Origin: Sialis fuliginosa | Lineage: Eukaryota; Arthropoda; Insecta; Megaloptera; Sialidae | Direction of reading: 5' to 3' | Assembly (NCBI GenBank): GCA_961205875.1 | Contig: OY540817.1 | Location: 5,553,001 to 5,617,000 of the forward strand | DNA: 64,000 nucleotides | Shown: positions 1 through 64,000 of the stretch, piece by piece | Layout: each line of letters begins with the position of its first letter | Numbering within the stretch: position 1 is the first letter of the stretch | Position numbers and translations under genes: made by a program | Notes under the pieces: generated by a model | What the model was told of the DNA's origin: nothing | Seen by the model: only the letters and a program-made list of their open reading frames with translations | Database searches by the model: none

Positions 1-85
1 ATCAACAAATATTTCTAATTTAGTACATTTAATTAAACATGTGTCCAACACTGGAGTATTGTCCAAGACTGGTGTCAGTACCTTA
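1..85. repeat. Right end of a TIR element (GGTACTGG family), cut by window edge
   Basis: The segment ends in CTGGTGTCAGTACCTTA, nearly the inverse complement of the left end of the copies at 9757 and 21656 (AAGGTACTGGCACCAG). It also contains the AAATATTTCTAATTTAGTAC stretch found near the right end of those copies. It is therefore a truncated third copy of the same non-coding family. Superfamily is unresolved because no unambiguous target duplication can be read. Confidence 0.65.
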
Positions 86-93
86 GTTAATAA

Positions 94-911
94 TCATAAA
101 TATATATAAAGCTGAACGTCTCTCTGTCTGTCTGTCTGTCTGTCCGTTAGTGCGCTTATCACTCGAGAACCACTTATCCGATTTACGTGGTTTCTTTTTT
201 AATTCATAGGTACATTCTCTGTTACGTTAGGTATCATAACAACTAAGCAGGGACGATAATAGTAAATCAAGTCGGAAAAAATTTTGCCGTCGGCGCGCTG
301 TTTTGTAATACGCTGCCTAAACCGTTCAATATTGAACAAAATAATGTATTAAAGAATTGTGTAGAATCAAAATATCTACCACTATATATCTAACTTTTGT
401 ATTTAAGCCACAATGACTGCTTTTATGTTACAAAGAAAATTAAACATATTTGGGTTCTGTTTACGTGGACTTATGACCTGCAAAACATCAATCCTTATCG
501 AAATAAATGATTTCATCGTCATAAGTACTTAATGTAGATATAATTTGCCCTTTACAGAATCCAATTTGGTCTTTTGGTTTAGGAAATAACGTGAAATATA
601 CATACAATAACATATTATTCGCGGCAATTCGCGCGAACTATGATGAAGTGTTGCGGGGAGAGGGAAGATTCTGCGCTCGACCGGCAGTTGTTATTTTGTT
701 TTTAACTATTAACTTTTAAATTTAAACAGAACAAAAAATATTTGTAATTTTTGTTCTGATTTGTTTTTTTTTTTTTAGGTAAGTTAGGTTTTGATTAGTT
801 ATTATTACGATAATAATTAATCGTGTTTGTATTCAATTCAACTATATTTTTCAAAAATCCTAAACAAAAATTCCGTAGTCCAAGCGGGCGAAGCCGCGTG
901 GGTCCAGCTAG
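94..911 (+). mobile_element. Helitron-like non-autonomous element, copy 1
   Basis: The copy starts TC followed by TATATATAAAGC and a (TCTG)n run. It ends GGGTCCAGCTAG followed by T, which matches the Helitron pattern of TC at the 5' end, CTRR at the 3' end and insertion at AT. It is 818 bp and has no coding capacity. It aligns along its length, in opposite orientation, with the copies at 18237-19044 and 28677-29576. Confidence 0.7.
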
Positions 912-3068
912 TATTTAATAAAACTAGGTAAAAATACGAATATATTTCTATAAATTTACAATATTTGAATTGAATTGAATAAAATTTGAATCGGCTAATT
1001 GTATAAGTGTTGCATTAAATAAAATCAGAATGTTAAGGACAAACATTTCATTAGGATCGGTTGAACAAAACAGTGGCGAGACTCCGGGAGCGTTCCGGTG
1101 TACGGCCATGGCGGCGGTGGAGGCGGGGTAGAGTAAGATATCCCCTAGCACTTTCTTATGGGCACCACTCGCCTATCGATCCCGGTACGTGCCCTGTCTT
1201 AGACCTATACACCTACTGCTACCCACTTGCGGTCGGATTAAGAGTCTATCGGTGAAAATGCTTTGCCTTGATACATGATTAACTTGATTGTTTTGGTTTA
1301 AATAAAAATGTTTGCAAGTACCTATGTATATCTCAAGGATGAGAATAAATGTGTACTTGCTGTAAAAAGGATTCCATAAATAAAATAATTATTAAAATTG
1401 TTTATTTATTTTATAATTTTGCATTACTTTAATTAATATACATAAAATTGAAATAAAGAAATAAAGAAATTCTCTCGCCGCCTCTATCTATGCATGATTT
1501 TCTCAGTAATTACTGAACAGATTTTATTCAGGTTTTCACTAATATAATGGACAGATTGCTTCTCGAGGCAGGTTCAGGTGTTATATAATTTGTGGATATT
1601 TTGTGTAAAGTCGGGAAAAAAACAACCGTCAGAGAGGTATATTCGCGTAAATAGTCAGCGATGTGAGAAAACAATGTTTCTTAGGTTTATTACAGATTAA
1701 ATTTATATCATCAGTTGACATGAAATGCACTAGTTTAGTACCTAAGTAATTAGTATTGCATTTTAGCGAAAAATTTGTAAGAAAATATAATGCAAGAAAA
1801 AATGCCCGGACCGAAAAATAAGTTCCTAGTTTTTTGCTTATAACTTTTAATAGTACACATTTTTGAAAAAGACACCAAAATCAAATCCAACCCTTATAGT
1901 AATTGATAAAAAAATAAACATGTACTAAATATCAAAACTAGCAGTAAAATTGTTGACATTCATGAATGTACTGCAGTATTGACAGTAGATTAAAAAGACA
2001 TACTACATTAGACTTAGTGAATAGATTTAATTAGATACGTAGTCTTAACTAATATTATTATATATGAGTATACTTGCAATTAATTTAGTTAAGTAACTAT
2101 AGGAGAGCATTGTTACTGAACAATACTCTCACATGCCTTCACTCTTTAACATGCAATATACTGAATGTCTTTAAAAGAAGACAGATTGCAAATAACATGG
2201 ACGTTGAAAAAATATATATATATCAAATCAATAGGTTTTAACTTTTATTGAAAAAAAATTTCAGAAGATTTTTTTTACTTTCAATTAAGTATTCTTGGTT
2301 TCTAGGTATAAGTTCTCGATATCTGTGTAAAAATTCTAATAAGATAAATTTCGAATGCAATATATAAATTATGAATCCTTGCGCTTGAAGAAAAGTGCAT
2401 CGCGATGGGGTAGACGCCCGCTTTCTCCCCCCAGGAGTAGGTGGACACGCCCGGTTTCTCTCAGAACCGCGGCCGACTGAAGCTGTGCTCAATGATCACA
2501 GACAACGCGAAATTGCTGCATAAAGTTAACTCACGTAAATACGCGTCTATTTTTATTTTTAAGTGTTCTTGTATTTAATTTGATTTTTTTTATGCATAAA
2601 ATATTTAATAGGTTTTTTATTACATATATTCCTAAATTTGTGTGTTCGCCACATGATTTTTTTACACATTATTATACTTCTATCCATGAAGGAAAGAGCT
2701 TAAAGTCTATTTGGCAAATATTTTATTCAAAATATTTTTTTCTAGTACGCATTTCAAAAATTATTAGAATAAATTCAATTTTTTTAATAATATACATCCA
2801 TTTCCGGTTAAGTACTGTTTCTTTTTAATATAAGATTCTCATCTGTATTAATCTTATACCGACCGATAGACAGACACACAGACGTAATTGAGATAGTGGT
2901 TGTATTCAATTCATAAAATTAAAAGAATCAGTTACAGAATTTAAAAAAAAATGTTTTAATTACACTTATAATTCTATTTATTTTAAAATGCCAAACATTT
3001 TTTGGTAAAAAATACTGCAGTGTCCACGCATAAAAAATATACTTAAAGTTAGAGAAAATATTGTTTAA
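912..3068. other. Non-coding DNA, no gene recognised
   Basis: AT-rich sequence. A CG-richer patch at about 1060-1260 is followed by AATAAA-type signals near 1300; it could be the tail of a degraded retroposon, but no conserved protein motif is visible. A second patch lies at 2395-2490. Positions 1480-1690 resemble 17100-17310 (a shared stretch with ATTTTCTCAGT and ACTGAAC), a dispersed repeat of unknown class. Everything else looks unconstrained. Confidence 0.5.
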
Positions 3069-3201
3069 TACCGCGTTTAGACCAAAGAAATCAAAACAGC
3101 AACACGGTGTTTGAAAACACATCGTATTCGGGTATTATTGCACATTTGTCAAAAAGACACGATGTTGCTGTTTTGTTTTTTTCGGTCTAAACACGGCATT
3201 A
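3069..3201. mobile_element. Short MITE, copy 1 (GTTTAGACC termini)
   Basis: Inverted termini: ACCGCGTTTAGACCAAAGAA on the left and TTTTCGGTCTAAACACGGC on the right. Both are followed inward by matching AAACAGCAACA / TGTTGCTGTTT blocks. A relative lies at 24887-25004. There is no coding capacity. Confidence 0.65.
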
Positions 3202-3669
3202 GACAGACAATTTATTGTTTTCCTCCGACAATATTGTTTTAAATGGACCTGCATTTATTTATAGTTCTTGTTCATTCTTTGAATAGAAATTACCTTAATT
3301 CCAGTAACAAATATTACATCAACACTTCGCTTGGCTAAACAATCAAAGTTAATAATATTAACAATAGAATTAATTGAGTCATAACATTTCATAAAGACCC
3401 TACAGTAAACTAAATCACTTTTACACTGCCGTATGTTAACTTTGTTGATGTGAAAAGACCCATTGAACTATCAATAATTTCATAACAAATGATCGAGTAA
3501 CCTTTTGAGAATTATTCGTAGCTAACTTGATCAATTGTTGACAAAATATTCACTCTAATATGTCATTGTTCCTTATAAATATACAGGATGAATTAGAAAT
3601 ATCACCTCCAAACATACTGATAAATTTTGAATTAGTCAATAGTTTTTTGTTTTAACTTTAATACCTAAT

Positions 3670-4212
3670 ACCTAAGTGCTTCCTCGTGCTAAAAACAATT
3701 GAAATAAAAACCGATAAAGTGTTCAGATAAATTGCCTGGCATTGGTTCACCATTTAATTTTTATACAATGTTACTAAAATATATATTTTTAATTTTTTTC
3801 CAATTTCAATCTAAATCTAAATTTTTGCAATCGTCAAAATGACATTTAATATGTCAAAGTAAATATCAATTTAAAAAACAAAACAAGATTTTTTTAAACA
3901 AATTGAGATAAATCTTAGAAAGTAAGTATTTTACAACAAATGTTGTAGATCTATATTATACGAAACTGAAAGATTCTATAAAATTTTCACGTAACATAAT
4001 TTTGAAATGAAGCCGTCCTCTAGCCAGACCCAACCAACCAAACAAGTTTCATTAATATCGGTTCAGTAGTTCATGAGTTATACGTGTGATAAAGATTCAG
4101 GGGACAGACAGACATGAAAGTGTTTTTCTTGACCTGAAACGGAAAAATTAATTTAAAATTTAAATTTAAAAACGATCACAAAGCTTCTCGTATCTTCGAA
4201 ATTGCGAAGCAA
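3670..4212 (-). repeat. Hairpin-ended dispersed repeat, copy 1
   Basis: One end carries GTGCTTCCTCGTGCTAAA; the other carries CTTCTCGTATCTTCGAAAT, a quasi-palindrome. Between them lie the CATTTAATTTTTATACAATG block, a short run of the 20-bp ATGTCATTTTGAC-type unit and a GTTTCATTAATATCGGTTCA block, all shared with copies at 5127, 26266, 57390, 59567 and 61601. Non-coding, unclassified. Confidence 0.6.
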
Positions 4213-4790
4213 AATATTATTATTATTTTATCTAGGATGTTAAAAACAAGACACTATTGGCTAATTTTAAAAATATCAGTTAGTTTCGAGGCAGAATTTC
4301 AAAATGCAATAACTTTTTGATAGTAAATAAATATAGTTGATTCAAACAAAAATGTCTTAATATATGTTTAATAGACCATTTTTATCAGATATTCAACAGT
4401 TCAATAAATAATAAATTGTTGAACGGATTGAATCGAAGCCGCGTCAACATAGGGGTTCGAACCAATGGCATGGAAGTAATAATACGGCATCTGTGCTGTT
4501 TGCCACCAACTGCCACCTAGCGGCTACTTTGTGCATTATCAGAATGACATATGTATATGTCTCAATTCTCGATCGTGTTGCGAAAAGAATTACTGAAATC
4601 ATCCTGGGTAATAGTGGCCAGAAAATTCAGCAATTTTAAATTAACCTCGAAACATATTTCGTGTTATTCAATTTTGTTAAAATGAAAGTTACGAAGATAA
4701 GGTTTACAGAATATCCTCTCCTTCCCCTCCTCATGGGTATAGTCTCTAAAAAATGCAATTAATAATATGTTTCTTCTTTTTAACCGATTT

Positions 4791-5040
4791 CAAAAAAGAG
4801 GTGGTTCTTGATTATATTTTTTATGTAAGTTTGGGTATACCCCCGACAAATATACATCGATTTGGACGATTATTTTCTATTTGAAAGAGTATACTCTTGA
4901 GATGGCCCCATATAAATTTTTTTTATTTCAAAAATACACCGCACTCGAAAGGAAAAAATAAAAAAACTTTTCAAGAAAAAAATAAAACCAAATTCAAAAA
5001 AGTATTCAATAATTAAATTTAGCAGTTTTTGAAGTCGGTA
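4791..5040. mobile_element. MITE with AACCGAYTTCAAAAA termini
   Basis: The left end reads TAACCGATTTCAAAAAAGAG and the right end TTTTTGAAGTCGGTA, forming an inverted pair. The same termini bound the foldback element at 28407-30081. There is no ORF. Elements with this end sequence are common in insect genomes in my recollection, but I cannot assign the superfamily. Confidence 0.55.
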
Positions 5041-5126
5041 CCAAACCAATAAAAAACTTTTTAATAAAAAAAATATAAAAAATTTTAATTATTATATAGG
5101 TAATTTTTGGTATTTTTAGTTATTTT

Positions 5127-5875
5127 TGCTTCCTCGCAATATCGAAGATACGAGAAGCTATGTGATCGTTTCAGATTGAGACAAAAAAAAAAGTTCTCCA
5201 ATTTTAAAATTTTAAATTGATTTATCCGTTTCACGTCAAGGCAACCACTTTTCGTTCCGTGTCTGTCTGTCTGTCCGTCCGTCCGTCCGTCCGTCCGTCC
5301 GTCTGTCCCCTGAATCCTTGTCACACGCATAACTCATGAACCACTGAACCGATATTATTGAAACTTGGTCGGATGGTTGGGTTTGGTTTGAGGACGCTCC
5401 CATTTCAAAATCATCAAAATCGTGTGTAAGGGGGAGGGGTGACACCCCAAAATATTTCTTTTTTCAAGATATCTCAAGAACGACACATGTTACGAGAAAA
5501 TTTTATAGAATATTTTTTGTAGAGCATTAAATAAAGTTCGAGTTTTGTTTTTCTAAATTGATATTTGATTGGATATATTAAATGTCATTTTGACGTTTTA
5601 AATGTCATTTTGGCGTTTTAAATGTCACTTTGACGTTTTAAATGTCATTTTGACATTTGCATAAATTTAGATTTAGATTGAAATTGTCAAAAAATTAAAA
5701 ATATATGAAAAAATATTCAGGTGCGTTTTAATAAAAATTTCGAACTAAGATTTTTTAGTAAAATTTGTATAAAAATTAAATGGTTAACCAATGCCAGGTA
5801 ATTTATCTGAACACTATCGGTTTTAGTGAATTTAGCACGTGGAAGCACTGTGCATTTAATTGGCAGATGTTGTTT
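5127..5875 (+). repeat. Hairpin-ended dispersed repeat, copy 2 (longest single copy)
   Basis: Starts GCTTCCTCGCAATATCGAAG and continues into ATACGAGAAGC, a 31-bp quasi-palindrome. A (GTCC)n/(GTCT)n tract at about 5260-5306 follows, then a TGAACCGATATTATTGAAAC block, a GGGGAGGGGTGACACCCC palindromic block, four units of a 20-bp tandem repeat at about 5580-5660, and an end near the GTGGAAGCACTGTGC block. No coding capacity. Boundaries are approximate. Confidence 0.65.
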
Positions 5876-6054
5876 AAATCGGTTTTATTTTTTTCTTAAA
5901 AAGTTTATTTTATTAAATAATTACCAATCAATTTGTACGCCAACTTCACACGAATAAATTCTATGCATTAAGTACATTACAACGAATCATCATTATTAGC
6001 TCTGTCAAAATCAAAATATTCTCTAGCGAATAAGTAAATCTAATTCCCATGCAC

Positions 6055-6290
6055 GCATTAATTTTGAAACCACCATCATGTGTAGGCCCGCCCGTCCCCG
6101 GAACACGCAAGTTCATACATATTCCGGGACGCCTAAGTGCTCTTCGTGAGTCCGGGCAGAGTTATGAGTGGTGACAGCTTGAATTCAGTTATCTTCCATG
6201 TGTGGGGGACTCAATGAGTACACGTATATACTGTAAGCTGTAACGCACTCACGAACTTAAGTGTGTTAGTGCGTACATATATCTAAAGAA
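6055..6290. other. CG-richer unique patch, possible regulatory DNA
   Basis: Relative to the AT-rich flanks this interval is noticeably richer in G and C and has no similarity to the repeats seen elsewhere in the window. No open frame with splice sites is convincing. It lies in what is inferred to be the upstream Pax2/5/8 intron. Regulatory function is only a guess. Confidence 0.25.
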
Positions 6291-6375
6291 TGCATAAATG
6301 ATTATATGTATATTTTTTATGTGTACTGTGATAAAAATATGGTAAAATAGTATGTAAAATAGAATATTGTAGAAC

Positions 6376-6536
6376 ATAGGTGTCTAACCTTTTGAACCTT
6401 CTAGGCTGCATAGCATAAACCCAATTTACTAAGGGCCGCAAAAATAAAAATCAAATACCTTTTTTCTTTTCTTTTTTAATTATCCGATAAGGGCCGCACC
6501 AAAGATACTCGCAGGCCGCGGGTTGGACAAGCTTGT
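6376..6536. mobile_element. hAT-like MITE, degraded
   Basis: Perfect 8-bp direct repeats TGTAGAAC at 6368-6375 and 6537-6544 flank the element. Its ends, ATAGGTGTCTAACC and GGTTGGACAAGC, are imperfect inverse complements. Internally AGGGCCGCA recurs twice. 161 bp, no coding. Confidence 0.65.
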
Positions 6537-6679
6537 TGTAGAACACAAGCTTTTAGGCTTCTGGGTATAAGTCACGTCGATTTAGTGATTCTATCGGCCA
6601 ACATTTCGTCTCACATTGCAGTGGGGAATATTCATAAATTCTTGATGAGGTATGTATATCTTACGAATTGACCGAAAAT

Positions 6680-7015
6680 AGAAATTTAAATAAATTTTGA
6701 TAACTTCTACGGGGTGTGATAAATTTGTTTGGTCAAATCTAATGGAATAGCTTTTGTAGATCTGGTTTATCTTCAATTTGCTTCTTTTTTTGTTTTGTTG
6801 TACGACCAAAGAAAAAAACTACATTTAAAAATTTGAACATAATAAAATTCCATTTTTGTAAAGCTGAAACTATTTTCTTCATAACTCGGTCAAAAATGAT
6901 CGTACAAAAATACAAAAAAAGCACATTGAAAAAAAATATCTAATCTACAAGAGTCATTCTTTATATTTGATCAAAAAAATTTTATGACTCAAGGAGGCTT
7001 CCAAAATAATACAAA
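6680..7015. repeat. Imperfect palindromic repeat (arms about 150 bp)
   Basis: The left arm contains TTTTGTTGTACGACCAAAG and GTAGATCTGG. The right arm holds their inverse complements around TCAAAAATGATCGTACAAAA and AATCTACAAGAG. The same family occurs at 13290-14000 (with a tandemly repeated arm) and 34390-34720. No coding capacity, superfamily unknown. Confidence 0.6.
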
Positions 7016-7200
7016 TTTTCTATTTTTTATATCATAATCGTAAAACAATGAAAAAACGCCAAAAGATAACTTATAGTTAGTTATAGTTCCATTTATAATA
7101 AAACTAGTTTTAACCCTTCATCCCTGAACCTTGAAATATAGTAGCATAAAATTTAAGCTAATTTTCAAAAGATTTTGTAAATATAACCGAACAAAATCAT

Positions 7201-7400
7201 TAATCCATACTAATATTATAAATGCGAAAATAACTCTGTCTATTACCTTTTCACGGCTAATCCACTGAACCAATTTTGATAAAATTTGGAAAGGAAATAG
7301 CTTGAATCCTGAAGAAAGACATAGGCTACTTTGGATCCCTAAAAATTGATTAGATAAAAAAAATACAAATTCCAAACGGGCAACATCTTTGTTTAACAAT
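7201..7400 (+). mobile_element. Short Helitron-like repeat, decayed copy
   Basis: Begins TCCATACTAATATTATAAAT and contains ACCTTTTCACGGCTAA, CACTGAACCAATTTTGAT and CCTGAAGAAAGACATAGGCT in the order seen in the copies at 9224, 53945 and 57162. The expected CTAGT tail is decayed here. Such short elements, with a TC start and CTAG tail, resemble insect non-autonomous Helitrons. Confidence 0.55.
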
Positions 7401-7559
7401 CAATATTAATTTCGGCACAGTTAATCCTGTACCCCTAATTTATTAACATATTTAGAATAAATAAAATACGATTAAAACAAAATTCAGCAATCAAAGAAAA
7501 TTCGCTTATGTTTTTTTTATGATTGTTTATTTTCTGGTACATAATAGACAACTTTATAG

Positions 7560-8040
7560 ATTTTTAACACCCCTAATCATCTAAATGTGAATCCATAAAA
7601 CCACCCCCACCTCACACACACCCACCAACAATCAAACAAACACACACATACATTCAAACGACATCTATTGCGGTAAAATTATTTTACAACATTGTGCAGT
7701 TCAAACACTAAGTGCTATAGCACAGAACCATCCGACCAGATGAAGCTTCGCCATTCCGACACAGCGACGGTATCGAGTGAGTAGCTGGGCTGCCGAGCTT
7801 TCTCTAGCCATATTAGCAAAGCACAAAGCTGTAATCCAATTTGCAACGAGCTTTATTAGTTTCTGCCTCGCCAAAGCTCTCTACGGTCGAAGCTGGTTGG
7901 CTGGAAATATTCAACGGCGGGCGCGGAACATGCGGTAGAGTTATGATTATGTGCGGTTAATAATGGATTTGGTTGTGTCTGTGTCTGTGTGTATGTCTGT
8001 GTCAGCTTTAACAGCTTGTGTTTGCTTGTTTTCATATGCA
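7560..8040. promoter_or_regulatory. Candidate intronic enhancer with Runx-type cores
   Basis: A unique, CG-richer stretch inside the presumed Pax2/5/8 intron. It contains three TGCGGT cores (7669, 7931, 7952), the last extending to TGCGGTT, the inverse complement of AACCGCA, which fits the Runx/Lozenge consensus RACCRCA. GGAA/GGAT ETS-type cores occur nearby. Drosophila D-Pax2 is a known Lozenge, ETS and Su(H) target through an intronic eye enhancer; I see no good Su(H) site here, so homology is not claimed. Confidence 0.3.
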
Positions 8041-8338
8041 CTATTTTCTGAATGCTGCAGTAATTTTCAGTACATCATGTAAATTGTATTTTTATTTTAT
8101 TTTTAATACTCAGATTTACGTTTTAGTGAGAATAAATGAATATTGTTACTTTGTTTTTTACTGAAAGTGAGGGGGGGTCTGAAAAAAAACTGTTACGTTG
8201 AAATATAATTTTTTGGGGAGGAGGGGGAGATTAAAACCCTTTATCTATTAAAGAGAAAAGTGACTATTCATTTTTATCTTTCGCTATCTATACAAAAAAA
8301 AATGTTTTTGACTCAATTCTGCTAACGGTGGTAATAAC

Positions 8339-8629
8339 TAGAGATTGGAAAAATAGTTGTTATTTTCAATGAAATAGTTACTAGTTGAATTTTTTTTCGG
8401 AAAATAGTTGGTAAATTGTTTTTTTTTACGATTTAATAGTAATTAGTGCAAACGAAGCAGTAAAAAGTGTCGCAAATAGTTTTAAAATAGTTAGAAACGT
8501 AGTTGCAAATAGTTGATTTCAAATTATATTCAATCAAACCAGTTTTCTGAAAACGGTGGAGATATGTAATAAAAATTACAATAAATGCATTTTCACGCAA
8601 TAGTTGAAAAACTATTTTTTCAATCTCTA
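8339..8629. mobile_element. hAT-like MITE (TAGAGATTGG family), copy 1
   Basis: A perfect 8-bp target duplication GTAATAAC (8331-8338 and 8630-8637) flanks TAGAGATTGGAAAAATAGTT on the left and its near-inverse AAACTATTTTTTCAATCTCTA on the right (quoted separately). 291 bp, built of repeated AATAGTT-type words, no coding. An opposite-orientation copy is at 14758-15049. Confidence 0.8.
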
Positions 8630-9223
8630 GTAATAACAAGTGTACTGAAGGTACACAGCAAATTTGAAGTCAATCGGTTCAGTAGATCTTGTGATATTAT
8701 GGCAACCATTTTCAGTTTTCAGTTTCGAGAAAAACGCGTTCAAAGTTTATTCAATGCTACGCATCATCTTCAAATCGCTGTAACTCTGTCAGTTTTTGGA
8801 ATTGAGGTATAGGGTTTTGAACACATATTTTTGAAACCCTGTTTATTGATAAAGTGCAAAAAAAATTTGATATTTTCACATTTTTAGAATACCCTCTTAA
8901 TAAGCGAAAACTATTACTTGTACGAAAAAAGTTGTAAGATCTTTATTGTAGGTAATTCTCTAAAATTTATATTTGATAATAACTATTTTAGTCATAGAAC
9001 CAATAGATACAGAGATATTTACTTAAAATTAATTGTTAGCACCTTTTGTGGGCTGTAAAAAAGTATGCTCGCATGGGATTGTTGGGGACTTTTGGTACCT
9101 TATTTATAAAGATAAAATGAAGGTGTATACAAAAATTCAGCTCCTTGCGAATTTTTCCCTAGACACATCTATTTTTCGTCTAAATGTACTGGTCTAGAAA
9201 ATTATGACTTATGTATATAATTC

Positions 9224-9405
9224 TTAATAAATGCGAAAGTCACTATGTCTGTTTGTAATCTTTTCACGGCTAAATTACTGAACCGATCTTGATGAAATTT
9301 GACCGTTAGATAGATTGCATCCTGAGGAAAGACATAGACTACTGGTTAATGGTTAATGGTTAGATAAAAAAAAACACAAATTCCACGAAGTCGCAGCTAA
9401 CAGCT
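9224..9405 (+). mobile_element. Short Helitron-like repeat with CTAGT tail
   Basis: Contains AAATGCGAAAGTCACTATG, TTTTCACGGCTAAA, GAACCGATCTTGATGAAATT and CATCCTGAGGAAAGACATAG, then GAAGTCGCAGCTAACAGCTAGT. The tail gives the Helitron CTAG followed by T. Non-coding. Confidence 0.6.
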
Positions 9406-9756
9406 AGTATATTATAACATAAATAAAAACTATTATGTAACCAAATTATGCAGTGGAAAATGTGCAACCCTTGGATTTATTTGTAAAAATTCTCTTTTGT
9501 GAATACACTTGGGGTTGAGGTGGAAAATTAAGTGTTTTAGAGTTTTGTTTGATATGATATTTATTTCTAACTCAATTCCCTGCGCTTGCGGTTGAAATAA
9601 TGGATCTATATATTAAAAAATCCCCTGAGATATTATTACTTTCATCTAGGTAATCAATTTTGCGGTCTCTTTTATATTTGTTTTAATTTTAATGTTTGCA
9701 ATTCTATCAAACGTAATTATCAATAATACAAGACAATAAATTTAACAATCTTAATA

Positions 9757-10245
9757 TAAGGTACTGGCACCAGACTTGGACGCTTTAACAGCAATGTATA
9801 CTGTTTTTTGGAATTGATGGGTTTCTTTTTTGTAATTCTCATGAACTCAGGCTACTAATAAATCGAGTACCTTTTTATTAAATCAATTTAATTACCGAAG
9901 TCCGCAAATATAGTTTTTTTTTTTTTGTTGTTAATAATAGTGTTTTATTTTGTTCATATTTTTTTCCAGTAATGATTAAAGTAAAACCAGCAATGGGCAC
10001 CTAATGATGGACACTTGCTAATGATTATAAAATGATAAAACAAAAGTTATAAAATAAAAAAATAAATACATAGATTACACTAATAATTAATTTAAATGTC
10101 CACAATTTTGAAACCTATTGTCTTTAAATTAAGCTATTTTACAGTTAAGTATCTGTAGATTATGATTCAGTAATGGCAGTAATCAAATATCAACAAATAT
10201 TTCTAATTTAGTACATTTACAAGTGTCCAACACTGGTGTAATATC
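9757..10245. mobile_element. GGTACTGG-family TIR element, right end incomplete
   Basis: Left end AAGGTACTGGCACCAGACTT matches 21656. The interior shares CATGAACT, AAGTAAAACCAG, GGGCACCTA and CAGTAATGGCAGTA blocks with 21656-22280, and the copy stops near CAAGTGTCCAACACTGGTG without the full right terminus. Compared with the copy at 21656 it lacks the internal block at about 22046-22136. Confidence 0.6.
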
Positions 10246-11106
10246 CAAATTTATTGAAAAAATGTAATCATGTTATAAAAAATATGTTATTCGATTATAA
10301 ATAAATTAAAAAATGATAGGGAAATAAATGATCGATAGAACGTATTTTTTCAAGCTGTTAACATTTACACTTCGTTGATAAGAACCACTGTTTAATTGTT
10401 ATGTTAACAGAGGTTCCTGTTTTATCGGCAGTCAATTCTAACAACTGTTACAACCAGTGTTATCTGCCTAATGTTGAGAGTCGAACACGTTTCTCTTGAA
10501 TTATTAATTAATTTTTTTATTTGTTCAGTGATTGACATTGGACTATCTCGAAATAATATTTTATTAGTACCTATTTTAGCAAAATCACTATCGTATTTTA
10601 CAAATATAATTATTTTATATAAGATTTTTCCAAAAAATTTTTTTTCGACGACTTAAGCAATGGTTTTTGTGCGACCTTGATTATTTTTAGGGTTCCGTAG
10701 AAAACTACTAATCCTTACGGTTTCGGTCTGTCCGTATATCCGTTTGTCTGTCTGTCTGTATGTCACAGCCCACCCATTTATTTATTTATATATCTATTAA
10801 AATGTAGATTGATGACCCAAAAACAGAACTGATGAGATTTTTGAAAAAATATTTGTTTTCCACTTACCCCATTGACAGGATATGCAACAAAAAATATTTA
10901 ACACCTTTTGATTTTAACCCTTCAATCACGAAATATTTGTTTTCAAAATCGTCATCAGAGCGTCCCTCCCCCCTCTAATTTCTCAACTTTCGATGCAAAA
11001 AATCTTATTTATGAAAAAAATTTGTAAGAACTATTTTTTTATAAATCATCACACGAACACATTTATAGAAATTACATCTTGCGTCAATATGAAATAGCTC
11101 TTGATA
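10246..11106. other. Non-coding DNA, no gene recognised
   Basis: AT-rich. It includes a GTCTGTCTGTCTGTATGTC microsatellite near 10745, typical of the heads of dispersed repeats in this window. Open frames here are short and AT-driven. No gene or further element can be supported. Confidence 0.5.
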
Positions 11107-11271
11107 CAGTGGCGTAGTAACGGAGGGGGGGGGGCGAACCCCCCCCCCACCGAAATATTCTGTGTTTTAAAAAAACATATGTTTTGAGAAAACATCAGTT
11201 CAAAATACCTTCAAAAAAATTAACTCATATGTATTTAACCCAACCCAAAAATTTTTCTCACTACGCCACTG
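11107..11271. mobile_element. hAT-like MITE (CAGTGGCGTAG family), short copy
   Basis: Terminal inverted repeats CAGTGGCGTAG and CTACGCCACTG are flanked by a perfect 8-bp duplication TCTTGATA (11099-11106 and 11272-11279). The interior has adjoining G and C runs. 165 bp, no coding. The same family is at 40397-40751, and a lone right end is near 59105. Confidence 0.85.
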
Positions 11272-12029
11272 TCTTGATACGTTTTTTCAAGTAGAGAATG
11301 TTAGTGAAAATGGCTACTACTACTACTATTTTATTAAATTGTACAAGTTATAGGTAAACATTTAAAGGTCATATTAAAAAAATCAGTTATGAAAAATTTC
11401 CTAGTTAAATTCTATATGTATTAGTTTTATACAAACTTTAGCCAATCTATTAAATCTTCATCAAAGGTTGAGATGTACAGAATGTACATACAACATACAT
11501 ACACACACACGTAAAAATACATAAATCTTATGTACCCTCTCAAAATCACAAACAACTATAACAATAATAAACTATTATACATACAATACTCATGACACTT
11601 GAATACGCGAAAATATTTTTGCCACAATGATGAAAGAGAGTGTGCCCCTCTCTGTCTATATATCATATTCGTTAATAGCCCCATCCCTGTTCAGGCAGAA
11701 GCAGCTGGTCGTATCATTGTCCTATACAAGTTGACAATAGCCAACTAGAATGAGTTAGGTTCGGTTACAATAGCTCTCCACGTATTTCCAGTGTCTATTA
11801 AATTGGACTTAAAGGTAGCAGAAGTTTAGTTCATTAAATGGCCGTACGTGATATACTGGCGCTCGCTCCACGGGGTGTTGTTGAATTGTTGACGAAACGT
11901 CGGATGTTAACAGAAATGATTTTGAATGATTGGGAATTATATATTTTTGTTAAAGTCTTTAAAATTTATATGCCATGTGCAAACATTTTTAAGAAATCGC
12001 ATTTGATTGTATCTCTGTTTAAATAAATG
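11272..12029. other. Non-coding DNA with a unique patch at 11690-11900
   Basis: Mostly AT-rich. The 11690-11900 patch is more balanced in base composition and not repeated elsewhere in the window; it may be constrained intron sequence, but no motif decides it. No gene recognised. Confidence 0.4.
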
Positions 12030-12680
12030 CGATTTAAATGAAAAATTATATTAAAATGATTGTTTATATAGTAAGTTATGATTTTTCTTCGTATCGATAT
12101 TTCTATAAAATATTTAAATTTCACCCATAAAATTGTTTTTTAAATTTAAATTTCATTAAAAGTATGTTTATTATATAGAAAAAGTCGTATAAAGTTTAAA
12201 AAAAATTTAACCCGCAGGTCTGTATCTTAAACCGTTCTCGGGATATAGCCTCTCAAAATTTGAGTTTTTTTTAAATTTTGGAGAAAAATATCCGTAACTT
12301 TTGAATGGGTTGTCGGAATTGATTTTTTTAAATCAGCGTGTCAAAATCTGTATAATGACATATACAATACGTTAAAATATAGATTTAGACACATTGAATC
12401 AAATCCGTCAACTAAAATCAAGTCCAAAATTTTGAAAACATACAAACTTTAAGAGGCTATATCTCGTGAACGGTTTGAGATACAGATCTGCGGTTTAAAA
12501 TTTTCATTTTTTACGTCATTTTCTATATGATATAGATACTTTTAACAAATAAAAATGTTTAGCACCATTTCATGCATCAACTTTCTAATTTTCGTAGAAA
12601 AATCGAATTTAAAGATAAAAAAATTATAAATAAAATAATAATTCATTATATAAACAAAATTACGACGAAGGAACGCTTAT
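12030..12680. repeat. Foldback (palindromic) element of about 650 bp
   Basis: The inner arms are clear: GCAGGTCTGTATCTTAAACC near 12216 pairs with GGTTTGAGATACAGATCTGC near 12470, and GGATATAGCCTCT pairs with AGAGGCTATATC. Pairing continues outward with decay through blocks such as TTCTTCGTA / TACGACGAA and TTTATATAGTAAG / TTATATAAAC. No coding. Outer limits are approximate. Confidence 0.6.
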
Positions 12681-13289
12681 CTATAAAACAAAATTTTGAA
12701 TGAATAAAACATTAACTATAGATTTGATAATATACTTTTTTTACCCTAAAAATAAAAAGTATTTCTGGAGCAAAAACTCAAAAATAGATGTTTTTTTCCA
12801 ACATGTAAATTTACTTTTTTTTTGTTTTGTCATTTTTAAGTTACAGCGTCTACAGACACAGACAGACAGACATTATGACGAAAACAATCAGAATGTATAA
12901 AAAATTAAAAATAGGTCTACAAATTAATATTTCCAATAATTATTAACCAGATATTCTTAATCACTAATATAATACAATTCTACTACACCCTGTTTCTATT
13001 TACAACAACAAATTTAATAACTTTTAATCCATACTCAATAGTTAATACATCCAACAATAAACATTAGTGCAAATAATGTGAAGCTTATTCACAGCTGAAG
13101 CCAATAAGTGGCGAATCAGAAAGCCGGCTTCCCTTTAAGTGCCACTTAAACGTAATCCCTTGTTAGGCTAGGATAAGCCTAGTATTCCCTCGCCCTCGTA
13201 CAATTGTCGGCTATGTCATGAAATTTATACGTACATTGATGGTTGCCTACAAATTGGTTTTTGGTGTTGAATAAATGCAGTTGCAATAG
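12681..13289. other. Non-coding DNA with a conserved-looking patch at 13080-13230
   Basis: A short (CAGA)n tract lies near 12855. The 13080-13230 stretch has balanced composition and contains GGCTAGGATAAGCCTAG, a short palindromic word, and is not repeated in the window. No gene recognised. Confidence 0.35.
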
Positions 13290-14000
13290 AATTTTCAAAA
13301 AAAATTTTGGGGAAATCTCGTTTTGGTCTCGATTAAAAAATATAAAATTCAATTTTGAGAGGGTGTGATAATTTTTTTACCAAATGCCTTTTAGATCAAT
13401 TTACTTTTTTTTGTTTTGCTATACGATCATTTTTGACAGAATTATTTGCGATCATGGTAAAAATTATACTCTGGAAGTATTTATCAATTTTGAGAACCTC
13501 CACGGGGTATGAAATGTTTTTTAATCAAATCTAATTAATATATTGTTGATCAGATTTTTCTTTTCAATTTCCTTTTTTTTTGTTTTGCTGTACGACCATT
13601 TTTAACTGAGTTATTAGCGATCAAAGAAAAAAACACACTTTTAATCAAAATTGAAAGCCTCCATGGGGCCTGATAATTTTTTTTTATCAAACCTAATTAA
13701 TGACTTGTAGATCAGATTTTTCCCTTTAATTTGATTTTTTGTTTTGTTTTACTGTACGTCCATTTTTAACTGAGTTATTAGCGATCAAAGAAAAAAACAC
13801 ACTTTTAATTTTGAATATAAAAAATTCCATTTTTGTAAAGCTGAAAATATTTTCTTCATAATTCGGTCAAAACTGCTCGTATAGCGATACTAAAAAAACG
13901 AATTGAAGAAAAAACTATGATCTACAAAAAACATTTATTAGATTTGATCAAAAAAATTTATCACAGCTTGTGGAGGCTCTCAAAATGTTTTGACGATAAC
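13290..14000. repeat. Palindromic repeat with tandemly repeated left arm
   Basis: A unit of roughly 160 bp containing GTTTTGCTGTACGACCATTT, ACTGAGTTATTAGCGATCAA and GATAATTTTTT is present about three times (13370-13450, 13500-13640, 13650-13810) and is followed by the inverse-complement arm (CATAATTCGGTCAAAACTGC, GATCTACAAAAAACATTTAT). Same family as 6680-7015 and 34390-34720. Expansion of only one arm is unusual. Non-coding. Confidence 0.6.
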
Positions 14001-14369
14001 AATTTTTTTTCTGTCGTATTCGTTTTTAGCGCCCAAAAATATGTAATAAAATATCCGGTTAATCATTTAGTTAGAACATGAACACAGTTACAGCCGTATT
14101 CATAAACGTTCCTTATCTCAAGGTCTGAGGAAGCCTTGATCAAGGCTCCCTTATTTTTTAAACATTAAGTATCGCTTCAACAAAAAATCCTAAAAAAAAG
14201 AAAATTTATTTTCCCTGCTATAAACATTAAATAAGGTCAAACAAAACAATAACAATAATAATAATTCAATCTGAAGGAACATTAAAACACTTCTAAAAAA
14301 AATACAGTAGATAATTTCGTCTCCCACACAAAACATTAAATAACTCTGTCTCGGTCACATTTAATGCAA

Positions 14370-14490
14370 TAAATACATACACGTATATCCGTCCTCTCTC
14401 TCGTTCCGGGCATGACTCCGGTCCCCCGTACCCCCACGTGTGTGCGCACGTGGCGACACACGTGACACCCACGTGCGCCGCCACGCAAAG
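14370..14490. promoter_or_regulatory. Cluster of four CACGTG E-boxes
   Basis: Perfect CACGTG palindromes occur at 14435, 14447, 14459 and 14470, a spacing of 12, 12 and 11 bp, in a CG-rich patch surrounded by AT-rich DNA. CACGTG is the bHLH/bHLH-ZIP consensus (Myc/Max, clock, HES-type). The site lies about 6.1 kb upstream of the first Pax exon in this window. Enhancer function is inferred from motif density only. Confidence 0.4.
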
Positions 14491-14757
14491 TTTCATTATA
14501 TTGTGATCTGGAATATTTATGCGTTTTCCGCGCATCATGGTTAATTTTCAACCGTTGACATTTTCTTAGTGATAGATTGACGTTTCGAATTTCAAACGGA
14601 GGTCTGGATTATTCTTCTTGGTTGGATTAATTAGGATTTCATTTTTAAGACTTGGGGTTACTTGATGAGAAATATTTTTTTAAATGGTATACCAGAACAA
14701 ATTATTTTCTTTATTTTTAATTTTTTTCTTGAATTATTTTATTGTGTTTGTAATTAC

Positions 14758-15049
14758 TAGAGATCGGAAACATAGTTTTTCAACTATTGCGTAAAAATGC
14801 ATTTATTGTAATTTTTATTACATATCTCCACCGTTTTCAGAAAACTGGTTTGATTTAACACAATTTGAAATCAACTATTTGCAACTAACTTTCTAACTAT
14901 TTTTAAACTATTTGCGACACTTTTTACTGCTTCGTTTGCACTTATTATTATTAAATCATAAAAAAAAAACTATTTATCAACTATTTTCCGAAAAATAATT
15001 CAATTAGTAACTATTTAATTGAAAATAACAACTATTTTTCCAATCTCTA
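14758..15049. mobile_element. hAT-like MITE (TAGAGATTGG family), copy 2, inverted
   Basis: Ends TAGAGATCGG and CCAATCTCTA; flanks GTAATTAC (14750-14757) and GTAATAAC (15050-15057). The 292-bp body is the reverse complement of 8339-8629 with moderate divergence, so the two inserted independently. No coding. Confidence 0.8.
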
Positions 15050-17079
15050 GTAATAACTTATATATAACAGCAGCTCCTCTTGCATTATGAGGATGAAATA
15101 GCTACACAGGTAGAAACGTTGGCATGGGCCATGAAATCCTTGCTTTTTTATTAAATAACGAAAACAATATTTTCTTAATATAAAAAATATACTCTTAATC
15201 CAATTATATTATTATTTCGTCTGACAATATTTTGACTAGTTTCAGGATTTTTTACTAAGGGGGGGGGGGGGGGAATTACATATAACATATATATTATATA
15301 ATAAGTAAATCTGCCCTTCCCACTGGATAGTTTATATTCTTATAAAGATACATATTTTTTTTATTTCTCATATAGTTATAATGGATGTTGCCACTGTGCC
15401 TGTCAAATAATGTGACTTTTAATTAAATCCCAGTCATAATATAAATCATACAGGAAACACACCCGAATTATTATTCAAATTCTCAACACTTACAAACTGT
15501 AAAATAATTTACAAAACAAGTGAACCCTTCCAAGCCGCCCCGATGTAAAAATAAATTAGATAACTCCCAATCCGTAACCGTGTATAATTCGCATTTATGA
15601 CGGACCGACCTCTGTGACAGATTCCGTACCCCCTCCCCCTTATGCAAGGCCGACTCTGGTTCACACATTACTGCCGCCTTTTTATAAATTACTCAATTTT
15701 CTCGGGATAATTTTTCAATCCATTGTCGTAATGAGTTTGATTCGAAGTCCCCTTATCAAAAGTTCACCCTCTTGTGATTTTTTAATGCTATATACTTTTT
15801 TATGTTTGAAGATTTGAATTTTATTTATACCACAAATATGTGGACAAATATTTACATCAATTTTAGAAAAAAAAATTTTATATTATTTTCATTTTATTTA
15901 TTTGCATTTATAAGTGAGTCATGCCCGGTATTGTCAGCCAATTTAAAGCTCTTTTAGTGCTAAATGTTCCTTTAACCTTACTTTTGTTATTACAAACGTG
16001 ATTTTAAAATGTACATAATATCGTTGTAAAAACATAGCGCAGAAAATTAAAAATCCATATTATTAATTGTACTATGTTTAATTCTGTTAATAATAAGACA
16101 ATTAGTTGAATTAGTTAAAGGAACATTTAGTTTAACTTGATAATACTGGGCATCAGTCTGTCAGTATTAAAATACGCTTTGAATCCTAATATTTTTTTCA
16201 GATAGTCTACTATGATATAAGAAAGAAATCGCAAAATTAAATTTGTCACCTGATAATTCCACATAGAATTAGAAATTAATTTTACCGGATTTTTCCCTTT
16301 TCTTGTATAATAAGAAGTTTCTAAGTCAATGGGAAGTACCCTATTGATTTTGATGATCGGTCAGTGAGTCAGTTAGAACCAAAAAAAACCTTAAATGCTG
16401 TATTTTTTTATTTCATTTAGAAACTTGCATTTTTGACAGAACTATGAGGTTGTAGATCTTAGTATTTGATATTAATTTCAACTTGATACCTCTAGCCGTT
16501 CTCGAGAAAAAGAGTCTTGACAAATGTATTTTAAAGTTAAATATATATGAAATAAATCACTTTAGTTACTGAATATAAAATATATGCTTATTTTTACATA
16601 ACCCAACATTTTTTTATAAAATAGAATGCAATATATACAATAAGAAAGTTACACTCAAAACAAAAATTAACATTAATATGAAAGTAATATAACAAAAAGT
16701 TAACAATACACCAAAATACTTTCAACAAAGTTACAGAATGTTTCTTTTTTTTGAACGAAACCTGAAAAGTCACGAAAACTAGAATAGACGCACACGGAGA
16801 AAGGATAGGATGATTACAGATTTAACAGTCCTATTTTATCCGGACTACGCGAGGTAATGTAGCTTGACAAAATGGAAACCACAAAACCAGAACGTATGTT
16901 AGACGAACACGAAAGAAAGGATGGAACTTAGTTGTGCCTCTACCAAAATATTATACCATGTAATATTTTGAATAGATGCGTATAAAAGAACATATCCAAT
17001 ATTGTATTTTAAATTTTATTAACATTATACTGCACACGCCATCTTAGAACAGACCTGTATTCAGAAATATTTTTGTTAC
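15050..17079. other. Non-coding DNA; unique patch at 15490-15690
   Basis: AT-rich with a G-run near 15265. The 15490-15690 patch is CG-richer and unique within the window. The 16780-16930 stretch is also balanced. No reading frame with supporting splice sites or recognisable motif was found. Confidence 0.4.
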
Positions 17080-17500
17080 TATAAAAATAATATAGAACAA
17101 AGTCCTTCTGTCTGTCTGTGTACGATTTTCTCAGTTACTACTGAACGGATTTTATTCCGGTTTTCACTAATGAATAGAGTGTTTAACGAGGAAGATTTAA
17201 GTGCATAATTTGTAGATATTTTGTATCGGGAAAGAAAAACAATCGTCGAAGAGTTATCTTCACGTGCAGCGATAAATATTTAGTTAGCGATAAGTGTTTA
17301 TTGCAGATTAATTTTATATCCCCTAGTAATATCGGATTTAATGCGCTCGTTTACTATATTTATGTCAAATCTTTCTAAATCAAGCGGTTCAGTAGCTAGA
17401 AGGCTGTAACAGATAGACAGACAGACAGTGTTGGTTCCATAAAAAATTATTGGGTGTAAAAACCAAATTTTTAATGATATCAATGGAGAAATAATATACA
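17080..17500. repeat. Dispersed repeat with TCTG microsatellites
   Basis: CTTCTGTCTGTCTGTGTACG is followed by GATTTTCTCAGTTACTACTG and AACGGATTTTATTCCGG, the same order as 1480-1690. The reverse-type block at 17370-17440 (AGTAGCTAGAAGGCTGT, then GACAGACAGACAG) recurs at 27600-27660. Non-coding, unclassified. Confidence 0.45.
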
Positions 17501-17999
17501 TCCAAGTTTTAAAATAACTAGTTTTTATTTATGTGCGTCTGTCTGTACACACTGTAACTCAAAAACGATCAAAAAACGAAAACCTATTTTTGAAAACGAT
17601 GATACAGTATTACGTATAAGAAAGTCCCGTATATCTGAAAAAAAAATCTTAGAATCATACTTGCCCACTGAAATTTATTTTAATGCCTTGTAAAACCATA
17701 ATTTCGACCCAAAATCGATTCTTTGAATATTTTCAAAATCCAATAATAAATTAAAAACAGATATAACTTACATAAAGTAAAAGAAACAGAGATAGGTAAC
17801 TTTTACGTACACTTACTACACTAATGTAAGTTGTATAAAGTTTTATATCTATATATAAAGTTTATAACGACAACGTATGGGGAAGGGGGGGGGGGGGGTG
17901 TAGAGGGATTGGTAAGGTATCTACAACATTCCTTATAATAACTTCTAAATTTTTGCATGTTCATAATCTTTGCACTTAACACGTCCCCAAGGTGTGCTG

Positions 18000-18130
18000 T
18001 GACCAACTCGGCGTGACGTCACAATGCGTCCCCCAAGACGCATCTCTTACTTCTGCAGCAGTCATTCTTCTTGTTGTTCTTCTCCTACTCCCAGCCCCTG
18101 AGCACATAAAGTATCAGCCAACTAACAAAC
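18000..18130. promoter_or_regulatory. CRE-containing patch
   Basis: A perfect cAMP-response-type palindrome TGACGTCA lies at 18014-18021 in a CG-richer unique stretch just before a Helitron-like copy. Such 8-mers also occur by chance, so the regulatory call is weak. Confidence 0.25.
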
Positions 18131-18236
18131 TTTCTCAACAATCATATTCCAATGTTGCTAATATATAGTTGGCTAAGAATTTCTGAATAATACCTTGTAC
18201 TTACACCATTGCTTTACTGATCTATTTTATTTAATA

Positions 18237-19044
18237 CTAGCAATGCCCACGCGGGTTCGCTCGCGTAGACTACGGAATTATTGTTTAGGATTTTTGAAAA
18301 ATATAGTTTAATTAATTAAGAACAAACACGATTAGTTATTATTGTAATAATAACTTATAAATACCTAAATTACCTAACAAAAAGAAAAAATAAACTCAAA
18401 CGATCAGCCGAGGGAATCCGAATATCTACCGAGCGTAAGCGAATCCAGTCTGTTGTACATCGCTTCGATGCGGCACGACACCATACATTTAAAATGTTAC
18501 ATTGATAAATTTATTTTAAGATATTTTCTAAACCATACGACCAAATTGGATGCTGTAAAGGGAAAATTATATCTACATTAAGTACTTATGACGATGAAAT
18601 CATTTATTTCGATAAGGATTAATGTTTTGCAGGTCATAAGTCCATGTAAACAGAACCCAAATATTTTATGTTTTCTTTGTAACATAAAAACAGTCATTGT
18701 GGCTTAAATATAAAAGTTAGAGATATGGTGTCGCGGACTTTATTGTAGAACTTTTGATTCTACACAGTTCATTAATACATTATTTTGTTCTATATTGAAC
18801 GGTTTAGACAGCGTATTACACAACAGCGCGAAGAAGGCAAATTTTTTTCCGACTTGATTTACTATTATCGTCACTGCTTAGTTGTTATGTTACCTAACGT
18901 AACAAAATATAGCCTATAACCTGGCCAGAGAATGTACCAATAAATTTTATAAAAAACACGTAAATCGGATAAGTGGTTCTCGAGTGATAAGCGCACGAAC
19001 GGACAGACAGACAGAGAGACGTTGAGCTTTATATATATTAAGGA
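18237..19044 (-). mobile_element. Helitron-like non-autonomous element, copy 2
   Basis: On the minus strand it starts TCCTTAATATATATAAAGCT, then an (ACGTCTC)(TCTG)n head, and ends with an ACTAGC-type tail (plus-strand CTAG at 18237-18240 preceded by A). It is 808 bp and collinear with 28677-29576 apart from a roughly 60-bp block missing here. No coding. Confidence 0.75.
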
Positions 19045-19950
19045 TTATAAATATTTACCAGTGAATTTCGACTTCTTTTATTTTCATTAAATAAAGCTAA
19101 ACATATTAAATCAATAATCAAACATATTATTTTGAAGTATAAACCGTATACAAACTTAAACTGACTTTTACGCATCCATCTATATTTCTCTTATACATCT
19201 AATCATCGCTCTCTCACACATAACCGATGTAAACTGACTTGTACACAAATGAACGATTCTTACTTCTAAACTATTAGTTTTAGGTATAAACCAAAGTACC
19301 ATTCTTATAGGAAAGTTTCATATCTGTAAAATTGATTCTGTTTATTTTTGCTCTATCTTATATCGTTTTCACTGAATCGACGATTTAAGAATAAACGGCC
19401 TTGCATTTTTTATATTTTGTGTGTTCAAGTGCATCATTTGCCTTCATTGGCGCTAAAATAATTGAGGCGAATATTAATTCCATTTAAAAATCTAATTTGA
19501 TTGGTCCAAAATGACACCTTTAGTAAAATAAAAATAAATTAAAAGAAAGATTGCTATGGAACATTTTATTAAAAATAATAATAAATCACACATTCCATTT
19601 CTAATTAGTTAGGACAGTTATGTTTGACTTTCACAATGAAATGTCAAACTGTAATTATGATAAAACTATACACTAATAATGATTTCGCGTGATAGCCACG
19701 GGGAGGGTTGGTATAACTGTGTTTTGTAGGGTGGGAATTGAAAACTTCCCGTGGCGATGTTAATCAGCTTATTGCACCGGAAACCAACAGGTACAAGTGT
19801 GTAATGACCGGAAATTACCACTAAAGTTTAGTGGTTGTGATTATATCACACTAAATTGATGTGATTTTTTTTTTTATATTCATTCTGACTATTTTTGTCA
19901 TAATGTCTGTGTATCTGTCTGTCGATTCTGCAACTCAAAAACGATAAATC
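19045..19950. other. Non-coding DNA; balanced patch at 19680-19860
   Basis: The patch lies less than 1 kb before the Pax exon and includes GGGAAGTTTTC-type sequence on one strand and a CTAAAGTTTAG palindrome. It is unrepeated in the window. No gene recognised; regulatory use possible but unproven. Confidence 0.3.
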
Positions 19951-20632
19951 ATAGTTATACTCGATTCAGAGACTTCTAGAAGTACCTACTATATTTTATT
20001 ATACACTGCAGGGCCGTAACTAGAGGCTCGGAGGCCCCGAGGCAAGAGGTGACCGAGGGGCTCCCAGATATGCAGAAAATAAAAATTGAAGACCTTTTTT
20101 TTGGATCATAGCTTACAAATTTTACATTTGTTACTAATTTTTATTTCAATGATTTTTTTTTGCTTGCCAGCTAGATTTTACACTTTAACGGATAATAAGC
20201 CGAAAAAAAGGTCATTAAAATCAAAATTAGTAATAAGTAAATCACGTTTTCAAGTAAGCACCAAATACGTTTTAAAAAATCTTCAATTTATTTATTTTTT
20301 CTTGCTCACTCCAATTTTTATGCTGCTACGGAGGCCCCCTAGTCTTGGGGGCCCCGGGGCACAGCCCCGGCTGCTCCGGTGGTAGTTACGACCCTATTAT
20401 ACAGTGCATTTCATGAAAAAAAAACTGTTATAATTTCAGGATCGTAAGAATAAAAATTATTCTGATATTTCATAATTTCGGCTTTAGTGGATTCCCAAGA
20501 CTGATAGACAGACAGACACATAGACAATATTGGTCATACTCTATTCAGGGACTCCCAGAAATATCTATTACTTATATTTTACAGTACATTTCCTGAAAAA
20601 AAAAATTGTTATAATTTCAGGATCGTAAGGAA
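19951..20632 (+). repeat. Tandem duplication of a Pax intron end and exon start
   Basis: The sequence around the real acceptor (20530-20632) is repeated just upstream. Copy 1 comprises 19951-20008 and 20399-20450, interrupted by a hAT-like insertion. Shared blocks: ATACTC.ATTCAG.GACT, ACAGT.CATTTC.TGAAAAAA and TTATAATTTCAGGATCGTAAG (the last in two overlapping parts). Copy 1 thus keeps an intact-looking acceptor AG at 20438-20439 and the codons for IVR, then diverges into non-exonic sequence. Confidence 0.75.
20009..20398. mobile_element. hAT-like MITE inserted in the duplicated intron end
   Basis: Ends CAGGGCCGTAACTAG and GTAGTTACGACCCTA are inverse complements. Flanks ATACACTG (20001-20008) and ATACAGTG (20399-20406) are a target duplication with one mismatch. 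The ends are CG-rich, the middle AT-rich. About 390 bp; the right boundary is uncertain by 2 bp. No transposase. Confidence 0.75.
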
Positions 20633-20919
20633 CAAGGCGGCTGAGAAAGCTAAGCATGTTCACCATCAGCAGCAAGCGGCAAACAACCAAGGAGGCGGTG
20701 GTACGGGTGGTGGCGGTGCTGGCACAGGGCCGGTCTCTGTGATCGCGCACGCACCAGGAGCGGGCTCAGGGGGTGCGCCGCAGGGCCATACGCAACTACC
20801 GTCTGACCAAACTAGACCCGGATCGGGGGCATATAGCATCAACGGGATTCTTGGAATTCACCATCACGGTAGCGATCCAAACGGAAATAGTATTAAACGG
20901 AAAAGAATTGACGACCACG
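20621..20919 (+). CDS. sv: Pax2/5/8 exon: paired-domain end, octapeptide, KRKR
   Basis: The acceptor is TTATAATTTCAG before 20621 and the donor is GTAAGT at 20920. The exon supplies the third base of an Arg codon, then IVRNKAAEKAKHVHHQQQ, a Gly-rich linker, YSINGILG and IKRKRIDDH, and ends with one base of a split codon (phase 1). The intron position at the end of the SSINR-type paired-domain helix is, from memory, shared with vertebrate Pax2/5/8. Confidence 0.93.
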
Positions 20920-23900
20920 GTAAGTCATATTTTCCAACAAACAATTTTTTGTCGCAAAATAGTTTTTTTAACGAAACAATTTTTTGGGGAATTGTATTTA
21001 ACCCCTCTCTGCCCTGAATCCTTACTTGAATGTGTTTTATGTTATTTGTGGACTTTAAATAATAGGTGTACTTACTTCGTGAAAAACTTTGAAATTGATT
21101 TTCTAATAATAAGAGAAGTAAAAATGGAAATTTGAAAGAGTTATGGGTAAAAAAATATCTCTCTTTAAAAAAATACAGGTAAAAATATGAAATTAAAAGA
21201 TATTTATTTTTGCAACAACGAAAATAAAGGTTACTGAAATAAACTAAATAATAATTCTAGACATCGTATAATTGCAAAAAAGGGGGAAAACTTCAGTTCT
21301 TTTACTGCAGTTATGTTTAAAAATAGAATATATTTCTTATGAATTCCTAAAACTTTATAAAGGAGATACACATTGTTTTTAATAATTTATAGTATATTTC
21401 TGCGAACATTTATGATTTCTTACATTTGCAGAAACTTGGCAAAAGTCAACAAGATAATATATATAGTACATGCATATATAAGTACATAGTCTATATATAC
21501 ATAAGTTTAGTTACAAAAGTTTTATGTAGTTACCTATATATGTAATGAATTCCATATACATCGTTCCATTTTTAAAATAGTTCGGTTTTATTCATTTTTT
21601 GTTAATTTCAATTTTAACATAATTACAACTTAAATAAAAATAATATCTAGGTATTATAAGGTACTGGAACCAGCCTTGAACGCTTTAAGAGCAAGATGTA
21701 CTGTTTTTTAGGATTGATGGGCTTCGTTTATGTAATTTTCATGAACTACCTCTTTATTAAATCAATTTAATTAGCAAAATCCGCAAATATAGTTTTTTTT
21801 TATTATTTTGTTATTTTTTTCTTCAGTAATTAATAAAGTAAAACCAGTAAAGGGCACCTAGTGTAGACATTTGCTAATGATTACAAAATGATAAGTACTA
21901 CGACATAAAAGTTATAAAATACAGAATCGTAAAATTTGAAACGATGTAAAGCAGTTGCTATGATAATAAATAGATTACACTTATAATTAGTTTATATATC
22001 CACCATTTTGGCACCCATTGACCGATTGTCATCAAATTAAACTATGGATCTTGGCTTCTGGGTGTAAGCGGCGTCGGTTTGGTCGTGTTAAAGGCCAACG
22101 TTTCGTCACACATTGCAGTGGACATCTTCAGAGCTCTTTTAGAGTTAAGAGTCTACAGATTATAATTATGATTCAGTAATGGCAGTATGTAATCAAATAT
22201 CAAGTATTTCTAATTTAGTGCATTTAATTAAACAAGTGTCCAGCACAGGGGTATTATCCAAGACTGGTGCCAGTACCTTATTCATATTTCATAGAGTACG
22301 TCATGATTCTAAATCAACCCCAGTAAATATGACGTCATGTAGAAAACAATACATACATATTTTACTTCGTGCTACGGACCGTGAGATTTATAAATGAATA
22401 TTTTGACAATTCGATATAGTAATTTTAAAAGGGGGGTTATTTATGTATCTCATTTATATATAGTGGAACATATCATATTACATATTATGATGATGTATAG
22501 TGAATTAAATACATACACATATAGCAATTGGTGTCGAGAAAAAAAATACGAGATATTTCTCATGTAAAAATTAACTTATATAAAATATTTTTTGGGAATG
22601 AAATTTTAATAAATAAATAAAATAATGTTAAAGATTAAAATCTCAACTTTTTAATGATTTGTCAAATTTAACTTTTATTCATTTTTCACCAAACTAAAAA
22701 CAAAAAAAACTGTATTTTTTATTTTTGAGTTCCAATTAAATTTTAAAAAATAATAGGAAAAAAATCAGACATCAAACATAAAAAAATATTTTACAGCTAA
22801 AATGATTTTTTGAAATCCATGTACGTTTACAAATTAAAAAAAAAAAACACGTTTTTTTTACTTGCTTTAAAATCATACAGCTCCAAAAAAAAAATTATTA
22901 AATATGAATTTGCAAAAAATCTAAAAAGTAGAGGTTGCAATTTTTATTTACTATTATTTCTACCATAATTACAGAGCAGGCATTGAAAAAATTGTCCTCT
23001 TTTTCTAGCAATATTTTACATTAAAAAAAAACTTCATAGAGATACAAAAATCTCCATAAACAAAACGATCAAATAACTAAAAACCCCATACCCCCCCCCT
23101 TCTTTGTGCGCATTGTGTACGGCCGTTACGTAACCATATGTCGCGCACAATGTCGACGTGCACTGATACAAAATGGCGTATCGCACAACCAAGAAACGGT
23201 ACATTTAGTGTCGGCCACAACGAACCGTGGTCGTGTGTGAGGGCGAGCATCGCGTCCACCGCACAGCTGGCCGACTGGACTCAGTATGCGCCGGAACGCC
23301 AAGACAGTGCCGGGGTGGAAAATATTTCATAAAATAATTTTCATTTTTAAATTTGTACAGAAAATTATTTTTACTAAAATGAAGGTTATGATTTTGTCAG
23401 TCTATATAAGCTAGTTGGAAAATTCAAAATGGCAGTCATGAGATACTCTATTGTTTTTACACGAAAAATTTTTTTTTTCACTTATCATGATGGGTATCCA
23501 ATTAAAGGGTTTTAAAAGACGAATTCAAAAATATAGCAGGAAAAATGTATTTTATTTTTATTCGTTTTATATAAGAAGATATACGTAAATTGTTCACTCT
23601 CGATATTACGTATTACTTACTCTTCGTTTTGACAACTATGTCAAACCCACCCTAGTTGTAACCACTAGTCGACGCTATTATCGCGCACGCTGCGAATTGT
23701 AAAACACAACAGTGCGCATGCGCAGTTGAAAAAATACTGAACGAAAGGGGAGCGGGGGTGAAATCGCGTAATTTGTCGTTAGAACAAGCTGCTGCACACG
23801 CGATCGCGCGGCTAAATCGCCAGTGTGTATCTCTTTTGCGATTTACATATAAAACAATGTAAAATTAATGTACGCGATAGTCGTGCTGCTAAAAGTCGCT

Positions 23901-26900
23901 AATATGTAAAGGATCTTAAGGCCTCTATACTAGCAGCGGTGCGTGAGCTGTATTCAGGTGAGGCCATGCGAATTGCTATCATAGATCAAACACATTCGGA
24001 TTTTGTCGTGTCTTCCGAAAGGGTAATTCTATGCGATACGGAATATGTCGAACGTGTCTGATCTAAACATAAAATGTCACTGGACTCACATGAATATAGC
24101 TCGCGCACCGCCACTGCTCTATACACCATCCAATCTTCAGGGCCGATTTGTCAGGAGGTTAGGTATAGGCAAATCGGGCCGACTTTTCTCGGAATAATCG
24201 GCCCGATTTGCCAATACACGACCCAATCTGCAGTACCCACACTCTTCCTCCCGACAAATCGGCCCTGCAGATTGGGTGGTGTATAGAGGCCTTTAGAATG
24301 TATATTTTATTTTACAATTTTACATGTAACAAATCTATCAATACCGTAGTCTTATTAGAATACATTTATTTTAATATCTGAGTAAAATTAACAACCGCCC
24401 CTGTGCATATACTACAGAAGAGAGGAAGGGGGTACGGGGGTGCGATGCTGGGGGTGGTGCGGCGTTGCTGTTGGCAACACCGCCGTTACATCTTGATCGC
24501 GTATAACGGCCCTCATTGGTTGCGGAAGACCGTTAAGGGTTTTATACGCGCGCGGACGTACGTGTGTGTGTAAGAGGGGGGGGGGGGATTTGTGTGTGTG
24601 TGTGTGTGGGAATTTTAAACGTTGGGGAGACACGGTTTTAATTAAAAGTACCGCGTAATTGGATTTTTGGTAGATGTCTGTTTGATAGGGTTAAATTTAA
24701 TAACATATTTATAATATGATTATACTTATTATGGGTATATAATTTTGATGTGAAATTTTAAGAGCAATTGTTTTTTTGTACGGGAAGAATTTCTGGTAAA
24801 TGTTTCTATTGAGTATACCGCAGAATAGTATGTCTGTGATACATTAGCATATATTTTACTCCTTATTATTTTTTTTCACTCTTATGCAGTGTTTACACCG
24901 AAAAAACAAAAAAAGTATAATAAACCCTATGCATTTTTAAATACGATGTGTTTTCAAACACCGTGTTGCTGTTTTGTTTTCTTTGGTCTATAAACACGGC
25001 ATTACATTCGGAGACATGAGAAGGGTTGAATATTTTTATAATTTTTCAATTTCATAAAAAATCACCCTTTTTATAATTAACTTATTTAAACCTACCTTTT
25101 TTAGAATGATGTAATTAGGTATGTCACACTCTATTCAAAACGAAATCTAACATGGATTTTGGAATATTATTTATTATTGATATCTAGCGCATTGGACCGG
25201 GTGTTACCCGGGGTTATAAATTTAATCTGTAATAATACATCTCTCTGACGATTTTTTTCGACTTCATGTAATTTATACAAAATACATATCTAAAAATTGA
25301 AACCCGAAATGAAATCTGTTCAGTAGTTACTGAGAAAATCGTGCACAGATAGACAGACAGATGCAGTGAGGGGCTTTGTTTTATACTATGTATAGATATA
25401 CAGAATGAATCATATGGAATAAACTTGAACAGTTGATCGAGAAAAATATTTTAAGCAAAAAAGTTATATAAAATTTGTGTCCTGTTGACCCCAACTGGTC
25501 TAAATAATCATTCGTTGAATCTGGAAATCAATAATACGTATTAATACTAAACCGCTTATCAAATTTTGTTACTGTATTACAAAGGGTTCTCTAGATATTA
25601 AATAAAAACTAATTTTGGGTAAAATTTTTGAAGATCTGTAGTTCCCTCACGAAGATTTTTCCGAACACATGTTCTTATAAACTTTTTTGCTTAAAATATT
25701 TTTCTTGATCAAGTTTTGTTTCACCTATAATATGACTCACTTATTATTATTATAGGTAAATATAGACGGCATTTTCCACAAAACAGAAATTTTTACTGGT
25801 TGTATTTCTACATGTTAACGATAATTAAAAAAAAATCGAATTTTATATCAAAAAATAAAATAAAAATATGTATTCATTATTTTCAAAAAATATATACAAG
25901 TATATCAATCATAATTTTGCAAAGCACCGCTCAATATAGACATCGACATGGACTATAGCATCACTTTGACATTTCGCAATGTGTGCATTTCACAACCCCG
26001 TTTGAATATCACCCCAATATAAAGTGTTGTACAATGGAACAGTCGTCCAATATTTACGTGGCATCGAACCTCTGGTCTTCCGGTAGCTAACCGAATGCAC
26101 TACTCCGTGGGTCTGCTCTACATGATATTCTCCTTTATTGCGATTATATTGACTAGCCCATTGGGCATTGATTGTAATAGAATTGACTCTAAATAATATA
26201 TACAGGGTGATTATGAAACTTGCAATAAAAATTTGTTTTAAATTAAAAAACATCTGCCAAGTAAATGCACTGTGCTTCCTCGTGCTAAATTCACCAAAGG
26301 TAGTTAATTTATTGAACAATTTAAATAAAAACCGATAGTGTTTATATAAATTGCCTGGAATTGGTTAATCATTTAATTTTTATACAGTTTTATTAAAAAA
26401 TATTAGTTCGAAATTTTTCTTAAAACGCATTTGATTATTTTTTTGTATATTTTTAATTTTTTGACAATTTCAATCTAAATCTTAATTTATGCAAATGTCA
26501 AAATTACATTTAAAACGTCAAAATGACATTTAATATGTCCAAGCAAATACCAATTTAGAAAAACAAAACACGATTTTTTAAAATAAATTGAGATAAATCT
26601 TTATAAGAGAATATTTTACAACATTGTAGACCCATATTATAGGATATTTAATGCTCTACAAAAAATATTCTATAAAATTTTCACGTATCTTCGATATTGC
26701 GAGGAAGCAAAAACATTTCGTTAGAATGTTGCTGTAAATATTTTGAAAATCGTTTTTAAAGATTTTGAGTAAATACATAAATCTATCAGTAATATGTGCA
26801 ATAAATTTACATATTTTTTCTTGGGTAAGCCAGGACCTACAAGAAAATATAAGAGTCCAAAAATTTGTTTTATTTACAATTATTATAAATTAAATTTCTA

Positions 26901-29505
26901 TGGATCTAAACTTACGGGACATCTGTATACATACGTCATTCTATTTGCAATATTTTTGTTTGTAACACTACTGAACCGATTTTGAAGTGCTTTTCACTAA
27001 TTTAAAGGCTAAATGGTAAAAATGATTTTTTTAAATATACACGGGCGAAACCACAGGAAATATCTAAAGTTCAGAAATATACTCTCAAAAACTTTATTTC
27101 AATAAAATTTATTTTATTTTAATAAATATTTCCAATGATACCTTTTAAAAAGATTAAATTGTCGTTTTCATTCCACACAGTATGCGCTAAAACACGCACA
27201 AATCACAGTGTAGAGAAATGTTTGTCCTATAAAGCTTCAATAGATTGGAATTTATCCCTCGGGATAAAGCTATACGTACCTCGGACACTTCAATTAAAAT
27301 AATGCAACTGACAACAAGTGTTTCGGATATACATATACGTCCCATTTTCGAAATATGGTATAATACCTATATTACATACATGCATACAAATAAACCTATT
27401 TTGTCTTTAGTTAATATAGTTCAAATACGTAATAAACATTTAAAATAATTGATTTTTATTTATTTTATTCATATTTTATGTATTTTTTTTTTTAATAAAT
27501 AAAATGAAAATCAAATTCGCCAAAAAATTTTAATTGCACTTTTTTAACTTAAGTTTGGTTCAACATTTACTATAATTATATCATATTTTATAAATCAAAT
27601 AGTTCAGTAGCTAGAAGGCTGTGATATATAGATGGATAGACACTGTGTTGGTTCCATTAATATTCCTTTTTTCCGATTTCGGTGTGGAATACTAAAAACT
27701 TTTTAAGTACGAGGGTTGCTATTTATATTTCTGGCCTTGGCAACATTGAGTGTTGCCAGGTGCCATCTTTCGTTTTTATTGGAAACTAGACATTATTGAA
27801 TATAACCTTCTTCAGAACATTTTGTAAATTGAGCGCGATTTGTGTTGTTTACATTTACTTAAAAAAATCATCTCGGGTAAAGAATGGAATAAAATCGTGC
27901 GGTTAGTTTTCATAACTTTCGACGTGGACTATCAAGACAAGAATTCGGTTAAATAAGATAAAATATGGGTGTCTTAAACCGGACACCCTGTATATTATAT
28001 AAATATATACCATTCGTTATTAACAGTAATTAATAATAAGTTGATAGAAGTCCAAGTAGCGACTGTTCCGGGCCAAGACAACAATATCAATTCAAGCTAA
28101 ACAGACAAAAGGCGACGGTGAAAACAAAGACAAACGTCTTAGCAACCGCTCGAATCCGGTCTCTTGACCACCGGACTCTAGTACGCCGGAACCGGAAATC
28201 TACCTTCCAGGCTCCGACGCTTTCCTGTCTCCGAACAATGTCTTTAACTGCGGAGACTCCTTTCTCTCGTGTCTAAAATCACTTATTGAAACAGGGAAAT
28301 TTCACATAAATAATCTTATATATCGGACAGAGCGAACGTTGTAAAAAGCTATGTGTTGTTTTTGATGAGTAATCGAATCGATATAGTATATTTAATTCTC
28401 TTTTTTTAACCGACTTCAAAAAAGGAGTTCTCAATTCAACAATATATATTTTTATGTATATTCTGATCAAAATAAAATTTATGAATAGCAAAAATAAAAA
28501 AATTAAAGCAATTTTAAACATTTGAAAACTCATAAAACTTTTAAAAATTATTTTTTTAAATCTAGTACACTTACAGATGTTCAGATGGTTTTAAAAACTG
28601 CTTTATTTTATACCCTTTCGAAAAACCTACATGAATTGGCTATTTTTGTTAAAAAAAACTTATATTTATCCTAGAACTAGCTGGGCCCACGCGGCTTCGC
28701 TCGCGTAGACTACGGAATTATTGTTTAGGATTTTTGAAAAATATAGTTTAATTAATTAAGTACAAACACGATTAGTTATTATTGTAATAATAATTTATCA
28801 ATACCTAAATTACCTAACAAAAACGAATCAGAAGAAAAAAGTACAAATAATTTGTGTTCTGTTTAAATTTAAATGTTAATTATTGAAAACAAAATTAACT
28901 CAAACGTCAGCCGAGGGACTCCGAATATCTACCGAACGTAAGCGAATCCAGTCTGATGTACATCGCTTCGATGCGGCACGACACCATACATTTAAAATGT
29001 TACCTTTATAAATATATTTTAAGATATTTTCTAAACTATACGACCAAATTGGATGCTGTAAATGGCAAACTATATCTACATTAAGTACTTATGACGATGA
29101 AATCATTTATTTCGATAAGGATTAATGTTTTGCAGGTCATAAGTCCATGTAAACAAAACCCAAATATTTTATGTTTTTTTTGTAACATAAAAGCAGTCAT
29201 TGTGGCTTAAATATAAAAGTTAGACATATCGTGTCGCTGACTTAATTGTAGAACTTTTGATTCTACACAATTCTTTAATACATTATTTTGTTCTATATTG
29301 AACGGTTTAGGCAGCGTATTACAAAACAGCGCGCCGACGGCAAAATTTTTTCCGACTTGATTTACTATTATCGTCACTGCTTTGTTGTTATGTTACCTAA
29401 CGTAAAAAAATATAGCCTATAACCTGGCCAGAGAACGTACCTATGAATTAAAAAAAAAAACTCGTAAATCGGATAAGTGGTTCTCGAGTGATAAGGCAAC
29501 TAACG

Positions 29506-29547
<42 letters not shown>

Positions 29548-32500
29548 GAGACGTTGAGCTTTATATATATTAAGGATAAGAAGATTCGTAGTATGCTATT
29601 CTAAATAAGTCATTAAAAACGTGATATTTTTTTAATATTTTTTATACTCAATGGACAGGATCATCCTTTGCACAGGAGGAGATATTATACTGTCCAATGT
29701 GTATAAAAAATGTTTGAAAAGTATCTCATCACGTTCTTAATGACTTATTTAGAATAGCATACTACGATCGACTCACTGTAAAAATGTAAAAATCATACTT
29801 ATTCTGGGATAAATGTAAGTATTTTTAACAAAAATAGCCAATTCATGTAGGTATTATGGTAGGTTTTTCAAAAGGGTATAAAATAGAGCAGATTTTAAAC
29901 CATCTGAACATCTGTAAGTGTACTAGATTTTATAAAATATTTTTTTAAAGAAATAATTTTACCAAAGTTTCATAAGTTTTTAAATGTTAAAATGACTCAT
30001 TCCACCTTCCTTTCTAAATATTCGTATCGCCGAACCAAACACCCTGTATAATAAATAAATTTAACAGTTTTTGAAGTCGGTAACGTGCCAAGCTAATTAA
30101 AAAACTTTTTGAGAAAGAAAAAAATTTAATTTAATTATTACATACTTTTTTTCAGTTTTTTTTATAATAAATATCTTTCTTTACAATTAAGGTGTTAAAA
30201 ATGAATGAATTGAAAATATTTGTCTAGATAATGAAATCTCCCTTAAACCGTTCCTGTCATCTATCATCTATTGTCTCTGCCCTACATTAACTCAATTGTT
30301 TATTTCATATCCATTCAAATTCACTTAACAACTATATTTCGAGACAATGAATATTGTTTTCAAATACAGAAATCTATCTGAAAACACAATATCCAATGTA
30401 CTCGGATACCCTATCGAAATAAAGCTAGCCGGGTTGAAAGGTTCACTAAACAACGATAGCTATTACAGCGCCTCTTTGAAATAACGGTCGCAACTAGGTG
30501 CGTTAAAAGGCCAATTGTATAAATGTCCAGTTGAATTAACTACTGTATGTTTTGTGAAAGCGTGTTCTACCTCCCAAATGGGATTTAAATCTGCTATTAT
30601 ATTAACAAGTTTCAAACTAAAATATGTGTATATGTGTTGATAAAATTAATGTAGTTTCTATAGTTTTGATTGGATTGTTTTTTTCTCTCTCATTGCAGAT
30701 GAAAATAGAGACCTGAATGGACATCCTGAGGATGATTATAAGAGACAAAAGTCGCAGTACAATGGAGACCAGTTATATTCAAATGTAAGTATTTTTACTT
30801 TCATAATATATCATATATGAAATACATATACAATAGTATAAGTGTATTTAAGCAGATTTTTTTTCGAATTCCGGATTTTGATGGATTTATCCATTTTGAC
30901 CTTCCCTGAATCCATTCTGACTATTTTCGCCATATCTGAAATCTTAAAGCAACCTTTCAACCGGAAATGGATGTTTACTGATGTCAATTTTGGAATTTTT
31001 AAAATTATTTTTGAAACGGTGCGAATTAAAATTGTAGATAGTATTATTATCTATAATTTAAAAAATAATAATTTTGAAAAAATTATATTTCACATGGTCC
31101 TTAACAGAGATAGGGTCAACTGGGGTAAAAGTGAAACAAAATACAAATCTTTCATGTTTTCTGATAGTTAACGATACAAATTCACACTTTAATTTTTTCT
31201 ACTAACATAGATGCGCTTATGAATAACGATTTTAAATACTTACGTCATTTGAACTGTACGATACAACACGGACTTTAAAAATGAAAAAAGTGTGTTTCAT
31301 TTTTAACCTCTAATTTGAGAAAAAGTGAAACAAGCCTCTAATAGAAAATATTTCTCGAAAAATTAAAAAAAAAGCTACAAAGGCATATTGTGGTATATCA
31401 ATGTGAAATTGAAACTTTAATTAATATCTGAGCTATACAGAAAGTTATTTGCAAAGAATTAAAATTTAATGCACACGTTTTGACATCGACTAACAGGGAA
31501 ATCTGTAGGGGTGACACATCACTTATTATAGGTGATTCATATTTTCAGGTCACTTTAACAAACCTTTAATGATGATGTCAGTTTTTATAATTCTCCTAAA
31601 AACAAATTAGTTTTTTAGTTGCAAGCTTGTTTCACTTTTACCCCATTTTTTTGGTGTTTCATATTTACCAAATTTAATTCACACGTTTTGACATCGACTA
31701 ACAGGGAAATCTGTAAGGGTGACACATCACTTATTTATAGGCGATTCATATTTACAGGTCACTTTAACAAACCTTTAATGATGATGTCAGTTTTTATAAT
31801 TCTCCTATAAACAAATTAGTTTTTATGTTGCAAGCTTGTTTCACTTTTACCCCATTTTTTTGGTGTTTCATATTTACCCCGCTTGACCCTACATAATATG
31901 CAAAATAAAAAAATTAATTTCAATTAAGAAAAACACTACTTTTTGTTACCATAAACGAAAATTGCCTGCTTGCCAAAAATAAAAAATATAAATCTATTTT
32001 AAAAATTTCAGCTGTGGCCGAGCAAATGGAGTATCAAAGACGAACACAAGCTACTCTCAGAGTTAGGCGGAGGTCCAGGTTCCGGCGGTGGTGGTCCGGG
32101 TGCCGGTGCCGGCGGGTACTACGACACACCGGGAGGCGGTTTCCCGCCACCCGGAGCGACATCGGCAGCCGACTTATACGACACAATCAACACAATGAGC
32201 CAGACACAGAGCGGCATCTATTCGACACCTATAGGAAGCTCATTAGGTTTGTAACTTGGATAGCATTTGTTGCATTTGTTGCATTTTTGTTTTGTTTGTT
32301 GCTACATGCATTTGTTTTGTGGTTATTATATTATATAGATCAGTGCCGGATTGACCATTTAGCAGGAGTAGCAAATGCTACGGGCCCCGTGAAAAAATAT
32401 CTCTTATTTACTACCTACAGTAATTAATAATTTCATTTTAAGGTTTTCTATTCGATTTTATAGAAAAATCGATTTTTAAAACTCCGATCTATGATTTTTT

Positions 32501-35500
32501 AATCGATTTTTCTAAATTTGCCCACATTAAATTGAGAAATGTTTGTCTGTAAAAGTGATGTTTTATTACACACTCCTCAAAAAAGTTAAGGGATAATTAA
32601 AAAAAAAGCAAAAAAAATTAAATTTTCAAACAGTTATATCTCCGCGAAAAAATTATTAGATTTGCATGATACAAAGCTCATTCAAAAGGGGGGGAGAGTG
32701 ACACTATCGATTTCCACCCCGGGTGTCACCCCTCCCCCCCCCCCCTCCTATACTCTATTTCATTTAAAAATGCAGTGGTTGCCGTGGTTTTTGACGGTAA
32801 AATGCACGATTCGTACCATTAAAACCCAGGCAAACACTGCATTCTTAAATGAAATAGAGTATAGTGACGCCACTGCCAAGGGCCTCTTTGTAACATTTGC
32901 TACAGGCCCCGCGCTGGCTAAATCCGGCACTGATATAGACTAGGCGCATTATAGATATAATTAAATAAAACTGTAATCAATTAGAGTATTAATTAACCTA
33001 CGAAGTACCGACAGTGCAAAAAAATTGGTGATGTTTTAATTCGATTTTTTTTTTAATTCAATAAATAATTTATTTTATTTTTATTTTACTGAAATTAAAA
33101 TTTGATCAACGGTAGGTTCTGGATCATTAACACCTTTGGCCCCAATCAGTATGCAGGAAATGAAATTAGGGGGTTCAAATGTTTTGGATTCATCTTTATC
33201 ACCATATCATACAGGTAAGTTTTGAAAACATCACCAAATTATATTTATTTTTATCAGATGCATGTTTATATTTTATCAATGTTAATTGTTTATTGATTTG
33301 TGTTTGTAATTTAATGTTATGTTGCTATTCTTAAACGTATTTTGAAATCCACCTAAAAAAAATTATTTCGATCAAAATATTTCTCGAAAAAACATGGGCA
33401 AAATTCAAAACGCTCTAATCGCGGTAAAAATAGTCATATATCAATTTAAAGATTGAAATCTCTACTTTCCAATTATTTCTGCAAGTTTTGATTTTGTTAA
33501 TTTTTTATAAATTTATGGAATTATATTATGTAAAGCGAACAAAATTTTTTTTAAACATTTTTAATCTTCGTTAGGATACAAAGGTTAGAAAAAAAATCTA
33601 AAGCATGTACATTCAGCTTCAAATTGCTTTTTATTACCACAGAATTATTTGATATTTAAGCCTAAAATTAAATATTGAACTATGGGATACGAATAAAAAT
33701 TATCGTCGAAAAGTAAAGACAAAATTCAAGTGTAAAAATCACCGTATATTAAATTAAAGTTTAGAATCTCTAATTTTCAATGCATTTTACAAATAAAAAT
33801 TTTTTTACATGCTTACTTAATAATCGTAAAAATCAATTAAATTTCAATTTACAAAAATCTTTAAAAAGTATTTTTTTATTAATACCAAAATTAGAGAGTT
33901 AATGCCCCCATTTTATCAATATTTTGACCCCTTAATTATTTCAATAAACCTAAATTTAAATAGTCAATCAAGACAGTACAAAAAAATATATACAAAATTA
34001 CAACATTATAATAAATCCATTGAAAGACAAAAATACCTGCGTGCACTTGGCCTAAAATTCCGCGTACTATTTTTACGTAGTATATTATAATTTCTTATTT
34101 AATGTGTAATTTAATTCAAATCGTTTATGCGCGTACATAACATTGAATTGTTTCTTTTGTTTATAATTTATCATGCATCTGTCCTTCCCCACTTCCCATA
34201 AATTTGTTTGTATAATCAACGTCTATGTGATTTTGTATGTTAATTATTCTTTTACAAACCGGCAATTAAAAGTAATTTCATTGTTTCATTTTATTATATA
34301 AAAACGAGTAAATATTATAGATTCGATGCTATATTTTTTTAGTTTTTTTTTTTAATGAATTTGAACATAAAATATTGCAGAAAAAATTGAAAATTTACAT
34401 AAATTTTGAGAGCTTCTACGGGTCGTGATAATTTTTTTCCAAATTTAATGATTTTTCTTTAATTTGCATTTTTTATAATTGCTGTACGACTATTTTTGAT
34501 TTAGTTATTTGCAATCAAAGTATAAACCACACTTTTAATTTTGAACGTAAAAAAGATACCTAAAAAGACAAAGCTGAAAGTATTAACTTTATAACTCGAT
34601 CAAAAATGGTTCTACAGCGATACAAAAAAAAGCAAATTGAAGAGAAACCTCTGATATTAAAAAAAAACATTCATTAGATTTGGTCAAAAATAATATCACA
34701 CCGCGTAAGGCACAATAAAGATATAATTATTAAAATTTCCCACCACCAAATTCCATGTAAATATATATTAAATATATTTTTGTTTGTTTGTTTTTGTTTC
34801 CGTTTCGTCGTGCTTGTTTGTGTTTTGTGTACGTCTGTGCATGTCCGACAGACACAAACTCAGCGTACAGTGGCGTGGTAGGTGTGGGGGTCGTGGACAG
34901 TGGCGGCTCGCCAGGTTTGCCTCTAGCACTCCCGGCCGAGCCGCCGCTAGCTAGAGGTTCCCCTGAACCCCCAAACACCGACCATGGAGCCGGACCTGGA
35001 GGACTCACCGTTCTGCAACCGTCGTCCAGTTCTGCACTTACCCCCTCGGCGTATTCAACAATGCTACCTAGTTTCGGTTACACAACAGGTTTGTTTTATT
35101 TTATACTAACTGTTAGCCGCGACTTCGTTAGGTTAGTAAAAACAACACCATGAAGTTAACTAGTGAGATTTCCGTTATGATATAGTCGATAAAACGGATT
35201 TTTAGTTTCGCATTTGAACGCTAGATGTCTACACCAAAAAACATAACTTTCGTGCATACAAATGTCACATTTATAATAAATTTTTCGGGATACAAAATAG
35301 CCTATATCCTTCCTCAGGAAACAAACTATCTCCTTGTCAAATTTTATCAAGATCAGTTCAGTGGTTTAACCGTGAAAATGTAAGAAACAGACAGACATAC
35401 TATCGTATTTATAATATTAATATGAATGTCCTTTATACAAAATCGGAAATATCTCAGTTCCTATGCAAGATAGGAGGTAGATATTTCCCCCTAAAACTCC

Positions 35501-37336
35501 ACTCTTATAGTATTTTTCCCGCCGGATCGAATAAGACCAATTACAACCCTTCAGGGACGAAATATTGATCAGCGATATCGATATGTACAAAAATCATATA
35601 AAAATTAGCTTAACTTTTTTATGCTATTGTATTTAAGGGTTGAGGGATGAAGGGCCTTTTGTATCCCGTTACGTAATCTTGATTTTCTACGATTAGTTCC
35701 GGAGATATTGCTACTGTGTTTAACTTGTTTGAAAAGTGAAGATAAAATTACGCTTTTGTGCAATTTATGTAACACTATTTTTCTTATTTTTCAGGTGGTA
35801 GTACTGTGGTTCCTGGATCAGACTACGCGTATAGTTCTGCATACAGCCAATATGGGGCAGCAGCGTATGGGACATATGGCTATGGTGGCGCCTCTACTGG
35901 TCTCCTCAGTAAGTAAACAGTGAGTATAATTCTCTGGACCTAGCCTTGGACATGCACCTCTATTAATTATATTAAAAAAAATAATGTTGTTTAAGATTCG
36001 GTATTAGATGAATGGTAAAATAATATTCGAAATATTTAAATTTCTATTTTTTTTTTGTATCCTAAGGGTGCAATTTCGTACATGATTTTTGATACATGAT
36101 GCAAGGCTATCAATGACGTATTTTCCATTTCATTTCTTTTCTATTTTTTATTTCTTTGTGGCATAAAAATATTTTTAAAATCATTTTAAAAGTAAATGGA
36201 CTTTTAAATTAAATTATGATAAGTTTTAAATTTTTCGCAATATTTTGATGTGAATTTAGACATTTGGGTATAGGTCGTGTCAATTTGATCATTCTACTGA
36301 CCAACGGTTTGTCGTACATTGCAGTGGCTATTGATTAAATAGCTTGCAATGTAAAAAACGACCTATTCAACTCAATTTATATTTAATTAAAAGCCAAATG
36401 TTATTTTAATGATTTTAAATATTTTTATTTATTTTCTCTTCATTCTTTAATACACTTTTAATTTTAATTTTTAATATACTTACTAAGATAAGATAAACTA
36501 TAATGCTCTATAATCTATATTATTGAAATTTTCAAAATTCAAATTCTCTTATCTTAGTATTATATAATAATATAATTAATATTATTATATTAAGTGATTC
36601 TATAGGTTTTATTATTGCTTTTAAATTGTTGACGGATTTGAAATTAGCGTGTCAAAATTTATATAAGGGATGTATAATTTGTATAATACATTGACAAAAA
36701 AAAATTTACGGAAAATTTACATTTTTTTTCGATTTTTGACCAAATTTTTATTCGATTTTGTTGCAATTTCGTAAACTAATACTCAAATCAGTTCTAAGGG
36801 ACATGTATTTTTTTATATGAGTGATAACGGACATTTAAGGGGTGTTATTGGACTTTTATAAAGATAAATTTGGTCGGACTGACAAAACTGCCAAGATATG
36901 AGCTGGCCGACCGAAAGATTTAAAAAGTACATTGTTATAGCTTTAATTTGGCATATAATTCAGCCCTAAACTCGATTACGTATGTTTTGGGGGTTGACGG
37001 CTCCCGGTCTATATTTTTGTTGTAGATTCTAGAGCAATAAAACAAAAAAGAATTACTTGATATAAATTACATAATTTCACACACGTATATTCAACAGATC
37101 TCTCTATCTCCATAGATACACCTTACTACTACTGCAACAATGATATCCCCACTACGTCGTCGTCGGGAATCCACGTAGAGAGTTCTTCCGGGACCGGGTC
37201 GGGGTTCGATCAACCGACAAGCCGTTCCCCGCTCGCGGCAACTCGAGCTAACTCCCTTGCGTCTGCCAACTCTCCCACAGGCAGTGCTTGTCTGAAAACT
37301 GAAACAATAAACGCCGCCGACCTCTACCTTGCCTGA
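20621..37336 (+). CDS. sv: Pax2/5/8 transcription factor (shaven / D-Pax2-like), 3' seven exons
   Basis: Sequence-specific nuclear transcription factor; in insects Pax2/5/8 acts in sensory-organ and eye support-cell development (family knowledge). Exons read here: 20621-20919, 30699-30784, 32012-32246, 33116-33214, 34852-35088, 35795-35908, 37116-37336. They give about 430 residues in one continuous frame. The first exon opens with RIVRNKAAEKAKH, the end of a paired domain, followed by a Gln/His and Gly linker, the octapeptide YSINGILG (Groucho-binding in this family) and a basic KRKR. Then come WSIKDEHKLLSELG, LTPLAPISMQEMK, a Ser/Tyr/Gly-rich transactivation region (SAYSQYG) and a final exon starting near TPYYY, like the SPYYYS of vertebrate Pax2/5/8. 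The paired-domain exons lie outside the window. Exons are CG-richer than flanks. Symbol given by family resemblance to Drosophila shaven. Confidence 0.92.
20920..21655. other. First part of the 9.8-kb Pax intron, nothing recognised
   Basis: AT-rich, no repeats shared with the rest of the window and no supported coding. The exon frame stays open for a while past the donor, but composition drops sharply to AT-rich after GTAAGT. Confidence 0.5.
21656..22280. mobile_element. GGTACTGG-family TIR element, complete copy
   Basis: Ends TAAGGTACTGGAACCAGCCT and GACTGGTGCCAGTACCTTA are inverse complements. The interior matches 9757-10245, plus an extra block at about 22046-22136 containing GGCCAACGTTTCGTCACACA and TTGCAGTGGACATCTTCAG. 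Related blocks of that insert occur at 6548-6627 and 36246-36345, so it is probably a separate repeat inserted here. 625 bp, no coding. Confidence 0.7.
22281..23916. other. Intronic DNA; CG-rich patches 23100-23330 and 23680-23830
   Basis: The first half is AT-rich and featureless, with a TGACGTCA at 22330-22337. From 23100 a 230-bp patch is much richer in C and G with many CpG dinucleotides, followed by a second patch containing GTGCGCATGCGCA, an NRF1-type palindrome, and CACGCGATCGCGCGG. Neither patch carries a convincing splice-bounded reading frame. They are candidate regulatory elements or old element remnants in the Pax intron. Confidence 0.35.
23917..24295. mobile_element. TIR MITE (AAGGCCTCTATAC ends) with internal palindromes
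   Basis: Ends TTAAGGCCTCTATAC and GTATAGAGGCCTTTA are inverse complements. Inside, CAATCTTCAGGGCCGATTTG and its inverse CAAATCGGCCCTGCAGATTG form long subterminal inverted repeats, with a further GGCAAATCGGGCCGA / TCGGCCCGATTTGCC pair. About 380 bp, no transposase. Target duplication not clear. Confidence 0.7.
24296..24886. other. Intronic DNA with CG-rich, TG-repeat patch at 24390-24630
   Basis: A patch with CpGs, a G-run near 24580 and a (TG)n tract at 24590-24608. There is no coding evidence. Simple-sequence content makes a regulatory call unsafe. Confidence 0.4.
24887..25004. mobile_element. Short MITE, copy 2 (GTTTACACCG termini)
   Basis: Left end GTGTTTACACCGAAAAAACA, right end TTTGGTCTATAAACACGGCA. 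Shares TTTTCAAACACCGTGTTGCT with the inverse of 3069-3201. About 118 bp. Confidence 0.6.
25005..26265. other. Intronic DNA with a possible tRNA-like SINE head
   Basis: Mostly AT-rich. Around 25190-25370, CTGTTCAGTAGTTACTGAGA and GACAGACAGA resemble the dispersed repeat at 17080. On the minus strand near 26115-26055, GTAGTGCATTCGGTTAGC followed by GAGGTTCGATGCC resembles a pol III B box with a weak A box, so a tRNA-derived SINE fragment is possible. I could not fold a proper cloverleaf, so no tRNA is called. Confidence 0.3.
26266..26711 (-). repeat. Hairpin-ended dispersed repeat, copy 3 (internally deleted)
   Basis: Begins at the GTGCTTCCTCGTGCTAAATT end, passes through AACCGATAGTGTTTATATAA, the 20-bp ATGTCA units and TTCTATAAAATTTTCACGTA, and jumps directly to ATCTTCGATATTGCGAGGAA. 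It lacks the central GGTCGGATGG and TCTG blocks of the 5127 copy. Non-coding. Confidence 0.6.
26712..27709. other. Intronic DNA, no gene recognised
   Basis: AT-rich. 27170-27360 is somewhat more balanced and unique in the window. 27595-27670 (AGTAGCTAGAAGGCTGT, GTGTTGGTTCCAT) repeats 17390-17445. No supported coding. Confidence 0.45.
27710..27970 (+). mobile_element. Mariner-type DNA transposon, 5' fragment
   Basis: Starts after TA with CGAGGGTTGCTATTTATATT, a typical mariner end, followed by a 5' leader and the first codons of a transposase-like frame at 27884 that read NRAVSFHNFRRGLSRQEF between two stop codons (codon 3 and just after). Mariner transposases commonly begin with a stretch like RAVIFYNFRRGL (family knowledge). 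The element ends abruptly before 27990, so it is a truncated, inactive remnant in the Pax intron. Confidence 0.65.
28030..28275. promoter_or_regulatory. Unique CG-balanced block in the Pax intron
   Basis: About 220 bp of balanced composition between AT-rich stretches, with CCGGAACCGGAAAT (paired ETS-type GGAA cores), CCGGTCTCTTGACCACCGG and no similarity to repeats in the window. No splice-bounded open frame. A conserved intronic enhancer is plausible. Confidence 0.3.
28407..30081. repeat. Foldback element with AACCGACTTCAAAAA ends, split by a Helitron
   Basis: Outer ends TAACCGACTTCAAAAAAGGA and TTTTTGAAGTCGGTAA pair, as do TACACTTACAGATGTTCAGA (near 28566) with TCTGAACATCTGTAAGTGTA (near 29905), ACATGAATTGGC with GCCAATTCATGT, and TCGTAGTATGCTATTCTAAA (29586) with TTTAGAATAGCATACTACGA (about 29747-29766). 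Without the 900-bp Helitron at 28677-29576 the palindrome is about 775 bp. No coding. End sequence matches 4791-5040. Confidence 0.7.
28677..29576 (-). mobile_element. Helitron-like non-autonomous element, copy 3 (longest)
   Basis: Minus strand: starts TCCTTAATATATATAAAGCT with a long (TCTG)n head (CAGA units at about 29505-29548 on the plus strand) and ends GGGCCCAGCTAG followed by T. The flanks A and T restore the uninterrupted AGAATAAG seen in the opposite arm of the host palindrome. So it inserted at AT without target duplication, as Helitrons do. 900 bp, no Rep/helicase coding. Confidence 0.8.
30082..30698. other. Intronic DNA before a Pax exon; balanced patch 30390-30560
   Basis: The patch, unique in the window, lies 140-310 bp before the exon at 30699 and includes AGCTAGCCGGGTTGAAAGG and AACGGTCGCAACTAGGTG. 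Possible intronic regulatory sequence, no motif set decides. A pyrimidine tract TTTTTTTCTCTCTCATTGCAG (two overlapping parts) precedes the exon. Confidence 0.35.
30699..30784 (+). CDS. sv: Pax2/5/8 exon: acidic linker
   Basis: 86 nt between TCTCTCTCATTGCAG and GTAAGT. Entering phase 1, it encodes DENRDLNGHPEDDYKRQKSQ, then YNGDQLYSN, ending on a codon boundary. The acidic-to-basic stretch sits where vertebrate Pax2/5/8 begins the partial homeodomain region. Confidence 0.9.
31111..31891. mobile_element. TIR element in the Pax intron with an internal 208-bp duplication
   Basis: Ends TAGGGTCAACTGGGGTAAAA and TTTACCCCGCTTGACCCTA are imperfect inverse complements. AAAGTGAAAC words recur at both sides. 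Positions 31473-31680 and 31681-31888 are a near-identical direct tandem repeat (unit 208 bp, starting ACACGTTTTGACATCGACTA). No transposase. Fills most of the intron between exons 30699 and 32012. Confidence 0.65.
32012..32246 (+). CDS. sv: Pax2/5/8 exon: WSIKDEH and Gly-rich region
   Basis: 235 nt, acceptor AAAATTTCAG, donor GTTTGT (a weaker donor). It encodes LWPSKWSIKDEHKLLSELG, a Gly/Pro-rich run, then AADLYDTINTMSQTQSGIYS and TPIGSSLG, ending in phase 1. The reading frame joins the flanking exons without stops. Confidence 0.9.
32341..32932. mobile_element. hAT-like MITE 94 bp downstream of a Pax exon
   Basis: Ends CAGTGCCGGATTGACCATTT and AATCCGGCACTG, with flanks ATATAGAT (32333-32340) and ATATAGAC (32933-32940). 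It contains a nested inverted repeat, TACTCTATTTCATTTAAAAA (about 32751) and its inverse ending ATGAAATAGAGTA (about 32862), possibly a second element. 592 bp, no transposase. Confidence 0.8.
33116..33214 (+). CDS. sv: Pax2/5/8 exon: LTPLAPISMQEMK
   Basis: 99 nt (33 codons), phase 1 to phase 1. It encodes GSLTPLAPISMQEMKLGG, then SNVLDSSLSPYHT. The acceptor TGATCAACGGTAG lacks a good pyrimidine tract, but the frame match, the donor GTAAGT and the family-like peptide support it. Skipping would keep frame. Confidence 0.88.
33215..34851. other. Pax intron, AT-rich; palindromic repeat at 34390-34720
   Basis: 33215-34380 is AT-rich without a recognisable element. 34390-34720 belongs to the palindromic family of 6680-7015 (GCTGTACGACTATTTTTGA, then CATAACTCGATCAAAAATGG-like arm). 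The last 60 bp form a strong T/G-rich tract before the next acceptor. Confidence 0.5.
34852..35088 (+). CDS. sv: Pax2/5/8 exon: Pro/Ser/Gly-rich transactivation part
   Basis: 237 nt (79 codons), phase 1 to 1. Acceptor GCATGTCCGACAG, donor GTTTGT. It encodes DTNSAYSGVVGVGVVDSG, a Pro/Leu/Ala-rich stretch (LPLALPAEPPLARGSPEPP) and SSSSALTPSAYSTMLPSFGY. CG-rich relative to flanks. Low-complexity composition is typical of the activation region in this family. Confidence 0.9.
35106..35430 (-). mobile_element. Short Helitron-like repeat, reverse, 17 bp after a Pax exon
   Basis: Plus-strand ACTAACTGTTAGCCGCGACT is the inverse of the CTAGT-type tail. It continues with GGGATACAAAATAGCCTATA, CCTTCCTCAGGAAACAAACT and TTATCAAGATCAGTTCAGTG, and ends near CGTATTTATAATATTAATAT. 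It lies just inside the donor of the preceding exon. No coding. Confidence 0.6.
35795..35908 (+). CDS. sv: Pax2/5/8 exon: Tyr/Ala/Gly-rich activation part
   Basis: 114 nt (38 codons), phase 1 to 1. Acceptor TTCTTATTTTTCAG, donor GTAAGT. It encodes GGSTVVPGSDYAYSSAYSQY, then GAAAYGTYGYGGASTGLL. If the donor is not used, the frame stops two codons later (AGT AAG TAA), giving a possible short C-terminus. Confidence 0.9.
35909..37115. other. Last Pax intron, AT-rich
   Basis: 36246-36345 carries the TTGGGTATAGGTCGTGTC / TTGTCGTACATTGCAGTGG block also seen at 6548-6627 and 22046-22136, an unclassified dispersed repeat. 36480-36600 is an AT palindrome-like stretch. Nothing else recognised. Confidence 0.5.
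37116..37336 (+). CDS. sv: Pax2/5/8 terminal exon with stop
   Basis: The acceptor CTCTATCTCCATAG precedes 37116. The exon reads TPYYYCNNDIPTTSSSG, a Ser/Thr-rich run, and ends LKTETINAADLYLA then TGA at 37334-37336. The TPYYY start corresponds to the SPYYYS motif near the C-terminus of vertebrate Pax2/5/8. An alternative in-frame acceptor 18 nt upstream (CAACAG before 37098) would add LSISID, but it lacks a pyrimidine tract. Confidence 0.88.
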
Positions 37337-37546
37337 ACTGACGGAAGAATGCAAAGAAGATGTTTTAATACGCCATGTTTAAATGCCACGTTGAAAAATA
37401 CTTTCTAGTGTCGTTATGTATTGTGAACAAAAGTGGGGGGATGTCATTTAGGAAGAAATCAACGAACAATTATAAACGAATTTTGTGGACTATCTCGAAA
37501 TACCTAGATTTATAATTATTAGAATAATGTTTATATATAAAATAAA
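37337..37546 (+). terminator. Pax2/5/8 3'UTR with AATAAA at 37541-37546
   Basis: The first good AATAAA after the stop is at 37541, preceded by AT-rich sequence. The UTR would be about 210-235 nt; later signals cannot be excluded. Confidence 0.5.
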
Positions 37547-37796
37547 TGTACATAAATACAGATTATTGTAAGATTTGATCCAGATAATATAGTAATTGTA
37601 GGGGAATTTACTTTCTTCGTGGTCTCATTTTGTGACTTAAATATCGTTTAACGAAAAATTCAGTCATAATGATATTTTATATTAGATTCAACTCATATAT
37701 TCAAAACTAGATGGCATTACTTTATATAATAGTTTATATTCAGTATTTATGCCATCTAGGGTTTTGCAAATATATCACCAGACCCATATTATCCAT
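37547..37796. other. Intergenic AT-rich DNA
   Basis: CTAGATGGCATTACTTTATA and its partial inverse TATGCCATCTAGG, about 60 bp apart, form a small inverted repeat at 37707-37760. No gene. Confidence 0.45.
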
Positions 37797-38356
37797 TTAA
37801 AAATGCATTAATTTATACAAATTTTGTTTGCGCTTTATCTCCGCTCCTATCGAAAATCGGATAAAATAGAGCTATTTTATTTTCTATAAAATTGCAAAGA
37901 AAATTACGACAAAAAAATAACTCGCTACACTGTTTTTTTTCGGAGATATGGTCAATCAAAATTTGACCTAAAATGCTCGAAAATCATCAAGACCCAATTT
38001 CACGACTTCATATCTCCGGTTCTGTTTATATTAGAGAGTTCATTTGGTTTTTTATATAGTCTAATATAATTCAAGTCCTGTGGATTTCTTTCATCCGACT
38101 TGTTAAAAAAAATTACGAAATGAAATACGAAAAAATGGCAGTTTGGACTTTTTAGATCAAATTTTAATTGACCATATCCCCGAAAAAAAATAAACCTAAC
38201 GGGTTAGTTTCTTTTCTATTGTCTTTATAATTTTATAGAGAATTAAATAGTTTATTTTGGTTGTATTGGATTTTGCGATAGGGTCGGAAATAGAGCGCAA
38301 AATGTGAAAAATTGTAGTTTTCAAGGTCACCATTGGTATAAATAAATGCATTTTTA
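37797..38356. repeat. Foldback element of about 560 bp
   Basis: Outer blocks AAATGCATTAATTTATAC and TATAAATAAATGCATTTTT pair. Inner blocks TTTGCGCTTTATCTCCG / GAAATAGAGCGCAAAA, TCGGAGATATGGTCAATCAA / TTGACCATATCCCCGAAA and TTTTCTATAAAATT / AATTTTATAGAGAA pair across a centre near 38070. No coding. Confidence 0.6.
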
Positions 38357-39622
38357 TTTATATCTGGGGACTGGTTTACATATATGGTTTGAATCTTTGA
38401 TATTAGCATCAAAATATAATAAAAGTAAGCTGTAAGAAAAGATAAATATTCTGGAAAACGTATTTGGTGATTTTGTGTGTATTTTTAAATATAATATATT
38501 TTCTCAGTAGCTTTTAGTTTAGTTAAACCAAAGAATATTTTGTAATTAATTGTAACTTTAAAACTCAAAAGAATGTTAGTGAAATTTTAAATAAAATAAA
38601 TAAAAATTTACCACATCAGCGCTGATCTAGATTTAAAATTCAGAACAATTTAATTTCAAAAGAAGCGCTTGAATAGAATATCATTTTTAGTTTTTAAAGT
38701 TACAATTAAACTTTTTTTGTGAAAATTTAGTTGTAAATAAAATTATTGATATTTGCACCTTCACCCCATTCTATTTTCAAATAGCTTCTTCATGAAATCT
38801 CATAATAAAGTATTCATATAAAATTATTCAAAATGTGATGAATTTTAAAACAATTTGTGTGATTTTTATAAATTTTTAATTTAAACATGAATTTAACCTG
38901 TTAATGAAATTTTGCGATAATATATTTATTTGTAATATTGATTTACTTAAATACATTTCTTATTTATTTGTATCACAATTTATATTAATAGGTTAAATTT
39001 ATTTGTCCATATCAAATTTCCATATTGGCTAAATGAATGGAAAAAAAATCGATTTCGACTTTTCCATTTTACTCAAATCTCTTTCAATCGACCAAAATTT
39101 AGAATATAAGAATATGTAAGTTCAAATTCATGTGATGAAAAAGTCTAAATTGATTAAAATAGAATCAACTAGTCATAGAAAAAATTCGTACTTAGTGATT
39201 TCTTAAATGACGTTTTTCTGAAAAGAATTGTCCAGTTAAAAAAATCAATATGTTTTATTTTTATCAGAAAGATGTTTAAAAAATCACGTTTTTTTAAATT
39301 CAACACTGAAAAGTATTATTCTGACTATTTTATATTTATTTTAATCGACTTCCTATGAATGTGTAATACTTATAACCAAAGAGCACCATGTTACTGTTAA
39401 ATATTTTTTTGTATTAATATTTAATTAAAACAATGTCATGTTTATAAATAAGTCGATACAATAATTTGTCATTTTATTTATATACACCCCCGTCTACCAC
39501 CATTTCCTTTAAAATAACCAAAGAGATTTTATGATTATGACATATAGTGAGTCATAGCCATAGACAATGAAAGATAAAGGACAAATAACACATTACCTGG
39601 CGTTGTTACCATATCGCACCAC
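38357..39622. other. Intergenic AT-rich DNA, nothing recognised
   Basis: No repeats shared with other parts of the window, no coding-like composition and no recognisable regulatory cluster. Confidence 0.5.
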
Positions 39623-40037
39623 TAGTACGTCTGGTTCGTGGCAAATAAAGCCAAAACGCTGCACTTTTTGATTGGGGTATGCCACTTTCGGTGGTCATAT
39701 ATAAGGTCAAAAGAAACATTTTCAGATAGAGAGCCACTTTAAAATCCGTGTAGAACACCATTATATCGGCTATTAAAGATGGCCCCCACCGTTTTTATTA
39801 AATTGACTGTATCTCAGCTCCTAATCATCTGATTTCAATTTTCTTTTGTTTATTTTAAAGTTCTTATTAAAAAAAATAGTTTTTATCATTATTCATTTTT
39901 CTCTGAATCTTAAGGGTTCCCCACAATTTTCCGAAATCTGAAGATTTCACTTTTCTTACAAACTTAATTGTTATAGCACAGAAAGTGTCATACCCCAATC
40001 AAAAAGTGCAGGGTTTTTTTACGTACCAGACGTACTA
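39623..40037. mobile_element. TIR MITE (TAGTACGTCTGG ends)
   Basis: Ends TAGTACGTCTGG and CCAGACGTACTA are inverse complements. The long subterminal pair GCACTTTTTGATTGGGGTAT / ATACCCCAATCAAAAAGTGC is nearly perfect. 415 bp, no transposase. Target duplication unclear. Confidence 0.7.
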
Positions 40038-40396
40038 CACGGATCATTGACGTATCATTCAGATTTTAAAATAAATATCAATTGTTTTGAATTATAAAAT
40101 TAACTAATAATAAATGTTTTATATTGAGTTTAAAAGTATTTCAGTGATAATTGATTAACAGAGAAATGTCTATTTGGAACTATCATCTCTCATACATACT
40201 AAATTAAATTGTAATTTAAAGTATATTTGCATATTATAAATTTTCAACTGGGATAATATGCGGTTTTGACAATTAAAAAAAGATGGCTGCCGACAAATTT
40301 TGGTAACACTTTCATATACGGACTGGCATTGGTTTTATGTATCCATAGTCTTTCCTAATCTAAGGCTAAGGTCATAGCAGTTTATGTAGTTGGGCG

Positions 40397-40751
40397 CAGT
40401 GGCGTAGGAACGGGGGGGGTTTTGGGGTCGAAACCCCCCCCCGAAATTTTAAAATATATGAAATTAGTATAACAATTTGGAATTTTTGTGATAATAACCC
40501 GCCCCGAAATTTTTAATGCTGTTAAAATATGCGAAATAAATATAAAAATGTTGAACCAAATGACCTTTTTTTTTTTTTGATCATATAATAATTATAATTT
40601 TCAATCGTGTGACTTTTTTTTTTTTAGTCAATAAAAGTCATAATTAACCAAAATTTTTGCTTTTTCCATCAAAAAAATTTCGCATATTTTTTGGAATATC
40701 AACCCCCCCCCCCCCCCCCCCCCCCCGAAATTTTTTCTTACTACGCCACTG
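40397..40751. mobile_element. hAT-like MITE (CAGTGGCGTAG family), long copy
   Basis: Perfect 8-bp duplication GTTGGGCG (40389-40396 and 40752-40759) with ends CAGTGGCGTAG and CTACGCCACTG. Interior G run near the left end and C runs inside, including about 26 C at 40701-40726. 355 bp. Same family as 11107-11271. Confidence 0.85.
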
Positions 40752-40917
40752 GTTGGGCGTCAATCATAAATAATAAGAGAAAGAAAATATTGAGTACCTA
40801 CGTGACGTGGCCTGTCGCTTTTGGAGTGTCGTTATTCTGTGGTCCACAATCTTTTCTTTCTCTTTCTACCGAGAGTTATCGTTTTCGGCTGGCTCACTGT
40901 CTCTATGTGTCTATGTC

Positions 40918-41302
40918 TAAAGTGACCAGACGTCCCGGATTGCGCGGTACAGTCCCGGATTTGAGTTACCTGTCCCGCATCACAAAGTGTCCCGGAAAAC
41001 GTCCCGGATTAGACATTTATAACATTACACTATGACAATTGTGTGGTTTACAAAATTTTATTTACAAAAAATTTAATTTGAAGACCTTCTTTTTTAAGTG
41101 TATTGTTTATGTACAAAATAATTAATTTCAATTTGAGGACTGAAAAAAAAAGGTCTAGATTTTATTTAAACTGTAAAATGTAAATTTTATTTATTTAAAA
41201 TAAAATAAAAAACTGTATTATTTAATTATAAATATTTTTTCCTATGTGTATGTGGGGGTGGGAGGTGTCCCGCATCAGGGTTTTAGAATTCTGGTCACTT
41301 TA
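40918..41302. mobile_element. hAT-like MITE (TAAAGTGACCAGA ends)
   Basis: Perfect 8-bp duplication TCTATGTC (40910-40917 and 41303-41310). Ends TAAAGTGACCAGA and TCTGGTCACTTTA are inverse complements. GTCCCGGATT recurs four times near the left end. 385 bp, no transposase. Confidence 0.85.
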
Positions 41303-41401
41303 TCTATGTCATAAAATCTCTTTGTATTTGGCATCAGTAGTTTTCTGCTTACCCACATATACCAATATGTCTGATCTTCACAGTGGATTTTCACCTGAAC
41401 C

Positions 41402-41480
41402 AGTGACGTATTTACCTAAGGGCGTAGGGGGCGATCGCCCGGAGCGGCCGATCCCAGAGGGCCGGCCGGAGGGCGGCGTA
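41402..41480. mobile_element. Orphan left end of a hAT-like element
   Basis: CAGTGACGTATTTACCTAAG followed by GGGCGATCGCCC and GGCCGGCC-type CG-rich palindromes looks like a CAGTG-type hAT end. I did not find the matching right end (TAAATACGTCACTG) nearby. Confidence 0.4.
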
Positions 41481-42088
41481 TAAAAAAATATTTTGGTACA
41501 ATAAAATCACGCAAGTTTGTTTATTATTCGTTTAAAATTTTTATGATACTCTGTACGTAAGAGTTACATAAATGTGTGTACCTTAAAATAACCTGTTTTA
41601 GCCTCCACAGCCTGGACTATATTACAATACATAGACAAAATTTGCTCTCGACAAAATAATCACGCGAACTATGTGAACTATCCTATTTCTAATAATCCTT
41701 GTTCTCAAATAATTTATCCTGAAATCACTGAACTATCTGATCTATCAATAGACACATGAAACAGCTCGCAAACCGCTATATAAAGTGTATTGCAAGAAAT
41801 TTTATACTTCAATTACGTAGCATCAAAGACCAAAGGTAAATGTTTTATTTTGAAAAACTGTTGTAGATAAACGCGATATTTATATTTTAAATGTTTCTGC
41901 ATTATCAACAATATACAGCGCCACCTATATCATTCCTCAGAACCAATGTCAGAACGTAATTTTACATGCATTTAGGATGATTTAGGATAGGACTTGAATA
42001 AAAGATGGCAGCATGCGCGATAAAAATCTTAGGTTAGAAATTCATAAAAAAATAACTAAATCAATTCAGATTTTTGACATTTCGAGCA
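41481..42088. other. Intergenic DNA upstream of the small gene
   Basis: AT-rich until about 41920, where a more balanced stretch with CAGCGCCACCTATATC precedes the gene. An in-frame upstream ATG at 42005 (AAAGATGGCAGC) opens a 10-codon uORF ending TAG before the main ATG. No TATA box is decisive. Confidence 0.35.
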
Positions 42089-42560
42089 ATGTTGCGTAGA
42101 AACCAATTATTATTAATATACGCTTTGGATGTTTACGGTTTTTTTAATAACCCCGAAATGTAAGTATCATATATGTTTACATTTACAAAGACAAAAGATA
42201 TATATTCTATCTGTTTACTGTAGTAGCAAAAAAATACTGGAGACTAAAGAGGAAGAACACATAAAAGCATTAAAAAATGCAAGAATCGAACAATGTCTCA
42301 AACTTGCCAATTCGAAAGGCGAAATCAATAAGCGAACGCGAATCGAACAATGGCTCCAACAGGTCGAAGAAGAACGAAAGCCTCCTCCGCAAAACGAAAG
42401 CAAAGCGAAAAGCCCCGTAGGCTTAAAAAAAATTGTAGGTTGATATTTTATTATGAACAAATTAATTCATTTACTACACCTGTTTTTGTTTTAGACAAAA
42501 CCGACTTCTTTGAGAAGAAGTGCACGATTATTATCAAAAAAACAATCAAGCAGTTCGTAA
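42089..42560 (+). CDS. Unrecognised three-exon gene, 115-residue charged/basic protein
   Basis: Exons 42089-42159, 42224-42434, 42495-42560. Donors are GTAAGT and GTAGGT; acceptors are TTTACTGTAG and TTTTTGTTTTAG. Introns are only 64 and 60 nt, and phases agree (AT|T, then a codon boundary). The protein starts MLRRNQLLLIYALDVYGFF. It continues with a helical, charged middle (KKILETKEEEHIKALKNARI; a repeated RIEQC/RIEQW word; QQVEEERKPPP) and ends in a basic tail KKITKPTSLRRSARLLSKK with four Ser, then TAA. There is no signal peptide or membrane span. Short coiled-coil character plus a basic RRSARL-type tail suggests a nuclear or chromatin-associated small protein, but I recognise no family. 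Codon use (CGA, GAA, CTC) and frame continuity across two introns argue for a real gene. Confidence 0.65.
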
Positions 42561-43139
42561 TTGTAATGAATTCAGTCATTAAATAGATAGATACATTAAT
42601 TTTTTTATATATAATATCAATTTACTCATTAATGGTGCATTTAATTATTAGAATTACAAACGTATTTACAATTTCCTAAACTTAAAAGTGTGATTACATC
42701 TAGAGAAAATTATCATTAACTTAGAGCCAATTTAAGCTGTTCCAAAATAGATAACATTCACTCTCATTATGAAATAAGTCGGTTTATAACCTTAAAAATC
42801 CTTGTGCAAGAAATACCTTAGTGTCGCATTTCCCGTTTAAATAAAATGAGAAAAGTGATTCTTTAGTTCTAAAAAATTACGTATTACTGAATTGTGACAA
42901 CTGATAAAAATTTTTGAGGGCATTATTTTATAGTATTTTAGAGTAGTAATTTGTTCAACTTTTTTTAACATTAATTTTAATTATTTGGCTCCTGATGAGG
43001 ACTTCTTGTAAACTCAAACACATATTTATTGATATTGTTTTTTGTGGTTAAAGTTTATACACACTTAAACTAAATGTATATTTAGTTTATACATTTAGTT
43101 TAAGTTTTTACGTTTTTTAGTAGTAAATTTTAACAAAAA
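42561..43139. other. DNA downstream of the small gene
   Basis: AT-rich. There is no canonical AATAAA directly after the stop; variants such as AATATA occur near 42610. A TTTAGTTTATACATTTAG-type palindrome lies at 43060-43105. No other gene. Confidence 0.4.
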
Positions 43140-43550
43140 AAATCCTTGCAACTTTTGATTCGCTGGTTTAGTAGATTTGACTTTGCATACACTTTTGTAG
43201 AAAATTTAATTTTCTACAAAATTATCATTTGACTTATTTTTAAAAGAAACAGTTTAACTGTGAGAATCTTTTAACCGTAAATCTAACTTTGAATCTCTAA
43301 TTTTTTACTAATTGAATTCAGATACTTGACTTTATGAACGCTTTTGTAGAGATTTTATTTCTCTACAGAATTATAATTTAACTTATTTTTGTAGATGCAA
43401 CAGTTTAATAGTGAGAGTTTTAAATGTAAATTTAACCTAAAAAAATTACTTTGAATCCTTGTAACTTTTGACTTGTTGAAGTCAGGGACTTGACTTTGTG
43501 GACACTTGTAGAGAATTTAATTCTTTACAAAATGATATCTTGAAAAAATT
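43140..43550. repeat. Three diverged tandem repeats of about 150 bp
   Basis: Blocks beginning GAATCTCTAATTTTTT / AATCCTTGCAACTTTTGATT / AATCCTTGTAACTTTTGACT recur at about 43143, 43300 and 43456. Each is followed by GACTTTG.ATACACTTTTGTAG-type and AACAGTTTAA.TGTGAGA-type sequence. Unit similarity is moderate, so the array is old. Non-coding. Confidence 0.6.
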
Positions 43551-44207
43551 TCAGGATTCAATAATACAGACTTTAATACTGAAAAATCATTTTCCTGTTA
43601 TTTTTTTGGTTATAAACTCTGTCATTTCATAACGACAGCAAACGTTATTTACTTTTTGGAGTAGCCTACTGTATATAAATAATATTACATGTTCTTAATA
43701 ATAATGCACACAATTTAATAAATGCTCGCCATCTAGCTATTACTACATTAATTTTAAATGATCCGCACAAATGAATCGAAGCTATTTTATAATTAGTAAG
43801 TTGTTTTATATAAATTATTTGTTTTTAATTGTTTATTAGATTGGTACATGTGATCTTAAAATAAAACCTATTGTTATTTGTTTTTTATAAAAAATTGAAC
43901 ATTTGTGAACGCTATTTGCTAAATTTCTTCTCATTGTACTGTGCAATGTACTCTGTGATATTCAATTAAATTATTTGATATTCAATCGAAGTAGATATAG
44001 TAGAGATAATTATTGTATAATTTGTTATCTATAATTACGATTAAGAAAAATGATTTCAAATAAATTGTTGCGATATTAACTGTAACTTGACTTATTTTAA
44101 ATATAAATTAATTACATTATATCTAGATTATCTAATATATATTATTCTATCCATTACTTTGTCCTCACTGACTGACTCATCAACACACAGTACAAACCCA
44201 TGAGACC
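43551..44207. other. Intergenic AT-rich DNA, nothing recognised
   Basis: No shared repeats, no coding composition, no motif cluster. Confidence 0.5.
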
Positions 44208-44530
44208 TAGGGTTGCCAAGTGTTCACTATTTGAGCAGACAGTCCGCTTTTTTCACATTTTTTATCACAAAATAGTGGACATTTTTTTTATTTAAATGCT
44301 TTATGATGAAATGGTACGTAATCTAAAGCTGTACAGTCTAAGAGAATAAGGATAGGAGAATTTACAGAGCGCAAATTTGTCATACCAAAGATTTCATTGA
44401 AGCATTATATTATGTAAATACTATTTTGCTGTTCTAATTAAATAAAAAAAAAATTATTTTATTTTTTACTACTTAACCTCCCCCCCACCCAATTGTCCGC
44501 TATTTTTTGGAAGCAGACCTGGCAACCCTA
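44208..44530. mobile_element. hAT-like MITE (TAGGGTTGCCA ends)
   Basis: Ends TAGGGTTGCCA and TGGCAACCCTA with flanks ATGAGACC (44200-44207) and ATGGGACC (44531-44538). Subterminal AGTCCGC and GTCCGCTATTTTTTGG blocks. 323 bp, no transposase. Confidence 0.8.
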
Positions 44531-47525
44531 ATGGGACCTAGAAACATAAAATTTTATAGGTTTCATCCTTTAATGATGTACACATCGAATAAGAAGGGAT
44601 TAAAAAAATTAGACCCCTAAAGGTGTAGGGGGGGAGGGTAAAAAATTATACGGTTTTCAACATAACTGAATTTCAGGCAATTAAAATAAATAGTCCTCAG
44701 TACGTCAACTCTTTTGTTAATTTATTACCATACTTTTAAGGGGTGTACCTAAACTGGAATTTTCAATTCCGGCCGGAACCGAAATCGCCGGAATTCACAA
44801 AAAAATCCGGCCGGAACTGGATTTTTTTTAAAAACATATTTTAATTAATAATAATAATTAAAATGGTTTTTTACATAGATTATTATCTTAAATTAACATT
44901 TTATATGGTATTTCTTAAATAGTAGAGACGTAGAGTACTACATTAGGTAGGTGTATTATAAAAAATATTATTTTTTACAAATCTTGTAATTTTTACAGCT
45001 TCGTAAGATCGATTGTTTTAAATTTTTTACATATCATACGTTCTTCTTGATCGAATCTAATTACATGTCAAATTATAAATGTGATAAATCACAAACAGCA
45101 TCTAGACATATTCACAACAGAGAAGATTGTATAAATTTGTACAGATAAAAGAATGCCTACTACTCGAAATAAAAGCACCAATACATTACTATTATAGTGC
45201 ATGTATCATAAACAATACTGCATTATCTTAATACTATTAGCTGAATTCAGATAGTTTTTGAAGAAAACATATTTAGGGCTACAGTATTATTAAAAAAATT
45301 CAGAACAAGTCTTATTTTTACACCCATTGTGATACAGTATGTACTTAAATTTGACACCCGGTTTAATATTATACGTGTTATCGATTTCCAGTATCAACCA
45401 ATGATTATTTAGACCAAGGATATATGGGGCCAGTCCGACCAGTGGGCCCATTGAGTTATCTAGTTTTTGTTTTGTTCTTAATTTTTTTCCTAAAAAATCA
45501 GTTTTTCTCAAAGTGGCCGTACGCCGCCCCTTCTGAACTGGCACCACAAGCAGTCGCCCAGTTCCCCTCCCTAAAGCCAGCATTGCTGTTATATATTAAC
45601 AAAATAAGCAACGAATTTTAATAAATGGGTCATTCTTAGTCAACTCTATCAGAGAAAAACGCTACTTTTACGGATTTTCATAATATTCACATATGTTGTT
45701 AAACTTGCTCAAAAAATATAAGCTTCATTCATCATTTCGCAAAATTTTGCGTTTTTTGAAAATTACACGTATTTTAATTTTTGAAGAGATGACGCATATG
45801 CATTTAAATAATAATTTTTATCTCCGGATGTACTTATCGTAGCGAAATGATTTTTTTTTAGTTTTGTTCACAAAAGAACGGTCTTTTTGGACATTTTATC
45901 CGTTTTTAAGTAAAACAAAAATTTAAATTATTTTTTGTAAAATCAATTTTTTTTTTTGAAATTTGAAGATGTGGTCAGGTGTTTAAAAATCTGAAAAAAA
46001 TCACAAATATTGCTTATAGTATTCTCTATCATCCCTGCAATTTTTAAGGTGGACATATTTATAACGGCTTCAAAAAAAAATTTTTAAGATTGCTATATAG
46101 AGGTCACGCGCACTATACATTGATATACCGTAATGAATTCGGATGTAAATGTTAAAATTATTGTTGTTTGTGTGTAATCTATAGAATTAGTAAATAGATT
46201 TAGAAATAAAGTAATCATACAGTGGGTTTCAAACTGTTTGTTTCACATATACACAAAGGTATACATATATACATACATTTCTACTGATTTTTATTTCTGT
46301 TTCTTTTCAGAATATCATAATTCTGGTGTAGTTTCTCAAAAATAAAATCTAAAAAGTTGTCTATCATATACATATCGCAAGATTGTCACTTTTGATGTTA
46401 CAATCAACAAATAATGCGTGTTATGACACGACCTACTCACAAATGAAACAAATACGCCCGAATATTCGGCGCTTCGGCCGAGAGCCTAGCCGAATATTCG
46501 GTATTCGGTATTCGGCAAAATCACTATTCGTGGCATCTCTAGCCAAAACGCTCGCAGGTGTCATGGCACATTTTTGACGTCACGCTTATGTAAAGACTTC
46601 TTGTCAACAATAATAAATCCTTGTTCCATCGCTAACGTTTCTCGGTTTTAGTTTTGGTAACACAAAACTGAGAAAATTGATAATTTAAAACCACAAAATA
46701 ATTTATAAACAGTGCAGATATCAATGAAACAAAAATGATGTTTATTTAGCCGTGACGTCATCCATTGTCCATTCTGACTAGTGTTTTTATCTAACATGGC
46801 GGATTGCTGTATTTTGTGTTTTTATTTTAACAAAAATCATATTAATCTCGCTTTTAATATAAAAATAAATACATTTTTTAGAATCTTTTTAACCTATTTC
46901 ATTATTTAAAATCATAATTTCAGTGATACTTTGTTACTGGCATCATGTCTATTAGGTACATTGTAAATTAACAAAAATTCCAACATGTCTTTAGCGTATG
47001 ATGAATAGGTATGCAATATTATATTTTATTATATATAATTATATATATAATATAATATTATATATTTTATTTTCACAAACATTTGACAAAAATCATGGAT
47101 GAATGAATTCGTATAAAATAGCCTTCTATAATATAAAATCGAAAGTGTATATAATCTGTACATGTACATTTTACGTTCCATTTCAACTGAACAATAATTA
47201 GTAACGGCTTTTCATAAATGAATTGCCATATACTATACTGTGACATAATGTAGGTTTTTAGGGTTCTTTGCACTTTAATCCAATAGAACACGTACGTTTT
47301 GAAATATATTTTATTGAAACAATTCTTAAAATAACAAAACATACTAACAATCAACAACAATATTATTTTTGTTTTTATTTTATTTTTTTATATAATACTT
47401 TCACTATTTAATGCAACAGTAGGTACCTACAATTGCAAGAAAATAATCGATCACATATTTTACAGTAAATTGATCACAATAATAGGCTAGGAGCTTTTTA
47501 GAAAACATGTATAGTTTATAATTAA
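44531..47525. other. Intergenic region with repeat fragments and a CRE pair
   Basis: 44760-44825 holds GGCCGG-rich short palindromes (CAATTCCGGCCGGAACCG) resembling an element end. 45423-45570 is a CG-richer fragment with GGCCGTACGCCGCCCC, also element-like. 46440-46550 carries repeated CGAATATTCGG words and a GTGGCATCTCTAG end, a likely DNA-transposon fragment. Two perfect TGACGTCA sites lie at 46575 and 46753. No supported coding frame. Confidence 0.4.
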
Positions 47526-47531
47526 TTTATT
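47526..47531 (-). terminator. Poly(A) signal AATAAA for the secreted-protein gene
   Basis: On the minus strand AATAAA begins 11 nt after the stop codon TAA (47544-47542). The very short 3'UTR is unusual; alternatively the CAG|GTTAAT at the end of the frame is a splice donor and the gene continues further. Confidence 0.4.
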
Positions 47532-47541
47532 AATATTATAA

Positions 47542-50500
47542 TTAACCTGAAGATACCGCTTCATCGAATGCTTCTTCGTGTTCCGATCTATCCAACATAA
47601 AACGAGGTAATGTTACCCCAAATCTTTTACTGTAAACTGGTTTCAGTTCTGAAGCAAATGCGCCATCTGATCCTTCAATTTTAATATCAGCTGATTCTGG
47701 TACTTTCTCATTATCGACTGAATATTTTTGATCATCTATTTTTCGTTTAACTGGGGCTTTTTCATAAACATAATGTGTTCCACTTGAACTTGTTTTTTGT
47801 TCAAAATTAGGCCGTTTAGTTGAATATACTGTCGGTAAGGTTAAAGGTAAAGTAGCGGTTCTTGATTCGGTTGATGTATCTTTTGCAGACTTCTTCTTTT
47901 TAGGTTTCAGTTTTTTAGATTCTTTAAAATTTTCGTATATTTCGTCATCTGAAATTTCAGAGGAAGTTACTTTCTTAAAGAACTTCTTTCTTTTTAACGA
48001 TTCAGTTGTTGTGGTGAATGGGGCACTGGTTGTAGTATGGGGTGTACTATTTATTTTTGATTCCGATGTTTCTTGTCTTGATTCAGAACCTTCTGGATTA
48101 GGATCAGATGAATATTTTTGCATTTGGTGGTACGCCATGTGCTTTTTTTCTGGTTTTGACTCTGTTACATACATGCACTCTTCATTTTCTTGGCCTTTTT
48201 TATCAGCGCATCGATAGCAAGTTAGTTTCCCTTTTGTTACTTTTTTACAATCAGATCTGTCTTTTTTTGCAAATTCGGCTAAAACTTCTTCTACATCTTT
48301 TTTGGTTTCTTCGGCGAAAAACTTTGTTGGGGTTTTAAATCCATGTTCTTTGTTTTCAGATGCTTCACCATGTTCTCTCTCATCTTCCTTGATTTCAGCA
48401 TATTCCGGAAACAGTTTAGAAAAGTAATCTTCGTATTTACCAGGGTTATAACCGAAATCTTCTTTTACATTTTCTTCTTTTTTATTATTGCGTGTATCTG
48501 GACTTCCATATAATTCTGAATCTAATCCATGTCCACTATCGTATCTTTTTTGAGATTCTCGTTCCTTAGTTTCTTCCACAAAATGTTCAGGAATATCAAA
48601 AGATTGTTCTGAATACTTCACTTCGTCTTGCTGTTTTTCTTTTACATCATCATCTTCTTCAGAGTAACGTTTGCGATACGTATTTTTGGGAGTATCTTCA
48701 TAATCTTTATCATTCACATTACTGAAGCGACGGTTACCCCTGCTTCTTGTCACAGGTCTTTCTTCAGATGCTTGCTTTTCTCTTTCATCTGATGGTTTAC
48801 CGTTAAACTTTCGTTCGTTGACGTAAGCATACTGTTTTTCGTTTGGGGCAGATCTATATGAACACTGTTCAGATTTTGCACCTGTTTTAGGATTCTTACA
48901 AACTTTACAAGTTGCTGTTTTCTTTTTGATCTCTTCACAAACATCCCCGTCTTTGTTTACTGTCTTCGTTTTACGATTTTGTTGTCTACCAGAATGTGAA
49001 ACAGTTGGTTTGGATTCAGTGCCTTCTACTGTTTTTTCATCGGGTTCATCATTACTGTTAAATTTCGATTCTTTAACATATGCGTATTTTTTTTCATTTG
49101 GTTCGGATGTATATGAACATTGCTCATAACTTCCACCGGTTTTTGGGTTTTCACAAACCATGCATGTCATTGAATCCTTATGCACCTTTTTACATTTATC
49201 TGAACTCTTCAATTTTTCTGACTGTATTTCAGAAAAACTTTTTTCTTCATCGGCGGAAGGATCGAAAGAAAAATACTCTGGACCGAATCGATATTTTTTA
49301 TTCTCTTCTTTCTCAAAACTAGAAAAATCAGGTGCTCTATAGTGAGAACGTTCACCTTCGAATTCCTCAGGTCTTGATTTGTATTTCTGATTTTTCAATT
49401 CGCTAAAATCATATTCTGATTCTTCATTCTGATCGCTTTTCTTTGTATATCTTTTATACCTGAAAGATGTTGCTGGGGCATTTCCGGTACTGTATTTCTC
49501 AGCAGATCCTGCAAAATATTGTTTGTTGTTTGGATCTGATTTATACGAACATTGCTCATAAGTTTCTCCAGTTTTTGGTTCAGTGCACAAGAAACAAGTC
49601 ATTGCATCTCGTCTAAATCTCCCATTACTAATATCTTCCGCAGAAATATCTTTTTCAATTCTTTTACAAATCTTCCTTCCAACAATCTCCGTATCTTCTC
49701 TATTTGCTTCTGACTTGAGCTCTGATAAGATACTTGCAGCTGTAGATTCTAATTTACTAGGATATGAGGGTACATGAGGAGAAGATGTACTCAAGATATT
49801 AGATGGTTGAAAACTGTATTTTTGATAAGACACTGGGGCAGATCGATAATTGCTTTTTAAATCTTCATTCGGGTAGTATGAAGGTTTAGCACTTAAAGTA
49901 TTCAAAGTTAAAGGTAAAGGATACTGCGTTTTCCCTAAATGAGGTTCGCTTGGACGGTTTGCTTGCTGAGGAATAAAATCTTGATCAGATTCGTAAGAAG
50001 ATGTTGCATAGGAAGGAGCAACATAACCAGATCTTTGTTCAGACGATTCAGGCGAAGAATTTTGTATATTTTCATGATACTCTTTCAAAGGACTGACTTC
50101 TTCATAATTTTGAATAGAAGGTACTTTATGGGATACGTAACTCGGTCCAGGTTTATTGTAGTATGGTGATGATGAAAATAACTGCTTGTTTGTTGATCCT
50201 TGATCTAAAGATAGAAAATCTTGTGGTTTGAAGCCAGCTTCCGAAGAAGCACTTGCAGCATCAAATACTGAGCGGTAGTAATGTGGTGGTACAAAGCCAG
50301 TTTGATTAATAACTGACGTACTTGCTTGTGCTCCGAAAGGATGATCGACAGTTGCCTGTGCTGTGAATGGACTAGACGCTGCTCCGAAACCTAAACAATA
50401 AAAACAAATTTTATAGGTAATTTGAATTATATTTTGTATATTATATAAGTTGTACTTCTTTAGCGCTCCGTGACACATTTTTAAATGAGCATTTTACGAT

Positions 50501-53273
50501 TAACTGAGGACCGTGTTCGATATAACCCTCGGAAATGTTCGGGTATTGTGAAGTTAGCTGAGTAGTCAACGATAACAACAAAAGAGTGCGGCTCAGGAAC
50601 AGACAACGCGTGTGAGTGCAACACGAGAGTTATCGAAGGTATAGCGTACATTAACTATATGTACTCGAGAGAAAGATACAGTAAATTAAGTTCGTGTATA
50701 GATATTGAGATAGACAATATAACACATTTGTGAAAAATAGTAGATAGTGAAAGTTACAGTAAAACTTCGAACATTTGAAATATACCTACGCTTGCCACCG
50801 GAGGTATCGAGGGTTATAAAAATTGATAAGTGTTAATTTTTCGTAGTTGTTTTCAATAACGCCAAAGAAGTATAACTTCTAACGCGTGTAAATGCGTACA
50901 CACACTCATTTTTTTTAATTACCGAAATGAGCAGGTCCGAAAAGTCCAGCAAAATCAAGCGGTTGCACGAACCCATTTTCATTTTGTTTTGTTTCTGCGT
51001 TTTGAATATTGAGAGCGATCGGGGTTGGTTTTTTATCTTGTAAATAGTATTTCGAGTAATCTTCACGCCCTGGTTCATCATAATAGCCTGATCTATAGTC
51101 TTCATCATCGTCATCGGTCACTTTATAGTCACTGTCGTAATGCTGGCAACTACTGACAATGACAAGTGTTGATATTGCAAGCACCTGAAGCGAGATAAAA
51201 TACTATATTTAAAAACGATATTGTTTAAACGACGTTACAATTAAAAATAATTATTTCAATATATGTAATAATGAAATGCTGATATGCTTATTGTTAGGTA
51301 AAAGGCAGTAAGAAGCAAATTTTAAAAATGGGATCAAAGTTTTTATCACTTTAAGGTCCTACATAACTATGCAAATAGTTTGAGGGTGATTTAATGCCAG
51401 TGTCTTATAAATGCTAAAATTATTTGAAAATAGTATTTACTGCCTTCTCACTATGAATAAGCAACCAAATTACGAAAGGCAGTAAACTAAGAAGGCTTGT
51501 TGTAAATCATATTTTATTGCTTTTTCACCCAGTAACGTGTAGGAAATCGTTTATAGAATATAGAGGAATTTTTTTTTATGAAACCAGTTTCGTGAAACTT
51601 GGTTTGTGAAACGTGTTTCATATTTGCCACACACAAGTAAAACTTTTTTAATAAAACTAGAAATTAGTTTCAACAATGTCGTCCGACGAAGAGGAAGTGC
51701 TAATGCTGTATTGGTGGCTCCATAATAAAAAAATTAAACGTAGGTTCTGGGTTTATTTTTTTTGATAAAGATTACTGTTTTGCAGGTCATAAGCCCATGT
51801 AAACAGAACCCAAACATTTTTAATTAAGAACTTGCAAAAAAACTTAGGTTACTGCACTGAATACCCCACTACCAAGGTCTATTATTTATATCAATATATT
51901 TTTTTATTTAACATTATATTAATAAATTATAATAATGATTGAACTTGGAACTTCCATGCAAAATTGATGAAACCAAAATCACAACTTTCACGAAACTGCG
52001 TTTGTGAAACCACGTGAAGTTTAGGTTTCGTGAAACTCAGTGTGCTATATCTGATTGTTTTTCAATTGAATGGTTTTATGAAACTAAAGTTTCACGAAAC
52101 TAGTTTCATAAAAAAAGTTTCCTCTGTGTGCGGCTCGCCTAATGGTACCAAAAACAAAAATATTTAAAAAATGATATTACTGTCTTTTTCCTAAGCACGG
52201 CAGTGCTATTTCCAACGGCACCAAGGTGCCAGACATTCCATTACGTATCTAGTAAGTTTATAAGGGCCTATACCAGGGGTGGCCAAACCATGGCGCATTG
52301 CATCATTGCGCCTACTTATTCTTTTGAAGTAGACGTCATAACGCCATAATTGAATTCATCTTCATATAATATGGTTCATATTTTCAACACCAAACTATTC
52401 TCAGATCAATTTTGCCTTTTTTACAGCCTTCTTACTTATCAGTTCGACCTATTTTTTGACTGTTTCCTAGCTAACTATTATTTCCAATAATAGTTATACA
52501 GTGTATTCCAAGTTGATTAAGCCATAGGAAATTTAACATGGGGACAATTAGAAGTGCTGTAGTAACCTTTGGTCAAATTTAACGATGTGTGATTGGTGCA
52601 TTTTGAAATACCGCCACAAAATTTAATAAAATAGTAATTAGTGTTTTGTTTTCAAATTTATATCTGCCAATAAATATTATTATAATTTTATCTAGGGTTT
52701 TTACTTTAATGTATTTTATTGTTGAAAACAAAATACTGTTGATTAATTTAAAATTAATCAGTTAGTTTCGAGGCGCCATTTCAAAATGCACCAATCACAC
52801 ATCGTTAAATTTGACCAAAGGCTAGTACAACATTTCTAATTTTCCCAATGTTAAATTTCCTATGGCTCAATCATCTTGGAAACACTGTATATATGTACTT
52901 ACAGTTTGGCAGAACAAGAGCATTAAACAGATGAGAATTCAGAAAATAGTGTGAATTGTTAGATTTGAAATGAGATAAAATTTGCAAAAAGTTATAACTA
53001 TGAACGTAAGAAGTTAGAATATCTCGGATACAATTTTTCGACGGTATTACAATACTTCGGAACATGGAAGTAAAAAGTGCTTGAGTTACATGGCGCATCT
53101 AAATTCGTCTCCGAAAAAATTGGCGTATGATAATGCAAAAGGTTGGCCACCCCTGGTCTATACCTTAAGTATCATTAATAAAAACATCCAATAAAAAACT
53201 ATTAATATTTAAATTTAAATAGTTCTGATAGAAAATAACATACCTGCCATAGCCTACTGATCGTAAGCCTCAT
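47542..53273 (-). CDS. Secreted protein with four cysteine modules, about 1046 residues
   Basis: Three exons on the minus strand: 53273-53244, 51184-50923, 50390-47545 plus stop. The N-terminus MRLTISRLWQVLAISTLVIV followed by SSCQH is a textbook signal peptide split by intron 1. The mature protein opens with an acidic Asp/Tyr stretch (DSDYKVTDDDDEDYRSGYYD), then a Ser/Tyr/Pro-rich region. Four modules of the form C-x9-C-x2-C-x11-C follow, at about residues 339-375, 496-525, 581-611 and 809-837, each around TC..C...KTG...EQCSY (the last EECMY; the first has a 23-residue first loop). Spacers are Glu/Lys/Ser/Tyr-rich. No membrane segment follows. Probably extracellular-matrix or cuticle-associated in an arthropod; I do not recognise a named family. 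Confidence 0.85.
47545..50390 (-). CDS. Secreted-protein gene, large terminal exon
   Basis: Acceptor (minus) TTTTTATTGTTTAG before 50390. 2846 nt open without a stop, carrying all four cysteine modules and ending FMLDRSEHEEAFDEAVSSG then TAA. The last codons TCT TCA GGT TAA contain a possible weak donor (CAG|GTTAAT), so a further 3' exon cannot be ruled out. Confidence 0.85.
50391..50922. other. Intron 2 of the secreted-protein gene
   Basis: 532 bp, minus-strand GTAATT donor and TTTAG acceptor. The 50500-50660 part is of balanced composition (AACAGACAACGCGTGTGAGT) and could be regulatory. No coding. Confidence 0.6.
50923..51184 (-). CDS. Secreted-protein gene, exon 2
   Basis: 262 nt: 87 codons plus one base. 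The acceptor (minus) TTATCTCGCTTCAG is followed by VLAISTLVIVSSCQHYDSDY and an Asp/Tyr-rich stretch. It ends DFAGLFGPAHF with one G that pairs with GT of exon 3 to give Gly. Confidence 0.85.
51563..52125. mobile_element. TIR element built of GTTTC/GAAAC words
   Basis: Ends GAGGAATTTTTTTTTATGAA and TTTCATAAAAAAAGTTTCCTC pair (second quoted in parts). Subterminal GAAACCAGTTTCGTGAAACTT pairs with AAGTTTCACGAAACTAGTTT-type sequence. The interior block GTTTTGCAGGTCATAAGCCC next to ATGTAAACAGAACCCAAAC is also found inside the Helitron-like family (near 18630, 29135 and, inverted, 450-490). No coding. Confidence 0.6.
52274..53155. mobile_element. hAT-like element (CAGGGGTGGCCAA ends)
   Basis: Ends CAGGGGTGGCCAAACC and GGTTGGCCACCCCTG, with flanks GCCTATAC (52266-52273) and GTCTATAC (53156-53163). 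CAGGGGTGGCCAA is a classic hAT (Charlie-type) end. 882 bp with no transposase frame. The interior includes a TTTGACCAAAGG / CCTTTGGTCAAA inverted pair, suggesting nested material. It sits in intron 1 of the secreted-protein gene. Confidence 0.85.
53244..53273 (-). CDS. Secreted-protein gene, exon 1 (first 10 codons)
   Basis: Minus-strand ATG at 53273. It reads MRLTISRLWQ and is followed by GTATGT. It is too short to be found as an isolated frame. It is supported because it provides the basic n-region directly in phase with the hydrophobic core in exon 2, giving a complete signal peptide. Confidence 0.8.
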
Positions 53274-53407
53274 CTTTTAGATCTAGGATATATCAACAAT
53301 TGAGAGTAATCACAAAAACAAATACACCATTCGATTAACAATAATAATATACTTTTGCAACTGTTGAGTCTATTTTGTCATATCGCGGTAGCGATGAAGA
53401 AACAGTG

Positions 53408-53413
53408 TTTATA
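53408..53413 (-). promoter_or_regulatory. Candidate TATA box of the secreted-protein gene
   Basis: Minus-strand CCATATAAACACTG lies about 140 bp before the ATG. A start near 53380 would give a 5'UTR of roughly 100 nt. Other AT-rich alternatives exist (TATATTATTATT nearer the ATG). Confidence 0.4.
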
Positions 53414-53634
53414 TGGACTTCCCCACCAGGGACTTCGCAAAGTGCTGGAGCATATCGGTGAGTGTCACAACAATCTCCGAGCAGATAATTGTTGATGTTT
53501 GTTATTCTTTATTGGTGACAAAATATCAGAGGTGGTTCGATATAATTGTGTTATATAATAAATATTATAATGATATGTGATCGGATCCTGCATTTGCGAT
53601 TTATTTTAATGTTTATTTTAATTTGTGGCATATG

Positions 53635-53904
53635 CAGTGGTGTATCGTAGGGTTCTGCCGCCCGAGGCAGATGGAAATTTGCTGCCCCCCTCCTCTGCAC
53701 TATATGCTAAATATAAAAAATTGAAGACCTTTTTTTCGAATTTGACGCTGGAAATTCACAATTTTGCGTCTATAGTAAATTTGATGACCTTTTTTTTGGT
53801 TGCAACCTAAAATTGGCCGTCCCCAATCCACAAATTTGCCGCCCTTAACAAACTGCCGCCCGGGGGAAATACCCCCTTTGCCCCTCTTCCAAAGTACGCT
53901 ACTG
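53635..53904. mobile_element. hAT-like MITE (CAGTGGTGTA ends)
   Basis: Ends CAGTGGTGTATCGTAG and AAGTACGCTACTG (imperfect inverse) with flanks GGCATATG (53627-53634) and GGCGTATG (53905-53912). CTGCCGCCCGAGGCAG and CTGCCGCCCGGGGG blocks near both ends. 270 bp, about 230 bp upstream of the candidate TATA box. Confidence 0.75.
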
Positions 53905-53944
53905 GGCGTATGAGAAGATTTCTAGAAAAAAATGCAAAAGTAAC

Positions 53945-54112
53945 ACTGTCTGTCTGTTTGTAACTTTTTCACGGTTAAACCGCTGAACCGATCTTGATTA
54001 AACTTGGCAGAGAGATAGTTTGCATCCTGAAGAAGGACATAGGCTATTTTGTATCCCGAAAATAAATTGGATTAAAAAAAATTCATGCGGACGAAGTCGC
54101 GGGTAACAGCTA
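53945..54112 (+). mobile_element. Short Helitron-like repeat with CTAGT tail
   Basis: Runs from CTGTCTGTCTGTTTGTAAC through TTTCACGGTTAAACCGCTGA, ACCGATCTTGATTAAACTTG and CATCCTGAAGAAGGACATAG to GACGAAGTCGCGGGTAACAG, ending CTAGT. The start is decayed. Confidence 0.6.
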
Positions 54113-54992
54113 GTATTATTTAATATGGCAAAAAGATGTATTTGTAGTTTTGACTTTTGTTTTTGACTTATCTAACGGATGGATAAAAATTATTGTTTCA
54201 AAATATACTCAAGAAATAAATTAAATTTAAAAAAAATTGAAAATTTGAAAGTTTCTTTCAAATTTAAGGAAATTTTTTCAGTTTTAAAAACATATTTTTT
54301 AGCATTTTTTGGTGCAGAGATATTTAAATTTGAATGAAATATTTAAATTTGATATGAAAACTAGTATTTTATTTTTCTATTAACCAGAAAATTTGAATTT
54401 TTCTTTCTTGAAATATTTTTATTTAAAGTGGCATTTTTGCCATAGAAGTATTTTTACATTCAGATTTAAAATTAATCCTATAGACGCAAATCATTTATTA
54501 AATTAATATTTTGCTTGACGAGCCACCACTGTTTTTTTACTATACGTAATCATTGGTCTCTAGTCCGAATATAATCGGTAATCAGGCTGTGGTATAGGTT
54601 AATTAATTATAGAGAAAATTTATATGCGCATTTTCGATATACCACAAAACCGCAACATATTGGAGAATAATATAATTAAAATTTAAACTCAAATTATCTC
54701 AAACAATATGCATTTCATGTCAATATTATAATTTTTATTTCGTCAATTTAGAATGTCCCAAATTTTGTGAATTTTTAATTATATAAAGAATAGTCTATAT
54801 TATTTTTTTCTCTGAAATTATATCACGTAATTTACAATTCGCTTGATTGAACATGACTATTAACTAATAATGATATATACGCATGTATAGAAAATCCATT
54901 ATAGTAATTAAATTAAATGTTTTTTGCAATCTGTCATTCAATTTACGTATCCATATTATATGTAGTTCGATAAAATAGACTATATATACAAT
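54113..54992. other. Intergenic AT-rich DNA, nothing recognised
   Basis: Very AT-rich, no shared repeats, no motif cluster. Confidence 0.5.
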
Positions 54993-55860
54993 TTAGGGTG
55001 ATCCTTATATGGGGTTAGGATGAATTTTGACCGGGCTGCCCCCCAAATCAGCTCCAAATAATTCAAAAATAATATGGAAAAAGTTTCAGCCCTCTATCTT
55101 TAAAAATGGCCATTGCCAGAGGGGGATGATTTTCCCATTTAAAATACACGTGTTTTTTCGATTTTAAAAGACCTGCGTACTAGAGTGTCTTAAACTCTTT
55201 CTAAAAATCTAGAATACTCATGAAAGCATCCCTGGTACTCATATTCCATATCTTGATGAATAAAGTAAACTTCTGATTCAACGTTGTCAGCTATATGAGT
55301 CATTGGGTCATTTCATCAAGAGAAAATTAAAAAAATATATATATAATTTCTGGATAATTTTGTCAGAAAAATGTTTGACAATAAAAATATTGATCTTGAA
55401 ATAAAAAATTTTGATTCTAAAATTAAAATTGAAAATAAAAAATTGGTCGCGCTAGTTAAAAATTGATATGGAATGATCTTTTTTGATTTTAGAATCATTT
55501 TTTTATTTATTTCAAATCCAGAAATTATATAAAAAAATTTTTTTTTAATTTTCTCATATAGCTGTGAATGTTGAATCAGAAGTTTACTTTATCCATCAAG
55601 ATATGGAATATAAGTACCAGGGATGCTTTCATGAGTATTCTAAATTTTTAGAAAGAATTTAAGACACTCTAGTACACAGGTCTTTGAAAAATCGAAAAAA
55701 CACGTGTATTATAAATGGGAAAATCACCCCCCTCTGGTAATGACCATTTTTTAAGATAGAAGGCTGACATTTTTTCCACATTTTTTTTAAATTATTTGGA
55801 GCTGATTTGAGAGGCGGCCCGGTCAAAATTCGTCCTAACCATATATAAGGATCACCCTAA
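54993..55860. repeat. Large foldback element (868 bp, arms about 400 bp)
   Basis: TTAGGGTGATCCTTATATGG on the left pairs with CCATATATAAGGATCACCCTAA on the right (second in parts). Pairing continues inward through CTCCAAATAATT / AATTATTTGGAG, AAAACACGTG blocks, CATGAAAGCATCCCTGGTAC / GTACCAGGGATGCTTTCATG and AAGTAAACTTCTGATTCAAC / GTTGAATCAGAAGTTTACTT. Even the centre pairs partly. No coding. Confidence 0.8.
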
Positions 55861-57161
55861 TGTACATACCTATACATAAAAATAATTGGTAGTTATTTGG
55901 ATGGTTACAAAGTTAAGATTAAAATAAAAATTTGCATATTTAAAAAAACAGACTGCAAAAAAATGCTTGCTACATAAATTCCTTGCAATTCTATTGTATG
56001 GAGACTGCATATGTATATGTATCAAATAGCTACAGAAATGTAAATTTGTGTTTGTAGAATATACATATAAAATATTTGTACCTTACTAATTACATTAGAG
56101 TAATAGATAAGTCGTTATAAAACATTAAATAATTACCATATAGATTATGCATATTAATATTAATGCATTTTTTTAGCGTTTTTACTTAAGGTTAGTAAAT
56201 GCACTTTAGTAAATATACTTTTTACATACTATGCATGCAACTATATCTGTCAAAAACTCCAAGATAACTCTCACATAAGTACCCGTTTGAAAGTGTTTGC
56301 AAGCTTGCAAATATTTGGTAGCTAGGCTGTAATACCAGACGATAGCCTCTCAAAGTTTTAGTTTTTTTTTTAATTTTTATAAAAAGGCTGTATCTTTTGA
56401 ACGGGTTATTGAATTTGAAGCGTGTCAAAATTTATCAGCTTTTGTAACTAAAATCTCATCTTATAAAAATTAATCTGGATTCTTTATGCACATAATAAAT
56501 AAAGAAATTATGAAATATAACAAATGGGTATAGGTTTCTGAGTATATGTGAATATCTTCAGAGTGCACTTTTTAGCGCACAGCCTTATACATATACATAT
56601 ATTGGGTACGATATAAAATGAAAATTCAGATCAATTTATCGATCATAAACGATCTATAACTTATTATATATTGAGAAAGCAGTAGAGATAGGATTTCTTT
56701 TATTTTATTAACCGTATAATATAAATTGAAACAAGAAAACTAGGGAATTAAAACTTTCGTATTTATCAAAAGATGTTAAAAAATATATACAAAAGATGTG
56801 TTGTTATTTTGCCGAATCTGATGTCAACAGCGTTAGTTACTTAAAAATCAATGAGTTATCTAATTCGGTTAATCAGCCATTTACAATAAAATATCACTGC
56901 AATTCTGTGAAGTAGAAATATAAAAACAAAGTAGTCATCTGAGGTAATCAGTGAAAGTTGAGCTGGCTTCTTTACTTCTTTAGAGAAACCATTGATACAG
57001 TTTTTCAAAATAGTATCATTTCGAAACGGTGTTGATAAAATTTCGCTTTTTTATTGCCTTCATTCAAATGTAACGGTGGAAAATCGTGAGTAGTTATTAT
57101 ATAAAAATGTTTTATTTTAATTAACTAAATGTTATTCAAACTTACTATTTGTTGTATTTTA
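55861..57161. other. Intergenic AT-rich DNA, nothing recognised
   Basis: Includes weak similarity at 56330-56420 to the 12.2-kb foldback arm (GATAGCCTCTCAAA, then TTTGAACGGGTTATTGAATT). No gene. Confidence 0.45.
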
Positions 57162-57375
57162 ATCCATACTTCCATACTAATATTATAAATGCGAAAGTAA
57201 CTATGTCTGTTTGTTTGTTTGTTACCTTTTCACGGCTAAACCGCTGAACCGATCTTGATTAAATTTGGCAGGGAGATTGTTTGCATCCTGAAGAAGGGCA
57301 TAGGCTATTTTGTATGGCGAAAATTGATTAGATAAAAATATACAAATTCCACGCGAAGTCGCGGGTAACAGTTAG
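57162..57375 (+). mobile_element. Short Helitron-like repeat, best-preserved copy
   Basis: Starts TCCATACTAATATTATAAAT and contains GCGAAAGTAACTATGTCTGT, ACCTTTTCACGGCTAAACCG, TTGATTAAATTTGGCAGGGA and CATCCTGAAGAAGGGCATAG. It ends CGCGAAGTCGCGGGTAACAG then TTAGT (a change from CTAGT). A GCGAAGTCGC hairpin-like stretch precedes the end, as in Helitrons. Confidence 0.65.
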
Positions 57376-57389
57376 TTGATTTTATATAA

Positions 57390-57850
57390 ATAAACTTCTG
57401 CCAAGTAAATCCACCAAAGGTAGTTAATTATTCAACAATTTAAATAAAAACCGATAGTGTTTATATAAATTGCCTGGAATTGGTTAACCATTTAATTTTT
57501 CTACAATTTTATTAAAAAATATTAGTTCGAAATTTTTCTTAAAACGCACCTGAATATTTTTTTATATATTTTTAATTTTTTGATAATTTCAATCTAAATC
57601 TAAATTTATGTAAACGTCAAATTACATTTAAAACGTAAAATTGGCACTTAAAACGCCAAAATGACATTTAATATATCCACTCGAATTTTTAAAATAAATT
57701 GAGATAAATCATTGTAAGGGAATATTCTACAACAAACGTTGTAGACCCATATTATAGGAAATTTAATGCTCTACAAAAAATATTCTATAAAATTTTCACG
57801 TAACATGTGTCGTTCTTGAGATATCTTGAAAAAATAAATATTTTGGGGTG
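57390..57850 (-). repeat. Hairpin-ended dispersed repeat, copy 4
   Basis: From CTGCCAAGTAAATCCACCAA through AACCGATAGTGTTTATATAA, three 20-bp units near 57620-57670 and the GTCGTTCTTGAGATATCTTG block, to GGGGTGTCACCCCTCCCCCT. The remaining end is replaced by the palindrome at 57889. Confidence 0.6.
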
Positions 57851-57888
57851 TCACCCCTCCCCCTTACACACTATTACCTTCAACTTTT

Positions 57889-58288
57889 TTATCTTCAAAA
57901 ATTCTGAGAATTGGGGCGTTTTTGATGTGGCATGCGTCAAACATGTCAATTTAACGATAGTTATAGGAAATTTACGAATAACTCTTTCTTTTTTACTTGA
58001 ATTACAAGATTTTATAATGCAAACATCGGGAAATATATTGACCTACAAAATATTGGGGCATTTAGCGAGACCTACACCCTCAACAAATCAAATTCATTGA
58101 TGTTATGTAGTTTATAAATAACCGGCTGATTTTTGTACATTTGCTAGATAAATAATAGTAAAATGTTATAGTTGTACTGACCTACAAAAATCAAGAGTCT
58201 TTTGCCCTGACCTTCGCCCTAAACATGTTTTACGCATGCCACATCAAAAACGCCCCAATTATCAGAATTTTCGAAGATAAAAAAGTTA
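57889..58288. repeat. Foldback element joined to a repeat copy
   Basis: TATCTTCAAAAATTCTGAGA pairs with TCAGAATTTTCGAAGATA, and ATTGGGGCGTTTTTGATGTG GCATGCGT with its inverse at 58230-58260 (ACGCATGCCACATCAAAAAC). TTGACCTACAAAATATTGGG recurs inverted/direct in the middle as CTGACCTACAAAAATCAAGA. About 400 bp, no coding. Confidence 0.6.
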
Positions 58289-58480
58289 TAGGTTACACCA
58301 AAATGAATACTCACGAAGATTCAGAGGAGTATTTTTTATTTCAAAATTTAAAGCCGGGACCGAGGACTATCATTATTTTAAAAAAATTAAAGAAACAGTG
58401 AGTTAAATTAGGTCAAATATGATCGTTTTTGGATTTATAGGGGGTGTAAATTGAAAGAAAATTAATCTACTTTCCTAAGG

Positions 58481-58952
58481 CGGCTATTACACTATCAAAT
58501 AAATAGAGATTTGATCATATTTCTTTGATAAAATACGAGATTTTGTTTTATTACACTACATAAAATATTTGATAATATTTTCTCAATATTATCTAGGGAT
58601 ATTTTCTTCTTTTTGGTGCCTTTTGAATATCAGTGCGTGGATGTTCGTCAATTGACGCGATCGAGGTTTGAATTTACAACCATGTATTGTGGTTTTTATA
58701 ATCAATAAGAAGATTATCATATAATACTGGATTTTGTTGATATTCATATATTAATAATTATTTAACTGTAACTGTCAGTGATAACTTGGCAGTCGCCATT
58801 TTGTTTTTGATGTCAAAAAAACTTTGATCAAATAATAGAGACTGTCATTAACTATGATCATAGAAATATTATGAAGGTAAATATTATAAAAGTTGACTTA
58901 TTACACTGTCATATAGAAATTTTATCATATTTCTTTGATAGTGTAATAGCCG
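58481..58952. mobile_element. TIR MITE (CGGCTATTACACTATCAAA ends)
   Basis: Ends CGGCTATTACACTATCAAA and TTTGATAGTGTAATAGCCG are perfect inverse complements, with further subterminal TTTGATCATATTTCTTTGAT / ATCATATTTCTTTGATAG similarity. 472 bp, no transposase. Any target duplication is short. Confidence 0.75.
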
Positions 58953-59566
58953 TGTAATTCAGGAGTATTTTTATGTAAAATTTATACATTGTAAAAAAAT
59001 GTCCCCCGTCGCGTGTGTCTTTTTGTGCACGATTTTCTCAATATCCATATCAATATCCAATTATTACAAATTAAGATTATATTCCCGGGTAACACCCCCA
59101 CTAAAAACCTGTCTACGCCACTGGTCGTGTGGATCCTAAGATCTCGGTATTATAATCACACGTAAGAAAAATTATCAACACCTTCATATCAATATTTCTT
59201 TATGTTGATAAGCACTTAAAACTTTTAATTAAAATGAATATAGGTAGTGATATTTAATATTTCTTGTGTGTAACAATCTTGCAAAACCTTCTTTGGTTAA
59301 CAATCGAGTTGTGAGTTTAATTGACAATAGTTTCTGAACGCGGATCACGCTCCGATCTATCGGCGTGTGTGTGTGTGTGTATGTGTGTGATCTACCCCCC
59401 CCCCTGTACCCCCACCTCTTGCTCAGGTGAGTCTAGACGTTGTAACGCGTGCGAGGGGAGAAGCGGGCGCGAAATTCCTTATGAAAGAATTGAGCTATAT
59501 ATGCGTTTTAATAGTCATCAGTGGTATAATCTGTTTAATGATAAATATTGAAGATTGTAGATATTG
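58953..59566. other. Intergenic DNA with an orphan hAT end and a TG/CG-rich patch
   Basis: CTACGCCACTG at about 59105-59115 is a lone right end of the CAGTGGCGTAG family. 59330-59480 is CG-richer with (GT)n and a C run. No coding support. Confidence 0.4.
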
Positions 59567-59876
59567 CTTCCACGCAATATCGAAGATACGAGAAGCTTTG
59601 TGATCGTTTCAGATTGAGACAAAAAAAATGTTCTCCGATTTCAAAATTTTAAATTGATTTACCCGTTTCACGTCAAGACAAACACTTTTCGTTCCATGTC
59701 TATCTGTCTGTCCGTCTGAATCCTTGTCACACGCATATCTCATGAACCACTGAACCGATATTGTTGAAACTTGGTCGGATGGTTGGGTCTGGCTTGAGGA
59801 CGGTTCCATTTCAAAATCATCAAAATCGTGTGTAAGGGGAAGGGGTGACACCCCAAAATATTTATTTTTTCAAGAA
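59567..59876 (+). repeat. Hairpin-ended dispersed repeat, copy 5 (5' half only)
   Basis: GCTTCCACGCAATATCGAAG followed by ATACGAGAAGC, a short GTCTATCTGTCTGTCCGTC tract, TGAACCGATATTGTTGAAAC and GGGGTGACACCCCAAAATAT, then an abrupt end. Confidence 0.65.
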
Positions 59877-60392
59877 CCTATTGAAATAAAATCAAAAAAT
59901 AATTATTATTTTCTTACAAATTTTTTTTTTAATATATAAATATAGCAAAAATTATAGATAGTAATATTCTCTATAACTTGCATCAAAAACATAATTCGAA
60001 AAATTTAAAAATTAAAGAAAATCGATTATTTCCTAAATTAAAGTTATAGGAGAAAAATGAATAGAACATAAATTATAGATAAGAGCATTTTCTATAACTT
60101 TAATCTAAAACATTTTTTTCTACTGCGCACCGTTTCAAAAATAATTTTAAAAATTCAAAAATTGACATCAGTAAACATCCGTTTCCGGTTTATTGATGGT
60201 TTTAAAAAATAGGAGGTGCACATCTAGAGTATACAAGAACCTTAAGTTTAAAATTTCATGTCTGTAAGTCTTACCGTTTTGACTGTAGAGCGTTCACAGA
60301 CACACACACAGACGTACGTGATTCAGGGACCCTCAATACGTATAATTCCTTTAAAATCTCGAGTTCGAATTTTTTCATGATCACTATACTTT
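59877..60392. other. Intergenic AT-rich DNA
   Basis: Two AATTATAGATA/ATTCTCTATAACTT blocks (59950 and 60070) repeat at about 120 bp spacing, as old tandem copies. No gene. Confidence 0.4.
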
Positions 60393-61093
60393 CCCGGGAA
60401 AAAATTTCAGATCTGAAGTGATCTCGGTTGATCTTCATTTTGGAACAAATCAGATCTTTGTAGATAAATAAACTTTTGTCTACCTTAAATAACAAATTAA
60501 TAAACATATACTATATAGAATCCTTGTTTATAATTTAATCAATTAAAAAAAAATTGTACAGAAACGTATTGAATGATATTTGAGGCCCGTGTATTAAATT
60601 AATAAATAAATTCACAACACACCCCCTGTCACAGATGAATGGTTGTTATTGGTCTCATTCGATCCAGCGGGAAAAATACTTCGGGATACTAGGTGAATTT
60701 TTCTCTGTTTCGCTACTTATGGTATTCATTATAGAAAATCGTAAATATCTCGACTCCTGTGCTAGATAGAGGGTTGTTTTGCCCCCCACAACCCTAGTAT
60801 CCCGAAGTATTTTTCCCGCTGGATCGAATGAGACCAATTACAACCCTTCATCTGTGACAGGGGGTGAGTTGTGAATTTATTTATTAATTTAATACACGGG
60901 CCTCAAATATCATTCAATACGTTTCTGTACAATTTTTTTTAAATTGATTAAATTATAAACAAGGTTTCTATATAGGTAGTATATGTGTATTTGTTATTTA
61001 AGGTAGACAAAAGTTTATTTATTTACAAAGATCTGATTTGTTCCAAAATGAAGATCAACCGAGATCACTTCAGATCTGAAATTTTTTCCTGGG
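60393..61093. repeat. Large, little-diverged foldback element (about 700 bp)
   Basis: Arms of about 300 bp pair almost base for base: TTTCAGATCTGAAGTGATCT with AGATCACTTCAGATCTGAAA, GATTTGTTCC/GGAACAAATC, GAGGCCCGTGTATTAAATTA with TAATTTAATACACGGGCCTC, and GGGAAAAATACTTCGGGATA with TATCCCGAAGTATTTTTCCC. The central spacer is about 90 bp. Fragments of the same family occur near 35510-35560. No coding. Confidence 0.8.
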
Positions 61094-61600
61094 TTTTTAT
61101 ACAGTACATTTCATGTATGTATAAAAAAGTAAAAATTAAAAAAATCATTTATCGGATAAGAATTAGTCTGTATAGGTAGTGATTTTCGAACGATCCGCGA
61201 AATAATTAGTACACAATTTTGATAGCCCCGTCTAAATATAAATCTTATTCTTTAACCATTAATAATCATTACAATATTTTTTAATATAAATGTCATTGCT
61301 GTATTTTTATCGCACGAATCCTTTTCCCGAACTCCTTAAAGAAAATGAATGAAATTCCGACGTTTTCTGTCAAAGAAAGTTTGAACTTTTCAAAGATGAT
61401 GAAAGCAGATAATAAGACGGCAAAACTTAGTTAATTGGAAATTCAACAGAACTCTACCAGCAATTTTAGGGGGGAGGGGGGTATATGCGATTGTCAAGTA
61501 TATTATGTTATTTCAAGTAAAGTTAACGCGACGTTTATTATTCAATAGTTTTATTCAATTAAATAAAATAATTCCGCTCGATATCGTTCATATAAGTTTT
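61094..61600. other. Intergenic AT-rich DNA, nothing recognised
   Basis: No shared repeats or coding composition, apart from a G-run near 61470. Confidence 0.45.
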
Positions 61601-62164
61601 GCTTCTCGCAATATCGAAGATACGAGAAGTTTTGTGATCATTTTAGAATGAGACAAAAAAATGTTCTCCGATTTCAAAATTTTTAATTTATCTTTCCGTT
61701 TCACGTCAAGACAAACACTTTTCGTTCAGTGTCCGTCTGTCCCCTGATTCCTTGTCACACGCATAACTCATGAACCACTGAACCGATATTATTGAAACTT
61801 TGTCGGATGGTTGAGTCTGGCTTGAGGACGGTCCCATTTCAAAATTATCAAAATCGTGTGTAAGGGGGAGGGGTGACACCCCAAAATATTTATTTTATAG
61901 AATATTTTTTGTAGAGCATTAAATTTCCTATAATATGGATCTACAACGTTTGTTGTAAAATATTCCCTTACAAAGATTTATCTCAATTTATTTTAAAAAT
62001 TCGTGTTTTGTTTTTCTATATTGATATCGATATATTAAATGTCATTTTGACGTTTTAAATGTCATTTTGACATTTGCATAAATTTAGATTTAGATTGAAA
62101 TTGTCAAAAAATTAAAAATATATGAAAAATTATTCAGGTACGTTTTAAAAAAAATTTCGGTAAG

Positions 62165-63552
62165 TACGGAGAATAGGGGTACAAGCTGTCACAAATGTCA
62201 AAAAGTAGGTGTTGGTATGTTAGAATGAAGTAGAATTTGTGCTGTATCTATAGTAACGTGTAAACTAGTGTTTTTTTTATCCAATTTTGACATATCGCTA
62301 TTTAATATATTATCTGTATAATGATGTTTTTCACTTGACATAATATTTTATTATTACAGGTACATCTACTATATCAAATCAATGATAAATGATAATGAGG
62401 TTTTTTACTTGACAAAATATTTTACTATTACAGGTTTATCTACTATATCAAATTAACGACATGTCAAAAATGTATGTCTGTGATAATAGAAAAATCATAA
62501 ACTCACTGTATTTTTCTTCTTTAGTATCACCATATATTACACAACACAACATTATTATTACAAGATCTTCTATACAATTAATTTTGAATTATTAATTGTT
62601 AGTAAATATTTAACAAAAACACACTTAAGGAAAATATAACTAAAATTTGTGATCTCATTTATTTGTTTGTTTGCCAATACCCACCTACTTTGTTATTATG
62701 TGAAAACAATTAAATATTTATATGAATCTATAATTTAACTCATATATAAATCCTTACAAAAGAACATCAATATTTAATATACTAAAGACAATATAGTACA
62801 TAACATTACTACATTTTCGCTGACGCGAAAATGTTTTAATTTGATATAATAAAAAGTAACGCATATTTTTTAAACTATAGTTTATAAGCCCCACATTCAA
62901 GAAATCCTTACAAAAGAACATCAATATTTAATATACTAAAGACAATATAGTACATAACATTACTACATTTTCGCTGACGCGAAAATGTTTTAATTTGATA
63001 TAATAAAAAGTAACGCATATTTTTTAAACTATAGTTTATAAGCCCCACATTCAAGAAATCTATACAAAAGAACATCAATATTCAATATACTAAAGACAAT
63101 ATAGTACATAACATTACTACATTTTCGCTGACGCGAAAATGTTTTAATTTGATATAATAAAAAGTAACGCATATTTTTAAAAAAAGGAACTATCCAGCCG
63201 ACAACAATCAGCAATCACCATCATCATCATTCTGTTATTTAATAATTTTGACATTCTTCATAATTTTGTTAACTTTAAAAATAAATAAACATGTACGTTA
63301 TTAATGTTATTTATGATTTTAATTTCTATAATATAATTAAATTAAACAAATTAAAAATACTTATTTTCAACATTTTATGAATTTAATTAAAAAATTATTT
63401 GAATTACATACATATATATCAATAAACGTCAAATTACAATTGTGAACAAATGAATCTGGTCTCACATGATATCAACTTTATTCTATGTAACTATGTAAGT
63501 GATTTTTGAGTATTTTTGACAGTTGTGAAAGCTTGTACCCCTATTCTCCGTA
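62165..63552. mobile_element. 1.39-kb TIR element (TACGGAGAATAGGGGTACAAGC ends)
   Basis: Ends TACGGAGAATAGGGGTACAA and TTGTACCCCTATTCTCCGTA are perfect inverse complements, extending inward to GCTGTCACAA / TTGTGAAAGC. The interior holds a near-duplicate pair near 62330-62465 (TCACTTGACA...TTATTACAGGT) and a 154-bp tandem array. TA at both ends would fit a TA target duplication (Tc1/mariner-like), which I cannot confirm. No transposase. Confidence 0.75.
62751..63183. repeat. 154-bp tandem repeat, 2.8 copies, with a hairpin in each unit
   Basis: Units start TCCTTACAAAAGAACATCAA at 62751 and 62905 and TCTATACAAAAGAACATCAA at 63059. The first two are nearly identical over 154 bp; the third is cut after about 125 bp. 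Each unit contains CATTTTCGC-TGAC-GCGAAAATG, a perfect 9-bp stem with a 4-nt loop. Recent duplication is implied. Confidence 0.8.
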
Positions 63553-63735
63553 TCAACCAAAATTTCGAAATAATGTTTTATAGTAAAATTGTATAAAAAT
63601 TAAATGGTTAACCAATTCCAGGCAATTTATATAAACACTATCAGTTTTTATTTAAATTGTTGAATAATTAACTACCTTTGGTGAATTTAACACGAGGAAG
63701 CACTGTGCATTTACTTGGCAGATGTTTTTACTTCC

Positions 63736-64000
63736 ATGTTCAGAATGAAATGGAAGTATTGTAATACCATCGAAAAATCGTGTCCGAGATAATGACAGAT
63801 TCTGAATGTACTAACTTCAAACCTTAAAGAAAAGTTAATTTTCGCATGGTGGCTGTGCGTGTGTCTGTGCGGATGTAGAATTTTCTTTCGTTCACGATAA
63901 CTACTGTAAAAATACACCGATCTGAATTATTTTTGAAGAAATTATTTGTCTCAGTGAGTACTCCAGACCTATTGATGTTGGTGCTAATCGGATTAGGGGT
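63736..64000. other. Intergenic DNA at the window edge
   Basis: 63745-63795 (TTCCATGTTC, GAAGTATTGTAATACC) is similar in reverse to 53038-53075 inside the hAT-like element, and 63860-63895 has a GTGTGTCTGTGCGGATGT tract. No gene recognised. Confidence 0.35.

Follow-up and report, generated by a model that had tools for sequence, protein, structure and literature searches.

Two described protein families were compared with the small gene product considered here. The first is CDC26/APC12 of the anaphase-promoting complex (PF10471), which like the candidate is small and helical; human CDC26 presumably starts with MLRR, the four residues with which the candidate also begins. The genome has its own CDC26, however, on another contig (G000:C10:17877894-17878022, in an 81-codon frame holding MIRRPPTSIELKLDDLQEYD), and the 43 residues matched there do not align to the candidate. 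As this is the single match in the genome, and as the candidate itself has no Pfam match, its identification as CDC26 (ANAPC_CDC26) was rejected. The second is the N-terminal region of INCENP (PF12178): a basic tail and, faintly, the pattern F..N...LE..EE presumably occur both there and in the candidate. Assignment to INCENP_N found no support, the candidate being without a Pfam match at E up to 10. A search of the genome with the INCENP_N family gave no match, nor did it give one in any control, and so it says nothing on absence of the family from the genome.

The locus lies in a 64,000-nt stretch of the Sialis fuliginosa genome, referred to here as the window, and all coordinates are those of the window unless a contig is named. 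The results presented below support a compact multi-exon gene with a product outside the families searched, and in our view the candidate is probably a real, single-copy and very short protein-coding gene. Because its product matches none of these families, it is probably an ordinary small gene. Short multi-exon genes are readily missed by annotation, and a literature search found no paper on this one.

Gene model and splice sites

A preliminary description of the window had proposed three short exons, separated by tiny introns and joining in phase from an ATG to a TAA. Spliced translation bears this out: the exons listed in Table 1 encode 115 aa followed by TAA, the joined model is without a stop or frame break, and both introns have GT-AG ends at the coordinates described. 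The reading frame at the locus stays open and in phase over two GT-AG introns whose lengths are common in the genome, as in a spliced coding gene. It had also been said that no single frame shows the gene, which is true of the complete model but not of exon 2, which is contained in a 108-codon open frame (42117-42443).

Table 1. Features of the candidate gene and its immediate flanks (window coordinates)
Feature	Position	Strand	Remarks
AAGATGGCAGC	42002..42012	+	Exact match; its 3' end lies 77 nt before the start-codon A
Exon 1	42089..42159	+	ATG start; encodes MLRRNQLLLIYALDVYGFFNNPE and two bases of the following codon
Intron 1	42160..42223	+	64 nt, AAT|GTAAGT...CTGTAG
Exon 2	42224..42434	+	Charged two-helix segment (predicted) and beginning of basic tail
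21-nt direct repeat, copy 1	42283..42303	+	Encodes RIEQCLK
21-nt direct repeat, copy 2	42340..42360	+	Encodes RIEQWLQ; 57 nt downstream of copy 1, 90% identical
Intron 2	42435..42494	+	60 nt, ATT|GTAGGT...TTTTAG
Exon 3	42495..42560	+	Encodes TKPTSLRRSARLLSKKQSSSS, then TAA
ATTAAA, possible polyadenylation signal	42578..42583	+	Just past the stop codon; no chance control

For comparison we took 18 introns from this genome's chaperonin genes, and scored splice sites with generic consensus matrices that were typed in and untrained. The lengths of the two candidate introns are common in this genome: eight of the 18 chaperonin introns measure 58-62 nt and 12 are no longer than 86 nt, a range into which 64 and 60 nt fit. 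The chaperonin introns were picked with the help of the consensus, so that their scores are biased upwards and their lengths less strongly affected. Compared with this set, donor 1 and acceptor 1 both rank above 12 of the 18 introns and acceptor 2 ranks above 14, whilst donor 2 ranks above only four.

Other splice choices are present in the sequence. Intron 1 has a second acceptor 3 nt downstream (42226) that keeps the phase, and intron 2 has a second in-phase donor 18 nt upstream (after 42416); these would give variants of 114 and 109 aa, respectively, and one of 108 aa if used together. Retention of intron 2 closes the frame at a TGA (42441-42443) and gives a product of 96 aa, exon 3 being optional in the sequence.

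Coding signal

Codon usage was derived within the same genome, using 60 pieces that match chaperonins or mitochondrial carriers (of the matches listed, the 60 whose DNA was cut), together with the 983-codon frame of the window. Eight of the 60 pieces contained stops, and for these the longest open part alone was kept. The background was formed by the trinucleotides of those parts of the window taken as non-genic, and general amino-acid frequencies were entered by hand.

With general amino-acid frequencies, the 71 codons of exon 2 score 11.9 bits. Quartiles for the 88 training pieces, each of 70 codons, are 11.4, 17.3 and 22.8 bits, which places exon 2 near the lower quartile. With trained frequencies it scores 11.0 bits, just under the lower quartile (quartiles 11.8, 19.7 and 27.5). 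Ranked among the 89 open stretches of at least 70 codons in the window, the best 70 codons of the exon-2 frame come ninth (general) or seventh (trained), and most of the stretches that outrank them appear to lie in, or antisense to, stretches resembling neighbouring genes. Exon 2 is also CpG-rich, with an observed/expected ratio of 1.55 over 42225-42434 vs 1.12 across the window.

The outer exons are another matter. Exon 1 alone is approximately neutral (-0.8 bits with general and -2.4 with trained amino acids) and is carried by the joined model only; exon 3 alone (0.5 and -1.5 bits) is not long enough to be scored for coding by itself. It is therefore possible, if somewhat unlikely, that the gene is real and the model partly wrong, with exon 3 unused (96 aa), a start in an upstream exon or other splice choices from among those given above; since this too holds that a coding gene exists, it overlaps with the reading that we prefer. 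Use of the donor after 42416 gives the model a slightly higher score than the three-exon form as described (12.9 vs 11.6), and a simple gene finder never selected the three-exon form, taking instead a one-intron, 96-aa form (42089-42443) at intron costs of 14 and 18 bits and a form running from 42005 to 42443 at a cost of 10. Its training was partly mis-oriented, 23 of the 60 match pieces being read antisense, and its picks ranked tenth, sixteenth and tenth in their lists, amid several doubtful models of similar score. Three points speak for exon 3 as modelled: acceptor 2 is strong, the tail of the protein stays basic and serine-rich over the exon 2/3 junction, and on the + strand of 42301-43300 neither AATAAA nor ATTAAA occurs before 42578, beyond exon 3.

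Occurrence by chance

The length of the open frame is by itself unremarkable, because the window has 30 frames of at least 90 codons. Over 70 codons, the proposed frame of exon 2 scores 12.6 bits with no stops, and the other two sense frames score 9.5 bits (four stops) and 5.3 bits (two stops), whilst the antisense frames range from -8.4 to -11.6 bits. As the other two sense frames are also positive, much of the exon 2 score reflects composition, beyond which the proposed frame is modestly preferred.

We also asked how often comparable models arise in locally shuffled strands. Under the strictest cuts (donor at least 4.6 and acceptor at least 6.7 bits, introns of 50-80 nt, products of 115 aa or more), neither strand of the window holds a two-intron model other than the candidate; among 60 shuffled strands the number of such models averaged 0.017, and none of the 60 held one with a lod of at least 11.6. 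These cuts correspond to the candidate's own weakest sites and were thus set from the candidate, so that three looser sets provide the fairer test; with these, 0/40, 1/40 and 2/40 shuffled strands reached a lod of 11.6, the loosest giving 2/40.

That the locus makes no functional protein, either because the frame has stayed open by chance in intergenic DNA locally rich in A and G or because the locus is transcribed without coding, is in the light of these figures unlikely. The positive scores of all three sense frames of exon 2 would be in keeping with it, as would the lack of a family match in Pfam, NCBIfam and the PDB and the shuffled strands that equalled the score at the looser cuts (1/40 and 2/40), but phase, splice sites, length and coding score are rare jointly, with none of 60 and none of 40 strands matching them at the two stricter sets. 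Searches for RNA families and tRNAs found none in the window (the tRNA search being run with bacterial settings).

Relatives and copy number

For the spliced product, no Pfam match was listed at E up to 10, a search in which the HMMER filters drop many weak matches, and the exon-2 frame had no Pfam match either. NCBIfam gave no match to the spliced product at E up to 10. Nothing significant was found in PHROGs (best match E 0.16) or in a sequence search of the PDB (best match E 0.31), and comparison of the exon-2 structure model with the PDB using Foldseek gave 21 matches up to E 10, of which the best had E 1.5 and none reached E 0.001. The statement in the preliminary description that the product cannot be matched to a known family therefore holds for the families searched (Pfam, NCBIfam, PHROGs and PDB). 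Close-relative searches of viral and prokaryote contig collections found 11 and 158 pattern-matching stretches, respectively, none of which was confirmed; this argues solely against a recent prokaryotic or viral source.

The locus is single-copy in the genome searched (392 Mb, 20 contigs), where an 801-nt query (window 41900-42700) found one place, in a search that skips simple repeats and very common words. In a search for paralogs, two of five genome matches fell outside the locus, on C14 (E 0.53, three internal stops) and C4 (E 2.5); neither is significant, and both are judged to be chance matches.

Derivation of the locus from a larger known gene or a mobile element, as a decayed or diverged remnant, is very unlikely, for although three stretches that were picked by eye for their short inverted ends are at most 2 kb away, the 41900-42700 region has one genomic place rather than several (simple repeats being skipped), neither the spliced product nor the exon-2 frame has a Pfam match, there is no PDB relative and the joined model is free of stops and frame breaks.

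Surroundings of the locus

Upstream of the start codon lies AAGATGGCAGC, which we take to be a possible YY1/Pho-like core-promoter or 5'-UTR element. The window holds two exact occurrences and four with at most one mismatch, and across 100 shuffles the mean was 0.92, with one of the 100 reaching four. As gene signals, this element and the ATTAAA downstream of exon 3 are weak evidence.

Paired-box exons are found on the same strand approximately 12 and 21 kb before the start of the window (C9:5540850 and C9:5532100; the window runs from 5553001). Within the window, the frame at 20508-21017, in a stretch without a Pfam match, holds YSINGILGI, presumably the Pax2/5/8 octapeptide. A Pax2/5/8 gene probably runs on the + strand as far as approximately 37336, with probable exons over 20508-37336, and the candidate would thus share its strand with a Pax-type gene and lie downstream of it, in the genome of an animal, presumably an insect.

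On the other side of the candidate, a frame of 983 codons occupies 47542-50493 on the - strand. It has no Pfam match at E up to 1. A Cys motif like TC..C..PKTG...EQCSY recurs in it several times, and its product is perhaps a secreted or cuticle-type protein. The three stretches with inverted ends, all picked by eye, are at 40397-40751 (CAGTGGCGTAG / CTACGCCACTG, with a long C-run near the 3' end), 40921-41299 (AGTGACCAGA / TCTGGTCACT, with 10 matching outer bases) and 44209-44529 (AGGGTTGCCA / TGGCAACCCT). The second of these looks like a small terminal-inverted-repeat element. Elsewhere in the genome, COX1 with 11 in-frame TGA codons is found on a separate contig; this and the paired-box genes are as in animals.

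The predicted protein and its possible role

The predicted product of the three-exon model is a basic protein of 13.3 kDa (pI 10.1) that contains the words RIEQCL, RIEQWL and RRSARL. Its N-terminus had been described as a hydrophobic helix, but residues 1-23 are only weakly hydrophobic (GRAVY 0.10). The repetition of RIEQ[CW]L is real, the 21-nt direct repeat in exon 2 being its source (Table 1). So too is the basic tail with RRSARL: this Lys/Arg/Ser segment, residues 79-115, has 10 basic residues and one acidic, and is basic and serine-rich on both sides of the exon 2/3 junction.

Structure prediction from the single sequence models the exon-2 peptide as two helices, residues 3-30 and 34-50. 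The model has a mean pLDDT of 76 and a pTM of 0.49 (the means of the five models range from 63 to 76), with block means of 88-93 over residues 11-40. One RIEQ[CW]L falls in the later part of predicted helix 1 and the other in predicted helix 2, a placement that an internal duplication might give.

These features suggest, tentatively, how the protein could act. The middle may form a coiled coil or helical hairpin through which the protein contacts a partner, whilst the Lys/Arg/Ser tail may carry the protein to the nucleus or to nucleic acid. The protein would then be a small nuclear adaptor, with a hairpin for partner binding and a tail for nuclear import or nucleic acid, a role that we propose only as a possibility given that it derives from composition and an uncertain structure model. 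The family to which it belongs may be lineage-restricted or fast-evolving, and would then lie outside the coverage of domain libraries. Rather more doubtful is the further idea that the candidate represents a new family of tiny nuclear proteins of this lineage, characterised by a part-duplicated hairpin (57-nt spacing) and a basic tail and possibly connected with chromatin or the spindle.

Comparison with known systems

If confirmed, the gene would add one small protein lacking recognised domains to the gene set of its lineage, and would be of wider interest solely if a conserved function emerges. It is best set beside orphan or taxonomically restricted genes. Lineage restriction, which in the case of the candidate is an assumption, marks the difference from such genes; the likeness is that the candidate is short and single-copy, has few small exons and encodes a product without a recognised domain.
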